DNA of 64,000 nucleotides, from assembly GCF_001507545.1 (NCBI RefSeq), contig NZ_LQBP01000004.1:1-64000 (forward strand), read 5' to 3'. A program made the translations under genes and the position numbers. Below, piece after piece: positions 1 through 64,000 of this stretch. The first letter of the stretch is position 1; the number at the start of each line of letters is the position of its first letter. The notes under the pieces are model-generated. The model saw only the letters and a list, made by a program, of their open reading frames with translations, searched no databases and was not told where the DNA came from. The DNA comes from Ruegeria profundi (lineage in GTDB: Bacteria > Pseudomonadota > Alphaproteobacteria > Rhodobacterales > Rhodobacteraceae).

Positions 1-220
1 CCAATCGTCAGGCAGACGCGCCCATCTACAAAATCTCTGTGCCCCAATCAGTGCCCAGCGAACGCCACCAGCGCCAATACCGCGAGAGCGGTTTCGTCCT
101 TGTCCGCGTAGCGGCCGCTCAGTGCCGACGCAACAAAAGTCCGCTGTGCGGGACGAAACGAACGTTCGCCAAGTCAATCCCGAATGGTAGCAAAATTCAT
201 AGCGAATATCTGAACCGCCA
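1..220. other. No confident gene; short minus-strand open frame
   Basis: I cannot support a complete gene here. On the minus strand a frame of about 43 codons runs from near 177 to a TGA at 50..48 and ends in ...LALVAFAGH. It has a stop codon upstream and no clear start with a ribosome-binding site, so it could be the decayed tail of a gene or chance. A small plus-strand frame from 39 has no supporting feature. Confidence 0.3.
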
Positions 221-1204
221 CTACTGCATTCCAACCAGTGCCAGCGTTTGATCCCAGACCGTCCTTTCGAGTTGGACAGGGTCTTGCTCCGTCTTGCCTT
301 GTCCTGGCATCCGGGCACCTACGTCCAATGCGACGCCTGCAGCGATTTGTCCAAGACGCTCGTAAAAATCCGACGAAGTACAAGGATCTATCAACAGATA
401 GTATTGCCCAAGATCATGGGGCGGGCCTTCTGGCGCCTTGAGAGGTAAGACATCTCGGCTGATGACGCTGCCCGTCATCCCGGCAGCCAGCACCTCGGCC
501 ATTAGCCCGAAGCCCCAACCCTTATAGCCTCCTACGCTGACCAATGAGCCGCCAAGCGCGGCTTCGGGGTCAGTGGTGGATTGCCCTTCCGCATCCAAGG
601 CCCACCCTTCGGGGATTTGCTCGCCAGCGGCTTTTGCCATTGTGATTTTCCCAAGGGCCACGGTGGTGGTCGATTGGTCGAACTGCATGGCAAGTCCACC
701 TGAGCCATCTGGAACCGAAAAGGCGATCGGGTTGGTGCCGATCACCCGTGTCTTGCCGCCGGGGGGCGCAACAATCGGCGAGGCATTGGTCACGCCAAGA
801 CCGATCAGGCCTTGCCGCGCAATCTGTTCGGTGAAGTAGCCCAGAGAGGTGCAGGTGTGAGCATGGGCTACGGCAAGACTTGCCACACCGCATTCCCTGG
901 CCGCGGCAACAGCCTCGGGCAGGCCACGCGAAAAGGCCGGTTGCGAAAAGCCATACATCGCATCTACGGTAACGGCCCCGGGGCGGGGCCGCGATACAAC
1001 TGGATCAACTGTTCCATCAACGCGTCCGGATCGTAACTGCTGGCAATAGCTTTCGAGATAGTAGAGCCCGCAAATCTTGTTGTTCACCGCCTCGGCTTTA
1101 CGCACAGCCTTGGCGACCTCCGCAGCGATCCAAGAGTGAGCACCATGCCGTTCTAGTGCTGTTTTTGTGGCGATTTCGATCTCGTTCAAAGATATTTCGG
1201 GCAT
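221..1204 (-). CDS. Ldh-family NAD(P)-dependent 2-hydroxyacid oxidoreductase
   Basis: This 327-residue protein belongs to the malate/L-lactate dehydrogenase (Ldh/ComC/YlbC-like) family, whose members oxidise 2-hydroxyacids such as malate, sulfolactate or ureidoglycolate with NAD(P). Seen in the sequence: an N-terminal helical part, the family-typical segment AHAHTCTSLGYFTEQIA (about 112-128), the loop GTNPIAFSVP (about 155-164) and the C-terminal GGYKGWGFGLM (about 225-235). The length is normal. The ATG at 1204 is preceded by a GGAAGG Shine-Dalgarno sequence. The substrate cannot be read from sequence. It stands alone, next to the IS6 pair, so its original neighbours may have been displaced. 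Confidence 0.85.
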   Translation of the reverse strand: MPEISLNEIEIATKTALERHGAHSWIAAEVAKAVRKAEAVNNKICGLYYLESYCQQLRSGRVDGTVDPVVSRPRPGAVTVDAMYGFSQPAFSRGLPEAVAAARECGVASLAVAHAHTCTSLGYFTEQIARQGLIGLGVTNASPIVAPPGGKTRVIGTNPIAFSVPDGSGGLAMQFDQSTTTVALGKITMAKAAGEQIPEGWALDAEGQSTTDPEAALGGSLVSVGGYKGWGFGLMAEVLAAGMTGSVISRDVLPLKAPEGPPHDLGQYYLLIDPCTSSDFYERLGQIAAGVALDVGARMPGQGKTEQDPVQLERTVWDQTLALVGMQ

Positions 1205-1300
1205 TAGGATCCTTCCTGATCAGCGAATTGGCCCATCGGGCCTTCAACTTATACTGTCAGTGACTTTCCGCTGCTTTGGCAACCACTTCGCGATCAAGTT

Positions 1301-2117
1301 GGTGCTGTCAGACGAATTCGAACTCGTCTCTGTTAGGCCAGTGACGCTGTCCCTATCCCGCACCAAGTTCGCGCCACTCGGCAAGAGCGGCGGTGCGTGT
1401 CAGCTTGAAGGTGTCTCGGCTGGTGAGCGATCTTTCCTGGTTGAAAAGATTGTAGACGGAGGAATGGACGGAGGCGAATTTCTGCAAACTTCGCATACGC
1501 CTGAAACGTTGCATGGCGCGTTCTCTTCGTCGGAATGGCAGGTGTGAATTCTCAGCGCGGTTGTTGAGCCACCTGCCCGTCTGTTGTTTTTCGAGAGCAT
1601 CCAAATCTCTGAGCGCAGCCTTGTAGGAAGCGAAGCGATCCGTGACGATCTCTTCGGCGCAGCCGTGCCGCTTCATCAATTTCTCGAAGAATTTCAGTGC
1701 TGCAGCTTTGTTTCGACGTCTGGTGACAACGGCTTCCAGCACCTCACCTTCGTGATCGACGGCCCGCCAAAGATAATGCCGCTCGCCATTCACCTTCACG
1801 AAAACCTCGTCCACATGCCACTTCCATTTAGAGTATGCGCGCAGTTGCTGAACACGCTTTCTTCGGATTTCAGCAGCAAACATTGGGCCAAACCTGTTCC
1901 ACCAATACCGGACAGTTTCGTGACTCACGTCGATGCCTCGCTCGTGCAGCAGATCTTCGACATTCCGAAGCGAAAGCGGGAAACGGATGTACAGCATCAC
2001 TGCAAGGCGGATGATTTCGGGGCTGGTTTTAAAGTATTTGAAAGAGGCAAGTCTGGTCATGGGCAAAAGCTACGCAACACCCCTGCCCCGCTCAAATAAA
2101 GTTCTTCTGACAAGGCC
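1301..2117 (-). mobile_element. IS6-family insertion sequence, copy 1 (apparently intact)
   Basis: An element of about 817 bp with one transposase gene. The left end reads GGTGCTGTCAGACGAA; the reverse complement of the right end reads GGCCTTGTCAGAAGAA, so the terminal inverted repeats are imperfect. A second copy begins about 6 bp after the right end in the same orientation. No matching 8-bp target duplication is visible around this copy, as expected if the tandem pair arose by recombination or cointegrate formation between copies. Confidence 0.85.
1353..2066 (-). CDS. IS6-family transposase (copy 1)
   Basis: A 237-residue DDE transposase of the IS6 (IS26-like) type, which moves its element by replicative cointegrate formation. 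Visible features are an N-terminal helix-turn-helix region (ERGIDVSHETVRYWWNRFG, about 44-62), then the catalytic triad: Asp in VDEVFVKVNG (about 85), Asp in VTDRFASY (about 142) and Glu in NRAENSHLPF (about 175). The length is normal for the family and there is no frameshift or stop. It is one of two intact transposase genes in the window; the other is at 35433-36146. Confidence 0.95.
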   Translation of the reverse strand: MPMTRLASFKYFKTSPEIIRLAVMLYIRFPLSLRNVEDLLHERGIDVSHETVRYWWNRFGPMFAAEIRRKRVQQLRAYSKWKWHVDEVFVKVNGERHYLWRAVDHEGEVLEAVVTRRRNKAAALKFFEKLMKRHGCAEEIVTDRFASYKAALRDLDALEKQQTGRWLNNRAENSHLPFRRRERAMQRFRRMRSLQKFASVHSSVYNLFNQERSLTSRDTFKLTRTAALAEWRELGAG

Positions 2118-2123
2118 TGAGTG

Positions 2124-2941
2124 GGTGCTGTCAGACGAATTCGAACCAGTCTCAGTTTGCCGCGGAAACCGCGAACCTATCCGGAACAAAGTTGACGCCA
2201 CTCGCTAAGAGCGGCGGCGCGGGTCAGCTTGAAGGTGTCTCTTCTGGTTAGCGATCTTTCCTGATTGAAGTGGTTGTAGATGGAGAAATGGACTGAGGCG
2301 AATTTCTGCAAACTTCGCATGCGCCTGAAACGCTGCATCGCGCGTTCGCGTCGTCGAAACGGGAGGTGCGAATTCTCGACGCGGTTGTTGAGCCACCTGC
2401 CCGTCTGTTGTTTTTCAAGCGCGCCCATTTCTCTGAGCGCAGCCTTGTAGGAAGCGAAGCGATCTGTGACTACCTCCTCGGCGCAACCGTGCCGCTTCAT
2501 CAATTTCTTGAGGAATTTCAGTGCTGCAGCCTTGTTTCGGCGTTTGGTGACAACGGCTTCCAGCACCTCGCCTTCATGATCAACAGCCCGCCAAAGATAG
2601 TGCCGCTTGCCATTCACCTTCACGAAAACCTCGTCCAGGTGCCACTTCCATTTGGAATATGCTCTCAATTGCTGAACACGCTTTCTTCGGATCTCAGCAG
2701 CAAACATCGGGCCAAACCGGTTCCACCAATATCGGACAGTTTCGTGACTCACGTCGATGCCTCTCTCGTGCAGCAGATCTTCGACGTTCCGAAGCGAAAG
2801 CGGGAAACGGATGTACAGCATCACCGCCAGGCGGATGATCTCGGGGCTGGTTTTGAAGTACTTGAAGGAGGCAGGTTTGGTTATTCCTAAATGCTATGCA
2901 ACCGCCCTGCCCCGCTCAAGCAAAGTTCTTCTGACAAGACC
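2124..2941 (-). mobile_element. IS6-family insertion sequence, copy 2
   Basis: An element of about 818 bp, direct tandem with copy 1. The left end is GGTGCTGTCAGACGAA and the right end is CTGACAAGACC. Its transposase gene has lost its start codon (see next entry), while both terminal repeats are preserved, so it could still be moved in trans. Confidence 0.85.
2177..2884 (-). pseudogene. IS6-family transposase (copy 2), start codon lost
   Basis: This frame aligns along its whole length with the intact copies and keeps the DDE residues (DEVFVKVNG, VTDRFASY, NRVENSHLPF). The two ATG codons that open the intact copies (Met-Pro-Met) are altered: the second is ATA at 2884..2882 and the first lies in diverged sequence (GGTTATTCC in place of GGTCATGGG on the plus strand). 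A GTG at 2824 could start a 215-residue product lacking about 22 N-terminal residues, but no good Shine-Dalgarno precedes it. Probably inactive. Confidence 0.75.
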
Positions 2942-2950
2942 TTTAATCGC

Positions 2951-3988
2951 TTAGAACCGAAAGAGTGCACCCACATAAGGGCCAGATACATCCAGTGCAT
3001 CCAATACCGGACTATCCAACTCATAGTGAAGGTAGCGGTAGCCAAAAGTAAGGTCGAAGTTGTTTAAAGCATAGCTCAAACCTACTCTGGCCTGAGCCGT
3101 GTACTCACTGTCGCCTGTTCCGACATCCGCGTAGTACAGAAGTGTCCATTTTTCATCGAGTTTTGTTGCTCCCTGAATGCCTATGATCCCGTCCCAGTTG
3201 CGGTCGCTCGCATCGAAACTCACCTGCTGCTCTAACGATTGGCTGAAGTTCTGGCTCAATTCTCTGCTGAATTCGGTGCCGCCTTCGCGAGTGGCCCGTC
3301 CACTGCCAAAAGGAGTTTCAACTTCCACTTCAATCTCACCGGAGACTTCGCCCTCGACATCAGCGTCAAGCTCGCCTTCTAGCTCAACCTGAACATCAAT
3401 GTCTGTTTCAACATCCAGGTAAAGGTATCTGACCCCACCGATTGCTGTCAGAGTGGTGTTGCCATGTTTATAGAACGTGTATCCGGCCCCAAAAGTGCTG
3501 ATGGCGGAGCGAAGCCTGACATCTGCGGAGACATCCAGTAACGTGTCAAGTTGAATGCCGACATCTCCCTCGATGTCGAGTCGCGCATTCGCGTTTACAT
3601 TGAGGTTCACAAGTCCCAGCCGCCCGGAAAAGCTTAGCGATTCCGAGACGCTGTCGTCAATTGATTGTGACGTGCTCGTTTCAAATGACTGCGAAGAGTC
3701 CGCATCATCATAGGCTCCGAGTTGTAAAAGCACAGTGTCTGCAAAGACGGTCCAGTTACCCTTCGTTGCAAAGATGTTTCCTTGAAGTGCGAATTCGAGG
3801 TTTTCAAGAATGTCGGTTTGGGAAATCTCAGACTCTGCGCCGTTGCTCAAAGTCGAGCTAATGTCCGGCAGCCATCCGTATACTTCTAAGCCATACTTCC
3901 AGTCACCGGTCTTTTGTTGGGCGCCTGCGGGAAACGCCAGCAAATACACGAACACGCTCGCGGCAAATAAAATTCGCGCTAAAGCCAT
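2951..3988 (-). CDS. Outer-membrane beta-barrel-type protein with acidic insertion
   Basis: A 345-residue exported protein with a Sec signal peptide (LLAFPAGAQQ cleavage region near residue 24). The C-terminus ends in phenylalanine (VGALFRF), typical of beta-barrel outer-membrane proteins. It is clearly paralogous to the protein at 14981-15766: both share the WD-IIG-G-T-L-KW--YY-DVG motif and an FGYRYL segment near the C-terminus. It differs by an inserted acidic, Val/Glu-rich stretch (about residues 190-230, with alternating VE/GE/VD) followed by a Gln/Ser-rich segment. The ATG at 3988 has GGAA upstream. Function is unknown; the name is inferred from export signal, barrel-like C-terminus and paralogy. 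Confidence 0.75.
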   Translation of the reverse strand: MALARILFAASVFVYLLAFPAGAQQKTGDWKYGLEVYGWLPDISSTLSNGAESEISQTDILENLEFALQGNIFATKGNWTVFADTVLLQLGAYDDADSSQSFETSTSQSIDDSVSESLSFSGRLGLVNLNVNANARLDIEGDVGIQLDTLLDVSADVRLRSAISTFGAGYTFYKHGNTTLTAIGGVRYLYLDVETDIDVQVELEGELDADVEGEVSGEIEVEVETPFGSGRATREGGTEFSRELSQNFSQSLEQQVSFDASDRNWDGIIGIQGATKLDEKWTLLYYADVGTGDSEYTAQARVGLSYALNNFDLTFGYRYLHYELDSPVLDALDVSGPYVGALFRF

Positions 3989-4241
3989 CTCTGACGCGTT
4001 TCCTGAAGCAAACTATTACTCCACTAAGGTTTTTACGTTTTTGAAAATTTTATCAACCTTTCCGCAGTTATTCGACATGCTCCTTGTGAAGTTCTTTTTG
4101 TAGCAACGCATTAACATGCTAACGTTCATCACGGAATTGGTCGACCTCGATATTAACGAAAAGGACAGTATGGACATACCTACAATTGGCGGACGCCTTG
4201 CATAATTCTTTAAAAAGATGTGTCCAGCAACGACAGCATTG

Positions 4242-7124
4242 TCATTGCAATTGCAAGATATCAGGTACACAAGGTTTTCGCACTTCGGGCATGGTATCAG
4301 CCCCGTCGCTCCGTCGGGCGAATGATCCGCCGATCTCAGGTTTGATGTTTGCAGCAGACAGCTTACCAGTAATGTTCACAGGCCAGGCGCTGCGTAACAA
4401 GGGCTTGCCAAGTGGGCGTGGCTCAGCGCGGATGTTGACTGTATCATTACGCCAGTTCAGGCTACCCCGCGCAACAACCTGCACGCGTTTTGTCTCAACC
4501 ACAAACTGGTCGAAGGAAACGCGCCCAATATTCACCTTTAGTGGAGCCGACAAACAGGCTATTTGGGTTTGCCGCTCACGGCGCTCCTTGGAGAAAAGCC
4601 AAGGTAGAACTCCTAGACCTGCCAATTCCAAAAGGCTCGTTGCGACGCGACCGTCCATCATCCGAAGGGTAACGGTGCCATCCATGGAGTTGATAAACTC
4701 CTTAATAGAACTCCGCCGGCCTGATAGACTAAATTTTCCATCGACTATGCCGTAGGCATCGATGCCAGCGCCAACGGAGTCCAGAATTTTTCCGATGTCC
4801 CAACCTCCAGTCGAGCCAGAAACGAAAACGATATTGGGACTTCGGATCAGATCCATCTGGGCTTGAGCGTTCACAAACCCGCCTCCATAGTTTAACTTAA
4901 AGGGACCAAAGTTAGCTTTCCCATCTGAAGCAATAAGTTTGCTGGAAATGCTGGTTACCCCCTGCACTCCTGAAAGCTTGCTGATCTCGATACCGATATC
5001 CAGTTTTGAGTGGCGCAATAACTTATCTACCGAGATTACATCCCTTAGCGTGGGTTCCGGCAATACAAGAGGCTGTGTTCCTTCTTCTGCCAGAAGGATT
5101 TCGAGTGTGGGTTCCGGTAATACAAGAGGTTGCACTCCTTCTTCGGCGAGAAGGTTCTCGAGCGTACGTTCCTTCTCGGGCAGAACAAGCGGTTGCACTT
5201 CAATGCCATCAACGATTGCGCTTTTGTTGTTTGCTGATCGACCCTTTCCGCTCACTAGTAAATTCGATTTGCCAAGTTCGACAGCAATAGCGACAACATC
5301 ACGCAAATCCGCTATCTTTAGCTCCTTGCTTTCAATGCTTCCAGACAATGCGTGACCTTGTGTAGCCGGTCCGAACGTAAAGAAAGCTGCGAGGTCAGAG
5401 GCTTTGAAATTTAAACCTAATTCACCGTCCAAGCCAGACTTGCTCAACTCTGACAGAATATTTAGCTCTACTGGCGACACATCAATTTCCTTCAAGCCCA
5501 ATCCGCGAAGAAAGGTGCGCGTGTCATTTATGCCGGACTTTAGATCCAACTGGATATGCTGGGCTCCAGGGTCCCCTCGTGATGAAGCAAAGGCGTCGAG
5601 CGACCACAAATCGGTATTATTGGTTTGCAAACGAAACGCAGACAGTTTCGGCATGCCAGTTTTATCATTGAAGTTGAACGCGCCTGTTATTCCACCAAAC
5701 TGATCGGCCAATGCTGGGTCAAGATCAGGAAGTAGAAACCTGACTGGTGCAACGACTTGTCCGTCAATATCAAAGTCTTTCGCTTCTAGCGCGTCACGCA
5801 GTTCTCCCTTTGCACGGATGAAGGGAGCATCTCGCGGGCCAGCCTGAATCGTAATATCAAGAAGCTCAAGTTCGCCTTCAGTCGATCGTCGGAGTTGTCC
5901 AATGCCAATCGGACCGAACTCGTCGATTGTCTCTTCGAAAGCGTTTGTGCGGAAATTAGCGTCTTCGACCTTAAGCGCCCGATGCCCTCCTTCGAAGCGA
6001 GCGCGAAAATCCGTGAGTTTCAAGTCCGCCAGACGTGTCGCTGTAGGTGGAGGCTGACCTTCAGGATAAAAACGTCCCGAGAGTTGAATGTCGACACCCG
6101 TGAAGCGTTCAAGATCGTCAATACTTCCCGATGCCTGCAGTTGCTTGCCGGAACTAAAATCAATGGTTGTCACGAGGTCTTGTATTCTGGTGACACCATT
6201 TACTTCTGCAATTCGCGAGGACAACTGCAGCGCACCGCTAATTTCTCCGTCCAATTTTAATACATTGAGTAGGTCGGCAATTTCACCGGCCTGGAAGTCG
6301 ATCTGGCCAGTATATCCTTCTAACGCATCAATAGGATTTTCGTGACCCGCGAATGTCAGAATCATGTCTCCGAAATTAAAAGATGTCTCAAACGGACCGT
6401 GCCGAGTGTAATCACCTGTCACACCAAAGCTGACACCATTTACTGTGCCAAGGCTTGTCAAATATAAGCGCTCTTTCTGCTTTCGGTAATCGAAGACCAT
6501 TTCCGAAAGCTCGAAATCAAAAATGAAACCGGATTGGTTGTTGTCAATCAGCACGCTGATGTCGATAAATTCTTCGGATCGCGCAATAATGAAGTTCATA
6601 AACTTTTTAATGCGAAATGCTTGTTCTGTCGCTCTTGCGGCGGTTGAGGCGATGTCTTCTCCACGACCCGCGCTTGTCATGGTCTTTGCCGCGGCTTCAC
6701 CGGCTATGACGTTAGGCGATGTTCTACGCCCATCTTCTGTCGTCAAAAGATTCACGGTCAAACCAGATACCTTTAGTGCAGAAAAGTCTGGGGCGCCAAA
6801 TAGGAGTTCGAAGGTGTCTGACTGCAACGACATTTCTGAGAGTTCTGCGAGCTTAACACCTTCTATTGAGGCGCTCGGAATGGAAACATCGGTGAGTGTG
6901 AAAACAGACGTCAGTCCAGGATCAACTCGCGCATCGCCGTGCACGACAACTTCAAGCTGCAACAAGTCACTCAGAAAGCCCTCAATCAGACTGCTTCTTA
7001 AACTGTTGAAAAAACTTGACTGTAGCACAGCCCAAATGAGGGCTGTCGCAATGACGGCCACCCCGCAAAAAGCCGTTAGCAATAGATTAAACCAGCGCAA
7101 AATTGTCCCACCGTTTGTTATCAC
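4242..7124 (-). CDS. AsmA-like envelope protein
   Basis: A 960-residue protein with one N-terminal membrane helix (about 10-32) followed by a long region of alternating beta-strand character. The C-terminal part (about 760-945) matches the AsmA C-terminal domain: a G-GGFVNAQAQMDL segment, DAYGIVDGKFSLSG, and the MDGTVTLRMMDGRV-type motif. AsmA-like proteins are bridge-like envelope proteins implicated in lipid transport and outer-membrane homeostasis; that role is inherited from the family. Unusual are three near-identical tandem units built around QPLVLPE (about residues 643-693). The gene stands alone, between the outer-membrane protein at 2951 and a 540-bp gap. Confidence 0.8.
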   Translation of the reverse strand: MITNGGTILRWFNLLLTAFCGVAVIATALIWAVLQSSFFNSLRSSLIEGFLSDLLQLEVVVHGDARVDPGLTSVFTLTDVSIPSASIEGVKLAELSEMSLQSDTFELLFGAPDFSALKVSGLTVNLLTTEDGRRTSPNVIAGEAAAKTMTSAGRGEDIASTAARATEQAFRIKKFMNFIIARSEEFIDISVLIDNNQSGFIFDFELSEMVFDYRKQKERLYLTSLGTVNGVSFGVTGDYTRHGPFETSFNFGDMILTFAGHENPIDALEGYTGQIDFQAGEIADLLNVLKLDGEISGALQLSSRIAEVNGVTRIQDLVTTIDFSSGKQLQASGSIDDLERFTGVDIQLSGRFYPEGQPPPTATRLADLKLTDFRARFEGGHRALKVEDANFRTNAFEETIDEFGPIGIGQLRRSTEGELELLDITIQAGPRDAPFIRAKGELRDALEAKDFDIDGQVVAPVRFLLPDLDPALADQFGGITGAFNFNDKTGMPKLSAFRLQTNNTDLWSLDAFASSRGDPGAQHIQLDLKSGINDTRTFLRGLGLKEIDVSPVELNILSELSKSGLDGELGLNFKASDLAAFFTFGPATQGHALSGSIESKELKIADLRDVVAIAVELGKSNLLVSGKGRSANNKSAIVDGIEVQPLVLPEKERTLENLLAEEGVQPLVLPEPTLEILLAEEGTQPLVLPEPTLRDVISVDKLLRHSKLDIGIEISKLSGVQGVTSISSKLIASDGKANFGPFKLNYGGGFVNAQAQMDLIRSPNIVFVSGSTGGWDIGKILDSVGAGIDAYGIVDGKFSLSGRRSSIKEFINSMDGTVTLRMMDGRVATSLLELAGLGVLPWLFSKERRERQTQIACLSAPLKVNIGRVSFDQFVVETKRVQVVARGSLNWRNDTVNIRAEPRPLGKPLLRSAWPVNITGKLSAANIKPEIGGSFARRSDGADTMPEVRKPCVPDILQLQ

Positions 7125-7662
7125 TTCGGAGTATGGAGCAAACAGATATAATCTGTTTCAAACCATCATCTTAAAGGCGATTTCTTTTGATTGAGCGTAC
7201 ATCAAGGATTTCAAAAAGTCACAAATTGCTCATCAAGCGCAATGAGATTAATCGCCGTTTGTTTGTCGGTATTTGCAAGCCTGTCAAGACCGATGCCGCG
7301 CTGCGGCAGGGTGCGTTATCGATGGCTGATCAACGGTATCGGTGATTCGTGACGTTGCATGCATGGCGTATGCGTTAGAGGATGGCTAAGTTTCTTGCGA
7401 GCATCAGGTAACACAGTATGCAGTCTAGCGTTTCAAAAGCGGAGACTACTGACCCGAGCAACGTTGTTTTCCAAAAAGCAAGTCTGATCTAACGGCAACG
7501 CCGATGACTCGCTGGAAAATTTCGATTAAACTATGTCTGCATGAGCCGAATACAGATGATGCATGCGGTCCGGGGACCGCTTTTTGAGTTGTGGGTAGCG
7601 GTGAGTTCATTGATGGGTGAAACTAATGCTGGCTGACAATACACTCGAGTAGGAAAGTCTTT
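7125..7662. other. Intergenic region, no gene supported
   Basis: This divergent gap of about 540 bp lies between the AsmA-like gene and the small secreted-protein gene. The open frames crossing it lack a start with ribosome-binding site and protein-like composition. It should contain both promoters, but I could not identify a convincing -35/-10 pair or an operator. Confidence 0.5.
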
Positions 7663-8166
7663 ATGGTTCCAGGCTGGCAATCGATAGGTCTCGCGTTTTG
7701 CATTGTATCTGGACACGTAAGTGCTGAGACAAAAGTCTGGGGAAGCGCTGAGAGCTGGGATATTCTTATCGACGTTGCAGCTAAAAATAGCTGCTATGCC
7801 ACTCGTACGACAGACGATCAATCCACTGTGTTTATCGGGTTTGAAAATGGCGGTGCGGGAGGCTATTTCGCTGTTTACAATCCAGCGTGGACTGAGATTG
7901 ACGACGGTCAGAAGGGCTTGGTCGAATTTGATTTTTCTGAAGAGATATTTGCCGGAGAGGCAGTCGGCAAATACCGCAACGGTGTGCCGGGGCGCTATGC
8001 CTTTTTCAACAATCCTGCATTTGCAGATGCGTTTGCCCGGTATGAGCAGGTGAAGATCACTGGTTCAAAAGAAGCCACATTTTCGATGGTGCTGACTGGC
8101 ACGCATAGAGCGGTGGCATCTGTCCGTGAATGCCAGAGTGCGCAAGGAACCCGTGCAGCGGAATGA
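7663..8166 (+). CDS. Small secreted protein of unknown function
   Basis: A 167-residue protein beginning with a likely Sec signal peptide (hydrophobic core IGLAFCIVSGHVSA, cleavage near residue 21). The mature part contains the SWDILIDVAAKNSCYA segment and ends with a cysteine in VRECQ, so a Cys-Cys disulphide between about residues 46 and 158 is possible. The composition is that of a folded periplasmic protein with aromatic-rich strands. The ATG is preceded by TAGGAAAG. I do not recognise a named family; proteins of this shape loosely recall IalB-like secreted proteins, but that is not established. Confidence 0.6.
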   Translation: MVPGWQSIGLAFCIVSGHVSAETKVWGSAESWDILIDVAAKNSCYATRTTDDQSTVFIGFENGGAGGYFAVYNPAWTEIDDGQKGLVEFDFSEEIFAGEAVGKYRNGVPGRYAFFNNPAFADAFARYEQVKITGSKEATFSMVLTGTHRAVASVRECQSAQGTRAAE

Positions 8167-8321
8167 ATAGCTGCCGGAAAAAGAAGCTGCTAACCGCGCA
8201 ATTTCTAGGCACTGCATATGTAATGCTAATAGCATGCAATACTGAGGCCGCCGATCATACACATACCCAGGGCTGAAATCGATTCTCCTAGACTGCAAAA
8301 GCCGTAGTACGTATCACCGGG

Positions 8322-9317
8322 TCAAGGAGACGGGACGCCTTCACGCGCAGCCCGGGAATAATCCTTTCCTAAGCCGGAAACGGCAACACGATCCGCAATA
8401 CGACCGCGTTCCCTCAGTTCTTCGATCGTATAATTGGCGTTCAAATAACCTTGTTCATGTAGGAATTCCGGCAGGTAACCATTTACGATTATACGCCAAT
8501 CATGCGGTATCTTAATCCCGAGCGCTCGTGTCGTTCTTGTCATTACGGTGGTGCAATTGGTAAATATTGAGTTGTACCACACAGGGGTCTCGGCGAGGTG
8601 GTTCGCATCGGCAACATACACCTCAAGTAGTGGCTTTAACCTCTCCTTTGGAACATCCAAGCGAAATATGTGCACATCATTCTTCCAAATATTCGATCGC
8701 ATACCGACGACATCGAATTCCTTGGAGGCAAGAATGACCAGCGGGTTGGCCTTGAAGAAATCAGCGACAGGGGAGTAAGAACCTGTCTTTGTGCGCCGCA
8801 CCTCGATGGACCAGGCGAGATATTCGCCGTCGTTGAAGCCGAAACTCAACATAAAGTGTGCCATACGGGGGTCACCCCAATACGACAGGAAGAGATCCAG
8901 TGTTTCGAGTTTTGTAAGGTCATAGGTTTCGCGCAGCCATGCTTGATCGTAATCTTCTGCCGTGCGCCATTCAAAGGCTCTGACATTGTCGAGCGTGAGA
9001 ATATCTCCTTCGATTTGTCCTGTGACCTGACGCGAAAGCTCTTTGGCCCAATCACCTTCGGAAGGTGGCTGGAGCGTTTGCCACCAGATCAGAACTAAGC
9101 CGAGGCCGGCCAAGTAGACAAGGAGACTTAGGAGCGTTTTTCGGGAATATAGATGCACCAGTGCGAAAAAGCCCGGCAGCAGGAAGATGGCAATCAAAGT
9201 GTATTTTTGCCATGATGCCCCCGGCACCTTGAACCAGATCGCGAGCGATCCCCAAAGCATGGAGTAGGCCAGAACGAGAGCGGCAAACGTGGAAAAAAGT
9301 ATTCTTAAGGTACCCAA
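8322..9317 (-). CDS. DUF4105 (Lnb N-terminal) membrane-anchored protein
   Basis: A 331-residue protein with three predicted N-terminal membrane segments (about 8-28, 38-58, 62-82) and a large periplasmic domain. The domain matches DUF4105/Lnb N-terminal periplasmic domain by HFMLSFGFNDGEYLAWSIEV (about 153-172) and by the conserved cysteine in NSIFTNCTTVM (about 250-260). The Lnb family relates to a lacto-N-biosidase region with papain-like fold, so a hydrolase or amidase role in the envelope is possible but unproven. The best start is a TTG at 9317 behind a G-rich ribosome-binding site; the next ATG lies inside the first membrane helix. Confidence 0.75.
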   Translation of the reverse strand: MGTLRILFSTFAALVLAYSMLWGSLAIWFKVPGASWQKYTLIAIFLLPGFFALVHLYSRKTLLSLLVYLAGLGLVLIWWQTLQPPSEGDWAKELSRQVTGQIEGDILTLDNVRAFEWRTAEDYDQAWLRETYDLTKLETLDLFLSYWGDPRMAHFMLSFGFNDGEYLAWSIEVRRTKTGSYSPVADFFKANPLVILASKEFDVVGMRSNIWKNDVHIFRLDVPKERLKPLLEVYVADANHLAETPVWYNSIFTNCTTVMTRTTRALGIKIPHDWRIIVNGYLPEFLHEQGYLNANYTIEELRERGRIADRVAVSGLGKDYSRAAREGVPSP

Positions 9318-9381
9318 AACACCGCCCCCGCCTATACGACCTATGTTTACTCAAATGGATAAAGCGTCCCGGAGCGAGTGA

Positions 9382-10251
9382 TCAAGCCCCGAGCTGCTCG
9401 GCCAAATCAATCACACTTGTCGAAGCGAAGTCGACATCGGGCCCAGCTTCGGTTTCCGCTGTGTAATACTTGTTTGGCGGGGCTCCATATTCATTCGGTC
9501 GTGCGATGAACGCAGTGCGAAGACCGCCAACAGCCGCGGCTTTTAGGTCGAGAAGATGTGCGGCACACATCAATACTTCCTGTGGTTCCAGCTTTAATCT
9601 CGCCGGTGCCTGCAGATACATACGAACATCAGGCTTGTAAGCCTGAGGATCTTCTGCCGTCATAACAACGTCCCAAGGCAATCCCGCGTATTTGCTCATA
9701 TCGACCATCATACGGAAGTCGCTGTTTGACAGGGGGCTGATAATAAACTTGGATTTCAGCCGTTGCAGACCTTCAACCGTATCGGGCCAGGGTTCAAGAC
9801 GGTGCCATACCTTGTTGAGTTCGAATTTTTCTTCTTCGGTCACATCTTTAAAGCCGAACTGAGGCAACAGTTCTTCTAGGCCGATCCGGTGGATGTATCC
9901 AACTGGCATATATTGCATCTTATATTGGCCGATTTCAGCCGTCAGTCGGTAGTAATACCCGCGCCACTGATCGGCGAAATCGAACCAGTCTCCCTCCACA
10001 CCTTTGGTATCAGCAAACGCCTGCATCTGGCGCGCAACTGAGTCTCGCCAATCCAACAAGGTTCCAAAGGTGTCGAAAACGCATGCTTTGATCTGCGAGG
10101 GATCAATTTGTGCTTTCGCACTCGTCGGCAGAATGGAGCCCGCGGCGATCGATGCCCCACCTGCAGCTGTCATCATCATAAAACTGCGGCGGTTGAAGCC
10201 GACCCGTGAACCTTCGGCTTTGCCAGCAAGTCCCGTTCTCAAGTCTTTCAT
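9382..10251 (-). CDS. Tat-exported haloacid dehalogenase type II-like protein
   Basis: A 289-residue HAD-superfamily hydrolase of the (S)-2-haloacid dehalogenase type II group. Motif I is VFDTFGTLLDW with the nucleophilic Asp (about residue 59), followed by motif II LSNS (about 178), motif III Lys in QAYKPDVRMY (about 210) and motif IV HLLDLKAAAVGGLRTAF. What is odd is the N-terminus: NRRSFMMM followed by a hydrophobic stretch and SAKAQ is a Tat signal, so the enzyme should work in the periplasm, whereas classic family members are cytoplasmic. An upstream in-frame ATG would extend the frame to 10488, but the ATG at 10251 has a GGAG sequence 6 bp away and starts just before the Tat motif. Confidence 0.82.
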   Translation of the reverse strand: MKDLRTGLAGKAEGSRVGFNRRSFMMMTAAGGASIAAGSILPTSAKAQIDPSQIKACVFDTFGTLLDWRDSVARQMQAFADTKGVEGDWFDFADQWRGYYYRLTAEIGQYKMQYMPVGYIHRIGLEELLPQFGFKDVTEEEKFELNKVWHRLEPWPDTVEGLQRLKSKFIISPLSNSDFRMMVDMSKYAGLPWDVVMTAEDPQAYKPDVRMYLQAPARLKLEPQEVLMCAAHLLDLKAAAVGGLRTAFIARPNEYGAPPNKYYTAETEAGPDVDFASTSVIDLAEQLGA

Positions 10252-10330
10252 GATCGTCTCCTTAGCTGAAAGGCATTTGTGTTGGGAAAAGCGTGCGCTG
10301 CGCCGCAAAAGAGCCACAGCACATTGCCAG

Positions 10331-11713
10331 TCAAAAAAACTGCGAAATTCGAAAGCTAAACACGCTGATCGTATCGTCATCCGGATTGAAGCTGGGATCA
10401 AAAATGGCCTGGTAACCAAATGATGCTTCAACACGTTCAAACAGGTTGAACCTATAGAACGCGTCGATGCCCCATTCATCCCGGTCAAGCGGGTTCAGCA
10501 GCGGGTCGACGAAACTTGCAGCGATACCAAACCTGTCGTCGGAAAGGCCAAACGGATCTGGTGGATCAATCCTGACATAACGGATAGAACCTTGTTCTTT
10601 ATATACTGCTGCGTCGTCATAGGATTTACCATATCTCGCGATGAATATGTTCTTTCCATCCCGCGTGAGTTCTTGTTCGTACTTGGCAAAGAAACCCCAG
10701 CCATCCTCACCAGTGCTCGAGTCCAATGCATCTGATGGGTCGTCCGTGCCATCGGTATGCCAAATCGCAAGCGACGAATACCCGGCTTTTTCGGTAAGAG
10801 GGAACAGCTGTGCTTGAAACTCGATCCCCTTGAAGAAATTCCCTTGACCGACATCACCCAAATCAGTGCGATCACCGGCGGCGTCGGACACGACGATGCC
10901 AACTCTGTAACGTTTGCTCGGGAACCAACCTGCCGCAAATCCTAGCCCCGAGTCAGGAAAAGCAATCGCGCTTGCGCCCTGACTCCCAACAGGAAGACCC
11001 AAGGAGACCGGATCAATGTAATCAGACGCGGTAAGTAGTCGGTCAGGTGTGATCTTGCCGATCCGATAGTTCCAGCCTTTCTCTTCCGAGCCTTGCCGCC
11101 AAAACAATTCTCTAAGAACCAGCGTTGGGGTCGTCGCACCATATGGGTCTGCGGTACCGATCGCACTACCAATACCGGCAATGCCTAGTTCTGAAGGCGT
11201 CAACGTGTTGCCGTAACCCCAACGCGCTTCCAGTCCAAAGCTGATCTGTCCCGCACTTGCATCACCGATCTCAACAGCATCCCATGTCCCGTAGAGACCG
11301 GTGATGGTTGCTACGCCGTATTTGTCCTGGTCTGGCAAGGATCGCGTTGCATACTGAAAAAGGGTGCTGTGAAACGCGCCGACCTTTAGTCCGGTCGACT
11401 TGAATGTTTCCGCGCGCCGCGCATCAAGGCCTTCGTAAAAGTTTTCCAGCGCCCCCCAAGTGAAGAAGTTTTTGGTCTCGGTTCTTGGCTGGGTTGCCTC
11501 GATGCGCTTGGTAGAATCTCGCGGACTTGCGAAACTATTAGCTGTGGCTGTACCAGCAGTTATTGCGAACAAAGTCGCGATAACTGATACGAACAAACTA
11601 CTCTGAGACGAAGGTATTTTCTGTGGAGCATCATCGGTTCCGATAGTCGGTTTGCGCATGTCAAATGCGCTTTCGGAAGAGGCTATTTCATGACTGTGAA
11701 AACGAGAGTGCAT
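10331..11713 (-). CDS. OprB-like carbohydrate-type porin
   Basis: A 460-residue outer-membrane protein with repeated barrel-like strands and a C-terminal Phe (FRISQFF). It resembles OprB-family carbohydrate-selective porins: an N-terminal ALENFYEGLDARRAETFKS part, then GKITPDRLLTASDY and a long region of amphipathic strands. The ATG at 11713 is preceded by AGGA, and a signal-like hydrophobic stretch (VSVIATLFAITAGTATA) follows after about 55 residues, unusually far in, so a later start (Met at about residue 19) is possible. It lies between the exported hydrolase and the exported dehalogenase-like gene, suggesting uptake of their substrate. Confidence 0.75.
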   Translation of the reverse strand: MHSRFHSHEIASSESAFDMRKPTIGTDDAPQKIPSSQSSLFVSVIATLFAITAGTATANSFASPRDSTKRIEATQPRTETKNFFTWGALENFYEGLDARRAETFKSTGLKVGAFHSTLFQYATRSLPDQDKYGVATITGLYGTWDAVEIGDASAGQISFGLEARWGYGNTLTPSELGIAGIGSAIGTADPYGATTPTLVLRELFWRQGSEEKGWNYRIGKITPDRLLTASDYIDPVSLGLPVGSQGASAIAFPDSGLGFAAGWFPSKRYRVGIVVSDAAGDRTDLGDVGQGNFFKGIEFQAQLFPLTEKAGYSSLAIWHTDGTDDPSDALDSSTGEDGWGFFAKYEQELTRDGKNIFIARYGKSYDDAAVYKEQGSIRYVRIDPPDPFGLSDDRFGIAASFVDPLLNPLDRDEWGIDAFYRFNLFERVEASFGYQAIFDPSFNPDDDTISVFSFRISQFF

Positions 11714-11811
11714 AATGAGTTTCCTCAAAGGTGGGATAAATAGACCAGAGCGCATTCGGCAAGGCCCATAGGCGTTCTTGTCCTTATCCGCCAGAAAATC
11801 AGCCTCTTCTA

Positions 11812-12765
11812 TCAAAGGCCTGTACCCAAAAGTATTTGCTCAGCTATTACCTCCGGCGCTTCCGCATTTGGGAAATGACCGATGCCTTTGATCTCTGTGT
11901 ATTCCGCCTGTTTGGCACGCTGCGCAAGTTCGCGGCCAATAGCGACATTTGCCACAGGATCATCCGACGCCCAGACGATCCGCAAGGGCGAAATCTGCTC
12001 CATGGCCCCCACCCAACGTTCCGAATGCACATAGCGGTCCCGCATGTAGACAGCCTGGGCCGGAAGCCGCTGCAACCCGTTGTCGCGCAGCAACAACTCT
12101 ACCATCATTGAAATCCTGTCTTCGCTCAGATTTCCTAGCGTGATTTCGTCAAGAATTCCGGGCAGCTCGGGACCCATTGCCTCCATCTGGCGCATCGCTT
12201 CAAAAAGTGTTTCGTTGTGCTGTGCAAGATTTTGCTCGTCTGGTTCCGATGAAACCCATTGAAGTATGCTGCCATTGAAGACCGTACTGGACAGAATTGT
12301 GAAGCCCAGGCTGCCTTCAAGATGTCTAGCCATCAGTTCCGTATGGACACTTGTCGAAATGTCGTGGCTTGCGACATGTGCCTCGGTTACTCCAAGTTCT
12401 GCCACCAGCGCCTCGGTGACGTCTGCCAGTTCCATCAACGAGTAGCCGAAGCGCACCGGCTTGTCGCTCAAACCCCATCCGACGTGGTCAAATGAGATGA
12501 CGCGCGCCTTTTCGGTAAGGTTCGGGACAACTTCGCTCCAATCGTAACTGGAGGAAGGGTGCCCATGCAGCAACAGTATAACGGGCCCTTCGCCCACGTC
12601 GTGGTAGAAAATACGGTGTCCATCGACAGTGATGTACTGACCTGTCGCTTCCCACTCCTGTGCCGCAGTAGACAGCTCAGACGACTCTTGCGCGGTTGCC
12701 TGAAAGCTAGGCATCGTCATCGCAATCAACATAGCCGCTGCTAGTTTTACGGACAGAATCTTCAT
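11812..12765 (-). CDS. Exported alpha/beta hydrolase (haloalkane dehalogenase/epoxide hydrolase-like)
   Basis: A 317-residue alpha/beta hydrolase with a Sec signal peptide (cleavage near FQATAQ, residue 25). Motifs are the oxyanion-hole segment LLHGHPSSSYDW (about 69-80), the nucleophile elbow ASHDIS with Asp (about 136), the acid in WASDDPVAN (about 268) and the His in GIGHFPNAEAPE (about 296). An Asp nucleophile places it near haloalkane dehalogenases and epoxide hydrolases. The Trp that follows the nucleophile in classical haloalkane dehalogenases is Ile here, so dehalogenase activity is uncertain. It is first in a minus-strand run with the porin and the HAD protein, and divergent from the AraC gene. 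Confidence 0.8.
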   Translation of the reverse strand: MKILSVKLAAAMLIAMTMPSFQATAQESSELSTAAQEWEATGQYITVDGHRIFYHDVGEGPVILLLHGHPSSSYDWSEVVPNLTEKARVISFDHVGWGLSDKPVRFGYSLMELADVTEALVAELGVTEAHVASHDISTSVHTELMARHLEGSLGFTILSSTVFNGSILQWVSSEPDEQNLAQHNETLFEAMRQMEAMGPELPGILDEITLGNLSEDRISMMVELLLRDNGLQRLPAQAVYMRDRYVHSERWVGAMEQISPLRIVWASDDPVANVAIGRELAQRAKQAEYTEIKGIGHFPNAEAPEVIAEQILLGTGL

Positions 12766-12877
12766 TCTCCACTCCTATTTTGTGCGCGATCACCAAATTG
12801 TTCTCGCAAGGACTTTAGTGCTAGCGTCAACGAAGATGCGAGCGTCACGCTCCACCCGAAAAAATAAAATCCTTGTG

Positions 12878-12897
12878 ACAAATGAAGCAGCATTTGT
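12878..12897. promoter_or_regulatory. Palindromic candidate operator in divergent promoter region
   Basis: A perfect 7-bp inverted repeat, ACAAATG-N6-CATTTGT, lies in the 163-bp gap between the exported hydrolase gene (start 12765, minus) and the AraC-type gene (start 12929, plus). Its position 31 bp before the regulator start suggests an operator controlling one or both promoters. AraC proteins usually bind direct repeats, so another regulator could be the ligand. Confidence 0.45.
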
Positions 12898-12928
12898 AAC
12901 GCTTCGACAATCAATACCGAGGTGCAAA

Positions 12929-13918
12929 ATGTTAACTTACGGGCCAAACTCTGCTATCACTTCGCTTCATTTCGATGAGTTCGCCAGAAACAATCCGGGG
13001 TTTAAAGCCTATTTTGACCCTTTGCCTTTCGTGGAGTTCGATGCGGTTCAAATTGACAGTGGGCCATTCGACCATGAATCCATCGAAATTTGGGGCCAGA
13101 ACACTATACTCGTGCGTGATCGTCTCACGCCTATGTCCGCCTTTACCATGGTGCCGCAGCCAGACTGGGTCATGTTTCTGCTCCCGAACGTCTGGAAAGG
13201 AGATTTTCGGGTGGCGGGGCAGCTTTCGGACCCAGGTGATGTATTTTATCTTGATGCGGAGCAGGAATGGTTCACCGCTGCCGCAGCTCGTGATACTTTG
13301 TCGCTCGGTGTAAGGCGCAGCGTTTTGTCCAAAGCATGCGCAAACCTGCTAGGGGTGGACTTTGTCGACTTGACCCTTGGCAGTCATACTCTGGCAAACG
13401 GAGCAGCAATCACTGCAGTTCTTTACAAAATATATACCAAGGCAACGGCTGCGGCAGATGAAGTTGGCTTTATCAACGGAAGGTTGATTGTACCGCCTGT
13501 GCTCGAGGCTGACATGATTTCCGAACTCGCCTCTGCGCTTAACCAGTCGACAGATTCCGAAGCGATGATCTCAGAACCGCACCGCGGGTCACTGTATGTC
13601 GTGAGCAGAGCGCGGGACGCGCTTCGCAAAGCCGGGCCTGCCGCAGTATCTATTGCAAATTTGTGTGAGGAAGTTGGTGTGAGCCGAACCTGGCTTCATC
13701 ACAGTTTTATCGCTGTTTTCGGGATTTCAGCAGGTCAGTATCTCAAGTTGCACCGTTTGTCTCTTGCACGTGAGTACTTGCTAAATTCGACTATCAGTCA
13801 AAACACAGTAAAAAACGTGTCTATCGGACTGGGATTTAGTACGAGCGGTCGCTTTGCGCGTGAGTACCGAGCGCTATTTGGAGAGTATCCTTCAGACACG
13901 CTTGGTCGCGTCTGGTAG
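12929..13918 (+). CDS. AraC-family transcriptional regulator
   Basis: A 329-residue regulator. The C-terminal third holds the two helix-turn-helix AraC/XylS DNA-binding domain: VSIANLCEEVGVSRTWLHHSF (first helix-turn-helix) and VSIGLGFSTSGRFAREYRALFGEYPSD (second, with the family's G-F----F-R-Y---FG--P pattern). The N-terminal domain is divergent and probably senses a ligand. I start it at the ATG at 12929, which has GAGGTG 4 bp upstream; the frame is open further upstream to 12782, but that part overlaps the palindrome and looks non-coding. It is likely the regulator of the divergent exported-hydrolase/porin/dehalogenase genes. Confidence 0.85.
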   Translation: MLTYGPNSAITSLHFDEFARNNPGFKAYFDPLPFVEFDAVQIDSGPFDHESIEIWGQNTILVRDRLTPMSAFTMVPQPDWVMFLLPNVWKGDFRVAGQLSDPGDVFYLDAEQEWFTAAAARDTLSLGVRRSVLSKACANLLGVDFVDLTLGSHTLANGAAITAVLYKIYTKATAAADEVGFINGRLIVPPVLEADMISELASALNQSTDSEAMISEPHRGSLYVVSRARDALRKAGPAAVSIANLCEEVGVSRTWLHHSFIAVFGISAGQYLKLHRLSLAREYLLNSTISQNTVKNVSIGLGFSTSGRFAREYRALFGEYPSDTLGRVW

Positions 13919-13972
13919 TCCTGCATCGGGCAATGTCACATTGCGCGCAAATTGCAAATTCATTTCACAGTT

Positions 13973-14782
13973 TCAAAACCCACTTGCAAAACCGATACCG
14001 AATACCAGCTGGTTTCTATCCCCACGGTCAGAAACGATCGGGCTATCTGCTGCGTCGTTCAAAAGTCGGCTGTAAAGTAAGCCTCCGCCCAAGACCCACT
14101 TTCGACTGACAGGCTGCATGAAAATGGCCGAGACCCGAACGTCTCGGACACCGGAACCGGCACTAAACACATCCAAACCGCTGTTGGCCGCACCCTCGGG
14201 ACCAATTGAATAGTAGGTGTCCATGAAGTCTGAAGATCCGTAGGTCGTGCCAACGGCGAGGCCAAGTGCCGCAAAACGGCCGATAGGCATCCACCGGCGC
14301 ACAGACGCCGCTACGGTATAGCCATCGCTGGTCCCGCTCACGTCATGCGTGAAGTTGCCACCAACCCACCAACGATCTCTCGGATCTGTGCCGACTTGTT
14401 CGTAAGCGCCGAAGAAACCCAATTCAACCGATGCATCAATTTTCGGAAGAAGATCTACGGCGACATCCTCGACATCATCGCGAGCAAGCCGCAATATGCC
14501 AGCAGGACCGAAGCGCCAATTTGGGTCTTCGACAAGATTCATCGAAGCATAGTTGACTTCAAGCGCAATGTATCGCTGCGTGCCAAAAGAATACCGTCCG
14601 AAAGGCGCCACTCCAACAGCACTGTCGTCAGAGCCGATGTAATCAGGATAGCTCCCGATGCCCAAGCCAAAGTAATTTGGCAGATAACTTGGAGCGAGTG
14701 AAAGAAACTGACTATCTGCAGACGCCGATCCCGCGAGCAGCGAAAAACAAAATACAACTCTTTTGACTGCGGTCTTGCGCAA
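13973..14782 (-). CDS. MipA/OmpV-family outer-membrane protein
   Basis: A 269-residue outer-membrane barrel of the MipA/OmpV family, scaffold or channel proteins of the outer membrane. Support: Sec signal (KRVVFCFSLLAGSASA), early GLGIGSYPDYIGSDDSAVG segment typical of the family, and the C-terminal SPIVSDRGDRNQLVFGIG-FASGF ending in Phe. The frame is open to a GTG at 14890, but I favour the TTG at 14782, which has GGGAG 7 bp upstream and places the signal peptide at the true N-terminus. It converges with the AraC gene and precedes a run of exported enzymes. Confidence 0.8.
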   Translation of the reverse strand: MRKTAVKRVVFCFSLLAGSASADSQFLSLAPSYLPNYFGLGIGSYPDYIGSDDSAVGVAPFGRYSFGTQRYIALEVNYASMNLVEDPNWRFGPAGILRLARDDVEDVAVDLLPKIDASVELGFFGAYEQVGTDPRDRWWVGGNFTHDVSGTSDGYTVAASVRRWMPIGRFAALGLAVGTTYGSSDFMDTYYSIGPEGAANSGLDVFSAGSGVRDVRVSAIFMQPVSRKWVLGGGLLYSRLLNDAADSPIVSDRGDRNQLVFGIGFASGF

Positions 14783-14980
14783 GTTCTTTCTCCCGACTTG
14801 ATCGACCTTATCTACTAAGCCTTGCGGCAAGTGTTTACTGGGTCCCACGTAAAGCTTTGAATGGATATCAGTTGCTTTGCGGTAAAACACGCGGCGCCGG
14901 ATAGTGCGCCATTAGCTTATCCCTTTGAGCATTCGTAAACTGACGTCAAACGAACGTCGAGCAAGACGCACGCCCTCGTC

Positions 14981-15766
14981 TCAGAACGAGACCTTAACAC
15001 CGACAAAAGGCCCACCCAAGTTCAAGTCATCGATTGGCCCGAAATCATCCAGATCAAAATCGAGATAGCGATACCCGAACACAAGATCTGCACGTGCCAT
15101 GCGGTAATTCGCAGCAAGGGATGCCTGCCAAGTTAGTTCGCTATTCCCGGCACCGACATCTCCATAGTACGACAGATACCATTTGTCATTTAACTCGGTC
15201 ACACCACGCAGGCCGATGATCGCATCCCAATTGTTGCCTACCTCTTTGTCAGTGATCACCTGACCATCGATTGGTGACCCAGAGATGGATTCCGTTGCAT
15301 TAACTTCGACCTCGCTGTCGAGCCACAGAAACCTCACCCCGCCCACAGCATGAAGCGTCGTGCCGGCATTTTGCATAATTTTGTAACCAGCGCCGAATGT
15401 ACTCGAAAAACCCTTGAGGTCGAAAGACCCGCGCACATCAACGTCAATAGGGCCTATGTTGGCAGATACGTCATCTGAGTCCCCCAAATCGAGATAAAAT
15501 GCATCCGCGAAGAGCAGCCAGTCGCCTTTTTCCGCGAATATTGACCCCATAACACCAAATTTTAGATCGTCGATGATGTCGTCAATTGGCATGTTTATGT
15601 CATCACCTGACGTCGTTTCCCCGCCAAGATCAGCGCCCCAGAAGTATGCTTCAGCTGTCCAGTCCCAGCTGCTCAGTCCGTCGTCTTGTGCCATTGCCGG
15701 AGCGCCACCTGCGGCGACAGCTATCGCGACACCGACAAATCTTGCTTTAAGCGTTCCTATATTCAT
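14981..15766 (-). CDS. Outer-membrane beta-barrel-type protein (paralogue of 2951-3988)
   Basis: A 261-residue protein with signal peptide (VAAGGAPAMAQ, cleavage near 27) and a C-terminal Phe (VGVKVSF). It is a shorter paralogue of the protein at 2951-3988: shared blocks are FGVMGSIFAEKGDWLLFADA, FGAGYKIM, VGGVRFLWLDSE, WDAIIGLRGVTELNDKWYL and FGYRYLDFDLDD. It lacks the acidic insertion of the other copy. The ATG at 15766 has AGGA upstream. Function unknown; membership of an outer-membrane-protein-of-unknown-function family is inferred. Confidence 0.75.
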   Translation of the reverse strand: MNIGTLKARFVGVAIAVAAGGAPAMAQDDGLSSWDWTAEAYFWGADLGGETTSGDDINMPIDDIIDDLKFGVMGSIFAEKGDWLLFADAFYLDLGDSDDVSANIGPIDVDVRGSFDLKGFSSTFGAGYKIMQNAGTTLHAVGGVRFLWLDSEVEVNATESISGSPIDGQVITDKEVGNNWDAIIGLRGVTELNDKWYLSYYGDVGAGNSELTWQASLAANYRMARADLVFGYRYLDFDLDDFGPIDDLNLGGPFVGVKVSF

Positions 15767-15952
15767 TTTGGTTCGTCCTTGCTTTCGAGCCTAGTTTTTT
15801 TCGGCGTTTTCAATCAGCATGCTCTTTGTACAATAAGGAAGCTGCCACTTCAGGTGCCATCTGGCCCGGCAACTTCCCGTACAGTCTGCTTGCCGAGAGC
15901 CCCAGTGCTCCACGGACCCAAGAGAAATCGCTCAAGGCTTTTCAGCCAAAGC

Positions 15953-17296
15953 TCAGTTCAATATGTTCTTGTAGATCACGCCATCCTTCATGATAATCTT
16001 GAGATTGTCCGTGTCCGTTACCGCATCCAGTGTTTCCAAGGGATTGCCATCCACCAACAACAGATCAGCATATGCCCCTTCCTGAACAACACCCAACGGG
16101 CCCTCCTGATAGGGATTCTGGTTCGGACCGCTCATCGCAAAGAGCTCACCGGCATTACCTGTTGCCATCCTCACGATCTCACCCGGCGTGTACCATGGTA
16201 GCAGACGTTCCATCTGCTTTACTTGCTCGGCAAAGACATCCGGCGGAACAAAGAACATGTCGGTGCCATAAGTGACCTTCAGATCAGGAATCTCTTTGGC
16301 CCATTCGTAGACCTTGGGCGTGCCTTCGCAGACAATGGCGAGCTTGGAGTTCGAGAAATCGTCCAACTGCGGCTCCGAGCAAATGGTGAAGGGTTGTGTG
16401 CTGAGGAATACCCCCTCATCCGCCATACGCTGCAGGGTTTCCTTGTCGAGAAGCTGACCATGACCGACATCCTTGACCCCCGCATCAATGGCCTGATTGA
16501 TCGCCTCAGGGAAGTAGGCGTGGATGGTAACATAGCTCCCCCAGTTCTCCGCCGCAGAAACCGCGGCAGCGATCTCTTCCTCGGTGAACTGGATACCGAG
16601 AAGCGGGTCCGCCGGCGATGAATAGCCGCCACCGGCCGCGACTTTCACGTGCGATGCGCCTTTGCGGAGTGCTTCACGTGCAGCGGACAAAACCTCGGGA
16701 ACACCATCTACAAGATAGGCATGACCTTGCTCATAGAGCGGCTCGACCTTGCCCCCGAAACGGACATTTCGTTGGTTGGGCAAGCGGAAGTCTCCGTGTC
16801 CGCCAGTCTGGCTGACAATGCCACCAGAGGGGTAGATGCGCGGTCCGGCAATGCGGCCCTCGTCGATCGCCCTCTTTAGACCAAAGCTGTCGCCAGCCAT
16901 CTCGCGGATTGAGGTTATGCCGCGCATCAGCATTTCTTCGGCGTCGCCTGCAGCATAAATGTAATTGTAGCCGGGATCGCCCAACATCAATTGCATCTGC
17001 GGCAGAGAGGCAAACATGATGTGAGTATGCGTGTCCGACATGCCCGGCATCAGCGTGTAACCCTCGCCGTCGATGACTAGTCCACCGGCGACCGAGACAT
17101 CTTCCTCGGTGATCTGCGTAATGAGATTATCCGTCACGACGACGTTCATGTCTTCCATCAACTCAAGCGTCTGACCATCAAAGACATCGACGTTGGTGAA
17201 CAGAATCGGCCCGTCGGGCGCGTTATCCTGTGCAAAGGCAGACGTATGTGCGGCAAAGGCGAGGCCGACGGCGAGAAAGCTCAAGTTTTTGGGCAT
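15953..17296 (-). CDS. Exported metal-dependent amidohydrolase (imidazolonepropionase-like)
   Basis: A 447-residue amidohydrolase-superfamily enzyme with a Sec signal peptide (AHTSAFAQ). Metal-binding residues of the superfamily are visible: HTH in MSDTHTHIMF (about 84-93), a Lys likely carbamylated in GASHVKVAAGGG (about 210), His in VTIHAYFP (about 250), His in VGHGQLLD (about 271) and Asp in VTYGTDMF (about 345). Such enzymes hydrolyse amide or cyclic-amide bonds; the periplasmic substrate is unknown. The ATG at 17296 has GAGGAA upstream. It is the last of three exported amidohydrolase genes in the same direction and is paralogous to the enzyme at 53541-54902. Confidence 0.85.
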   Translation of the reverse strand: MPKNLSFLAVGLAFAAHTSAFAQDNAPDGPILFTNVDVFDGQTLELMEDMNVVVTDNLITQITEEDVSVAGGLVIDGEGYTLMPGMSDTHTHIMFASLPQMQLMLGDPGYNYIYAAGDAEEMLMRGITSIREMAGDSFGLKRAIDEGRIAGPRIYPSGGIVSQTGGHGDFRLPNQRNVRFGGKVEPLYEQGHAYLVDGVPEVLSAAREALRKGASHVKVAAGGGYSSPADPLLGIQFTEEEIAAAVSAAENWGSYVTIHAYFPEAINQAIDAGVKDVGHGQLLDKETLQRMADEGVFLSTQPFTICSEPQLDDFSNSKLAIVCEGTPKVYEWAKEIPDLKVTYGTDMFFVPPDVFAEQVKQMERLLPWYTPGEIVRMATGNAGELFAMSGPNQNPYQEGPLGVVQEGAYADLLLVDGNPLETLDAVTDTDNLKIIMKDGVIYKNILN

Positions 17297-17354
17297 CTGA
17301 TTTTCCTCTCGGTAGATGTTGATAGGTTCTGCATCATCGCGCCTCTTGTCCAGT

Positions 17355-18902
17355 TTATTCGATAATGGAACCGCGGATCGGAACGCCCGCCGGAATGTTC
17401 TGAACCACACTGTCATCCACGACGACCTGACCGTTGACGATCACGTACGGGATGCCGGTAGAAGGCAGTGAGTTTTCGCCAATTGTCGGAGTGGAATTAT
17501 CGGTCACGTTCTCGGGGTCGAAGATCGTGATATCGGCGGCCGACCCTTCCTGCAGGCGCCCGCGAATGCGCATGGCTGGGACATGATCCTCAAGAAACTC
17601 GGCCGGCTCATAGGTCATCTTGGAGATCGCCTGCATCAGCGTCACATTGTCATTTTCACGCGCCATGCGCAGGATGCGGGCGTGCGTGCCCGCGCCACGG
17701 GCGTGCCCGTTACCGGCTCCATAGGGCGTGTCGAACGTAGCGGTGAAGCCGAGCTTGTTGCCATCGTCATCGGTGATGATCCACGGCATGCCATCCGATC
17801 CCACGATGACGCCGGGGCGCGTAAAGGCCTCATCGATATACTCCTGCTTCATGGTGTACATCAGCAAATCGGTGGTCGGCGCTTCGGTACGAAGGCGATC
17901 GAACTCCTCGTTTGTCAGTGCTTCACCGGTCGCAGCAAGTTTGTAGTCCGAGGCCTGAATGCCCATACGCTCTTCGAAACCGGGCGCGTTGTAGTCCGCA
18001 TCAACATAAGTGCCGGCATACTGGTAGGGGTAGAACTCGCCCCGCACGTTCATGCCGTTGGCCCGCGCCGAGTCGATCAGGTCAAGGCACTGCTTTGTCA
18101 GGCCAAGGCAATTGCTGGGGATGTGGTGGATCAACATCGACACGTCGTTCTCGCGTGCGATGGTCATCATCTCGGTGATGCCCATAAAGCCGCTGGGCGG
18201 AACCTGCGCCAGATAGCGCACATGCGTTGTAATCGGCATGTCGTATTTCGCCGCCAGTCCGGTCACGGCCATGACCTCGGGGCTGCCCACAACAGTATAA
18301 TAGCCGATGGGATAGGCTACACCGAGTGCGCCCTGTTTCAGCTGCGCCTCGACCGCTGACAGGATCGCGGGCTCATCCATCGGATCGAAGGTTTTGGTCT
18401 TGAACTGCGCGCCATCGTTCATCGCAGCCCCGACAGCGGGGCTGTAGATGAAGCGGCCATCAGGTTCCTGTCCGTCTAACACAGCGACGCGGGCGCCAAC
18501 ATGCGCGGCATTCGTCCCGTAGTTGAGGAACGCCTTACCCTCCCAGAACTCGTAGAAATCTGCGACTGGATAGGCGCCGACTTCGAGGTCCATAGGTGTG
18601 GTCACGCCATCCCGCGCGTAAAGCTTATGGCCATATTCCGATTGCGCATGCGAGTGATAATCGATGAAGCCGGGCGCCACCACGTGGCCAGTAGCGTCAA
18701 TCACGCGCGCACCTTCAAGATCGTCCGTGCTGATTTCTGTGACGAAGCCGTTGTTGATGCCCACGTTCGCGATCTGGTCAAACCCGGTTTCCGGGTCCAT
18801 GACGCGGCCGTTGTTGATAACAATGTCAAAGCCCTGCGCGTGAGCCGCAGTTGCTGAGAGAGCTGTAAGGATCAGCGTGAGAGCTGTTGCGGTTTTTTTC
18901 AT
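17355..18902 (-). CDS. Exported D-aminoacylase-like amidohydrolase
   Basis: A 515-residue enzyme of the N-acyl-D-amino-acid deacylase type. After a Sec signal peptide (LSATAAHAQ) come the family blocks NGRVMDPETGFD, the metal motif HSH in GFIDYHSHAQSEYG (about 77-90), DGVTTPMDLEVGAYPV with its conserved Glu, His in THVRYLAQVPPSG, HH in LIHHIPSN and Asp in VGSDGMPW. D-aminoacylases release D-amino acids from N-acyl forms; periplasmic location suggests scavenging or cell-wall-derived substrates, which is inference. The ATG at 18902 has AGGAG. The gap to the paralogue upstream is 60 bp and to the next gene 58 bp, so the three probably form one operon. Confidence 0.85.
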   Translation of the reverse strand: MKKTATALTLILTALSATAAHAQGFDIVINNGRVMDPETGFDQIANVGINNGFVTEISTDDLEGARVIDATGHVVAPGFIDYHSHAQSEYGHKLYARDGVTTPMDLEVGAYPVADFYEFWEGKAFLNYGTNAAHVGARVAVLDGQEPDGRFIYSPAVGAAMNDGAQFKTKTFDPMDEPAILSAVEAQLKQGALGVAYPIGYYTVVGSPEVMAVTGLAAKYDMPITTHVRYLAQVPPSGFMGITEMMTIARENDVSMLIHHIPSNCLGLTKQCLDLIDSARANGMNVRGEFYPYQYAGTYVDADYNAPGFEERMGIQASDYKLAATGEALTNEEFDRLRTEAPTTDLLMYTMKQEYIDEAFTRPGVIVGSDGMPWIITDDDGNKLGFTATFDTPYGAGNGHARGAGTHARILRMARENDNVTLMQAISKMTYEPAEFLEDHVPAMRIRGRLQEGSAADITIFDPENVTDNSTPTIGENSLPSTGIPYVIVNGQVVVDDSVVQNIPAGVPIRGSIIE

Positions 18903-18962
18903 GTCAAAGCTCCTTAGACGTACAGGGGCGCAGCACTCTGTCAGACTGCTATGTTTCTTGTT

Positions 18963-20522
18963 TCATTCAATGATCGGGTTGCGGATGGGTTTGCCTGGGA
19001 ACACGCGCTGCACAACCGAGTCGTCCACAACGACGGTGCCGTTGACGATCACGTACGGAATGCCCGTCGTGGGCAGAGCATTCTTGCCAAGCTCTAGTGT
19101 GGAATTGTCGGTCACTGTCTCCGGGTCGAACACGGTGATGTCCGCATCGGCGCCGACCTGCAACCGCCCTTTGCGGGCCATCTGTTCCACCCCGTGCTCT
19201 TCAAGGAACGCGGCCCATTGGTAGGACATTTTCGAGATCGCCTGCATCAGCGTCAGGTCGATCTTGCCTTCGCGTTGAAGTCGCAACATGATCCCGCGCG
19301 TGCCGGAACCGCGCGGATGGGTGTTGGCCTTGTCCCATGGCGTATCCCAATCGGTGACCAGCGCGCCGGTTTCAGGATCGGAGGCCGGAAAACAGTCGCA
19401 TCCGATTATCACTTCGGGGTTGGAGAGGGCTTTGTACATGTCCTCTTCCGTTACGTGATAGAACATGACGGGGCGGTGGGGCTCTTCCCTGAGATACTTC
19501 TCATAGGTTTCCTTGGTCAGGGTCTCGCCGGTTTGCGTGTCGATGATGTCCTCATAGGTCCGACCCATGTTGCGTGTCAGGTTATCGATCTGTAAGTAGT
19601 CAGCGGAAATCCCGGTGCCGGCGGAGCCGAAGTTATAGGGATACATTTCAAGCTGAACAGCAGCGCCCGCATCGTTCACATCATCGACGTACTCCATCGC
19701 CGGTTCGGTGACGCCAAGAGCTTGGCCCGTGAAATGGGCGATGATTGTTCCGCCGCCGTAGGTCGACGCCGGGTCCATGATCTCCATGAAGCCGAGCATG
19801 GCCGAAGCAGGCGGGGCCTGACTGGAAAAGCGGGTATGGATATGGGTGAAACTATTGTATTCGGCGGCAAGCTTCTGCATGCCGATCATGTCGATTGTGG
19901 TCGTGCCGTTGATCATGTACCCCACCGGCATTCCGATGCCGAGCGCGCCGCGTTTGAGGCCTTCTTCCACGACATCGAAGACCTTGGCGCGCTCTTCGTC
20001 AGTTACGATGCGTGTGCTCCAGTCAAAGCTGGTGACCTTGCCCGCAAAAACATCCGGAATGATGTTGCCCTTGTCCGAGACATATAAGGGATCAAACGTG
20101 AAGGTGCGGGCTGCGGCGCCAGAAACCGTGGCACCGTAGTTTAGCTGCGATGTTCCGTCGAGATTGTCGTACCACAGATCGACCGGATAAGCGCCAGATT
20201 CGAGATCAAGCGCGGTTGTCAGGCCATCGCGCAACGCGGCTTTCTGGCCAAAAGGCGAGTCAACCACATGAACATGCCCGTCGATGAAGCCCGGGGCGAC
20301 GACATGCCCGGTCGCGTCGATGGTGCGCGCCCCTTCAATCGCATCGGTCGTGATGGCGGTGATCACGCCATTGTTGACCCCGACGTTGGCGACCTGATCA
20401 AAACCGGTCTCAGGGTCCATGACCCGGCCGTTCGCGATTACAAGGTCGAAGTTCTCAGCATATGCTGCCGTGGCCGCGAAACCGGTCAATATCAACGAAA
20501 GTGCCGTTGCGGTTTTTCTCAT
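18963..20522 (-). CDS. Exported D-aminoacylase-like amidohydrolase (tandem paralogue)
   Basis: A 519-residue paralogue of the next gene, sharing the signal peptide style (MRKTATALSLILTG, cleavage near AAYAE) and the NGRVMDPETGFDQVANVGVN block. Metal motif HVH occurs in GFIDGHVHVVDSPFG, the conserved Glu in LDLESGAYPVD, His in IHTRFSSQAPPAS, His in IIAHFTGQ and Asp in IGCDCFPAS. The last motif differs from the neighbour (Cys-Asp-Cys), and substrate-pocket segments differ too, suggesting different acyl or amino-acid preference. The ATG at 20522 follows GAGG. First gene of the likely three-gene operon. Confidence 0.85.
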   Translation of the reverse strand: MRKTATALSLILTGFAATAAYAENFDLVIANGRVMDPETGFDQVANVGVNNGVITAITTDAIEGARTIDATGHVVAPGFIDGHVHVVDSPFGQKAALRDGLTTALDLESGAYPVDLWYDNLDGTSQLNYGATVSGAAARTFTFDPLYVSDKGNIIPDVFAGKVTSFDWSTRIVTDEERAKVFDVVEEGLKRGALGIGMPVGYMINGTTTIDMIGMQKLAAEYNSFTHIHTRFSSQAPPASAMLGFMEIMDPASTYGGGTIIAHFTGQALGVTEPAMEYVDDVNDAGAAVQLEMYPYNFGSAGTGISADYLQIDNLTRNMGRTYEDIIDTQTGETLTKETYEKYLREEPHRPVMFYHVTEEDMYKALSNPEVIIGCDCFPASDPETGALVTDWDTPWDKANTHPRGSGTRGIMLRLQREGKIDLTLMQAISKMSYQWAAFLEEHGVEQMARKGRLQVGADADITVFDPETVTDNSTLELGKNALPTTGIPYVIVNGTVVVDDSVVQRVFPGKPIRNPIIE

Positions 20523-20620
20523 TTCTGGGCCCTCATTGAGCTAAAATGTTCAATTGCCGTACTCTTACACACCGTCCGCCTCTACATGCATGCTTAGCCT
20601 AAACAGCGCTTTAATCTGGC

Positions 20621-21502
20621 TCACTCCGGGAAAAGGAATGTAATATTGAAGCGCAGACCCCAATCTGGTCCGCCACTTGGTGCATCCGCATAATAGCGCC
20701 CGCCAAATTGAAAGCTGACAGGCTGATCACCGAAGTGAACAAGTTTACTTACGCTTGCGTTGATAGGAATTGTCCATTGCTCGTCATTCCAGTCGTAAGT
20801 GGACTCCGTATTGACAGAATAGGTCCATGCATCTGGAGTCGTGTAACTCAAAAATGGCTGTAAAAATGTCGCGTTAGTCTTGTCCCGGCCGCCCGATGGG
20901 TTATCAACACCCCAGATATGGTTTATCAGGGCACCGTAAGTCCATCCGTTATCTTGCTTCAGTGCTACAGCAGTAGGTCCCACCCCCCAGTTGTCGGAGG
21001 TGAATTCATCTTTACCGGTAGGTAACAAAAACACTGGTCCCGCCCCCCAGATCCAGCCGTTGGCTGTCGGTGCCTTTGGAGAGAAAAAGAAGGACTGAAC
21101 GATATCACCCAGCCCCGACACGTCGTCGCCCCCAAAAACTGGAGAATCAAGATCGATAAAAGGCACGATTGTCCGGGAAATCAGATTGAGACTCTCGGTC
21201 AGATCAAAAGGTATGACGGGTTGAATATTCAGAACCCAACGATCGGCATCAGTCTCGCCTATGTTTGTGTCGTAATTGAACTGAAAGGGCACAGTGATCA
21301 GGCTAGCCACAGGGTTTGATAGCTGTTTGGCAAGGTCGGACGCTTCGTCCTGTGCAGGGCCACTCGAACCGTCCGGTATTGTACTACCCGATGGATTAGC
21401 CGATTGCGCCATCGCGGTCTGAGCGCAGAAGAGCAGCGACCCGGCGCTGAGCAATGCGGCAAGATATTGTACACTGGTTTGAAAGGTAAAGATGGGATTC
21501 AC
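20621..21502 (-). CDS. Outer-membrane transporter-like protein (MetA-pathway type)
   Basis: A 293-residue exported protein (signal peptide ending FCAQTAMAQ) whose body resembles the putative MetA-pathway/phenol-degradation outer-membrane family and related 'transporter' annotations: NPVASLITVPFQFNYDTNIG near the start, FFFSPKAPTANGWIWGAGPVFLLPT in the middle, then WTYGALINHIWGV and a barrel-like end. The start is a GTG at 21502 with a weak ribosome-binding site. It is 98 bp upstream of the amidohydrolase operon in the same direction and may carry substrate to those enzymes; that link is inferred only from position. Confidence 0.7.
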   Translation of the reverse strand: MNPIFTFQTSVQYLAALLSAGSLLFCAQTAMAQSANPSGSTIPDGSSGPAQDEASDLAKQLSNPVASLITVPFQFNYDTNIGETDADRWVLNIQPVIPFDLTESLNLISRTIVPFIDLDSPVFGGDDVSGLGDIVQSFFFSPKAPTANGWIWGAGPVFLLPTGKDEFTSDNWGVGPTAVALKQDNGWTYGALINHIWGVDNPSGGRDKTNATFLQPFLSYTTPDAWTYSVNTESTYDWNDEQWTIPINASVSKLVHFGDQPVSFQFGGRYYADAPSGGPDWGLRFNITFLFPE

Positions 21503-21819
21503 ACCTATTGCAATTGGTTCGAAGCGAGCGGGTGCGGCGCCAATTGCGCCTAACTTATTCCTTAGATTTACAATATTTGCGACTTGGTCGTTTGGCTACA
21601 AGTTCCGAGGTGCGATTTGTTAACCGCCGCGCAGCTCCAAATTGGTTTTCGGTGCGGGTTACTAAGGTTAATGCACCAAAGAAATTTGCCGGTAGCTGAC
21701 GACGCAGCTGCGACCGAATCCATCAGAGCGGCATTCCGGCGGGGTGTCGCGGCGTTCGAAACAGAAAAGTGTTGGGCCTCTCAATTCAGAGCGTGCGGGC
21801 TTGATTGATCCGTTATAGA
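21503..21819. other. Intergenic region, no gene supported
   Basis: About 317 bp between the transporter-like gene and the mechanosensitive channel gene, both on the minus strand. It should hold the promoter of the gene at 20621-21502 and the 3' end of the mscS-like transcript. Small plus-strand frames here lack ribosome-binding sites. I see no clear hairpin with a T run. Confidence 0.5.
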
Positions 21820-23799
21820 TCACACAGTCTTGTCCCGTTCCGGCGATGCTTCCTGTCTGTCGATGTCCTCTACATCGGCCACTTCGGATTGGTCCTTTGG
21901 CTCGGGGTCCGGTGCCGACAACGGCTCATCGAAAACAACTCTATCTTCATCAGGTCCGTTGTACTCTGGTGATCCGTAAGGCGGATAGCGCAAGTTTCCA
22001 TCAAGGCGTTCGCGCTCTTCGGTCGAGAAGTTCGGGAAGGGAAATTCGCGCTTGCGTTTCCAATGTCCGACCTCGGCAATCGAGTGTTTAGACTTTTCTA
22101 CATCCAACCCGTCGTCCCTCGACAGATACACTGTCTGACTGGGAAACGCGAAACCCGTTCCGGAGCCCTCAACGATTTGCTTGACCCGAAAGAGCACGTC
22201 TTCCCGGATGGCATAAAAATCGTTCCATTCACGGGTAAGCGCATAGATCCTGATATCGATGTCCAGCGAAGAATCCCCATATCCGGCAAAGCGGACGCGG
22301 GCCGTATCACTGTTGATTCTCGGGTGTCCAAGCATCATGCGTCGTATTTCGGCCAATACGTAGTGGAGTTGTTCGGTATCGGTTTCGTACCTCAGGCCAA
22401 TCACCGTGTGTATCAGCATCTGGTCACACTGCGCCCAATTCACCAGTTCCATATCGACGAACCTAGAATTGGGTATCGCGATCAGTGTGCGATCAAGGGC
22501 GCGCACATGCGTCGACCGTATGCCGATCCGTTCCACTGTGCCCGACTGCCCCGAGAAAGAGCAATAGTCACCAACCCGCACAGATTTCTCAATATACAGC
22601 ACAAACCCGCTTATGAGATTCTCCAGTGTTGGACGGATTGCCAAAGCGACCGCGAGACCGCCAACACCCAAACCGGCCAAGATACTAAGCAATGGGAAGC
22701 CAAGCGTTTGCGCGCCGTACGCGAGTATCCAGATCGCGCCGATCAAAGCGATAATGTGGTTCGTAAGACGCATCATACTTTCATCATAGTAGCTGTCGGA
22801 CGCAGACCGCTTCCGGGCTGTTATGTCGGCTATAAGGCCCATCAAATTCCAGAACGTCCAGGCGAGCGCGCCATATATCGCAAGCGTTACAAAAAAAGTT
22901 TCGGTCTTGGCGAAGGAACCTGTCAGGAACAGTTGGTAGTCGAAGAAGCGGTTCAATCCGACTATTAACAGAAAGACGGTTGATGACATCAACAGCTTGC
23001 TCAGGCTGCGCAACATCCGACCTGATTTGACACGCGCGCGCAGGACACGCCTCAGGGCATAAAGCGTCAGCAATGCAGCTATCAGAAACATTGCGGAAAA
23101 GCCTATCTTCCACAGGGGTGTTCCCCAGTAAATGTCCCGTGAAAAGTTGGGCAGAGCATTCGTTACAGAAGCTGGGATGAGCGGTCCGCTGATCTGAAGT
23201 AAGCGCGTACTCCAAAGATCTTCGAGACGCTCGGGCGATTGCATCGCGATCTCGCGAAGATACCGAGGGGCTATTCGTGCCGAATTTGACGAGAAAAGAT
23301 ATTCCCCTTCTCGTGGCCCCTCGAGCATTCTTTGCAGTTGTAGTGGCGTGCCTGGAACCGCGTAGTAGTCTTGGCCATCTTCTGCAGCGGTGGCGCGATC
23401 CGGTAAGCTTACAAAGGCATCACGGTCAACATCTTCAATGATGTCGATCAGCGCCAGGATCGTCCTGATATTCATATCGCGCTGCAGTGCCAAATTCTCA
23501 TCACCGATATCCAACAGCGAGATCAAAGCGTCGGCAATCAATATAATGCGGGCATAGTTCCTGGTAGACTTTTCGTCCTCGTACAGCGCATGGGCCTCGA
23601 TCAGTGCATCGTGCAGATTGTCTAGCGAATGTAGCGTATCAGAGGGCGAATGCGTCAGCACTGGCGGCAACGACACATACGACTGAACCTCTTCAGTGAT
23701 GGCTTGCGCAATCGACTTGGGTGCGAGCAGAGCAAAAAAAAGAAGACTTGCAACAAGCAACCGGTAACGTTGGAAATTCGCTATTTCAGACTTTTGCAT
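21820..23799 (-). CDS. MscS-family mechanosensitive ion channel
   Basis: A 659-residue inner-membrane channel with a signal peptide (LLAPKSIAQ), a long periplasmic N-terminal domain (about 35-230), several membrane helices (about 235-385) and the MscS core: pore-lining GLGVGGLAVALAIRPTLENL, then SGFVLYIEKSVRVGDYCSFSG and VERIGIRSTHVRALDRTLIAIPN. MscS-like channels release solutes on hypo-osmotic shock. The C-terminal about 70 residues are acidic and probably disordered. The frame opens at an ATG at 23817, but the ATG at 23799 has AAGGTG immediately upstream and is the better start. Divergent from the lipoprotein hydrolase gene. Confidence 0.9.
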   Translation of the reverse strand: MQKSEIANFQRYRLLVASLLFFALLAPKSIAQAITEEVQSYVSLPPVLTHSPSDTLHSLDNLHDALIEAHALYEDEKSTRNYARIILIADALISLLDIGDENLALQRDMNIRTILALIDIIEDVDRDAFVSLPDRATAAEDGQDYYAVPGTPLQLQRMLEGPREGEYLFSSNSARIAPRYLREIAMQSPERLEDLWSTRLLQISGPLIPASVTNALPNFSRDIYWGTPLWKIGFSAMFLIAALLTLYALRRVLRARVKSGRMLRSLSKLLMSSTVFLLIVGLNRFFDYQLFLTGSFAKTETFFVTLAIYGALAWTFWNLMGLIADITARKRSASDSYYDESMMRLTNHIIALIGAIWILAYGAQTLGFPLLSILAGLGVGGLAVALAIRPTLENLISGFVLYIEKSVRVGDYCSFSGQSGTVERIGIRSTHVRALDRTLIAIPNSRFVDMELVNWAQCDQMLIHTVIGLRYETDTEQLHYVLAEIRRMMLGHPRINSDTARVRFAGYGDSSLDIDIRIYALTREWNDFYAIREDVLFRVKQIVEGSGTGFAFPSQTVYLSRDDGLDVEKSKHSIAEVGHWKRKREFPFPNFSTEERERLDGNLRYPPYGSPEYNGPDEDRVVFDEPLSAPDPEPKDQSEVADVEDIDRQEASPERDKTV

Positions 23800-23957
23800 G
23801 CCGCACCTTAACCTCATCTTGTCATACTTGAAGAGATTTTCAGCAGTAAAGCCATTCGCGAACCCGGAGCAGGACAGGACCGCTTGAAAATCTTCTCATT
23901 GCGGATAAAGAATTCTTATACAGTTACTAGCGATACCAAAATACGGGGACGACGTTT

Positions 23958-25100
23958 GTGAGACATCAATTTGGCAACAGAATTGAATCGCTCCGAATCT
24001 TGTTGCTTGGTGTTGTGTGTCTTTTGGTTTCTGCCTGTGCAAAGCCTGAACAAGCCCTCATCGGCGTCGACAATCCAGAGCTTTCCGCGGAACAGGTGCC
24101 CGGCACAAAAAGTCATGAAATCTACATAATGACGACGCGTGCGCCCGCCAGCGATGACGCAATTTTGTTCTCGGGCAACCGCAGCGGCACTCTCGAATTT
24201 GCAAAGGTGACAGTGACGTTGCCGCCCAATCACCAGCCGGGAAACATTGAACGCCCAAGAAGACTTCCGCCTGATCCGAAAAAAGAGATGACGGTGGTCG
24301 ATCCTGTGCGTTTTGCCAATGAAGCTGAGGTCATCTCGGACATGAATCAGGCTTTCCGCGCTGCGGATACCGAGAGGTCCGTGCTCGTCTTTGTACATGG
24401 CTATAACACGACGTTTACTGACGCCGTTCTGCGGATTGGCCAGTTCGTTGAAGACTCGGGCTTTGACGGTGTCCCCGTGTTGTTCACATGGGCCTCGGCA
24501 GGCAAACTCACGGATTATGTTTACGACATCAACAGTGCGCTTGCCGCGAGAAGTGCTTTGATCGAGGCGTCCGACGTGTTGGTCAAAACCGATACGCGTA
24601 CTGTCAATCTAGTCGCTCACTCGATGGGCAACCTGCTCACAGTGGAAGCCATGAAACAGGGTCAGCTTCAGGGACGTTTCGACAGTAGCGGAAAACTGCG
24701 TAACATCATCCTAGCCTCAGCGGATATCGACGTGGATGTTTTTGCGGAGCAGATGTCTGTTTTTGATCCCAACCAGCGCAAATTCTATGTTTTGATCTCG
24801 GAAGATGACAAGGCGCTCAATGTGTCGCGTTTTCTGGCGCGCGGTGTGAACCGTGTCGGTGATGCCGATGTCGCGCAACTGGATGCGCTTGGTGTTACGG
24901 TCATCGACCTTACTACGGTCAAAGACACAAACAGCACCAATCACACAAAGTTTGCGGATTCTCCGGAAGTGGTCCAAATAATCGGTGGGGAAATGCTGAA
25001 AGGAGACTCGCTGCACACGGCGCCTACTGACCCGGGCGTTTTGGGTAACATCTTCAAAGACCTAACAAATGCAACGCAGAGTATCGCGGACCCGGGGTAA
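23958..25100 (+). CDS. Lipoprotein alpha/beta hydrolase (DUF900 type)
   Basis: A 380-residue protein with a lipoprotein signal (LLVSAC, lipidated Cys about residue 23). The DUF900-type alpha/beta hydrolase fold shows the VFVHGYNTTF oxyanion segment (about 140), FTWASAGKLTDYVYD and the nucleophile elbow VAHSMGNLL with Ser (about 222). A His near the C-terminus (NSTNHTKFAD) could complete the triad. Such proteins are envelope-anchored esterases or lipases of unknown substrate. The start is GTG with weak GACG upstream. Divergent from the MscS gene. Confidence 0.8.
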   Translation: MRHQFGNRIESLRILLLGVVCLLVSACAKPEQALIGVDNPELSAEQVPGTKSHEIYIMTTRAPASDDAILFSGNRSGTLEFAKVTVTLPPNHQPGNIERPRRLPPDPKKEMTVVDPVRFANEAEVISDMNQAFRAADTERSVLVFVHGYNTTFTDAVLRIGQFVEDSGFDGVPVLFTWASAGKLTDYVYDINSALAARSALIEASDVLVKTDTRTVNLVAHSMGNLLTVEAMKQGQLQGRFDSSGKLRNIILASADIDVDVFAEQMSVFDPNQRKFYVLISEDDKALNVSRFLARGVNRVGDADVAQLDALGVTVIDLTTVKDTNSTNHTKFADSPEVVQIIGGEMLKGDSLHTAPTDPGVLGNIFKDLTNATQSIADPG

Positions 25101-25616
25101 AGGAGCCTGTCACGGTCCATTGTCCTTGCGACCGGTTTTTCGCACGGTGAATTAGACAGTGCCCATAAACTTCGGAGCGACAATCCACACACCGTGTGTG
25201 GCATGGTAAACGCCGCCAAGGCTCAGGCTTGACTGCATGCCGGCATCTGCATTTCTCCCCCTCCGCCCGTGATTGGTGCAGGATTGAAACGCAACCAACG
25301 CTGTGCGCGTGAACATTAGCCTTCTTCAAATAGGGCGAGTTAACAAAATGCACCTCGATAATTGCTGACAAGCGCTGTGCGGTTGACACTATTACGGTTG
25401 CCAGAAGTGGACGGCGAGAAAAAAAGAACTTGTGCAAGCTTGGCAGTTACCCGCGCATTAACAATCCTCGTGGAGGATTACCTATCTGAGCGTTGCATGT
25501 TCTCAAAAGGCCAACCGCATTATCTTGATTTGCAAAAACGTAAAAATCAAATCCAAAACGGGTTCTGCGGCAGTGCAAACACGGACATTCACAAACTAAG
25601 TAAATGAGGAAAGCTA
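25101..25616. other. Intergenic region with inverted repeat
   Basis: About 516 bp upstream of the Tat-exported VOC gene with no supportable gene. It contains a perfect 7-bp inverted repeat TTGATTT-N12-AAATCAA at 25525-25550, about 67 bp before the VOC start, which could be an operator. A TTGACA at about 25383 lacks a good -10 partner. No Zur-type palindrome like that at 31204 is visible. Confidence 0.4.
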
Positions 25617-26702
25617 ATGAACAAATCTGACATTTCTCAATTGTTTTACAACGATATGTCACGTCGTGCGTTCCTCGGCGCGCTTGCGGCTGTCGGTGTA
25701 GCGCCGCGAGCGATTGCACAGGGCAAACCGGCACCGGTTAACCTAGGTGCGATCAACCACACCGTGATCCATGCCTCGGACCCAATGCGGTCGGTTGAAT
25801 GGTATCAAGGGCTGTTCGGCATGCCGATCGTCGGCGACTTCGAGGATCGCGTGAACCTGCGCGTGGGCGATGGCCCCGCTTATCTGACGATCATGAAGGA
25901 AGCGACAGACTCGCCTCGCTGGGGCGAAGTCGGGCTTGCGCTCGATCCCGTCGATCCGCTTGTACCTGGCGATCCGGAAGGCTTTGCAGAGATTCTGAAG
26001 CAGCACGGTATGGAGCAGTCTGACGACCCCGGCCCGGGTGAGTTTTCGCTGACCATGCGCGGCCCTGAAAGCGGCGGCGCAGAGGGCGGCACGCCGGTGC
26101 TGATGATCGTCGATCCGTTTGGGCTGAAATACTCGCTGACGCACAAACTGAATTGCGGTGGTGGTGGCCCGCTGGGCACGGAATGCCGGCTAAGCTACCC
26201 TGTCGAAAGCCAGTTCAAGACCGTGGAAATCAACCACGCTACGCTCGGCATTACAGATACGGACAAAGGCAAGGAGTTTTACCAGACGCTCTTCGACATG
26301 CCGATCCGCGCATATCAAGGCGACACCACACCAGTCTACACGGTCTCAGGTTACAGTACGATCGTGCTATTCGATTTCAGCAATGATACCAATTTCCAAG
26401 GGATGGATCCGCAAATGGATCACACCTGTTACTCCATCGAGGATTACGACTTCAATCTCGTTCGCGCCAAGCTATCGGAATACGGGTTGGAAGATCTTGG
26501 CGATGTTTTCCGCGCCAGTGGTCCGTTACAGCACTATCACACGTCGCGTCGGCCAGACCGCGGCGGCGCTCCGGGTGGATCTTACGAGATTTATTGTACG
26601 GATCCCGACAACCTTGTTATCCAGATCCAGGACGTGACGTATTGCGGCGGTGGCGGCACAAACGGCGAAATCTGCGGCACTGCAGAAAATCCGTCGCGCT
26701 GA
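25617..26702 (+). CDS. Tat-exported two-domain VOC (glyoxalase/dioxygenase-like) protein
   Basis: A 361-residue protein with a Tat signal (SRRAFLGALAAVGVAPRAIA, about 15-34) and two vicinal-oxygen-chelate domains. Domain 1 begins AINHTVIHASDPMRSVEWYQG and domain 2 begins EINHATLGITDTDKGKEFYQT; each first strand carries the His that typically binds metal. Domain 1 ends with VLMIVDPFGLKYSLT and domain 2 with EIYCTDPDNLVIQIQD. A cysteine-rich CGGGG segment occurs in the linker and again near the C-terminus. The family includes glyoxalases and ring-cleaving dioxygenases; the reaction here is unknown. The ATG has GAGGAAAG upstream, and a terminator follows. Confidence 0.85.
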   Translation: MNKSDISQLFYNDMSRRAFLGALAAVGVAPRAIAQGKPAPVNLGAINHTVIHASDPMRSVEWYQGLFGMPIVGDFEDRVNLRVGDGPAYLTIMKEATDSPRWGEVGLALDPVDPLVPGDPEGFAEILKQHGMEQSDDPGPGEFSLTMRGPESGGAEGGTPVLMIVDPFGLKYSLTHKLNCGGGGPLGTECRLSYPVESQFKTVEINHATLGITDTDKGKEFYQTLFDMPIRAYQGDTTPVYTVSGYSTIVLFDFSNDTNFQGMDPQMDHTCYSIEDYDFNLVRAKLSEYGLEDLGDVFRASGPLQHYHTSRRPDRGGAPGGSYEIYCTDPDNLVIQIQDVTYCGGGGTNGEICGTAENPSR

Positions 26703-26719
26703 TCAGTCTTTATCAACAT

Positions 26720-26760
26720 CCGGCCCGCCTGCCTTGAGACGGGTGGGCCGGACTTTCTCT
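26720..26760 (+). terminator. Rho-independent-like terminator after the VOC gene
   Basis: Inverted repeat CCGGCCC ... GGGCCGG (26720-26726 and 26745-26751) followed by the pyrimidine-rich ACTTTCTCT. It separates the VOC gene from the ATPase gene, so the latter probably has its own promoter in the following 60 bp. Confidence 0.6.
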
Positions 26761-26820
26761 GCCAATCTCTTTCTACAGATGATGCCCATCGTATGACTTT
26801 TGAGCTTAGGACTAGTATGC

Positions 26821-27519
26821 ATGTCTGCCGCCCTTCGTCTCAATGACCTGAATTTTGCCTGGCCTGGCGCAGGCCACGACATCTTGCACATCAAATCGCT
26901 TGCGCTGCAAAAGGGCGAAAGCCTTTTTCTGTATGGGCCAAGTGGTTGCGGCAAATCCACATTGCTGGCTGCCATTGCTGGCACCGTTAACATAGCACCC
27001 GGCGCAATCGTCGTTGCCGGGAAGGACGTTGGCGCAATGCGAGGTGGCGCCCGCGACAGGTTCCGAGGAGAGCACCTGGGCATGATTTTTCAGGTCTTCA
27101 ATCTTGTGCCGTGGCTCTCGGCACTCGAAAATGTGGTTCTGCCCTGCCGATACTCGGCAAACCGGGCTCGGCGGGCGGCACCAGATCCCTCGACGGCTGC
27201 GCAAGACCTGCTCACGGAATTGGGGTTGGCAGATCCGGCTGTCGCCGGCGCTCAGGCAGGGAGCCTAAGTGTCGGCCAACAACAAAGAGTGGCCGCAGCG
27301 CGGGCGCTCATCGGCAAACCATCTCTCATTCTGGCAGACGAACCCACTTCGGCCTTGGACGAAGATGCCAAGATCGCGTTTGTCGAATTGTTGCAGCGCG
27401 AATGTCGCCAAGCAGAAAGCGCGCTCCTGTTCGTCAGCCACGACCGCAGCCTTGAAAACCACTTCGACCGCGCCGTGAGTTTTTCCGAAATCAACCTGCC
27501 TTTGGAAAAGACATGCTGA
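26821..27519 (+). CDS. LolD/MacB-type ABC transporter ATPase (set A)
   Basis: A 232-residue ATPase with Walker A GPSGCGKST (about 40), Q-loop region MIFQVFNLVPW, signature LSVGQQQR (about 150), Walker B LILADEPT and H-loop SHDRS. This subfamily partners FtsX/MacB-type permeases. The ATG at 26821 is used; an upstream TTG at 26800 is less likely. The stop overlaps the permease start by 7 bp, which indicates translational coupling. It is paralogous to the ATPase at 32307-33014 in the Zur-linked set B, so a role in metal, probably zinc, acquisition is inferred. Confidence 0.88.
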   Translation: MSAALRLNDLNFAWPGAGHDILHIKSLALQKGESLFLYGPSGCGKSTLLAAIAGTVNIAPGAIVVAGKDVGAMRGGARDRFRGEHLGMIFQVFNLVPWLSALENVVLPCRYSANRARRAAPDPSTAAQDLLTELGLADPAVAGAQAGSLSVGQQQRVAAARALIGKPSLILADEPTSALDEDAKIAFVELLQRECRQAESALLFVSHDRSLENHFDRAVSFSEINLPLEKTC

Positions 27520-29030
27520 GCTTCGCGTGGAAAAGCCTTTGGAACCGACGGTTTGTCGCCTTACTTACGGTTCTGTCGATGGCGCTGAGCGTTGCCTTGA
27601 TCCTCGGCGTTGATCGTCTCCGCGGCGAGGCTCGTGCCAGCTTTGCCAATTCAGCTTCCGGGATCGATCTTATTGTGGCTGCACGTGACAATCCTGTTCA
27701 AATTCTAATGGCAACGATATTCGGGCTAGGCTCGACAAGTTCTGCGCTTGATTGGGATAGTTTCGAGATGGTCGAAGAACTCCCGGGTGTTGACTGGGCC
27801 GTCCCGGTCTCGATGGGCGACAATCATCGCGGATACCCGGTGATCGGCACCAAAGCGTCGTACTTCGATCACTTTCGGCATAGCGGGGGCGAGGCGCTGG
27901 TCTTCCGCGACGGTGTCCCATTTTCGGAAGCCGACGGTGCGGTGGTTGGGGCAGAAGTCGCCGCCCGGTTCGGTTATGAGACGGGTACCGTGATCGTAAA
28001 TGCCCACGGGTCAGGATCCGTTGCATTCGATCTCCACGACGAAGCGCCGTTCATCATTACCGGTATTCTATCGGCCACCGGAACGGCGGTCGACCGCATG
28101 GTATTCGTATCACTTGAGGGCTTCGACGCCTTACATGCCGCGCCTGAGACGCAGCCAATTGATCCATTTGCTTCAATGGAAGCAGAAGAACTGTTCAGTA
28201 GCGGTGAAATCGATGAAACGAATGCCGACGCGCACGCGGAGGAAGACCACGCGCACCAAGATAATGATCATCTACATGAAAATAATGACAATATTCATAT
28301 CATGCGGGACGGTCACGGTGATCAACACCATAACAAGGCCATCGGTGACAAAGAGGGTGAACAAAAATTCGGGCACGCTAGTGAGCTTGGTCATCAGGCA
28401 GATAAGCACGCGCATGACGAAAAACATGTGCATGAGAATGCGGAGCACCGCCACGTCTCAGAACATGTTCATGAACCTGCTCAGATTAACGCTGTTCTAG
28501 TAGGTTTGTCTCAAAGGACTGCTGTATTGGGTGTGCAGCGCGCGATTATGGAATACCCCGTCGCGCCGCTTACAGCGGTACTACCGAACGTCGCGCTCTT
28601 GGAGCTCTGGTCCATTACCGGTACGGCTGAAAGGGCGATGTTTGTCATGGCTTGGGCCGTCGCGGTTGCCAGTATTCTTTGCATGGTTACCATGCTTTCC
28701 GCCGCACTTGACACACGACGACGCGAGTTTGCAATCTTGCGATCGGTTGGCGCCACGCCTGTGGATATTTTCGGATTGATCGTGGTAGAAGCCACTATGG
28801 TTACATGCGCCGGCATCATTTTTGGCTTTGCGCTTTGTGTTGGGGCGCTCGCGTTCGCGGAACCGATGCTGGCTTCGCGCTTTGGTATCCGCATCGATTT
28901 TGGTTTGCCAAACCTCAAACAATTAGGTTTGGTGTTCGCGATATTTTTCGCCGGTCTTCTGGCTAGCCTCATCCCCGCATGGCGTGTCTATCGTATTACG
29001 CTCGCCGATGGACTGTCAGTAAGACTATAA
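27513..29030 (+). CDS. FtsX/MacB-type ABC permease with His-rich insertion (set A)
   Basis: A 505-residue permease with one N-terminal membrane helix, a periplasmic domain and three C-terminal helices (about 375-400, 425-450, 470-495), as in FtsX/MacB proteins. Within the periplasmic domain, residues about 239-322 form a His/Asp/Glu-rich segment with 19 histidines in about 87 residues, including DHAHQDNDHLH and HAHDEKHVHE. The paralogous permease at 33011-34261 (416 residues) has no such segment at the equivalent place. Poly-His loops bind zinc and other transition metals in ZIP, ZnuA and DUF2796 proteins, so this one probably captures metal in the periplasm. Coupled to the ATPase upstream and followed by the DUF3299 gene after 16 bp. 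Confidence 0.88.
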   Translation: MLSFAWKSLWNRRFVALLTVLSMALSVALILGVDRLRGEARASFANSASGIDLIVAARDNPVQILMATIFGLGSTSSALDWDSFEMVEELPGVDWAVPVSMGDNHRGYPVIGTKASYFDHFRHSGGEALVFRDGVPFSEADGAVVGAEVAARFGYETGTVIVNAHGSGSVAFDLHDEAPFIITGILSATGTAVDRMVFVSLEGFDALHAAPETQPIDPFASMEAEELFSSGEIDETNADAHAEEDHAHQDNDHLHENNDNIHIMRDGHGDQHHNKAIGDKEGEQKFGHASELGHQADKHAHDEKHVHENAEHRHVSEHVHEPAQINAVLVGLSQRTAVLGVQRAIMEYPVAPLTAVLPNVALLELWSITGTAERAMFVMAWAVAVASILCMVTMLSAALDTRRREFAILRSVGATPVDIFGLIVVEATMVTCAGIIFGFALCVGALAFAEPMLASRFGIRIDFGLPNLKQLGLVFAIFFAGLLASLIPAWRVYRITLADGLSVRL

Positions 29031-29046
29031 GAAAGGTTATTGCTAT

Positions 29047-29706
29047 ATGCTTCTACGTTTGTCCACTGCATTTGCTGGCCTGCTGGTAATGGGTAGTTTC
29101 GTCCAGGCGGAGCCCCGCATAGTCTACTGGAATGACTTGTCTCCACCGGCTGTTGCGTACACCAACCCGTTTGAAGGCATTAGCTCGGATCATATGAGCG
29201 GATTGCGTGAGTTGCTCCGGCTGCGTATGCAGATAAGCAATGGTGAAGCGGCGCTTTACAATGAGGCCGCAGCTTTACAATCGGATTTGGAGGACGCAGG
29301 ACTCGATGTTGAGTGGCTGTTTGCAAAACGCCTCGAAATAATGGAGATTCGAGAGTCGGTCGCTACTGGTGTCAATGAGGATTTGGTCGATACACGCGTT
29401 CGCATTCCTGGCTATTTGCTGCCACTCGAAGTCAGAGACCGAAAAGCTGTGGAATTTTTGCTTGTTCCAACGGTTGGAGCCTGTATTCACACTCCGCCTC
29501 CACCGCCGAACCAGGTTGTTCACGTAATGTATCCAGAGGGGGTTGAGATCTTCGGTCTGTACGACCCAATCTGGATCGAGGGCGACCTTAAAGCGCAAGC
29601 CACATTGCAAGATGTGCGTTACGTGGACGGAGAAGCCAAGGTTCAGGTCAGCTACGGCATGCATGCAGTGGCCGTCTCGCCATACAAGGCGGACACGGCA
29701 GAGTAA
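29047..29706 (+). CDS. DUF3299 exported protein (set A)
   Basis: A 219-residue protein with a Sec signal peptide (LLVMGSFVQAE). The C-terminal half is a DUF3299 domain, recognised by the PGYLLPLEV block and the strongly conserved VGACIHTPPPPPNQV (about 145-159). A Cys followed by His in this motif might bind metal. The N-terminal region (about 50-110) is helical with a coiled-coil look and is absent from the shorter set B protein. DUF3299 genes sit next to such ABC modules in zinc-regulated operons; a role in metal handling is inferred. Confidence 0.85.
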   Translation: MLLRLSTAFAGLLVMGSFVQAEPRIVYWNDLSPPAVAYTNPFEGISSDHMSGLRELLRLRMQISNGEAALYNEAAALQSDLEDAGLDVEWLFAKRLEIMEIRESVATGVNEDLVDTRVRIPGYLLPLEVRDRKAVEFLLVPTVGACIHTPPPPPNQVVHVMYPEGVEIFGLYDPIWIEGDLKAQATLQDVRYVDGEAKVQVSYGMHAVAVSPYKADTAE

Positions 29707-29741
29707 TGCAACTGACCTGGCACAATTAAAGAAGGCTAGCT

Positions 29742-29778
29742 AGAGACGGCCTTGTCATTTGAGGACGGCTCTTTTTTT
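29742..29778 (+). terminator. Terminator at the end of set A
   Basis: An imperfect hairpin (AGAG-GGCC on the left arm, GGAC-CTCT on the right) immediately followed by a run of seven T residues at about 29771-29778. It lies 36 bp after the DUF3299 stop codon and probably ends the set A transcript. Confidence 0.55.
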
Positions 29779-30035
29779 GCAAGAGATTTCTTGAGCGACG
29801 GGTATCGAAGCAGGTTGCGGTCAATTGTCCGGCCTGTTGACGCGGTGCATGTGACCGCTGGCCTTGATGAAGTCCGCATGCCAGGTGCCGATCAGAAGAT
29901 CGGACCTTAATGTCCAGACAAGACCACGGGCTGTCCCGGCTGCGGTCCCATTCGATAAGCCGTACGCCAGCAAGGTCCGCGACTTGGTCGTTCGCCTAGC
30001 CCATCACGCTGCATCGCGCGCCAACGGCCAGTTCG

Positions 30036-30506
30036 GTGAAGCTGCATTGCAGCGACGCGGCGACACAGAAGAGATCGCAACCCACTGCGCCGCGTGCCGA
30101 CAATCTGGACCGGCGATGGGAAGAAGTAATTCAGGTTGCAACCCAGATGTTCGACACGCCCAGCTCGTCCGCTCAGGACTTTATGAGTGGTGTCGAAAGC
30201 ATGTTCTTTGCAATGGCGATGATGGCGATCAAAAGAATGCGGCCATATATTTCCGAAGTCCTACGCCTGATCAAAACGACCAAGCAAAAGGACTACGAGA
30301 AAACGGCTGAAGAAGTTGGATATTCGAGAGCTGCAGATGAGTTTCTGAATCTTGCAGCCAAAGAATCCAAAATCTTGCGAACAACGGTTTCTGTTATGCT
30401 GAACTCCGGCCTTCAACTCTGGCGCAACCCATCCGCGGCAAGAGCCACCCAGGGCAATGACATCAACTTTGAAGATTTGCGTCGGCTGGCGAGCGATCTC
30501 TCCTGA
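30036..30506 (+). pseudogene. Unknown gene truncated by IS6 remnant
   Basis: An open frame of 156 codons whose middle (about residues 24-145) has the composition of a real, mostly helical protein (MSGVESMFFAMAMMAIKRM and a Lys-rich stretch KTTKQKDYEKTAEEVGYS). I do not recognise the family. The last few codons read into the IS6 remnant that starts near 30481, so the natural C-terminus is missing. No convincing ribosome-binding site precedes the ATG at 30036, and the N-terminus may also be incomplete. The 260 bp between the set A terminator and this frame shows nothing recognisable. Confidence 0.4.
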
Positions 30507-31132
30507 TTGAAATGGTTGTAGACGGAAGAGTGGACGGAGGCGAATTTCTGCAAACTTCGCATACGCCTGAAACGCTGCATAGCGCGTTCTCTTCGTCGGA
30601 ACGGCAGGTGCGAATTCTCAACGCCGTTGTTGAGCAACCTGCCCGTCATTTGTTTGTCGAGTGCGCTCAATTTTCTGAGAACTGCCATGTAAGAAGCGAA
30701 GCGGTCCGTGAAGATTTCTTCTGCGCATACATGGCGCTTCTTCAATTTCTTGAGGAATTTCAGTGCTGCAGCTTTATTTCGACGTTTGGTGAAAACCGCT
30801 TCCAGCACCTCACCTTCGTGATCTACGGCACGCCAGAGATAGTGCCGCTTTCCATTCACCTTCACGAAAACCTCATCCACTTGCCACTTCTATTTCGAGA
30901 ATGCGCGCAGCCGCTGGACGCGCTTTCTTCGGATCTCTGATGCGAACATCGGGCCAAACCTGTTCCACCAATAGCGGACGGTTTCATGGCTGACATCGAT
31001 CCCGCGCTCGTGCAGCAAATCTTCGACATTCCAAAGCGAGAGCGGAAATCGGATGCACAGCTTCACCGCAAGGCGGATGATCTCAGGGCTAGTTTTGAAG
31101 TTTTTGAAGGAGGCAGGTCTGGTCATGGGCAA
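30481..31132 (-). pseudogene. IS6-family transposase (copy 3), nonsense codon and truncated
   Basis: The N-terminal part (31132 to about 30893) matches the intact transposases up to RAFSK, then a TAG replaces the Trp codon found in the other copies (TGG to TAG). Reading continues in the same frame with the DDE core (DEVFVKVNG, FTDRFASY, NGVENSHLPF). The C-terminal tail is lost where the element is truncated. It carries more substitutions than copies 1, 2 and 4, so it is the oldest copy. Confidence 0.85.
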
Positions 31133-31183
31133 AAGCTACGCAACCACCCTGCCCCGCTCAACCTTAGTTCTTCTGACAAGACC
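30481..31183 (-). mobile_element. IS6-family element, copy 3, left end missing
   Basis: About 700 bp similar to the other IS6 copies. The right end (CTGACAAGACC at 31173-31183) is intact, but the first roughly 120 bp of the left end, including its terminal repeat, are absent; similarity starts near TCGGCTGG at 30482. It has the same orientation as all other copies and directly abuts the Zur-controlled promoter. Confidence 0.85.
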
Positions 31184-31203
31184 GTCGGTTCAGCGTCTTG
31201 TCA

Positions 31204-31227
31204 TTTGTTATTTTATACAATAACAAA
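31204..31227. promoter_or_regulatory. Zur-box-like palindrome
   Basis: A perfect 9-bp inverted repeat, TTTGTTATT and AATAACAAA, separated by TTATAC, lies 25 bp upstream of the Zur-type gene. It fits the GTTAT/ATAAC-type Zur boxes known from alphaproteobacteria. It would let the repressor control itself and the whole set B operon. It starts only 21 bp after the IS6 right end. Confidence 0.8.
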
Positions 31228-31251
31228 TCTACACCCAAAGGAGCGTTCCAG

Positions 31252-31638
31252 ATGCGAAAACAAGCCTCCAAGCGACAGTCCGACATCCTCAAAGTGCTTC
31301 GATCTTGTGACCGGCCCATGACGGCATATCAAATTCTACAACAACTTCAGAGCGATGAGCCAGATATCGCCCCGCCAACTGTTTATCGCACTTTGACGGC
31401 ACTGACCGATCAGGGACGTGCACATCGGCTCGAGTCGATCAAGGCTTTCGTGCCCTGCCGCTGTGACCATGCCGAAAGCATCCCTGTCCTGGCGATTTGT
31501 GACGTTTGCGGGTCCGTCGAGGAACATGACGGAAGTGGGCTCATGCAATCGATTGACGCGCTCGTCATACCCAGTGCGTTTAGGCCGAAGCGACACATTG
31601 TCGAAGTTCACGGGCACTGTCACGTCTGCGCCGCCTGA
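31252..31638 (+). CDS. zur: Fur-family zinc uptake regulator (Zur-like)
   Basis: A 128-residue Fur-superfamily repressor. The winged-helix part (about 1-70) contains MTAYQILQQLQ and PPTVYRTLTALTDQGRAHRLES. The dimerisation part carries two CxxC pairs of the structural zinc site: CDVCGS (about 84-89) and CHVCAA (about 123-128). The HHDH-type motif of iron Fur is missing and the RCDHAE-like CRCDHAES segment is present, which favours Zur. The ATG at 31252 has GGAG upstream. Its own promoter holds the palindrome at 31204-31227. DUF2796, ATPase, permease and DUF3299 genes follow in the same direction. Confidence 0.85.
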   Translation: MRKQASKRQSDILKVLRSCDRPMTAYQILQQLQSDEPDIAPPTVYRTLTALTDQGRAHRLESIKAFVPCRCDHAESIPVLAICDVCGSVEEHDGSGLMQSIDALVIPSAFRPKRHIVEVHGHCHVCAA

Positions 31639-31668
31639 CTTAAAAGCATTCAATCCAAAGGAAACGAT

Positions 31669-32310
31669 ATGAAACGCACCCTCTCATTTGCAGTCGCCGT
31701 AGCTATTGCACACCCCGCCTTCGCCGAAGACTCCCGCCAACTCGACGCTCATGAGCATGGGGTGGGTGAGTTGAGCATCGCAATAGAGGGAACAACTGTT
31801 GCGATGGAACTACACGCGCCCGGGGCCGACATCGTCGGGTTCGAGTACGAAGCGAAAAGCGCTGAAGATCGGGCGGCAATTGATGCCGCTGTCGCGACGC
31901 TTGCCAAACCACAGGATCTTTTCGTTTTTCCGGGAAGCGCGGAATGTACCGTGACCCAGGCCAGTGCCGAACTTGAAAGCGAAGAGGACCACGAGGAGCA
32001 TTCCGAGGGTGACAAGCACGAAGAACATGACGACCACGCTGAAGGCGGGCATGAGGATGAAAAACATGAAGAGCATGCTGAGGGCGAACATCACGATGAG
32101 CATGCAGACGAGGCAGGCCACACGGAGTTCCATGCGGAATATGTCCTGAGCTGCGCGAACCCATCGGCCATCGACGAGATCACGTTCGCCTATTTCGAGA
32201 CGTTCGATAATGCACGTGAGCTGGAAGTGCAGATTGTTACATCCGCCGGGGCGCAGGCATTTGAAGTCGAGAGAGACGAACCTGTGCTGGATCTACGCGG
32301 CATGTTATGA
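31669..32310 (+). CDS. DUF2796 His-rich periplasmic metal-binding protein (ZrgA-like)
   Basis: A 213-residue exported protein (signal AIAHPAFAE, cleavage about 20). The mature protein begins with the DUF2796 hallmark DAHEHGVGELSIAIEG, then has a His/Glu/Asp-rich segment (about 103-153) with 13 histidines, and ends with a beta-rich part. In Vibrio the DUF2796 protein ZrgA belongs to a zinc-regulated ABC system that helps growth under zinc limitation (established knowledge; I cite no figures). The ATG has AAAGGAA upstream. Its stop overlaps the ATPase start (ATGA), so the proteins are probably made together. Confidence 0.88.
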   Translation: MKRTLSFAVAVAIAHPAFAEDSRQLDAHEHGVGELSIAIEGTTVAMELHAPGADIVGFEYEAKSAEDRAAIDAAVATLAKPQDLFVFPGSAECTVTQASAELESEEDHEEHSEGDKHEEHDDHAEGGHEDEKHEEHAEGEHHDEHADEAGHTEFHAEYVLSCANPSAIDEITFAYFETFDNARELEVQIVTSAGAQAFEVERDEPVLDLRGML

Positions 32311-33014
32311 ATTTGCGCAGAGACGATCCAATTCTGAACATGAGCGGCGTCCGATTCCAATGGCCGGGTCGGACGTCCTTCGCGCTCAACGTTCCGGCGT
32401 TTTGCCTTCAGCGAGGTGAAACCGTTCTTCTCCTTGGCGAGAGCGGATCGGGAAAATCCACCTTGTTGTCGTTGATCTGCGGCACTCTTCAAACGGGTAC
32501 CGGAACCATAGCTGTTTCGGGCACGGACTTAGCCGCGCTGTCCGGTGCCGGGCGGGACCGGCTGCGCGCAGAACAGATCGGCGTGATCTTCCAACAGTTC
32601 AATTTGCTGCCATTTGCGACGGTTTCTGACAACATATTGCTGCCGCTTCGTTTCGCTCCCAACCGAAGATCGCGTACCAAGATGCCCTTCGAAGAAGCGA
32701 CTCGGCTCTGTCGATCACTTGGCTTGCCCGACGACCTACTGGGTCAACGCGCAGCATCGCTGAGCGTCGGGCAACAGCAACGTGTGGCCGTGGCCCGAGC
32801 ATTGATCGGTCAGCCACCGCTCATGATCGCGGATGAGCCGACTTCGTCACTGGATGCCGGCAGCCAAAACGCCTTTCTGGACCTGATGTTCGGTCAACTC
32901 GGGGAGATCGGCGCGTCGTTGTTGATGGTTAGCCATGACCCGAGGCTCGGCGATCGCTTTGACCGTGTCGTTGAGCTGTCGGACATCGCCATGATCGAAG
33001 GTCGCGCGGCATGA
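32307..33014 (+). CDS. LolD/MacB-type ABC transporter ATPase (set B)
   Basis: A 235-residue ATPase with Walker A GESGSGKST, signature LSVGQQQR, Walker B LMIADEPT and H-loop SHDPR. It overlaps both neighbours by ATGA (4 bp each), a sign of tight translational coupling. It is paralogous to the ATPase at 26821-27519. Its place in a Zur-controlled operon with DUF2796 supports a zinc-related transport role rather than lipoprotein release. Confidence 0.9.
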   Translation: MNLRRDDPILNMSGVRFQWPGRTSFALNVPAFCLQRGETVLLLGESGSGKSTLLSLICGTLQTGTGTIAVSGTDLAALSGAGRDRLRAEQIGVIFQQFNLLPFATVSDNILLPLRFAPNRRSRTKMPFEEATRLCRSLGLPDDLLGQRAASLSVGQQQRVAVARALIGQPPLMIADEPTSSLDAGSQNAFLDLMFGQLGEIGASLLMVSHDPRLGDRFDRVVELSDIAMIEGRAA

Positions 33015-34261
33015 TCATCCGTCTGGCCATTGCCTCGCTTTCGGCACGTGCGCTGACTGTCGGCATGACTATTCTGGCAATCGCACTCTCGGTCACCTTG
33101 TTCCTAGGTGTCGAGAAGATCCGCACAGGAGCAAAGACCAGCTTCTCGGACACGATTTCAGGAACTGATCTCATCGTCGGCGCGCGTTCTGGCTCGGTGC
33201 AACTGCTACTCTATTCGGTTTTTCGCATTGGCAATGCCACCAACAACGTCACTTGGGAGAGCTACCAGGAGATCGCGCAGCGTCCCGAGATCGAGTGGAT
33301 CGTCCCGATCTCTCTTGGTGACAGCCACCGCCAGTTTCGCGTGATGGGAACGTCAACGGCGTTCTTCGAGTACTACCAGTATCGGCAGGATCGGAGCCTT
33401 GAGACCGCAGAAGGCGCCCTCATGGACGACCTGTTCGATGCCGTAATCGGCTCCGACGTCGCGGACACGCTAGAATACTCTGTCGGGGACCCGATCGTTG
33501 TCGCACATGGACTTGCGTCCTTTACGGAACATAAAGACCAGCCATTCCGGGTCTCGGGAATATTGAAGAAGACGGGCACCCCGGTTGATCGGACGGTTAT
33601 CGTCAGCATGGAAGCTATCGAGGCAATCCACGTGGACTGGAAAAGCGGCGCAAAGGTTCCCGGTAAAACAACCCCTGTCGATATGATCCGTCAGATGGAT
33701 CTGACGCCAAAGGCCGTAACGGCGGCGTTGATCGGAGTGAAGAGCCCCCTGCAAACTTTTACGCTTCAGCGGGCGGTCAATGACTATACCGAGGAGCCGT
33801 TGCTGGCGATCCTACCCGGTGTTGCGTTGCAAGAACTTTGGGGCATCGTCGGCATCGCGGAAACGGCTTTGCTCGCGGTTTCGGCGATGGTCGTTGTCAC
33901 CGCCCTGATCGGAATGATGGCCACCATCTTCTCCAGCTTGAATGAACGTCGCCGCGAAATGGCGATCTTTCGCGCCGTGGGGGCACGACCATCGAACATC
34001 CTCGGGATGCTTGTGTTGGAAGCCATGCTGACAGCCGCGGTTGGCGCGCTTCTGGGTTTCTGCTTCCTCTACGTTGGTCTTTTGGCCGCCCAACCCGTGC
34101 TCGACAGTGCTTACGGCATCTGGTTGCCGATAGAGCCCCCCAAGTGGCGCGAGATCGGCGTCGTCCTCGCGGTCATCGCTGCTGGCGCAATTGTGAGCCT
34201 CGTTCCAGCATACCGGGCCTACCGTCTGTCACTAGCGGACGGTATGATGGTTAAGTCATGA
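33011..34261 (+). CDS. FtsX/MacB-type ABC permease (set B)
   Basis: A 416-residue permease with the FtsX/MacB topology: one N-terminal helix (about 10-32), a periplasmic domain, and three C-terminal helices (about 290-315, 335-365, 380-405). Conserved blocks with the set A permease are SGTDLIVGARSG near residue 50, WIVPISLGDSHR, and RREMAIFRAVGARPSNI. It lacks the His-rich insertion of set A; in this operon the His-rich function is in the separate DUF2796 protein. The start codon overlaps the ATPase stop codon. Confidence 0.9.
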   Translation: MIIRLAIASLSARALTVGMTILAIALSVTLFLGVEKIRTGAKTSFSDTISGTDLIVGARSGSVQLLLYSVFRIGNATNNVTWESYQEIAQRPEIEWIVPISLGDSHRQFRVMGTSTAFFEYYQYRQDRSLETAEGALMDDLFDAVIGSDVADTLEYSVGDPIVVAHGLASFTEHKDQPFRVSGILKKTGTPVDRTVIVSMEAIEAIHVDWKSGAKVPGKTTPVDMIRQMDLTPKAVTAALIGVKSPLQTFTLQRAVNDYTEEPLLAILPGVALQELWGIVGIAETALLAVSAMVVVTALIGMMATIFSSLNERRREMAIFRAVGARPSNILGMLVLEAMLTAAVGALLGFCFLYVGLLAAQPVLDSAYGIWLPIEPPKWREIGVVLAVIAAGAIVSLVPAYRAYRLSLADGMMVKS

Positions 34262-34340
34262 GAGGACCGACCATGGATCGGAGAGCTTGTGTATCAGGCT
34301 CAACAGAAACAGCAAGCAAACGTATTTTGGAGCAAGTCGA

Positions 34341-34847
34341 ATGGTGAAGCATCGATTGACACGCAGAGGCGTCCTAGCAGGAGTAGCCGCACTTTCGTCC
34401 GTGCCATTTGCAGCCGTGGCTGCCGATACGGTCGACCTTGATTGGGATGATCTTTTGCCCCCCGGAACCAAGACGATTCCGAATTCGCTGCGCGGGATTG
34501 TGGAACATGACGAATCCTCGCTTGTCAGCCAACAGCCGATTTCTTCTGGCGTCCGAACGGACTGGAATGGCAAAACTGTTCGGTTGCCGGGTTTCGTTGT
34601 GCCGGTCGAATATGACGGAACAGGTGTCACGACATTCATTCTCGTTCCATATGTTGGCGCTTGCGTGCACGTACCGCCGCCTCCGGCCAATCAGCTCGTT
34701 CTGGTCACGACTATGCGACCATACGAGTTGGAAGGGTTGTTTGAGGCCGTGAAAGTGACCGGCAAGCTTGGAACGGCTTCGACATCTACAGAACTAGCCG
34801 AGGTCGGATATACACTGGTCGCAACGAAAATCGCACCCTACGACTGA
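34341..34847 (+). CDS. DUF3299 exported protein (set B)
   Basis: A 168-residue protein with a Tat-type signal (LTRRGVLAGVAALSSVPFAA) and a DUF3299 domain: LPGFVVPVEYDG and the hallmark VGACVHVPPPPANQL (about 112-126). I use the ATG at 34341, which has TGGAG 8 bp upstream. The set A paralogue uses a Sec-type signal and has an additional helical region, so the two differ in export route if the predictions are right. Last gene of the Zur-controlled operon. Confidence 0.85.
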   Translation: MVKHRLTRRGVLAGVAALSSVPFAAVAADTVDLDWDDLLPPGTKTIPNSLRGIVEHDESSLVSQQPISSGVRTDWNGKTVRLPGFVVPVEYDGTGVTTFILVPYVGACVHVPPPPANQLVLVTTMRPYELEGLFEAVKVTGKLGTASTSTELAEVGYTLVATKIAPYD

Positions 34848-35181
34848 TCGCTGACACCTAAGCGGGATCCGAGAGATTGACCTGAAGGCACCACGTCTAG
34901 GCGACTCTGGGCTATGTGGCCGCCTGCCAATGGTTGAGGCAGCCCGTCATTCGCATCGACCGTGCGACGTGTCCGGTTATAAGCTGTCTTTGCTATTCGT
35001 TGAGGAGCGCACGATTGTCTGCTTCGGGCGGCGGTTTCACCAGCGACTATCTACCTGCACCAGAGGCTGAGTTAGTGCGCAAGCGAGCGTAGTATTGTCC
35101 AAGCAAATCAACTTACGTTATTGCTTCTTGCCAGAGATTCTTCCGCTCGACCGACGACAAAGTTGCGCAAACGGTTCAAAG
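34848..35181. other. No gene; possible decayed sequence
   Basis: About 330 bp between the DUF3299 stop and the IS6 fragment. I see no open frame with a ribosome-binding site and no clear terminator. Confidence 0.4.
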
Positions 35182-35379
35182 GGTGGTGTCAGACAGATTC
35201 TAACCAGTCTCAGTTTCCCAATAACCGCGGGAACTTAGGCGGAACAGAGCTGACGCCACTCGGCGATAGCGGCGTTGCGGATCAGCTTGAAGTTTTCGCG
35301 GGTGTAGAGGTGGCGCTCCTGGTTGAAATGGTTTGAGACGGAAGAGTGAACGGCGGCGAATTTCTGTAGACTTCGCATG
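35182..35379 (-). mobile_element. Left-end fragment of a diverged IS6-family element
   Basis: About 200 bp starting with the IS6-type end GGTGGTGTCAGACAGATT and continuing with sequence similar to the start of the other copies (GACGCCACTCGGCGATAGCGG, GGTTGAAATGG, CGGCGGCGAATTTCTG). It is cut off at 35379 exactly where copy 4 begins. It is clearly more diverged than the other copies, so it comes from a different IS6 element into which copy 4 inserted or recombined. Confidence 0.75.
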
Positions 35380-36197
35380 GGTGCTGTCAGACGAATTCGA
35401 ACCAGTCTCAGTTTGCCGCGAAAACCGCGAACCTATCCGGAACAAAGTTGACGCCACTCGCTAAGAGCGGCGGTGCGTGTCTGCTTGAAGGAGTCTCGGC
35501 TGGTTAGCGATCTTTCCTGGTTGAAGTGGTTGTAGACAGAGGAGTGGACGGAGGCGAACTTCTGCAAACTTCGCATGCGCCTGAAACGTTGCATGGCGCG
35601 TTCGCGTCTTCGAAACGGGAGGTGTGAATTCTCGACGCGGTTGTTTAGCCACCTGCCCGTCTGTTGTTTTTTGAGAGCACCCAAATCTCTAAGGGCAGCC
35701 TTGTAGGAAGCGAAGCGATCTGTGACGATCTCTTCGGCGCAGCCGTGCCGCTTCATCAATTTCTTGAGAAATTTCAGTGCTGCAGCTTTGTTACGGCGCT
35801 TCGTTACAACTGCTTCCAGCACTTCGCCATCATGATCTACAGCCCGCCAGAGGTAGTGCCTCTTGCCATTCACCTTCACAAAAACCTCGTCCACGTGCCA
35901 CTTCCATTTCGAGAATGCGCGCAGTTGCTGAACTCGCTTTCGTCTGATCTCAGAAGCAAACATCGGACCGAACCTGTTCCACCAATATCGGACGGTTTCG
36001 TGGGAAACGTCGATCCCGCGTTCGTGCAGCAGATCTTCGACATTCCGAAGCGAGAGTGGAAACCGAATATACAGCATCACCGCAAGGCGGATGATCTCGG
36101 GGCTGGTCTTGAAATACTTGAAGGAGGCAGGTCTGGTCATGGGCAAAAGCTACGCAACCGCCCTCCCCCGCTCAAGCAATGTTAATCTGACAAGACC
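35380..36197 (-). mobile_element. IS6-family insertion sequence, copy 4 (intact)
   Basis: An element of 818 bp with left end GGTGCTGTCAGACGAA and right end CTGACAAGACC. It is flanked on the left by the diverged IS6 fragment and on the right by a truncated hsp20 gene. No matching 8-bp target duplication is seen, which suggests that recombination or deletion followed insertion. Confidence 0.9.
35433..36146 (-). CDS. IS6-family transposase (copy 4)
   Basis: A 237-residue transposase, full length and with intact DDE residues (VDEVFVKVNG, VTDRFASY, NRVENSHLPF). It is very close to copy 1 with scattered substitutions. Because all copies share the orientation, this active-looking transposase could mobilise the segments between them by directly oriented IS6 recombination. 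Confidence 0.95.
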   Translation of the reverse strand: MPMTRPASFKYFKTSPEIIRLAVMLYIRFPLSLRNVEDLLHERGIDVSHETVRYWWNRFGPMFASEIRRKRVQQLRAFSKWKWHVDEVFVKVNGKRHYLWRAVDHDGEVLEAVVTKRRNKAAALKFLKKLMKRHGCAEEIVTDRFASYKAALRDLGALKKQQTGRWLNNRVENSHLPFRRRERAMQRFRRMRSLQKFASVHSSVYNHFNQERSLTSRDSFKQTRTAALSEWRQLCSG

Positions 36198-36364
36198 GTC
36201 ACGTCTACATCCTCGGCGGCAACGCCGGGCATCTCGAGCATCAGCGTCACGCCTTCATCTGTTTCCACGATATCCGACAGAGGCCGGTAGATGCGCCCGC
36301 CGGTGGTGGTCTCCGGGGTCTCGGTTGCCGTCTTTTCAGCGGTCTGGGTCACGACGTTGGTCAT
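36198..36364 (-). pseudogene. Small heat-shock protein (Hsp20) gene, 3' part lost to IS6
   Basis: The first 56 or so codons of an Hsp20-like gene. The product starts MTNVVTQTAEKTA and reaches EGVTLMLEMPGVAAEDVDV, the beginning of the alpha-crystallin domain, then runs into the IS6 right end and stops. A strong AGGAGG precedes the ATG at 36364. The rest of the domain is missing. It lies 14 bp downstream of the intact hsp20 and was its operon partner. Confidence 0.85.
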
Positions 36365-36378
36365 TGGTTGGTCCTCCT

Positions 36379-36807
36379 TCACGCGGCCTTGATCTCGATC
36401 TTCTTCGGCTTGTCCTCCTCGGGACGGCCGATGACGATCCGCAAAACACCATTGGTCATCCGGGCCTCGACGCTGTCATCGGACGCCGCATAGGGCAGCC
36501 GCACCGCGCGGGAGAACCGGCCGTAGCTGCGTTCATTGCGGTGCCAGCGCGCGCCTTCCGGCACCTCCGGCGCCTTGCGTTCGCCAGAGATCGTCAGGAC
36601 GTTGTCCTTTACGGAAATGTCGATGTCGGACGGGTCGATGCCGGGAAGTTCGGCCGTGACCGCGACGGCTTCGTCGCCCTGCCAGACATTAACGGCCGGA
36701 AACACGGGCTGGGCCGTCCGGGTCGGTGTCACCCGGTCGACATCGCGCAGCATCGAACGCATGAGCGCGAAGGGATCGCTGCGGCGTGCATATGTGGGAT
36801 AGAACAT
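36379..36807 (-). CDS. Hsp20/alpha-crystallin small heat-shock protein
   Basis: A 142-residue ATP-independent holdase chaperone. The alpha-crystallin domain spans about 40-135: VTAELPGIDPSDIDISVKDN, then ERSYGRFSRAVRLP and the GVLRIVIGRPEE segment. The C-terminal KKIEIKAA is short and includes an I-x-I motif. The ATG has an excellent AAGGAGG. A sigma32-type promoter lies about 220 bp upstream on the same strand. The second hsp20 behind it is destroyed. Confidence 0.92.
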   Translation of the reverse strand: MFYPTYARRSDPFALMRSMLRDVDRVTPTRTAQPVFPAVNVWQGDEAVAVTAELPGIDPSDIDISVKDNVLTISGERKAPEVPEGARWHRNERSYGRFSRAVRLPYAASDDSVEARMTNGVLRIVIGRPEEDKPKKIEIKAA

Positions 36808-37027
36808 GTCTCACCTCCTTGGTTGCCATTGCATCTGCGCGACAAAAGCCGCGTCAGTCCGAGGCGCCAAGACGGCGGGACAGCATGTAAGGTTCGCCGA
36901 AAAAGCGGCGTTCGATTTCGTTCGCGTTGCCGATCCGCTCCCGTATTGGCGAGTGGCCGGTGGTCCGCTTTCAGAGCCGAACCTTATTGCGTATCCGTGA
37001 AACCCCATCTGGGCGTCTCAATTTCGA

Positions 37028-37055
37028 TAAGGGGAACGCAATACGAGTTTTCAAG
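37028..37055 (-). promoter_or_regulatory. Sigma32 (RpoH)-type heat-shock promoter
   Basis: Read on the minus strand: -35 CTTGAAA (37055-37049), 14-bp spacer, -10 CCCCTTA (37034-37028). This matches the RpoH consensus CTTGAAA-N11-16-CCCCAT well. It points toward the hsp20 genes with a leader of about 220 nt. Confidence 0.75.
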
Positions 37056-37247
37056 AGTGAAGTGCCCAATTTTTCACCGTTAGCCGGCGCCGGCCTTCAC
37101 CAAGGCGCGTGTCAGGGCCTGCTCCGCCCTACAGGTGCTGCGTTGGCCTAGTGGGCCCCGGCTCGATCTGTTCCGATTTCACCAACCATTGTCGCCGCGT
37201 TGCTCCATTCCTACATGCGCCACATCACCGCCCGGAGGAATAACCAG

Positions 37248-38126
37248 ATGCTGCGCACCTTCATGCTCATGGCTGCAATGACCGCCTTCGTGGGGGTTGT
37301 CGGGCTCATGCTGGGCGGCGAGGCCGGGCTGCTTATCGCGCTTGCGATCGCCTTCGGCATGAACTTCTTCGCCTATTGGAATTCGGACAAGGCCGTGCTG
37401 CGCATGCATGGCGCACGGCCAGTGGATCAAAGGTCGGCACCAGAGCTTTGGGAGATGACATCCAGCATGGCGCGGCGCGCCGCGATGCCCATGCCCGCGC
37501 TCTACATCATCGAGACCGAGCAGCCCAACGCCTTTGCGACCGGGCGCAACCCGGACAACGCGGCCGTCGCGGTGACGCGCGGCCTGTTGCGGAACATGCA
37601 CCGTGAGGAGGTCGCGGGCGTCGTTGCCCATGAGCTTGCCCATATCAAGAACCGCGACACGCTGACCATGACGATCACGGCAACGCTGGTGGGCGCGGTG
37701 TCAATGCTTGCCAACTTTGCCATTTTCTTCGGGGGCGGACGTGACCGACCCCTTGGCATGATTGGGACAATTGCGATGATGATCCTGGCACCGATGGCGG
37801 CGGCCATGGTGCAAATGGCCATAAGTCGGGTGCGCGAATACGAGGCGGATGCCGAGGGGGCCGCGATCTGCGGAAATCCGGATTGGCTGGCATCGGCGCT
37901 GAACAGATTAGGAGTAATTTCGGGCCGGATCGACAACATTGCCGCCGAACGGAACCCTGCTACAGCGCATATGTTCATCGTCAACCCGTTGCACATGCAG
38001 GCGATCGACAGCCTGTTCGCAACCCATCCACCCATCGAGAAACGGATCGCAGAACTTCGCAAACTGAGTGGTGGGCCTCGCGGATCTCGGGCGTCACGGC
38101 AGGCACGCACAGGCCCTTGGGCTTGA
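37248..38126 (+). CDS. htpX: HtpX-type membrane zinc metalloprotease
   Basis: A 292-residue M48 protease of the inner membrane that degrades misfolded membrane proteins. Two N-terminal helices (about 4-36) precede the domain; the catalytic HELAH lies in [12 protein letters not shown] (about 126-137), two further helices follow (about 145-200), and the third zinc ligand is the Glu in [10 protein letters not shown] (about 205). The frame opens earlier, but the ATG at 37248 has GGAGGAA and fits the family start MLRTFMLMA. It is divergent from hsp20 and followed by htpG. Confidence 0.93.
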
Positions 38127-38192
38127 CCGAGGTATTGAAAGGCATGCGAGCGGGGCCTAATTGGCGCCGCAGAATAACTTGGAGGTGCAAAG

Positions 38193-40040
38193 ATGACTGA
38201 AGTTCTTGAGAAAGAAAGCTTTTCCTTCCAGACGGAAGTCGGCCAGCTACTGGAGATTGTCGCGAGCTCGCTCTACTCGAACCGCGAAGTGTTTCTGCGG
38301 GAGCTGGTCTCGAACGCGTCAGACGCTTGCGACAAGCTCCGCTATGCTGCTTTGACCGACGCGAGCCTCGCACCTCCAGATGGGTTCGCGATCACCCTTG
38401 GCGTTGACAAAAAGACACTGTCGATCTCGGACAATGGCATCGGGATGAACCATGCCGATTTGCTCGACACCCTTGGCACCATCGCAAAATCCGGGACTGG
38501 CGCGTTTATCGAGGCGCTGAAGGCCGAGGGAAAAGACACCCCCGGCTTGATCGGCCAATTCGGCGTTGGGTTCTACTCGGCCTTCATGGTCGCGTCTCAG
38601 GTCGACGTGTTGACTCGCAAAGCCGGAGAAGACGACGCCTGGCTCTGGTCCTCGGACGGCAAAGGCGGGTTCACGATTGAACCGGCCACGCGCGACACGG
38701 CCGGCACAACCGTGACGCTGCATCTCAAGAAAGACGCCAAGGAGTTCGCGGAAGAGGCGCGGATCCGTCACATCATCAAGACCTATTCCGAGCACATCAG
38801 CTTCCCCGTGAAGCTGGGCGATGACACGTTGAACCCGGCCGAGGCCCTCTGGACCCGACCGGCGAAGGAGATTTCCGAAGAGCAGTACGGCGAGTTCTAC
38901 AAGCATACGTCGCATGCCTTCGACACGCCGTGGCACGTCATGCACAACAAGGTCGAAGGCGCACTGAACCACACGAGCCTCTTGTTCGTGCCCTCGGTTC
39001 AGCCCTTTGATCTCTTTGATGCTGAGCGGAAGAGCCATGTGAAGCTCTACGTGAACCGGGTCTTCATCTCCGAGACAACCAAAGATCTGATCCCGGCCTA
39101 TCTGCGGTTCCTGCGCGGGGTGGTCGACAGTCAGGATCTGTCGCTGAACGTTTCGCGCGAGATGCTTCAAACCGACCCAAAGCTTGCCAAGATCAAAACG
39201 CAGGTTACCAAGAAGGTGCTGAGCGAGCTCAAGAAAAAGGCCGCCAAAGCGCCGGAGGACTATGCGAAATTCTGGGGGAATTTCGGCGCGGTGCTGAAAG
39301 AGGGGCTCGTCGAAGATCCATCTTTGCGTGAACGGATCCTTGAGGTCTGTCGGTTCGCCTCCACCGGAGAGGACGGGCTGACAAGCCTCGCGGCCTATGT
39401 GGAGCGCATGAAAGAAGGCCAGGAGGCGATCTTCTACATTGCGGGCGACGACGCGGCTAAACTGGCGCAATCGCCGCATCTGGAAGGCTTCAAGGCCAAG
39501 GGCGTCGAAGTGCTCCTGCTGTCGGATCACGTGGACGAATTCTGGCTCCAGCACATCACGGAATTTGAGGGCAAGCCGCTCAAATCCATCACCAGAGGTG
39601 CTGCGGATCTGGATGCGATTGAGGCTGAGGAAAAGCCCGACGAAGACAAACCCGAGGAAGCAGATCTGTCCAAGCTGATTGCTGCAATCAAAGCGGAGCT
39701 AGGCGAGTTGGTCAAAGACGTGCGGCCCTCCAAACGCCTGACGGACAGCCCGGTCTGCTTGATCGCCGATGAGGGTGACATGGACGTCAACCTTGAGCGT
39801 TTGCTTAAGCGGCATGGCCAGCTGCAAACAGGCATGCCGCGTGTGCTGGAATTGAACCCAAGCCACGCGATCATCACAAAACTGGCGGAGCGCGCCGACG
39901 GCGACGCCGACGATCTGTTGAAGGACGCGGCCCATTTGCTGCTCGATCAAGCGCGCATTGTCGAAGGAGAAACACCCACCGACGCAGCTGCCTTTGCCCG
40001 CAGGCTCGGCAGCGTCATGTCCCGCGCTTTTGAGGTGTAA
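38193..40040 (+). CDS. htpG: Hsp90-family chaperone HtpG
   Basis: A 615-residue cytoplasmic ATP-dependent chaperone. GHKL ATPase motifs: ELVSNASDACDKLRY (about 31), DNGIGM (about 79), GTIAKSGTGAF and GQFGVGFYSAFMVA (about 122). The middle domain has LKLYVNRVFI-type sequence (VKLYVNRVFI), RGVVDSQDLSLNVSREMLQ, and a C-terminal dimerisation region. The length is normal. ATG preceded by GGAGGTG. Followed after 14 bp by the HtrA-like protease gene. Confidence 0.95.
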   Translation: MTEVLEKESFSFQTEVGQLLEIVASSLYSNREVFLRELVSNASDACDKLRYAALTDASLAPPDGFAITLGVDKKTLSISDNGIGMNHADLLDTLGTIAKSGTGAFIEALKAEGKDTPGLIGQFGVGFYSAFMVASQVDVLTRKAGEDDAWLWSSDGKGGFTIEPATRDTAGTTVTLHLKKDAKEFAEEARIRHIIKTYSEHISFPVKLGDDTLNPAEALWTRPAKEISEEQYGEFYKHTSHAFDTPWHVMHNKVEGALNHTSLLFVPSVQPFDLFDAERKSHVKLYVNRVFISETTKDLIPAYLRFLRGVVDSQDLSLNVSREMLQTDPKLAKIKTQVTKKVLSELKKKAAKAPEDYAKFWGNFGAVLKEGLVEDPSLRERILEVCRFASTGEDGLTSLAAYVERMKEGQEAIFYIAGDDAAKLAQSPHLEGFKAKGVEVLLLSDHVDEFWLQHITEFEGKPLKSITRGAADLDAIEAEEKPDEDKPEEADLSKLIAAIKAELGELVKDVRPSKRLTDSPVCLIADEGDMDVNLERLLKRHGQLQTGMPRVLELNPSHAIITKLAERADGDADDLLKDAAHLLLDQARIVEGETPTDAAAFARRLGSVMSRAFEV

Positions 40041-40054
40041 CGGGGTGTCGGTCG

Positions 40055-41089
40055 ATGCTGCGATTGGTGTTGAAAATAGCGCTGGTTCTGTCTTTGGCGT
40101 TTCCAGCGCTGGCGCAGGAGCTGACAGCGCCTGAAGAGCGCCTGATCTCCCTTTTTGAAACCTCGCGATCCTCAGTCGTGTCCATCACGACCGGACAACG
40201 GCGCGTTGATCCCTGGCTACGACGGGCGGAAATCGTGCCAAGCGGCTCGGGGTCCGGGTTCTTCTGGGGAGATGAGGGCCATATTGTCACGAATGCGCAT
40301 GTGATCCAGCGCGCTGTCCGCGCGGACATTCATATGGCTGACGGACGGGTCTTGCCTGCACGTCTGGTGGGCGCGGCACCGCAATACGATCTTGCTGTGC
40401 TCCAGGTGGATCTGGATGGCACTGCGGCGGAGCCCTTGGAGAACGGCAACAGCGGCGATCTGCGGGTCGGGCAAAGCGTGTTGGCGATCGGCAATCCGTT
40501 CGGATTGGATTGGACGCTGACAACCGGCATCGTTTCTGCGCTCGAGCGCGAAATTCCCATTGGGAACGGCGTGATTGAGGGGCTGATCCAAACCGACGCT
40601 GCGATCAATCCCGGAAACTCTGGCGGTCCGCTACTGGACAGTTCCGGCCGGTTGATCGGTGTGAACACGGCAATCTTCAGCCCGTCAGGTGCCAGTTCCG
40701 GCATCGGGTTTGCGGTTCCGGTCGACCTCGTCGAGCGCGTGGTGCCTCAGTTAATTGCAAACGGCGTGTACCGCCCACCGGTCCTTGGCATACGCTTTGA
40801 TCCGCGGATCAATCAGTTGGCGCGTGAGAATGGGATTGAGGGCGTCGTTATCTTGTCCGTCGAGCCTGGTGGCCCCGCCGAAGAGGTCGGCCTGAGGGCG
40901 GCGCAACGTGGTCGCAATGGCGGTCTTCTACCTGGCGATGTCATTCAGCAGGTAAACACACGTCGGATAGTATCCGGGGATGACCTGAGCGCAGCGCTCG
41001 ATGATTATGAAGCGGGAGACGAGGTCACCTTGTTGGTCTGGCAAGACGGGGAAACCCGAGAGGTCACCCTACGCCTTGCCGCGCCGTAA
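40055..41089 (+). CDS. HtrA/DegP-like periplasmic serine protease
   Basis: A 344-residue S1C protease with a Sec signal peptide (LSLAFPALAQ). Catalytic triad: His in VTNAHVI (about 79), Asp in YDLAVLQVD (about 112) and Ser in NPGNSGGPL (about 190). One PDZ domain follows (about 240-335: GVVILSVEPGGPAEEVGL and LLPGDVIQQVN). DegP proteins usually have two PDZ domains and are longer; this is the DegS-like layout but with a cleavable signal. Its position directly behind htpG suggests co-expression in a stress operon. Confidence 0.88.
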   Translation: MLRLVLKIALVLSLAFPALAQELTAPEERLISLFETSRSSVVSITTGQRRVDPWLRRAEIVPSGSGSGFFWGDEGHIVTNAHVIQRAVRADIHMADGRVLPARLVGAAPQYDLAVLQVDLDGTAAEPLENGNSGDLRVGQSVLAIGNPFGLDWTLTTGIVSALEREIPIGNGVIEGLIQTDAAINPGNSGGPLLDSSGRLIGVNTAIFSPSGASSGIGFAVPVDLVERVVPQLIANGVYRPPVLGIRFDPRINQLARENGIEGVVILSVEPGGPAEEVGLRAAQRGRNGGLLPGDVIQQVNTRRIVSGDDLSAALDDYEAGDEVTLLVWQDGETREVTLRLAAP

Positions 41090-41103
41090 TAGCTGACACG
41101 ACC

Positions 41104-41373
41104 TTAGTGGAGTTTGAACTCACCTTTCACGTTTTGCCATTCACCCGGTGAAATCTGTTTGCGGTGCACGAACTTCACGGAATGCAGAGGACCGTCGATT
41201 TCCGCCTGCCAATACTCGATGAATTCGAACAAGCGCGGATGGTCGGGCGCGATATCGTAGTCCTGCCAAGTGAACGTATTCAGCACGCTTTGAAAGTCCG
41301 GCATCCGATAGAAAAACTCAGCGGTCGTCAGCCCGTATCCCGCCAACATCAGTTCCGTTTCAGATGGTCTCAT
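41104..41373 (-). CDS. usg: Usg-family protein
   Basis: An 89-residue protein of the alphaproteobacterial Usg family: MLAGYGLTTAEFFYRMPDF at the start and GPLHSVKFVHRK with GEWQNVKGEFKLH at the end, very close to the family pattern. The function is not established; the name comes from position upstream of trp genes in other species. Here it sits on the opposite strand between the HtrA-like gene (14 bp, convergent) and groES. ATG with GGAG upstream. Confidence 0.85.
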   Translation of the reverse strand: MRPSETELMLAGYGLTTAEFFYRMPDFQSVLNTFTWQDYDIAPDHPRLFEFIEYWQAEIDGPLHSVKFVHRKQISPGEWQNVKGEFKLH

Positions 41374-41602
41374 GTGATCTCCAAACCCGTTTCGATGGGA
41401 CCAGTTTTCAAAAACAAAGGCCGTTCGGCAAGAGTTTTTGCGCGCTACTTTTGAGCCCAGAGCTATGTCCAGTCTTCAACTAAGCTCTCGGAGCTTCTTG
41501 CGTGTTCCCCAACATGCGGCGTCGTAACCCATTGTTTTCACGACAAACAAAATTTCACGCAGCCTATTGAAATCCAAAACAGGCGCGCCGATCTAACTCG
41601 CG

Positions 41603-41629
41603 TTGGCACTCCGTCGACGCGAGTGCCAA
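41603..41629 (+). promoter_or_regulatory. CIRCE operator upstream of groES
   Basis: TTGGCACTC-N9-GAGTGCCAA, a perfect inverted repeat matching the CIRCE element bound by HrcA (consensus TTAGCACTC-N9-GAGTGCTAA). It lies 34 bp before the groES ATG. A TTGAAA at 41567-41572, spaced about 17 bp from an ATCTAA-like -10, may be the promoter; part of it also resembles a sigma32 site. Confidence 0.92.
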
Positions 41630-41662
41630 CAGCAGTGACACTTGAACGGAGGAGCGTTTCAC

Positions 41663-41974
41663 ATGGCTTTTACACCCCTGCATGATCGTGTTGTTGTGCG
41701 TCGCATCGAGAGCGACGAGAAGACCGCGGGTGGGCTGATCATTCCCGACACCGCAAAAGAAAAGCCCAGCGAAGGTGAAGTGATTTCTGTTGGCCCCGGC
41801 GCGCGGGACGACGCCGGCAATCACATCGCTATGGCGGTCAAGGCAGGCGATCGTATTCTTTTCGGAAAATGGTCCGGGACCGAAATCACCCTCGATGGTG
41901 AGGACCTGCTCATCATGAAAGAGAGCGACATCCTCGGGATTATCGAGGACGCTGAATTGGCCAAAGCCGCCTAA
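41663..41974 (+). CDS. groS: Co-chaperonin GroES
   Basis: A 103-residue Cpn10. It has the [20 protein letters not shown] start, the mobile-loop [16 protein letters not shown] (binds GroEL) and [15 protein letters not shown] near the end. The ATG at 41663 has GGAGGAG upstream; the frame is open 21 bp earlier without better support. Controlled by the CIRCE element and followed by groEL after 33 bp. Confidence 0.97.
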
Positions 41975-41986
41975 TTCCAAACTTAG

Positions 41987-43639
<1,653 letters not shown>

Positions 43640-43896
43640 CACGCGGCTTGGGCATCGCTCAAACGCGTTTGAAAGGATCGTCGCGGCAGTTGATTGTCGA
43701 AGACAGTCAATTAAAGCGGCGACCCGGCAAAAACATACAAACCATCAGGTGACGCGGGCACTGCTCGCGCCACCCCACGTGACCGTCCGAATGAGGCGGC
43801 CCCGTGTTTCAGGGAGCACCTCTAAGTTTCGGTCAAATCTCAACCGCTGGCGTGGCCGGTTCCGGGCGCGCTAGCCCGAACTGGAGGCAAAGACCA

Positions 43897-44844
43897 ATGA
43901 CAACGCTTGTCGAAGCCCGCGGGCTGAAAAAGCGCTTCGGGGATATGACCGCGGTCGACGATGTCTCCCTGTCTGTTGCACGGGGTGAGGTTGTCGGTTT
44001 TCTCGGTCCGAACGGGGCGGGTAAATCCACCACGATGAAAATGATCACCGGGTTTTTGGAACCCGACACTGGCACGGCTGAGGTCGGCGGCCATGATGTC
44101 TGGCGCGACCCCACCTCAGCAAAAGCCAAACTGGGCTACCTGCCGGAAGGCGCGCCCGCCTATGGCGACATGCCTGTTGCCGATTTTCTGAGCTTCGTGG
44201 GCAAGATGCGCGGCCTGCGCAAAGCCGAATTGAACAACCGCCTTGCCGAGATGGCCGACCGTGTGCGCCTGACAGAGGTTTGGTCGCGCCCCATCGAAGC
44301 CCTCTCCAAAGGCTATCGTCGCCGCGTCGGCATCGCGCAGGCGCTGATCCACGATCCGGACGTGCTGATCCTTGACGAGCCGACCGACGGCCTCGACCCG
44401 AACCAAAAGCATGAAATGCGCAACCTCATCCGAGAGATCGCGCCAAACAAATCTATCATCGTCTCGACCCATATTCTTGAAGAGGTCGAGGCCGTGTGTT
44501 CCCGCGCGGTGATCATCGCCGCTGGCCGCGTCGTTGCCGACGCCACGCCGCGCGATCTGGTCGGCTCCAAAGACGACGGGCGCGCCATCCAGATCCGTAT
44601 TGGCTCACCCGAGGAGGCGTCGGTCATCGAAAAGATCAAGCCGCTCGCAGATGGGGCCGAGCTTGAGGTGATGGAGCGGATGAACGGCTCGACCCGCGTT
44701 TTGCTGCGCTACAATGACAAGCCAGAAGACACGCGTGCCATCGAGACCCGTCTCAAATCGGCGGACCTGCCTGTCGAAGAGGTCGGTATCTATCGCCCGC
44801 GCCTCGAAGACGTCTTCCGCGATGTGACCACCCGAATTCATTAA
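43897..44844 (+). CDS. ABC transporter ATPase (GldA/CcmA type)
   Basis: A 315-residue ATPase: Walker A GPNGAGKST (about 38), signature LSKGYRRRVG, Walker B VLILDEPTDGLDP and H-loop STHILEEVE, followed by a C-terminal accessory domain ending PRLEDVFRDVTTR. This is the type partnered with GldF/GldG-like membrane proteins. The ATG at 43897 has GGAGG upstream; the open frame upstream to 43804 looks non-coding. First of four genes transcribed together (gaps 15 bp, overlap 4 bp, 24 bp). Confidence 0.92.
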   Translation: MTTLVEARGLKKRFGDMTAVDDVSLSVARGEVVGFLGPNGAGKSTTMKMITGFLEPDTGTAEVGGHDVWRDPTSAKAKLGYLPEGAPAYGDMPVADFLSFVGKMRGLRKAELNNRLAEMADRVRLTEVWSRPIEALSKGYRRRVGIAQALIHDPDVLILDEPTDGLDPNQKHEMRNLIREIAPNKSIIVSTHILEEVEAVCSRAVIIAAGRVVADATPRDLVGSKDDGRAIQIRIGSPEEASVIEKIKPLADGAELEVMERMNGSTRVLLRYNDKPEDTRAIETRLKSADLPVEEVGIYRPRLEDVFRDVTTRIH

Positions 44845-44859
44845 GAGAGGACCGAAACC

Positions 44860-45606
44860 ATGACTGCTTCGCTTTCCTCGGTGAGCGTCGTCTTTGGCCG
44901 TGAGTTCCGCGCCTATTTTGCGACGCCGCTTGCCGCGATTTTCCTCGTTGTGTTCCTCGCCCTTGCCGGAGCCATGACCTTCTTTGTCTCTGGCTTCTTC
45001 GCCCGGGGCAGCGCCGATATGGCGGCCTTTTTCACATGGATGCCGTGGCTCTTTCTCGTGCTGCTGCCCGCCATTGGCATGCGCCTTTGGGCGGAAGAAC
45101 GCCGCTCTGGCACCATCGAACTGCTAATGACGATGCCGGTCGCGCCTTGGACCATTGTGCTGGGCAAGTTCCTGGCAGGCTGGGCCTTCACCGGCGTCGC
45201 ACTGGCGCTGACCACGCCACTTTGGATCACGGTCAATTGGCTGGGCAGCCCCGACAACGGCGTCATCGCAGCTGGCTATCTGGGCACGTTCCTGATGGCT
45301 GGGGCCTTTCTGGCCATTGCCGCCTGCATCTCAACGCTGACGAAGAACCAGGTGATCGCCTTCATCTCGGCCGCAATCGTGACCTTCCTCCTGGTCACCG
45401 CCGGGCTGGAGCTTGTGCTGGGCGCGATCCGCGGCTGGGCACCATACTGGATGACGGAAGCCGTAGCGGCCCTGTCGGTGCTCGAACACTTCCAGCGTAT
45501 CACCCAAGGACTAATTGAGGCGCCGACGCTGATCTTCTTCGGCTCGCTCATCGTCCTTGCTCTCATGATCAACACGTTCCTCGTGGACCTGAAGAAGGCT
45601 CAATGA
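44860..45606 (+). CDS. ABC-2 type permease (GldF-like)
   Basis: A 248-residue integral membrane protein with six predicted helices, including the IFLVVFLALAGAMTFFVSGF and MPWLFLVLLPAIGMRLWAEE segments and the ABC-2 signature region ERRSGTIELLMTMPV. It likely forms the channel with the GldG-like product. ATG with GAGAGGACC upstream; its stop overlaps the next start by ATGA. Confidence 0.9.
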   Translation: MTASLSSVSVVFGREFRAYFATPLAAIFLVVFLALAGAMTFFVSGFFARGSADMAAFFTWMPWLFLVLLPAIGMRLWAEERRSGTIELLMTMPVAPWTIVLGKFLAGWAFTGVALALTTPLWITVNWLGSPDNGVIAAGYLGTFLMAGAFLAIAACISTLTKNQVIAFISAAIVTFLLVTAGLELVLGAIRGWAPYWMTEAVAALSVLEHFQRITQGLIEAPTLIFFGSLIVLALMINTFLVDLKKAQ

Positions 45607-47498
45607 CAATGGACCGTTTTGCAAAATTCACACATTGGATCGGCGGCCTCTCGCGCCGCCAGATGATCGGGACCTCCATCGCGCTCTGCGCCGTGCTGTT
45701 CATCTCGGTCAATATCTTCGCCGGCCGCGCCCTCGATGGATGGCGCGCGGATGTCACAGAAACCCAAGTCTGGACGCTATCTGAGGGGACCGAGACTTTG
45801 CTCTCCGATCTCTCCGAGCCCCTGCACTTGCGGCTCTACCTGTCTGACGGGCTGACGGAGGCCGCACCGCAGCTAGCGAGCTATGCGGACCGCGTGCGGG
45901 GCATGCTGCAATCCTACGCCGATCAGGCCGATGGGCAGATCACGCTGGAAGTGATCGACCCCGAGCCGTTCTCGGACGCAGAAGACCGCGCCGTGGGCTT
46001 TGGCATCAACCGCATCTCCCTGGCGGGCGCGGCTGAGCCAATGTTCTTTGGGCTTGCTGCCACGAATTCCACCGATGGGCGCTCCACGATCCCGATCTTC
46101 TCGCCGGATCGCGAGGCGTGGTTAGAATACGATCTGACCCGGCTTGTGGCCTAGTTGGGCCAGCCCGAGAAGCCCAAGGTTGCTCTGCTCGATGGGATTG
46201 GCCTCTCCGGCAACCCGATGATGGGCGGCGCTGAGCAACAGAGCCTCACGATGCTGCGCGAGCTTTATGACGTCGAAATCCTGTCGGGCGACGTGAACAG
46301 CTTCCCCGAAGGCACCGAGGTCGTGGCAGTCGTGCACCCGCAAGGACTGACCGAGCCGACGCTCTATGCACTCGACCAGTGGGTGATGGGAAGCGGAGCA
46401 CTCATGGCCTTCGTGGATCCCCATGCCGAGACACAAATGGGCCCGCAAGGCATGCCCGCGCCAGATGCGGCGTCGGACTTTGCCGCACTGTTTGAGGGTT
46501 GGGGCGTGGATTTTGATGCCACGCAAGCTGTCGCCGATCCGACCTATGCGCTCGCGACGAACCGGCGCGTTCAGGGGCGTGATGTGAACGTGGGTAACCC
46601 GGCCTGGCTGCGGCTCGATGCGAGCGCGCTCGATCAGGACAGCCCTGCGCTTGCCCGGCTCTCGGCCATGGTCATGACCACGGCGGGCAGCTTTGCGACC
46701 GGTGAAGATGGGCCGACCCTGACACCGCTGGCCACCGTGTCCGACGCCGCTGTGCTGGCGAGTGCCACAGACGCCTCCAACCGCTTCGGCGATCCGCGTG
46801 ATCTGCTGACCAGCGGCGAGGCCGTAGATGCAGCCCCCGTGGTGATCGCACGCCTCAGCGGTGCTGTGTCATCTGCCTTCCCCGATGGCAAACCCGAAAG
46901 CTCTGAATGGGAGGCCGAGCACATCGCCAGCACCGAGGCTGCCAATGTGCTGTTCTCGGGCGATGCCGACATGCTGATGGACCGCAACTGGATCCAGAAG
47001 CGCAGCATCTTCGGTGCGCAGATCCCGCAAGCTTTTGCCAATAATGGTGATTTCCTCCTGAACGCGGTTGAGCAAATGGCGGGCGGGGCCGCTCTGGCGG
47101 ACCTGCGTGGCCGGGCCGTGGATTGGCGTCCGCTTACCCGGATCGAGGCGATGGAACGCGCCGCCGAGGCCGAGTACCGCGCCACCGAGCAAGCCCTGCT
47201 CGACCGCATTGCTGAGACCGAAGCCGCCCTGCGCGACCTCGCTCCGCAAGAGGGTGCAGGGAACGGCCTCTTCAGCGCCGAGATGGTGGCTGAGGCGGAA
47301 AACCTGCGTGCCGACCTGCTCGCCGCCCGCGCGGAACTGCGTCAGGTGCAATACGATCTGCGCAGCGATGTGGAGGCGCTTCAGGCCAGTGTGACGACGC
47401 TGAATGTAGGCCTCGTGCCCTTCCTTGCCGCCGTTATTGCGCTGTTCTTCGCATTGCGCCGCCCCAAGCGGTCCGTCCCGACCCGTGTTGCGGCATAA
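45603..47498 (+). pseudogene. GldG-like ABC transporter auxiliary protein, interrupted by in-frame TAG
   Basis: One continuous reading frame of 631 codons with a single TAG at 46152-46154 (codon 184). Upstream: a membrane helix (about 19-40) and the N-terminal part of the GldG/DUF7088-like family (LSEGTETLLSDLSEPLHLRL). Downstream, with no frame change: PKVALLDGIGL, a periplasmic body, a coiled-coil stretch (about 540-590) and a C-terminal helix (LVPFLAAVIALFFALRR). The sequence around the stop (RLVA-stop-LGQPEKP) suggests CAG (Gln) became TAG, a single C to T change. Whether this is a real null allele, a readthrough codon or a sequencing error is open. Confidence 0.8.
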
Positions 47499-47522
47499 AC
47501 AGACACTCAAAGGAGACATCTC

Positions 47523-48536
47523 ATGAACCAGAAGTCTTTTCTGATGCTTGGCGGTGCCACGGCCCTGTCGCTGATCGCCGCAGGCGCAGCGCTCTTCCGG
47601 GGTGGCAACGCCCCCGCCTTCTCTGAGGCGGGCGAGCCGCTTTTCCCCGGACTTGGCGATGCCAGCGCCGAGGTAGCGCGCGTGGAGTTCCGCGAGGGTG
47701 ACTTCACCATGACCATCGAGTCCCGCGACGGCGTGTTCGTTGACGCGGCCTCCGGCTTCCCGATTGACCCCGAGCCTTTGCGCGATCTGGTCAGCGGAAT
47801 GACCATGGCCACGATTGCTGAGGCCAAAACCAGTGATCCCGCGCGTCACGCCGACCTGCAACTGGCCGATATCGGCGCAGAGGACGGCGCCGGGAGTGAA
47901 GCCATCCTGATGGATGTGGAGGGCGACACGCTGGCCCATGTGATCGCAGGCCAACGCGACTTTACCTTGGGCGGCGTCACCGGCGGTCAATATGCGCGGC
48001 ATGGCGATGAAGACGCGACGTGGCTCGTCCACGCGCGGCTTGACCCGCCAAGCTCGCGCGCAGGCTGGTTCGACACGCGCTTGATGGAAGTCGACGCTGT
48101 CGAACTCACTGGCGCGACCCTCACCACAGAAGATGGCAGTGTGATTACCATGTCGGGCGAAGACGGCACGCTGACCATCGATCCACTGCTGATGACAGGG
48201 CGTGTTCCCGCAGAGAACCAGTTGAACCGGATCGTCCGGTTCTTCGAGACGCTCGACTTTGCGGATGTGCGCGCGGGCATGGCGAGCGATAGCGAAGCTG
48301 CGGGACCAGCCCTGCAGGCCAGCCTTGAGGACGGAACGACAATCACTCTAACTCAAGTCAGCGGGTCCGATGGCGCAGATGAAACGCGCTGGTTCCGCAT
48401 CGACGTAAGCGGCAACTCCGGGCTCTCTGACGAACTCGCCGCGACAACCGCCGGGTTTGAGTTTTCGATGTCGTCTTCCGACGCCGAAGTCTTCAGCTGG
48501 ACTTTGGATGACCTGACGGAGGAAACCTCCAGCTAA
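47523..48536 (+). CDS. DUF4340 protein of the Gld-type ABC operon
   Basis: A 337-residue protein with an N-terminal membrane anchor or signal (LGGATALSLIAAGAALF) and a DUF4340 domain repeated in two halves, with acidic composition. DUF4340 genes regularly follow GldG-like genes; the function is unknown but presumably in the same exporter complex on the periplasmic side. ATG with AAAGGAGAC. A strong terminator follows within 10 bp. Confidence 0.85.
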   Translation: MNQKSFLMLGGATALSLIAAGAALFRGGNAPAFSEAGEPLFPGLGDASAEVARVEFREGDFTMTIESRDGVFVDAASGFPIDPEPLRDLVSGMTMATIAEAKTSDPARHADLQLADIGAEDGAGSEAILMDVEGDTLAHVIAGQRDFTLGGVTGGQYARHGDEDATWLVHARLDPPSSRAGWFDTRLMEVDAVELTGATLTTEDGSVITMSGEDGTLTIDPLLMTGRVPAENQLNRIVRFFETLDFADVRAGMASDSEAAGPALQASLEDGTTITLTQVSGSDGADETRWFRIDVSGNSGLSDELAATTAGFEFSMSSSDAEVFSWTLDDLTEETSS

Positions 48537-48541
48537 TTGGT

Positions 48542-48580
48542 GAGCCGCAGCCAAACGACTTGGCTGCGGCTCTTCCGTTT
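48542..48580 (+). terminator. Strong intrinsic terminator of the ABC operon
   Basis: A perfect 13-bp stem, GAGCCGCAGCCAA with TTGGCTGCGGCTC and a 5-nt loop, followed by TTCCGTTT. It lies 6 bp after the DUF4340 stop codon. Confidence 0.88.
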
Positions 48581-49416
48581 GCACATGAGCGGCGTTTACT
48601 GATCGATGTCGGCCCCATGCGTCCCGCGACCTTTCAGAACCAGGTTTTTAATCCCATTCGAGCGGCAAGAGCCAATCAAACTACCGGCATCCAGATCCCT
48701 CGCGCCTATGGGTAGTCACTCAGACGAGACAAGCGACGACCACACGCTGTCGCGCGACACAGCGCGATCGAAACATGAACATACATTGCACACGACGTCC
48801 CCTATCTAGTTGATGTCGAGTGGAAATCTCCACCATCCATCACCGGACAGACCAGATTCTTTTCGAATGGCGGCTTTGATCTGTTTTGCGTCCGTTCCTG
48901 CAAATCGCAGCATCAGGTAGTTTGGGCTCAGAGCGGTCGTTCGCTGCGTTCCGTCTGAATGACTGCTCTGCGGACTTTTCTACCTGATGCTGACGCAGCG
49001 AATTCATCTTCCGAGCGACCGCCTTTTTTTTCGGAGCTTGTCGCGTGACTGCGTCGGTGTCTTTCGAATGCGGACGTTTGATTCCGCCAAATTGGCGCAA
49101 TTCGAAACTTGTCGCTCGCTGCACCAGGGTTGTATTTCTGAGTTTCGGACGCGCTGGACCCTGCCGTGGGCTTTCAGGATCGAAAAAGCTACACGACCGC
49201 AAGAATCGCCGCTTAGCTGCCCGGGTTTCGCGTGCTCGTTTCGACCCCAAAAGGCCCTCCCGACGCCTGGTCCGGACAAAGCGTTTGGTTTTTGCATGCA
49301 ATGCACTCACTGCGAGGGATGTAGGGACCCGCAAGAGCTATAGCAAAGATCTTCGTCCACCAATTTGATATTGCCTGTTGGGCGCGAGGCGACCGTTTCA
49401 ACCCAACTGTGCCGGT
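48581..49416. other. Long non-coding gap
   Basis: About 840 bp without a gene I can support. Several overlapping frames on both strands (longest 164 codons, minus strand, 48840-49334) have very Arg/Lys-rich, low-complexity-like products and no ribosome-binding sites, so I regard them as chance. No tRNA, repeat or clear hairpin was found. Confidence 0.5.
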
Positions 49417-50067
49417 TCATTTCGATTTGCTGCGTCCACCGATGCGTATGAACTCTCCCGGCGGCCCCATACGTACATCCCAGAGGATCGCCCAGGCCCG
49501 CAATGCAAACGCCGCCAGGCACGCTATGATCTCACTGGGGATTTCCGGCAAACCGATCCGGAGCAGAGTTGCATAAAGCAGTGCCCCCAGAAGCGCAGCC
49601 GAGGCATAGAGCTGACCGGACATGATCATGGGCTGGGTGTTCGTGATCACGTCCCGGATGACCCCGCCCCCCGTGGCCGTCACCATGCCCATGAATACCG
49701 CGACGAGGAATGGCGCTCCGAAGTCCAGGGCGATATGGCAGCCGACGACGCCAAATACTGCAAGGCCCAGAGTATCTGCCCAGACCATGGCCTTCTTGTT
49801 GGCGAAGTCTGATGTAGCCCAAAAATACGCGGCAAGGGCGGCGACGACGACAAGGACCAACTCCTCCGGGTTCTGGGTCCACCAGACCGTACGCCCGAGC
49901 AATAGATCGCGGGTCGTGCCACCGCCAATCCCAGTGATAGCGCCAATTAGAACGCAGCCCAGGATATCCATCTTGAACCGAGCCGCAGTCAGCGCTCCGC
50001 TGACGGCAAAGACCACGTCGCCGAAATACATAATCACGAGAATGCTGGTGCTGAGCGGCTCAAGCAT
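49417..50067 (-). CDS. TRIC-family (YadS-like) membrane channel
   Basis: A 216-residue membrane protein of the trimeric intracellular cation channel/UPF0126 family. It has two homologous halves of three helices, each with the family Gly-rich motif: GAITGIGGGTTRDLLLG and GMVTATGGGVIRDVITN. Bacterial members conduct monovalent cations or transport small metabolites; the substrate here is unknown. I use the ATG at 50067 (GGAGG about 12 bp upstream). It follows the COG0523 gene after 7 bp, so they are likely co-transcribed. Confidence 0.88.
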   Translation of the reverse strand: MLEPLSTSILVIMYFGDVVFAVSGALTAARFKMDILGCVLIGAITGIGGGTTRDLLLGRTVWWTQNPEELVLVVVAALAAYFWATSDFANKKAMVWADTLGLAVFGVVGCHIALDFGAPFLVAVFMGMVTATGGGVIRDVITNTQPMIMSGQLYASAALLGALLYATLLRIGLPEIPSEIIACLAAFALRAWAILWDVRMGPPGEFIRIGGRSKSK

Positions 50068-50074
50068 ATGCGTC

Positions 50075-51214
50075 TTAAACCTCCGCAGAACGGTCGTGCA
50101 ACCGATCGGGGTGTGGGTCGGTCGCAACGCAGTATCGGACGCGCTCCGTCAATGCGGCCCTATCCAATGTGCCCGCCGGGCCGATGAAAACGAGGCTCGA
50201 GTGAGGCTTTTCCGTGCCCCACGGTTCTCCGGATGTGTAGCTCCAGCGTCTGCCCACCCGCTGGTATATCGTTCGGCGTTCGGGTTCCTTTGCCAGGTTG
50301 AGAACTCCCTTGGCGCGCAGCAGCGATGCGGGCAGCGCGTCAAGAAAGGTGTGCAGACGGTCGCTGTCGAGCGGCTCATCAATGGAGATATCAACGCTGC
50401 CGAAGCCGTGTGCGTCGACCGGCTTGGCGGGCGCGTCGGCCTGAAGATCCCGCTGGCTGCCGATGCCCAGGACGGCGTCTACGGGCACATCTCCGTCCAC
50501 GGTCTCGATCAGTGGCTTGTTAGGATAGTTGGCGGCCATCCAGTCCCGCGCGGCCGCTTTTGCCGGCGCGTCGAGCAGATCCATCTTGCTGAGTACAACG
50601 AGATCGGCGGCAGAATTCTGATTGCGAAACAGCCGCTTGGTCAGTGGATCCTCGGCGAGGTCCTGCATGGTTTCGGCATCGACAACCGTAACGCTGCCAT
50701 CCAATCGGATCGCCGGATTGGTCAGCGCCGCCATGACGATGCCGTATGGGTCGGCGACGCCGCTGGCCTCAAGCACAACAGCATCCGGCGGATCATCGCG
50801 CTCGGCGATCTCTATCAGAGTGTTGGTCAAATCCGCCGATACCGCGCAGCAGGCACAGCCGTTGGAAAGGCTGATCATGTCATCGGTCTGGGATTCCACA
50901 AGCGCGGCATCGATGTTGATACGGCCGAAATCGTTGACCAGAACCACCAGACGGCGGCCATGAGGCGAAACGAGCAAATGCTTAAGCAACGTGGTCTTGC
51001 CCGACCCGAGGAAGCCGCCGATGACGGTCAGGGGCAGCCACCGCGAACGGGTATTCACAGGGCGATGCTTCATCTTGAGCGCTGCAAAGATGACTTCGTT
51101 GATTCCCTGACGTGCTTCCCACGCCCTGGCGTGCATGGCCGTTGTCTCCTTGGCCGCCACGCTGGATGCATCTGCCAATTTGGCTTCTTTCGGCGACGTT
51201 CGATCCCTCGTCAT
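50075..51214 (-). CDS. COG0523/CobW-family GTPase (metallochaperone-like)
   Basis: A 379-residue G3E GTPase: P-loop GGFLGSGKTTLLKH, the metal-binding CxCC motif in NGCACCAVS, ASGVADPYG and the SKMD guanine-specificity motif; C-terminal CobW domain with SSLVFIGPAGTLDRAAL. COG0523 proteins are GTP-dependent metal chaperones, often for zinc. It carries about 60 residues before the P-loop, longer than usual. The ATG at 51214 overlaps the amidohydrolase stop (ATGA) and has AGGA upstream; an alternative ATG lies 15 bp earlier. Coupling suggests it serves the amidohydrolase. Confidence 0.9.
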   Translation of the reverse strand: MTRDRTSPKEAKLADASSVAAKETTAMHARAWEARQGINEVIFAALKMKHRPVNTRSRWLPLTVIGGFLGSGKTTLLKHLLVSPHGRRLVVLVNDFGRINIDAALVESQTDDMISLSNGCACCAVSADLTNTLIEIAERDDPPDAVVLEASGVADPYGIVMAALTNPAIRLDGSVTVVDAETMQDLAEDPLTKRLFRNQNSAADLVVLSKMDLLDAPAKAAARDWMAANYPNKPLIETVDGDVPVDAVLGIGSQRDLQADAPAKPVDAHGFGSVDISIDEPLDSDRLHTFLDALPASLLRAKGVLNLAKEPERRTIYQRVGRRWSYTSGEPWGTEKPHSSLVFIGPAGTLDRAALTERVRYCVATDPHPDRLHDRSAEV

Positions 51215-52890
51215 TTCTGTTCCTTGCATTTGAACTTCTTGCCGCCGAGAACCGTTCCCCAGATTTTGATGTCCTTGATGTGCTCGGGTTCGACTTCCAA
51301 TGGGTCCTCCTCGAGGATGCAGAAATCGGCGAACTTACCCTGCTCAAGACTGCCGACCTTATCCTCCAGACCGAGCACATAGGCCGCGTCGATGGTCACC
51401 GCCCGCAGAGCCCGTTCGACACCAATGCGCTCGTCGGGTGCCACCACAGTTTTGCCATCTTCGGCGATCCGGTTCACGGCGGCGTACACTGCTGTCAGAG
51501 GTAGCATCGGTACAACCACTTGCGGGTAGTCAGAGTGCAAGCCGAAGACCACACCCTCGCTTTCGAGCGTGCGCAGCCGGGCTGTAGATTGAGCACGATC
51601 CGGTCCGTAGCCATGCGTGGTGTGGAGTAGAGCGCGAAAATGCGAGAAGTAATTGTTCACGCTTGCTACCCCTCCGAGAGCCTTCAGGCGACGACATTGC
51701 ATCGGCGTGCTGACCGAGAAGTGTTCCACCGTGAAGCGGTGATCGAAACGCGGGTGCCACTCCTGCAATTGGGCCAGATTGTCGAGCGTCGCCTCCAACG
51801 CCGCGTCTCCGTTAGCATGACAGTGCAGATGCTCGCCGGCTTCCCAGTAGGGCCGCATGAAGTTAGCTTGGTCGGTGTCGCCGGGAATACCGTCCGAGCC
51901 GTCGAGATAACCCGGAAAGCCCATCTTCGCCCCCAGCAACGGATAAGACCCGTCGGAAAGGAACTTGAGGCCGCGAAAGAAGAGCTTGTCTGTTTCTACC
52001 TTGCTTCTCAGATCGCGTAGGAATTCGATCGCCTTCTCACCACTACCATGGGTCGTCGTCAAAAGTGGCCCGTGCGGCGTAAGGCGCATACGGATCGGAA
52101 ATTCGGGATCGGCTGTCGCCTTCTGATGATCGGCGAGTTCTGCGTCCCAGTTGATGCTGCCGAAGAGAAGGTCAGCCACCGTGGTGACGCCAGCGTGGTT
52201 GGCAAGCCCGGCAAAATAGTTGAGACCATCGACGGTGCTGAACTTGGCAATTTCACCCATGGCTGGCCCACAAGACAGGGCAAAACCCTCTGGTTCCGTG
52301 AAGACGCCCGAGAGGCGGCCATCCGGAAACTTCAGCGCATGGGGATGGACTAGGTCTTCCGCGACGCCGGCCGCCTTCAGCGCCGCATCGTTCAGGTAGT
52401 AGAAATGTGGCGCCCAGGAGATGATCCAGATCGGCCGCTCGGAAGTGATCTTGTTCAGTTCATCGCGATTTGGTTCGACGTCGTCCTGCGTGGCGCGGTC
52501 GTACCCCCAGGCGATGATCGGCTTGTTTGGATCTTTCTCCTCTTCATGCAATTTCTTGAGCGTGGCCATCATGTCAGCACCTGTGGGATTGGGCGTGCTC
52601 ATGCCACTCGGTGTTGGCCACGCAAGCGGCCCCACGTAGGTGAGCGCAAGGAAGCCTGCTGACATCCAGCAGTGCGAATGTGGCTCCATCATTCCGGGCA
52701 GAATGACCTTGTCCTTGAAGGTGTCATCGACGGTGACCTCATAGCGTTCCAGCCAAGGTTCCATGAAGTCCATGGTACCCGTTGACAGAACCTTGCCGTC
52801 CAATACGGCGACGGCTTCGGCTTCCGGCCGGCCCGGGTCCATAGTGAGGACTTTGCGGGCGGTGAAAACGGTAACTTTTTCCTTGCTCAT
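51211..52890 (-). CDS. YtcJ-type metal-dependent amidohydrolase
   Basis: A 559-residue amidohydrolase-3 family enzyme, cytoplasmic (no signal). Metal motif HSH in MMEPHSHCWMS (about 70), Lys in GLKFLSDGSYP, His in HCHANGDAALEATLDN, His in FTVEHFSVSTP and Asp in GLHSDYPQVV. YtcJ-like enzymes hydrolyse diverse amides; substrate unknown. ATG with TAGGAA upstream. First gene of a likely three-gene operon with the COG0523 GTPase and the TRIC channel. Confidence 0.88.
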   Translation of the reverse strand: MSKEKVTVFTARKVLTMDPGRPEAEAVAVLDGKVLSTGTMDFMEPWLERYEVTVDDTFKDKVILPGMMEPHSHCWMSAGFLALTYVGPLAWPTPSGMSTPNPTGADMMATLKKLHEEEKDPNKPIIAWGYDRATQDDVEPNRDELNKITSERPIWIISWAPHFYYLNDAALKAAGVAEDLVHPHALKFPDGRLSGVFTEPEGFALSCGPAMGEIAKFSTVDGLNYFAGLANHAGVTTVADLLFGSINWDAELADHQKATADPEFPIRMRLTPHGPLLTTTHGSGEKAIEFLRDLRSKVETDKLFFRGLKFLSDGSYPLLGAKMGFPGYLDGSDGIPGDTDQANFMRPYWEAGEHLHCHANGDAALEATLDNLAQLQEWHPRFDHRFTVEHFSVSTPMQCRRLKALGGVASVNNYFSHFRALLHTTHGYGPDRAQSTARLRTLESEGVVFGLHSDYPQVVVPMLPLTAVYAAVNRIAEDGKTVVAPDERIGVERALRAVTIDAAYVLGLEDKVGSLEQGKFADFCILEEDPLEVEPEHIKDIKIWGTVLGGKKFKCKEQK

Positions 52891-53005
52891 CTGTTTTTCC
52901 TAGTTTCGATCTTCGTGAAATGTATTGGTCTGCCCCTGCCAGCCAGCGCATAAACCGAGGCTTTCTGACGGATGGTATCGGCTTGGCATGCCAGTCTTAT
53001 GCGAC

Positions 53006-53329
53006 CTAGACGGCCTGCGCGCTGTCAAACTCAAGCGTATGCATGTCCTCAGCGGTGAACCCGGCATCGTCGAAAAACACCATGGCGTCGTCGCTCTGTT
53101 TCGCGCGCACAGGGCTTGCGAGCCACTGGTTGTAGGCATCTTTGTCAGTCCATTGGCACAGCACGCAAATCTGGCCATCCCCCTGCGAAGACTTGAGCAG
53201 CTCGCCCCGAATGAGCCCGGGAATAGTTTCCTTGCATTCGTCAAGAATGCGGCGCTCTACATAGAAATCCACAAAGGCATCAGCATGTTCGGCGGGGACC
53301 TTGATCATCAGGAATGTACTGTGGGACAT
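53006..53329 (-). CDS. ABM-domain (antibiotic biosynthesis monooxygenase-like) small protein
   Basis: A 107-residue ABM ferredoxin-like protein: MSHSTFLMIKVPAEHADAF at the start, CQWTDKDAYNQWLASP in the middle. Such proteins are small cofactor-less monooxygenases or heme-degrading-type enzymes. The ATG at 53329 has AGGAG 7 bp upstream and gives the normal ABM size. The same frame is open upstream through a signal-peptide-like segment (separate entry), which, if translated, would make an exported 150-residue version. Confidence 0.78.
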   Translation of the reverse strand: MSHSTFLMIKVPAEHADAFVDFYVERRILDECKETIPGLIRGELLKSSQGDGQICVLCQWTDKDAYNQWLASPVRAKQSDDAMVFFDDAGFTAEDMHTLEFDSAQAV

Positions 53330-53458
53330 GCCAGTTCTCCTCGTTTGCATCGGATTGGAAAGATCAGCGCCCGCCCGCGCGGGCACGAGCCCGGCCGATG
53401 CGCCAAGCGCAAGGGCACCAAAGCTCGCGGCGGATTTGAACAACTGTCGTTTCTGCAT
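53330..53458 (-). pseudogene. Duplicated signal-peptide segment in frame with the ABM gene
   Basis: The frame from an ATG at 53458 encodes MQKRQLFKSAASFGALALG and continues to GLVPARAGADLS, nearly the same as the first about 33 residues of the amidohydrolase beginning at 54902 (MHKRQFLKSAASFGALAFG). It then joins the ABM start. It is therefore a partial duplication of the neighbour's signal sequence: either a remnant of a lost gene copy or a new export signal. Its own ribosome-binding site is weak. Confidence 0.6.
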
Positions 53459-53540
53459 TGAAGGTTTTCTTTCGTGGTAAACCCATGATGGTTGGCGCGC
53501 ATGGCACAGAGCCGACCAGTCATGTTGAGCGAGGTATCGT

Positions 53541-54902
53541 TCAACTCAGCGTGTCCTTGTATACAACGCCGCCCTTCATGATGATGCTCAGGTTTTCCTC
53601 CGGCTTGGTCATGACCGAAATGTCTTCGAGCGGGTTGCCCTCCATGATCAGAAGGTCTGCATAGGCGCCGGGTTCGATGACCCCAATTGGCGTATCGCCA
53701 TAAGGATTGCGCGGCCCCGCCAAGGCCCAGAGTTGTCCGTTCTGAGATGTGGCCTGCTTCAGGATTTCCGCATTCGAGAACCAGGTCGTGCGTGCCGTGA
53801 ACTCCTCCACATGTTTGGCTTTCTCTACCGGTGAGCCGACCAGATCCGCACCGAGCGCAATCTTCGCCCCGTATTGCTTGGCCAATGCCATCATATTGTC
53901 GAGGCCTTCCGCCGCCTGCTGCTGGCGGGCCTTTTGCGCGTCGGAAAAACCGTCCGGCAGGGGGATCAGGAAGATACCCGTCTGAGTCGACAGCCAAGCT
54001 CCCTTATCCACGAGAAGCTCCATCGTCGCTTCCGTCATCAGGTTGCCATGCTCGATGGACATCGCGCCCTGCTCAAGGGCGGCCTTTGTCGAGAGGTCCG
54101 TATATGTGTGCACAGACAGGTACGTATTCCAGCGCCTTGCCTCACCAGCAACTGCTGCGATCTCTTCTGGGGTATACTCGGCAATGTCGAGCGGATCGTA
54201 GAGTCCGGTGACTGCCCCACCAACGAGCATCTTGATGAAGTTGGCGCCCTGCCGAAAATTGTCGCGGGCGGCGGTCAGAACCTCAGGAACACCGTCGGCA
54301 TGTCGCGTGAGGCCGAAGAGCTCTAACTCCGATTCCGCCGGACCACCGAATTTGCGCGTCCCTACATTGCGGTTCCGGAAGTCTCCATGGCCGGCCGTCA
54401 TCGTGAGTGAGGCATGGCTGCCCTGAATGCGCGGACCCGGAAACAGACCCTCATCAATCGCCCGCGCAACGCCATGCACACCGCCAGCCGTATCCCGCAC
54501 GCTGGTGAAACCCCGCATCAGCGTCGCCTCGGCTTCGGCCAGGGTAAGGGCGGCCACGTAGTCCTGCCTTGTCCGCATTAATGTGAATGGATCCTGGTTC
54601 CACTGCAGGTGCACATGCATGTCCGACAGGCCCGGCATCAAAACACGCCCACCGCCGTCGATCCGCCTTGCACCGGCAGGCGCATCCAGATTGGGCGCGA
54701 TTGCCTTGAGCTTGTCGCCCTCGACCAGCACTGACGTCGCAGCGGTCAGGTCATCCGCCTTGCCGTCAAAGACCTGGACATTGGTGATCAGGGTCTGGGT
54801 GGAGGCCTGAGCGCGCGCCCGCGCAGGCACGAGCCCGGACGAACCGCCAAAGGCAAGGGCACCAAAGCTGGCGGCCGATTTCAAGAACTGTCTTTTGTGC
54901 AT
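53541..54902 (-). CDS. Exported metal-dependent amidohydrolase (imidazolonepropionase-like)
   Basis: A 453-residue exported amidohydrolase. The signal segment begins MHKRQFLKSAASFG and ends ARARAQA; with a KR rather than RR pair it is Tat-like but ambiguous. Metal residues: HVH in LSDMHVHLQW, Lys in NFIKMLVGGAVTG, His in LSVHTYTDL, His in IEHGNLMT and Asp in ALGADLVGS. It is a paralogue of the enzyme at 15953-17296 (shared C-terminal GAYADLL, GNPLE, IIMK-GV-YK). ATG with AGGA upstream. Divergent from the AraC gene at 55192. Confidence 0.87.
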   Translation of the reverse strand: MHKRQFLKSAASFGALAFGGSSGLVPARARAQASTQTLITNVQVFDGKADDLTAATSVLVEGDKLKAIAPNLDAPAGARRIDGGGRVLMPGLSDMHVHLQWNQDPFTLMRTRQDYVAALTLAEAEATLMRGFTSVRDTAGGVHGVARAIDEGLFPGPRIQGSHASLTMTAGHGDFRNRNVGTRKFGGPAESELELFGLTRHADGVPEVLTAARDNFRQGANFIKMLVGGAVTGLYDPLDIAEYTPEEIAAVAGEARRWNTYLSVHTYTDLSTKAALEQGAMSIEHGNLMTEATMELLVDKGAWLSTQTGIFLIPLPDGFSDAQKARQQQAAEGLDNMMALAKQYGAKIALGADLVGSPVEKAKHVEEFTARTTWFSNAEILKQATSQNGQLWALAGPRNPYGDTPIGVIEPGAYADLLIMEGNPLEDISVMTKPEENLSIIMKGGVVYKDTLS

Positions 54903-55191
54903 ACGGAATTCCTCATTTGCAATTTCTGTTTGACCTTTATCGGCCAGAGATCGCATGCAGATCGCTCAGAAGGCTTGCGGGCCGTTTGGGGGAATTTCTG
55001 AACATGGAAATATCTTTCTGGTTGTGTTGAGCGCATGCTTTTGCGGGCCGTGACTTGGCCCTTAATCCTTTCAGGATGGCACATCATGTGTCAGATCACT
55101 TGACTTTAGACGACGCCGAGCAAGAATCGTGTCGTGTCGTGCAACATTCACGGCGTCCATTTTGGCGCACTGCGGAGACTCTGGCCCAGCC

Positions 55192-56223
55192 ATGTCGAAA
55201 AGCATTCCTCATACCCGCGGTTTTGTGCTTCTCGCGCTCGTGCCAAGTTTTGTCGCGGCAGGAGGTGACTTGGACCGTGTTTTCGCATCGTTGGATCTGC
55301 CATTGCCCGACGCGCTCAACCCGGATCAACTCCTTCCGGCGGTCGCCTACTACAATCTGCTTGAGCAAATGACGCATCACCTCGGTGACCCGTGTTTTCC
55401 GGCACGGGCCGGGGAATACATCGCGCGGAGCGGGCTGCCCGCATTACGCGATGCCAGAAACGCGTCGCATTCTCTTTCCGAGTTCCTCGTTCGCTTGCAG
55501 ATCGTCTTCCGGCAGACTGTGACAAATGCGATATACGAGGTGTTTTCCGACGGAGCGCGGGCCACCCTGAGCCTTCGGCGTAAAGACGTGGCAAATTCAG
55601 CAACGGCGAAGGTGGATGCCCTCAATGCGGCAGCCTTCGTGACGATCTTCCGGGACGAGTTCGGATCGGACGGGCTTGATGGACTAACGGTCAGCCTGCC
55701 AGAGCCCTCCTCCATGCCCCCCGACATTCTCAGCGCCCGAGCGCTGATGCGCCGCAAGGCCGGCGGCATGGCACTTTCTTTTCCGAGCGACTGGCTGCTG
55801 CGTCCAATCCGTCTGCACTGGAGCGGACAGCAACAGGACATCAATGGGGGTCACGACACGGCGGGCAGGAAGTCACCGGTGACACTGGTAGAAGGTCGGA
55901 TAAGGTCCAAGCTCTCAAGCGGCACTGTGCTGCTGGCGGATGTCGCCGCCGATGTTGGTATCGCGCCCCGACAGCTTCAGCGCGTTCTCAAGGCACAGGG
56001 GACAAGCTTTCGGCACGTGCTCCTCCGACAGCGGCTCGAAACATCGCGGCGGCTTTTGGAAACTACGAACTCGCCGATTGGCGCGATCGCCGTGGAATGC
56101 GGTTTCGCCTCCCCGCAAACATTTTCCCGTGCGTTTTCAAAGGCCTTTGGCGAGACACCATCAAAGTTCCGGGCAACGTCAGCCAATTCCGAGATGAAAG
56201 AAGCTGCCAAGCAGAAAGCCTGA
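55192..56223 (+). CDS. AraC-family regulator with arabinose-binding-like N-terminal domain
   Basis: A 343-residue regulator of the OruR/ArgR-like group: N-terminal ligand domain (FVLLALVPSFVAAGGDLDRVF, LPDALNPDQLLP) and C-terminal AraC domain with VAADVGIAPRQLQRVLKAQG and IAVECGFASPQTFSRAFSKAFGETPSKFR. I start it at the ATG at 55192; the frame is open to 55129. Divergent from the amidohydrolase gene at 53541-54902, which it probably regulates. Confidence 0.88.
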   Translation: MSKSIPHTRGFVLLALVPSFVAAGGDLDRVFASLDLPLPDALNPDQLLPAVAYYNLLEQMTHHLGDPCFPARAGEYIARSGLPALRDARNASHSLSEFLVRLQIVFRQTVTNAIYEVFSDGARATLSLRRKDVANSATAKVDALNAAAFVTIFRDEFGSDGLDGLTVSLPEPSSMPPDILSARALMRRKAGGMALSFPSDWLLRPIRLHWSGQQQDINGGHDTAGRKSPVTLVEGRIRSKLSSGTVLLADVAADVGIAPRQLQRVLKAQGTSFRHVLLRQRLETSRRLLETTNSPIGAIAVECGFASPQTFSRAFSKAFGETPSKFRATSANSEMKEAAKQKA

Positions 56224-56667
56224 GTCGACTGATTTGTCTCGCTTCAGGCCTCGCGAGACGGGTGTCATGCGTTGACCTTCAACTCACGTTGGTTCGTGTC
56301 AAAGATCGCTGTTTGTATGTTGCGAGAATTTCCGTCTTCGTCCTGTCGCAAGGACCACATAATTTCAAATGATCTGGCAATTGAATCGTCAAACTTATTA
56401 ATGTGCGCCTCCAACAGCTCGCTGCGCCTTGTTTAAATGTCCGCTTTTCTTCCGCGACGCAGCCAGTAGCTTTAGTGAAAAGCTTGCCGCGCCCGCGAAG
56501 GCAAGCTTATCGACACTTCCGCCTTGGGCTCGAAGCAGTCATCCGACAGCTTTAGTCAAAGGACTGTTTTGCGGATGCAAGCGGTCATTGGGGCCGCTTG
56601 CGGGATAGATAGAGGTGACCAACTTTGAAGCAGGGCTCGATGCGTCTTAAAGCTCAACTCCGAGGTT
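56224..56667. other. Intergenic region with two perfect hairpins at the phage-island edge
   Basis: About 440 bp without a gene. Two perfect inverted repeats occur: AAGCTTGCC-N11-GGCAAGCTT at 56480-56508 and GCAAGCGG-N9-CCGCTTGC at 56577-56601. Neither is followed by a T run. The phrase AGCTTTAGT also occurs twice (near 56468 and 56549). The region separates the AraC gene from the terminase 3' end, so an attachment site could be here, but I could not identify one. Confidence 0.45.
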
Positions 56668-58146
56668 CTACCGCCGTCTGATCCGCTCGCGACGGCGCTC
56701 GCGACGTTCGATGTTTATCTGATGATCATGGCCTAGCGCCCGATAGAACCCCACTCCCTTGGACCAGTTCACAAAGTGGGCAAAGCTGTCGACCTGATCG
56801 TCGTTGCGTCCGCGTGGAAAGGATTGAAGCTCTCGTTTGAATACCGGCAGCCAGGGTGCATCTGCAGGCAGATAAACCTTGCCCTCTTCAACGGGACCGC
56901 AAGCGGATTGGAACCGGGTTTCCTTGTCTTTGTCTGGTTTAATACGTTCGAAGCGTCGGCGGTCATCTCGAAACAGCTCATCCAGAAGCGGTTTGCCGGA
57001 GGCAGCATCTTCGATCAGAACACGATCGGGATCCCAACGCCCGACAAGCTGCAGTGCCTTGGCTTTCAGGTCTGGGTAGTCCACCTGCCCTCGCCAGACG
57101 TCGAGAAGAAACCACGCATTTTCGCGGAACCCCCAGGTCGTACATACCGAGAAGTCGGACTGCGGGTTCGCCGACATGCCAGTATCCCAGCTTTGAACGA
57201 CAAGCTGATACCAGCGGCGATCTTCGACGGTTTCGTAGGTACCGAACCACTCCCAGCGCAAAGGCGATCCGTCTGGTGCGATCGGGTTCTGCTGATACTG
57301 GCAATTGAACACGGCCGCGCCCATTTCGCGACGCTTGGTATCCAGCGTTTGCTGATCCAAACGGGACGGGCACAGGAGATCACCCGGTTTGCGGCGCATG
57401 ACCCTTTCACGCCCAAGAGGAACCACCTCATGGTCTTCGGCGATGGCAGGCAGATTCAGATGCCGATAGGTCCCGCGTTCGAGCAGATAACCCGGCGGAT
57501 CCATCTCGTGCAACCGTTGCGCGACCATAACCACGCGCCCCTCGGCCGGGTTGTCAAAGCGCGACAGCAGAGTGCCCTCAATGAACTCCTGTGCCTTGAC
57601 CAGTTCTGCTTCGGAACCCGCATCACCGGCTTTAAGCAGATCATCGATGATGATGTAATCAGCGCCATGACCGGTGACGGAACTGCCGATGGAGACAGCC
57701 TTACGGCTGCCTCCCTTTGTAGTGCGGATTTCTTCGGACGTGTTGCCTTTGCGGGCCAGGACTGTTTCGGGAAAGATCTCCCGATACCAGCGCGCGGACA
57801 TGACCCGACGACAATCTTCGGAATGCTTGCGCGCCAGATCCAGCCCGTAGCTGGCAACAATAATCTTAGAGCTGGGGTTATGACCGAGAAGATACGCAAC
57901 GTAGGCGACAGCGACGGTGACCGATTTCAGGCACCGAGGCGGAATGTTGATGATCAAACGCTTGTTCTCGCCGATGCGAACGTTGTCCAACTCATGGCAC
58001 ATGGCACGCACATGCCAGGCCGGGTCAAAGCTGCGGTCAGTTCCCTGGTGCAGCGTGCCAAACACACGCCAAACGAAGGGAAAGAAATTGTCCCGGCAAA
58101 CCTCGCGAGCGACCTGCCGGACCATTTTGGGATCAGGAGTCGTCAT
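56668..58146 (-). CDS. Phage terminase large subunit
   Basis: A 492-residue terminase: ATPase part with Walker-A-like IINIPPRCLKSVTVAVAYVA, Walker B YIIIDDLLKA, coupling region VVMVAQRLHEMDPPGYLLE; nuclease part with acidic residues in VQSWDTGMSANPQSD, VLIEDAASGKPLL and the late DDQVDSFAHFV. The enzyme packages phage DNA. The Walker A is the PPRxxKS variant rather than GxxxxGK. The frame is open upstream, but the ATG at 58146 overlaps the DUF5681 3' end by 14 bp as in related clusters. No portal or capsid gene follows. Confidence 0.9.
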   Translation of the reverse strand: MTTPDPKMVRQVAREVCRDNFFPFVWRVFGTLHQGTDRSFDPAWHVRAMCHELDNVRIGENKRLIINIPPRCLKSVTVAVAYVAYLLGHNPSSKIIVASYGLDLARKHSEDCRRVMSARWYREIFPETVLARKGNTSEEIRTTKGGSRKAVSIGSSVTGHGADYIIIDDLLKAGDAGSEAELVKAQEFIEGTLLSRFDNPAEGRVVMVAQRLHEMDPPGYLLERGTYRHLNLPAIAEDHEVVPLGRERVMRRKPGDLLCPSRLDQQTLDTKRREMGAAVFNCQYQQNPIAPDGSPLRWEWFGTYETVEDRRWYQLVVQSWDTGMSANPQSDFSVCTTWGFRENAWFLLDVWRGQVDYPDLKAKALQLVGRWDPDRVLIEDAASGKPLLDELFRDDRRRFERIKPDKDKETRFQSACGPVEEGKVYLPADAPWLPVFKRELQSFPRGRNDDQVDSFAHFVNWSKGVGFYRALGHDHQINIERRERRRERIRRR

Positions 58147-58564
58147 CTTCCGCCTCCTCGTTTTCCAGATCACCGTCACCGTCCAGTTGGCTGGAAAAGA
58201 AATCCCGGAGGATGTCGTAGTCGACAGCGTCCGGCTCAACCGTACGGACGCTTTCTTGCGCGTCCAATTCACTTGCGTTGAACAGATCTGTGTCCAGCTT
58301 AAGCAGCGCCATCAACAATTTCGTGTCGCCCTTCAACGCGCCTGCCGTGAACCGCTTGGCAATTGCCTCAGCCTTGGAAATCCGGATTTCGTGGCTGCCT
58401 TCGCGAACCGTAATCTTGGTTTCCAATTCGCGTTTCAAGCTGGCATTCACCCCTTTGGCACCTTTCGGCCGCCCTTTCGGATTGCCAGAGCGGCCTTTCT
58501 TGAACCGGGTCGCTTTGGGCGGCTTGCCGTAACCCACCTCGTAGTCTTTCGTATCGTCAGACAT
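58133..58564 (-). CDS. DUF5681 protein (terminase-associated)
   Basis: A 143-residue protein. The N-terminal VGYGKPPKATRFKKGRSG and NPKGRPKGAKG are the DUF5681 hallmark; the C-terminus is acidic. DUF5681 genes lie next to terminases in alphaproteobacterial prophages and may act as small-terminase-like DNA-binding partner; that is inferred. The ATG at 58564 overlaps the methyltransferase stop by 8 bp. Confidence 0.85.
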   Translation of the reverse strand: MSDDTKDYEVGYGKPPKATRFKKGRSGNPKGRPKGAKGVNASLKRELETKITVREGSHEIRISKAEAIAKRFTAGALKGDTKLLMALLKLDTDLFNASELDAQESVRTVEPDAVDYDILRDFFSSQLDGDGDLENEEAEDDDS

Positions 58565-59951
58565 GATCCGCCTCCAGCTCTGAAGTGGCATCGGTTGACG
58601 CAGAACGCGCATCGAACGTCTGGCCGGTCACCGCGTGCACGGCGCTCTTTCCCGTCATGTCCTGCCAACGGCGGATGGCGACATCGACATAGGCCGGATC
58701 AAGCTCGATGAGCCGCGCACGGCGTCCGGTCTTCTCGGCCGCCAGCAACGTCGCACCAGATCCACCAAAGGCGTCCAACACGACATCGCCGCGGTGGCTC
58801 ACATCCATAATGGCTTCTGCCACCAGGCCCGTTGGCTTTACCGTCGGGTGATCCGCAAGATCCGCCTCACGCCCTGCCCCAAAGCTGTTCACACCGGCAT
58901 AGTCCCAGACGTTGGTCCGGTTGCGCCCGTGTTTGCCCAGCTCGACATTGTTGATATGCGCAGCACCTGGCTTCTTGAAGACACAGACCAGTTCATGCTT
59001 GGAGCGATAGAGGCTGCCCATGCCACCATTGGTCTTGTTCCAGACGCAGAGATTGATGAGGTCCAATCCAGCTGCTTTGCCCGCCGTAATCAGTTCTTCG
59101 ATATGACGCCAATCCATGCAGATCATCGCGATGCCTCCGTCCGGCAGGCAGTCAAACAAACGATTAATCACGCTTGTGAGAAAGCCACGGAATTCGCTGT
59201 CCGACATTTCTCCTGACGCCATGGCAAACTCGCGGTGTTCGGCGCTATTGCCGGACCGCACATGCCCATTGACCGGCACGTTGTAAGGCGGATCGGTGAA
59301 GACTATCTGCGGGGTCTCGCCTTCCAGCAAGGTGTCGTAGCTCTGGGCTTGAAGGGCGTCCCCGCAGAAAATGCGATGATCTCCGAGAACCCAGAGGTCG
59401 CCCGGCTCCGTGACGACAGGTGTCGTGGGGTCCGGCATCTCAACAGTTTCTGCTTCGGTCTCCGCCGCCTCGCCCGCGCCGTCAATGATAATGTCGATCT
59501 CCGGTGTCTCGAACCCGGTGATGTCGAGGCTGAAGTCCAGTTCGCCATCGAGGCTGAGATCCATCAGCTCGGCAAATTCGATCTGCAGCGCGGCTTCGTT
59601 CCAGTCCGACAGTTCTGCCAGCTTGTTATCCGCGATGCGCAAGGCGCGCACTTCTGCGTCTGACAAGTGATCCGCGACAACAGTCGGCACGGACATCAAC
59701 CCCAGGGCCTTAGCGGCTTCATAGCGGCCATGACCCGCAATGATTGTTCCCGAACCATCCAAAAGGATCGGGGTGACAAAGCCAAACTGCGCCACCGACG
59801 CCTTCAGTTTGTCAATATTTTTGGCCGCGTGCATGCGGTTGTTGTTGGCGTAGGGCTTGATCTGGCTGATCAGGGATTGGATGACTTTATCCGCCATCCA
59901 GATCGGCGGGTTGGACGCTAGAGCGTCACTTTGTGTTTTGTTGGCAGGCAT
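58557..59951 (-). CDS. ParB-domain DNA methyltransferase
   Basis: A 464-residue fusion. The N-terminal ParB/sulfiredoxin-like domain (about 20-125) has NNRMHAAKNIDKLKASVAQF and GTIIAGHGRYEAAKALGL. The C-terminal N4/N6 methylase domain has the catalytic DPPY in IVFTDPPYNVPVNGH (about 220) and the later SAM-binding FGGSG in VVLDAFGGSGATLLAAE (about 405), the motif order of beta-class enzymes. Such proteins methylate prophage or host DNA. The ATG at 59951 has GGAGG; the frame upstream is non-coding. First of three overlapping minus-strand genes. Confidence 0.9.
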   Translation of the reverse strand: MPANKTQSDALASNPPIWMADKVIQSLISQIKPYANNNRMHAAKNIDKLKASVAQFGFVTPILLDGSGTIIAGHGRYEAAKALGLMSVPTVVADHLSDAEVRALRIADNKLAELSDWNEAALQIEFAELMDLSLDGELDFSLDITGFETPEIDIIIDGAGEAAETEAETVEMPDPTTPVVTEPGDLWVLGDHRIFCGDALQAQSYDTLLEGETPQIVFTDPPYNVPVNGHVRSGNSAEHREFAMASGEMSDSEFRGFLTSVINRLFDCLPDGGIAMICMDWRHIEELITAGKAAGLDLINLCVWNKTNGGMGSLYRSKHELVCVFKKPGAAHINNVELGKHGRNRTNVWDYAGVNSFGAGREADLADHPTVKPTGLVAEAIMDVSHRGDVVLDAFGGSGATLLAAEKTGRRARLIELDPAYVDVAIRRWQDMTGKSAVHAVTGQTFDARSASTDATSELEADHV

Positions 59952-60399
59952 AAGCGCCTCCTTTTGCGTGACGCCGCGCGGACGTCGAGATGGAGGGATC
60001 GCGTTGGAAAATCGGAGAGAGCACAAATCGCAACTCCCCGGACCAATCGATCCGAGACGTTGCTCCTTTGAATGCTCTCTGCGGAAACCTGTGTTTCCAA
60101 TGAGTGCTGCCTGCGGGAGCAGTTTCCCGCCCTGATAGTCCGGGCGATTAGGTCGAATGTAGGTGCCATCAATACGAGACGCAACCCCCCAAACTAAAAG
60201 TAACCAATTAAGATTGTTGACGAATAATCGGGGGTACAGCAGCAACGCCCGGCATAACACAGCCCTCTTCGGATAGCCCAAGAAAGAGCTGGACTGTTGC
60301 TGTGAACCACGCATCACTGAACCCACGCCCGAGCCATTCGGGCGCTCCTCGGTACCGGGGTTCGGCATCTCGCCAACCCGAGATCAGAGGAGACAGTTC
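59952..60399. other. Divergent intergenic region of the phage island
   Basis: About 450 bp between the methyltransferase (minus) and the DUF3489 gene (plus). No gene supported. Both promoters must be here; no clear operator palindrome was found. Confidence 0.45.
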
Positions 60400-60630
60400 A
60401 TGTCTAAACGGAAGCAAACCAAAATTGACAAAGTGCAACACTTGTTGCGCCGCCCGAGTGGCGCCAGCCTTGAGGTGCTCTGCAAAGCAACGGGGTGGCA
60501 GCCTCATTCGGTCCGAGCGGCTCTAAGCGGCCTGCGGAAAAAAGGCGTCACAATTGAACGGCGGACATCCGACAAACCAAATGGACCATCCACATATCAT
60601 CTGGCGGCGAGAACTGGAGAAGCGTCATGA
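60400..60630 (+). CDS. DUF3489 protein
   Basis: A 76-residue protein with a winged-helix-like DUF3489 domain: KVQHLLRRPSGASLEVLCKA, TGWQPHSVRAALSGLRKKG and the C-terminal STYHL. Probably DNA-binding. Its stop overlaps the DUF2924 start. DUF3489-DUF2924-recombinase is a recurrent alphaproteobacterial trio. Confidence 0.85.
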   Translation: MSKRKQTKIDKVQHLLRRPSGASLEVLCKATGWQPHSVRAALSGLRKKGVTIERRTSDKPNGPSTYHLAARTGEAS

Positions 60631-61043
60631 CCAAGACGAACGATGTCGCCGATCTGGCCACCATGGGTCGATCGGATCTGGTCGCGCTTTGGCAGCAACT
60701 GTTTGATCAACCCGCCCCCGCCATGCTCAGCCAACCCTTTCTGCGCCGTTTCATTGCCTTTGAGATCCAGTCCCGCCGTCATGGCGGGCTACCCCGGCAG
60801 GTCAAAGCCACGCTGGAAAAGGGCTCTGGGAAGAAACCCCGGCCTACATGCCCTGCCCTAAAACCCGGTGGGCGCCTGCTGCGTGAGTGGAATGGCGTGA
60901 CACATGTAGTCGACGCTACAGAGGAAGGTTTCACTTGGAACGGTCGTTCCTATCGCTCGCTCTCGGCCATCGCCCGAGAGATTACCGGCGCGCATTGGTC
61001 AGGGCCGCGTTTCTTTGGGCTCACCGGCAAGCCGGCTAAATGA
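60627..61043 (+). CDS. DUF2924 protein
   Basis: A 138-residue DUF2924 protein: LATMGRSDLVALWQQLFDQP, FLRRFIAFEIQSRRHGG and the central GGRLLREWNGVTHVV with the C-terminal YRSLSAIAREITGAHWSGPRF-like end. Function unknown; invariably linked to serine recombinases and may be an accessory factor. Overlaps both neighbours by 4 bp (ATGA). Confidence 0.88.
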   Translation: MTKTNDVADLATMGRSDLVALWQQLFDQPAPAMLSQPFLRRFIAFEIQSRRHGGLPRQVKATLEKGSGKKPRPTCPALKPGGRLLREWNGVTHVVDATEEGFTWNGRSYRSLSAIAREITGAHWSGPRFFGLTGKPAK

Positions 61044-62722
61044 GCCCGCGCCGTAAAATCCGATGCGCCATCTACACGCGCAAGTCCTCAGAAGATGGTC
61101 TGGATCAGGACTTCAATTCGCTGGATGCGCAATATGAGGCCTGCGCGGCCTATGTCGCCAGCCAGCGACATGAAGGCTGGACCCTGTTGTCCGGGCGCTA
61201 CGATGACGGTGGCCTGTCGGGCGGCACCCTAGAGCGCCCCGCCCTTCAGCGCCTTCTTGAAGAGATCGATGCCGGGCGTATTGACATGGTGGTGGTCTAC
61301 AAGATTGACCGGCTGACCCGGTCGCTTGCCGACTTCTCTAAGCTGGTCGAACGGCTGGAACAGGCAAACTGTTCTTTTGTGTCTGTCACTCAGTCCTTCA
61401 ATACCTCATCCTCCATGGGGCGACTGACTCTCAATGTACTGTTGTCCTTTGCTCAGTTTGAACGGGAAGTCACCGCTGAACGTATTCGTGACAAGATTGC
61501 AGCGTCGAAGAAGAAGGGGCTTTGGATGGGTGGCAACCTGCCTCTGGGCTATGATCGCCACCCCGATCCGAAGGCAAGAACGCTGGTCGTGAATGAAGAT
61601 GAGGCGAAAACGGTCCGACATCTCTTCGGTCTGTATGAAGAGCTGGGTTGCCTGCGCAAAGTAGAAGAACGGGCAACCGCAGAAAGACTGCGGTCAAAAC
61701 GGGTTGTTCGGACGGATGGCAGCGTGAAGGGAGATTGTCCGCTGTCACGCGGCCAGATCTATTACCTGCTGCGCAACCCGGTTTATATCGGCAAAATCCG
61801 CCATAAAGACAAAATCTGGGATGGCCAGCATGTCGCCATCATCAACGAAGGTATTTGGCATCGCGTGCAGGAGAAAATGCGGCAGGCCTCGAACCGCTCC
61901 CGGGCATGCGTCGGCTTCGATGCCCGCCAACACTCCAATGACCTGGGCGCGTGGCTTACCGGTTTGCTCAGCGACGACACCGGTGATCGGTTGACGCCAA
62001 CCCACACCACGAGCAAAGGCCGACGGTTGCGCTACTATGTCTCCAATAGGCTGATCTCGGGTGGCAAGGATATCTCAGGCTGGCGACTACCCGGCCCGGG
62101 GCTGGAAGACGCGGTTATCGGCGTCATCGTTGGTCATTTGCAAGACGCCGCTACCGCGCACCGGGTGCTGGCGCAGCCAGAGGCCGGATCAGCAGAGGTC
62201 GTCCAGACCTCAATTGCGGATCTGGTGACCCGGCTTCAAGGTCAAAGTGGTCAGGTGGGCGCTGCTCTTCTGGCCAGCGGCACAATTGCACGCGGACAGA
62301 TCGACCTCGAATTGAACCGAAATGCCCTGGCAAGCGCACTTGGGATCGCTGCTGACCATCTGCACCCGGATCTCACACACATCACCGCATCCTTCAATCT
62401 ACGCCGCCGCGGCGTCGAGGCCAAGGTCATCGCCGGAGACATGGCCCCCCAACCCGATCCCCACCTCCGGTCCATGCTGATCCGCGCCCATGGCTGGGCC
62501 CGTGATCTGAAGGCCGGAGTTCGACTGATGGAGATTGCCCGCCGCGAAAGCGTCCCTGACGCCTTCATCCGCACCCGTGCTCAGCTTGCGTTTCTCTCAC
62601 CAAAGATTCAAACGGCGATTCTCGACGGGAACCAGCCGCCCGAACTCACACTCAAGCGTCTGGTCAGCGTGACCCACCCACTTGATTGGTCCGAACAGGA
62701 ACGCCTGTTCGGCTTTCAATAG
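61040..62722 (+). CDS. Large serine recombinase
   Basis: A 560-residue site-specific recombinase. The resolvase N-terminal domain has the catalytic Ser in IYTRKSSEDG (about 16), DGGLSGGTLERPALQRLL, and the Arg motif YKIDRLTRSLADFSKL. A recombinase domain (GLWMGGNLPLGYDRHPD) and zinc-ribbon-like/coiled-coil C-terminal part follow. Such enzymes integrate and excise elements at att sites. Coupled to the DUF2924 gene. Repeated TTCCCTG motifs lie just downstream. Confidence 0.92.
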   Translation: MSPRRKIRCAIYTRKSSEDGLDQDFNSLDAQYEACAAYVASQRHEGWTLLSGRYDDGGLSGGTLERPALQRLLEEIDAGRIDMVVVYKIDRLTRSLADFSKLVERLEQANCSFVSVTQSFNTSSSMGRLTLNVLLSFAQFEREVTAERIRDKIAASKKKGLWMGGNLPLGYDRHPDPKARTLVVNEDEAKTVRHLFGLYEELGCLRKVEERATAERLRSKRVVRTDGSVKGDCPLSRGQIYYLLRNPVYIGKIRHKDKIWDGQHVAIINEGIWHRVQEKMRQASNRSRACVGFDARQHSNDLGAWLTGLLSDDTGDRLTPTHTTSKGRRLRYYVSNRLISGGKDISGWRLPGPGLEDAVIGVIVGHLQDAATAHRVLAQPEAGSAEVVQTSIADLVTRLQGQSGQVGAALLASGTIARGQIDLELNRNALASALGIAADHLHPDLTHITASFNLRRRGVEAKVIAGDMAPQPDPHLRSMLIRAHGWARDLKAGVRLMEIARRESVPDAFIRTRAQLAFLSPKIQTAILDGNQPPELTLKRLVSVTHPLDWSEQERLFGFQ

Positions 62723-62735
62723 CTCCAGATCCTGC

Positions 62736-62930
62736 GTCCCTGATACAGGGTTCGCCCTCCCTGATCCGTCGGCACAATTCCCTGTTCCCGCGAGAAAATT
62801 CCCTGTTCCACTGTTTAGGGAATTTGCAACCTAAGCTATTGGAAAAAATAGAGTTGTGACATCTGAAATCCCGGGTTCCAGACTTGTTTTGCAGAAATTC
62901 CCTGTAAATTGCCGGGTATCAGGGAAATCC
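62736..62930. repeat. Cluster of TTCCCTG-type direct and inverted repeats
   Basis: AATTCCCTGTTCC occurs twice with a 21-bp period (62776-62788 and 62797-62809) and AATTCCCTGT again at 62896. TCCCTGAT occurs near 62738 and 62759, with inverted forms CAGGG near 62746, AGGGAATT near 62816 and CAGGGAAA near 62921. The cluster lies between the serine recombinase gene and tRNA-Ser and could be recombinase-binding or att-related sequence. Confidence 0.6.
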
Positions 62931-63094
62931 AGCCCAAAGCGACCCCGCCAAAATGCGGCACTGAGACTTGGGCCTGAATTGCGCTCTGAGTGTACGGTCT
63001 GCTTCGTCTCTGATTGAAAGCGCATGCGCCAACTCGCGGGAATTGCGGCACAATTCCGGGTCAGAAAACACAACTGAAGTGAGACAGGTATGAG

Positions 63095-63184
63095 TGGCGG
63101 GGAGACAGGGATTCGAACCCTGGGGACGCTCTCACGCCCAACGGTTTTCAAGACCGCCGCATTCGACCACTCTGCCACCTCCCC
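63095..63184 (-). tRNA. tRNA-Ser (UGA)
   Basis: A 90-nt class II tRNA on the minus strand. Acceptor stem GGGGAGG pairs with TCTCCCC (one G-T), discriminator G, and CCA is encoded. The anticodon arm CGGT-CTTGAAA-ACCG gives anticodon UGA; a long variable arm and GGTTCGAATCC T-loop are present. Confidence 0.95.
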
Positions 63185-63386
63185 GCGTGCTGCTGGGTCT
63201 TAAGGCCAACTGAAAACGGTGGCAAGAGCAAATAGGGAATTCTTGCCGAAGCATGTATCGCGGTCTTTCCATGACACCCCGCTCGCGTTATGGTTTCCAT
63301 GAGGACCGTAACAGACCGGCATAACAGAACCGGCAAATGGCGGCGGGGCTCCGGATACGAGACCCCTTCAGGCAAGGGATGACAAA

Positions 63387-64000
63387 ATGAAGCGAGCGAC
63401 TGAGATACGCGCAAATCCGCGATCGTTGGCGGTATTTGCCGTTGCGTTGGCAGTTCTGACCGCATGCGATGAGCTGCCATCGATTGAAGAGGCTTCGGCA
63501 GACGCAACGGATGAAGATACGCAGACTGATGGAACCATCGAACTTTTCCCCGAGTTTTCTGACAGGTCTGGGGATACGATCGAGGCGCCGGACGTTTTCA
63601 ACGTGGCAGAAGCCGGATTGTGGGATGGTCGTCCTTCCCTTGGTGGCATCTGGGTTGCGCATCCGGACGTGACCCAACCTGAACGCGTCGTAATAAAGAA
63701 CACCACCAACAATAAATCCGTAAACGGGGCTTTGTTCCGGAGGGAAAGAAATCTGCCTGGCCCCGCCTTACAACTTTCTTCTGCCGCGGCGGAAGAGTTG
63801 GGTATTCTGGCTGGTGCCCCAACCAAGATTGAGGTTGTCGCCCTAAGGCGTAAACCTGTCGAAGAAGTACCCGAGCCGGAAGAAACCGAAGTCGCCGAGC
63901 AGCAGCCGATTGCCGACGAGGCCGAAGCGCAAAATGAAGATGTTGAAACGGCCGAGGCGAAAGAAGAGAAACCGGCCAAACGGAAATGGTGGCAAAGGAA
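63387..64000 (+). CDS. RlpA-like lipoprotein, 3' end outside the window
   Basis: An open frame of 204 codons that runs past the window end. The N-terminus is a lipoprotein signal (FAVALAVLTAC, lipidated Cys about residue 27). An acidic linker follows, then a double-psi beta-barrel-like segment: GGIWVAHPDV, RVVIKNTTNNKSVNGALF and LPGPALQLSSAAAEELGI, resembling the RlpA fold (VRVTNL-----V, DLS--AA--LG). The tail is Glu/Ala/Lys-rich and may lead to a SPOR-type domain beyond the window. RlpA-like proteins act on peptidoglycan at the septum; activity here is uncertain. Confidence 0.75.
   Translation, partial: MKRATEIRANPRSLAVFAVALAVLTACDELPSIEEASADATDEDTQTDGTIELFPEFSDRSGDTIEAPDVFNVAEAGLWDGRPSLGGIWVAHPDVTQPERVVIKNTTNNKSVNGALFRRERNLPGPALQLSSAAAEELGILAGAPTKIEVVALRRKPVEEVPEPEETEVAEQQPIADEAEAQNEDVETAEAKEEKPAKRKWWQR

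Follow-up and report, generated by a model that had tools for sequence, protein, structure and literature searches.

The closest described systems are ZrgABCDE of Vibrio, in which zrgE encodes a DUF3299 protein, and PA4063-PA4066 of Pseudomonas aeruginosa. Both combine a MacB-type transporter, split into ATPase and permease, with a DUF3299 protein. How Zrg-type systems handle zinc is contested, with Vibrio work pointing to uptake and Pseudomonas work to export. According to the available excerpts of the literature, zrgA is required for normal zinc-free growth of V. cholerae in a znuA background, and mutation of zrgA makes V. parahaemolyticus grow poorly when zinc is absent. The corresponding excerpts on P. 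aeruginosa report the homologue as an exporter and describe cobalt accumulation in PA4065 mutants (PMC11481552). In the available part of the V. cholerae study, the His-rich loop of ZrgA was dispensable (PMC9820375), and the excerpts concerning the solved DUF3299 relative 4hsp (PA4066) give it no known role.

We analyzed a window of 64,000 nucleotides from Ruegeria profundi (contig NZ_LQBP01000004.1), which contains two gene sets of this kind (Table 1). Set B has the full make-up of a standard Zrg system, comprising ZrgA, ATPase, permease, DUF3299 protein, regulator and a Zur-box-like site, and is probably controlled by Zur itself. The initial annotation had called it Zrg-like on the basis of Zur, DUF2796, ATPase, permease and DUF3299, and the families, including ZrgA, bear this out. 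For set A, ORFs and families agree with the proposed content of ATPase, permease and DUF3299 without DUF2796. Set A has the split transporter and DUF3299 gene of the Zrg and PA4063-PA4066 type, but it lacks ZrgA, has no Zur box here and carries a His-rich loop in the permease. Its DUF3299 protein also belongs to another clan than the Zrg-type proteins and has a longer N-terminal part.

Table 1. Features of the R. profundi window discussed in the text (positions within the window).
Feature	Position	Strand	Remarks
Amidohydrolase, Amidohydro_1	15953-17416	-	signal-like N-terminus (by eye)
Amidohydrolase, Amidohydro_3	17355-18902	-	signal-like N-terminus (by eye)
Amidohydrolase, Amidohydro_3	18963-20522	-	signal-like N-terminus (by eye); about 6.3 kb from set A
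Set A ABC ATPase, MacB/LolD/DevA-like	26821-27519	+	PF00005, 2.9e-29; ATG at 26821
Set A permease, 505 aa	27513-29030	+	MacB_PCD and FtsX; His-rich loop adjoining periplasmic domain
His-rich loop DNA (permease residues 239-322)	28227-28478	+	predicted disordered
Set A DUF3299 protein	29047-29706	+	PF11736; clan 1
Zur-box-like palindrome 5' of set B	31206-31225		1 mismatch to TGTTATNNTATAACA; inverted repeat
Set B Fur-family regulator, Zur-like	31252-31638	+	PF01475; best NCBIfam match Zur NF008646, below its cut-off
Set B ZrgA (formerly DUF2796)	31669-32310	+	PF10986, 8.5e-53; NF047873, 209.8 bits (cut-off 185 exceeded)
Set B ABC ATPase	32307-33014	+	family profile match
Set B permease, 416 aa, without loop	33011-34261	+	family profile match
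Set B DUF3299 protein	34341-34847	+	clan 2; frame open from TTG at 34287

The set A permease indeed has 19 His in the 84 residues 239-322, as the initial annotation had counted (20 His in residues 206-324). This is a strong enrichment, with 19 His in the 87 residues 236-322 against 6 in the remaining 418 (binomial p 2.6e-17). The two permeases align with 32% identity over 507 columns. The large gap covers residues 209-322 of permease A and faces a linker of 31 aa with a single His in set B, so that the insert occupies the short-linker site, as had been claimed. Its sequence is of low complexity and rich in H, D, E and N, a family profile search for the ZrgA domain (PF10986) in permease A gave no match, and the AF2 model (pLDDT 84.9) falls below 50 across nearly all of residues 236-316. 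The His-rich insert of the proposed built-in metal-binding domain is thus real, but the term domain is too strong for a low-complexity segment that is predicted to be disordered and has no ZrgA domain. The loop ends in HxHEP, a motif conserved in 9 of the 10 set-A rows of one alignment and missing from several rows of a larger set. By eye, the loops of L038, L191 and L142/L262 look like tandem repeats.

His-rich loops also occur in other metal proteins. RcnA/NicO resembles set A in having such a loop in a membrane metal transporter, with a length that varies by species according to the available part of the source (PMC11247825). It is nevertheless an unrelated family, and the RcnA loop is predicted to be cytoplasmic whereas that of set A adjoins a periplasmic domain. 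ZnuA, a periplasmic zinc protein, has a His-rich loop as well, a long one in the ZnuA-like protein of the same genome (L259, named by eye), but there it belongs to the soluble binding protein of a conventional ABC importer.

The predicted fold places permease A among type VII ABC systems: it appears to have the MacB/LolC fold, with the first transmembrane helix followed by a periplasmic core domain. In a Foldseek search with the model, the best match was MacB 5gko (E 1.6e-15, TM-score 0.52 over the query), and all 50 matches listed were MacB/LolC/FtsX-type systems. The MacB/LolC fold class comprises exporters and mechanotransmitters, and we know of no importer in the MacB/LolC/FtsX-type class. 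This argues against set A truly importing zinc by means of a tethered capture loop, as does the reported exporter role of the P. aeruginosa homologue, while the growth phenotypes of the two Vibrio zrgA mutants speak for it; we consider this reading unlikely. Compared with MacB, set A has its ATPase on a separate chain, and compared with MacB, LolCDE and HrtBA it adds the His-rich loop and a DUF3299 partner. Residues H165, H175 and H208 were considered as a Zrg-specific metal site and rejected, since four DUF3299-free MacB relatives retain them.

Adaptor genes bear on a further reading, export of metal-metallophore complexes as proposed for PA4063-PA4066. Gene types and fold class are alike, cobalt builds up in PA4065 mutants, and HlyD-type adaptors lie within 4.5 kb of 7 of 51 set-A loci compared with none of 50 ZrgA loci. 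Around set A of the window, however, no HlyD/MacA adaptor gene was found within 4.5 kb, so that the locus does not have the adaptor that accompanies the transporter in MacAB-TolC. We regard metallophore export as quite improbable.

Set A is part of a widespread, mostly Rhodobacterales clade. None of the 50 named set-A loci contains ZrgA; this sample includes several short contigs and two near-duplicate pairs, and L254 and L256 start inside the permease and are uninformative. ZrgA was not found genome-wide in 24 of 43 set-A genomes (L226 was left out of the search, and completeness is unstated for 33 of the 43). Checked across loci, set A homologues do not always stand beside DUF2796, the pattern that had been named as contrary to the initial proposal. 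Comparisons with other loci used 80 regions (L116-L195) selected manually at the stronger PF11736 matches, excluding weak ones, and omitted a third MacB lineage of DUF3299-free relatives (L053-L056). All 51 permeases sharing a locus with ZrgA have 1-3 His in the linker, and 11 permeases without ZrgA in the locus, nine from set A and two from outside the class, have 8-45. In the genomes G644 and G577, from outside the class and with 35 and 45 loop His, ZrgA was not found genome-wide; L138 and L141, outside the set-A clade, also lack it genome-wide and have only 4 and 5 linker His. These results support the claim of a distinct architecture for set A, one that recurs without ZrgA in several bacterial groups.

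A separate case is argued for G338, where a Fur-family gene, an ATPase and a permease stand together, because its His-rich insert lies at a different permease site. ZrgA was found neither at this locus nor elsewhere in the genome, and it is present in the family-mate G223. For the loops of set A and L190/L191 we claim no independent origin, because their grouping in a single clade survives an AU test (p 0.225).

Within the set-A clade, loop His tends to be lower where the genome retains ZrgA elsewhere, a trend in the hand-compiled table of loop His and ZrgA that becomes borderline once kinship is corrected for. ZrgA is retained in 10 of 33 genomes with at least 7 loop His and in 9 of 10 with 6 or fewer (Fisher 0.002; 0.03, 0.03 and 0.35 at other cut-offs). 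Phylogenetic independent contrasts over the 43 genomes, from the same table, gave r = -0.30 (p 0.04-0.06), and sign tests on independent pairs, which are underpowered, fell short of significance. The sister pair L211 (30 His, no ZrgA) and L240 (4 His, ZrgA present) illustrates the trend. Ten loop-rich genomes, that of R. profundi included, keep ZrgA as well, and the MAG L234 has at most 6 loop His yet also lacks ZrgA.

The initial annotation had read the insert as a fusion of soluble metal capture with translocation. This is unsupported because the insert has no ZrgA fold, is predicted to be disordered and is labile: it holds between 1 and 34 His in a length of 32 to 157 aa (rows with incomplete permease set aside), with 6 or fewer His in 10 of 43 members. 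Such a spread, together with the repeat-like look of some loops, could also mean that the loop serves as an accessory buffer or sensor of low complexity and does not replace ZrgA, in a branch that never needed it. His loops may be accessory because the loop of ZrgA itself was not essential in V. cholerae (the excerpt of PMC9820375 cited above). The absence of the loop from all 51 permeases encoded together with ZrgA, its appearance at a second insertion site in G338 and the lower loop His where ZrgA is present speak against it, and an accessory role seems possible but rather doubtful.

Regulation provides little sign of zinc control at set A. The best Zur-box candidate at set A of the window scored 8/13 (p 0.79), with nothing within 3 mismatches, and sites of at least 11/13 were absent from there and from 46 of 48 named set-A loci, which again weighs against zinc import. 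Zur boxes were found at some ZrgA-less His-loop relatives, namely L190, L191 and the gammaproteobacterial MAG L231 with its divergent zur-like gene, and these sites would suit an importer. Lone weak matches count for little because controls match about as often: with up to 2 mismatches the pattern gave 25 matches in the R. profundi genome and 25 when reversed, and when up to 3 mismatches are allowed the window has 5 matches where 3.6 would be expected. We placed weight on one-mismatch sites and on clustering. The candidate TGATCTACAAGAACA (10/13; L038/L042/L043 and some named loci) was rejected as a Zur box because, according to the upstream frames, it encodes the conserved amidohydrolase end VIYKN (read by eye).

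Amidohydrolases are frequent neighbors of set A. They occur within 4.5 kb of 20 of 51 set-A loci, compared with 2 of 50 ZrgA loci and 1 of 10 other ZrgA-less ABC loci, in a Fisher's test that ignores kinship and with nine near-duplicate contigs dropped (L209, L217, L222, L223, L225, L227, L241, L252, L255). The same holds for 14 of 42 stand-alone DUF3299 genes, six of them second DUF3299 genes in set-A loci. On the set-A tree (L209, L237, L254 and L256 left out), the amidohydrolase label requires 5 changes, 4 of which are forced by starred branches, and in L038/L042 (equal to L255/L227) and L236 an amidohydrolase ends about 40 bp ahead of the ATPase frame. Other set-A neighbors are MBL and M81 enzymes and HlyD adaptors, and by annotation an alkaline phosphatase family protein and an arylsulfatase. 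In this survey the first 25 families were listed, and proteins were picked by hand past likely spurious antisense frames (79 of 142 from 38 set-A loci; 103 of 191 from 50 ZrgA loci).

The DUF3299 tree agrees with this association. Clan 1 contains all 14 sampled set-A rows, the two His-loop rows that lie outside the class, the NicO fusion and 11 of the 13 rows linked to amidohydrolases (set-A loci contribute 6 of these 11), and clan 2 contains 23 of 24 ZrgA-linked rows. The stretch before the CxHxP motif has a median of 130 aa in set A versus 90.5 aa in ZrgA-linked proteins, and the nearest solved structure to set A DUF3299 is 4hsp. The R. profundi genome itself encodes a DUF3299-NicO fusion with adjoining amidohydrolases.

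These neighborhoods, the clan that unites them and the exporter or mechanotransmitter fold class suggest that set A or a NicO-type transporter might export or hand over metal via DUF3299 to secreted metallohydrolases, with the loop as a periplasmic reservoir. The evidence is one of neighborhood, however, and in the window about 6.3 kb separate set A from the nearest amidohydrolase. The Shimia branch of set A is set among housekeeping genes, and its M24 peptidase neighbors are found beside ZrgA loci too (4 versus 3, among the families listed). Set A has a mobile, accessory setting (IS6 family) that could gather genes, and zinc starvation would better explain the Zur boxes at L190, L191 and L231. 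As a full account, supply of hydrolases is a minority possibility.

We lean slightly toward set A being a ZrgA-independent branch of Zrg-type ABC systems in which metal is captured by a tethered permease loop, perhaps serving secreted metallohydrolases. The split type VII ATPase and permease would cooperate with a periplasmic DUF3299 protein, and the capture role of ZrgA in set B would be taken by the disordered His/Asp/Glu-rich tether in the periplasmic part of the permease. The tether may gather zinc, or a similar ion, close to the permease; ATP hydrolysis would move the periplasmic domain, and the ion would be handed on via DUF3299. The gene content, the lack of ZrgA at the locus and in many genomes, the recurrence, with another insertion site in G338, the predicted disorder, the fold and the DUF3299 clan are results of this analysis; we infer that the loop binds metal, which ion is moved and in which direction, and how DUF3299 takes part. 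More speculatively, and with little confidence, clan 1 DUF3299 with a His-loop permease or a fused NicO could form a system for ATP-driven periplasmic metallation of secreted amidohydrolases and other envelope metalloenzymes, distinct from zinc uptake, with a mobile His-rich module that shifts between soluble protein and transporter.

For the contested zinc handling of Zrg-type systems, set A offers a natural ZrgA-free branch, with loop His lower where ZrgA is kept, that isolates the contribution of ZrgA. The links of DUF3299 with amidohydrolases and with NicO provide a genomic lead on the role of this protein family.

Open reading frames and family searches confirmed two ABC-DUF3299 gene sets in the window. 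All parts of a Zrg system are present in set B: a Zur-like Fur-family regulator, a ZrgA protein (formerly DUF2796, PF10986) scoring above the NF047873 cut-off, an ATPase, a MacB/FtsX permease and DUF3299 (PF11736). Set A contains only the ATPase, permease and DUF3299. The two permeases share 32% identity and are alignable except at the set A insert. Set B is flanked by two same-strand IS6-type transposase copies (DDE_Tnp_IS240), which share 84% identity over 300 nt, with the first copy split into two frames; the set was possibly brought in as a compound element. Similar transposases cluster in 11 loci compared, including the window. The gene directly upstream of set A codes for a member of the glyoxalase superfamily carrying a Tat-like signal; a terminator-like hairpin (by eye) stands between this gene and set A.

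Coordinates of features in the window and in other loci of the same genome
Feature	Location	Remarks
Three amidohydrolases	window, 15953-20522	nearest about 6.3 kb from set A
Glyoxalase-superfamily gene	window, 25617-26702	
Set A	window, 26821-29706	
IS6-type transposase copies	window, 30413-31132 and 35433-36146	
Zur-box-like AT-rich palindrome	window, 31206-31225	set B; Zur consensus with one mismatch
Set B	window, 31252-34847	
DUF3299-NicO transporter fusion, 558 aa	L006 (contig C13), 9584-11260	own His-rich stretch; by three amidohydrolases and a porin
ZnuA-like gene	L259 (contig C2), 3843-4988	
Stand-alone ZrgA-family gene	L204 (contig C9), 5808-6338	

The set A permease (505 aa) has 19 His within residues 239-322, and the excess in residues 236-322 over the remaining protein has a chance probability of 2.6e-17. 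The initial annotation took soluble metal capture and translocation to be probably fused here. The His-rich insert is real, but Pfam found no ZrgA domain in the permease and the insert is predicted to be disordered: an AlphaFold2 model with 62 aligned permeases as input has a mean pLDDT of 84.9, falling below 50 across nearly all of residues 236-316. Foldseek groups the model with MacB, LolCDE, HrtBA and FtsEX (best match 5gko, E 1.6e-15, TM 0.52 over the query). The low pLDDT, the missing ZrgA domain and the MacB-type fold together indicate, as modeled, no fused protein but a disordered tether at the periplasmic domain of this ABC permease.

A set-A-like permease occurs in 9 of 149 sampled genomes of the family, R. 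profundi included, the other eight showing 56-71% identity among the matches listed. A search for PF11736 covered 289 genomes of the class (match in 38) and 299 of the phylum (match in 60), followed by a reading of 80 regions that surround the stronger matches. All 51 permeases with ZrgA in the same locus have 1-3 His in the linker; 11 permeases without ZrgA at the locus have 8-45, namely nine of the set-A clade plus those of L190 and L191, loci from another class of the phylum (genomes G644 and G577). ZrgA-less loci without a rich loop are L126 (2 His, set-A clade), L138 (4), L141 (5) and L119/L120, whose contigs start at or near the ATPase. Scanning named genomes yielded 49 loci, of which 47 are set A, and three plasmids supplied further set-A loci; seven of the named contigs duplicate loci from the earlier samples. 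The hosts are mostly Rhodobacterales (Ruegeria, Shimia, Tropicimonas, Defluviimonas, Pseudothioclava and others), together with Roseibium and a gammaproteobacterial MAG. ZrgA was found in none of 50 named set-A loci by a search that picked it up in outgroup loci L257 and L258, which bears out the proposal of a distinct architecture lacking DUF2796 next door.

When entire genomes were searched with PF10986, ZrgA was absent from 24 of 43 set-A genomes (completeness, given for ten, 99-100%) and from G644, G577, G338, G273 and G369, and present in all four positive controls (G653, G661, G491, G223); G048 was also searched, outside the comparison. Within the set-A clade, loop His ranges from 1 to 34. 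ZrgA is kept elsewhere in 9 of 10 genomes with at most 6 loop His versus 10 of 33 with at least 7 (Fisher p 0.002 at a cut-off picked after the data were seen; 0.03, 0.03 and 0.35 at cut-offs of 5, 10 and 12). R. profundi itself is among the loop-rich genomes with ZrgA (20 His; ZrgA in set B). Kinship matters for this test because one Shimia-like branch supplies 9 of the 10 loop-poor rows. Independent contrasts gave r = -0.30 (p 0.04-0.06), and sign tests on independent pairs were underpowered. The most telling pair is the sister loci L211 (30 His, no ZrgA) and L240 (4 His, ZrgA), which share a gene neighbourhood; L043 (12 His, ZrgA), L229 (9 His, no ZrgA) and L234 (2 His, no ZrgA; a MAG) run counter to the trend. 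In G338 the permease has its His-rich insert elsewhere, before the strand leading to the GTPxD motif, and the operon begins with a Fur-family gene at the place expected for ZrgA. This insert is the clearest case of a separate origin of a His-rich loop, in an assembly that breaks within the His repeats. A single origin for set A and L190/L191 was not rejected (AU p 0.225).

A quick tree of DUF3299 (84 of 158 rows) splits in two with SH-aLRT 96. On the set-A side are all 14 sampled set-A rows, L190, L191, the NicO fusion, 11 of 13 amidohydrolase rows, 3 of 24 stand-alone rows, 2 of 6 ZrgA-less ABC rows and one ZrgA-linked row; the other side holds 23 of 24 ZrgA-linked rows and the remainder. R. 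profundi has three further DUF3299 genes, all clustered with amidohydrolases and OprB-like porins (by Pfam for locus L007, by similarity clustering for L006).

Of 51 set-A loci, 20 have an amidohydrolase within 4.5 kb, versus 2 of 50 ZrgA loci (Fisher p 1.8e-5, kinship ignored), 1 of 10 other ZrgA-less ABC loci, 0 of 4 DUF3299-free MacB relatives and, among stand-alone DUF3299 genes, 14 of 42; six of these 14 are inside set-A loci. Mapped on the set-A tree, the amidohydrolase label needs five changes, four of them forced by starred branches. HlyD-type adaptors were counted near 7 set A, 0 ZrgA and 2 stand-alone loci, and OprB porins near 5, 0 and 6. Among the first 25 Pfam families listed, 79 set-A neighbours gave 15 matches apiece for two amidohydrolase models (possibly the same proteins in part), 4 M24, 3 MBL, 2 M81 and 3 HlyD; 103 ZrgA neighbours gave 3 per amidohydrolase model, 3 M24 and 5 CobW. 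Downstream of set A, six loci (L208, L209, L212, L216, L217 and L238) share a conserved protein (CGFHNYxPQPTLxDRL; about 350 aa) that looks secreted and had no Pfam match in the two examples scanned. The stand-alone ZrgA-family protein of L204 lacks a His-rich loop, and its gene is divergent from imelysin-, bacterioferritin- and di-heme oxidase-like genes (names by eye only).

Zur boxes matching at least 11 of 13 positions lie upstream of 25 of 44 operons starting with ZrgA or a zur-like gene (hand count). R. profundi has 25 matches with up to two mismatches, against 25 in a backward control, and its sites cluster at set B and at znuA/zur- and cobW-like genes (L259; names by eye). No Zur box was found at set A of the window (best 8/13, p 0.79). 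The upstream region could be read in 48 named set-A loci, and just two of these attain 11/13: L235, and L231 with its divergent zur-like gene. Good boxes occur at L190 (12/13) and L191 (13/13). The zinc link is thus good for some ZrgA-less His-loop systems, but most of the roseobacter clade shows no sign of it. The ZnuA-like protein of L259 has a very long His-rich loop (names by eye); its gene neighbours a second zur-like gene, znuCB-like genes, two CobW-like GTPases and Zur-box-like sites. Loci L122 (G330) and L158 (G630), of the same class, combine a weak Zur-like match with ZrgA and DUF3299, and have no ATPase or permease at the locus.

Vibrio genetics points to zinc acquisition by Zrg (PMC9820375, PMC9817125), work on PA4065 of P. 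aeruginosa to export of a pyochelin-cobalt complex (PMC11481552), the His loop of ZrgA itself was reported not to be essential (PMC9820375), and the PA4066 structure (4hsp) has an OB-like fold and otherwise gives no clue to role (PMC8561739). RcnA also has an expanded His loop, but is a different transporter (PMC11247825). The parts of the open literature searched gave no account of a His-rich loop in a Zrg-type permease or of a DUF3299-amidohydrolase link. The core of the finding is sound: set A lacks ZrgA and usually bears a His-rich tether, which by inference stands in for metal capture by ZrgA. From the neighbourhood alone, a MacB-type machine that handles metal in the periplasm and supplies it to secreted metallohydrolases would reconcile the fold with the neighbours.
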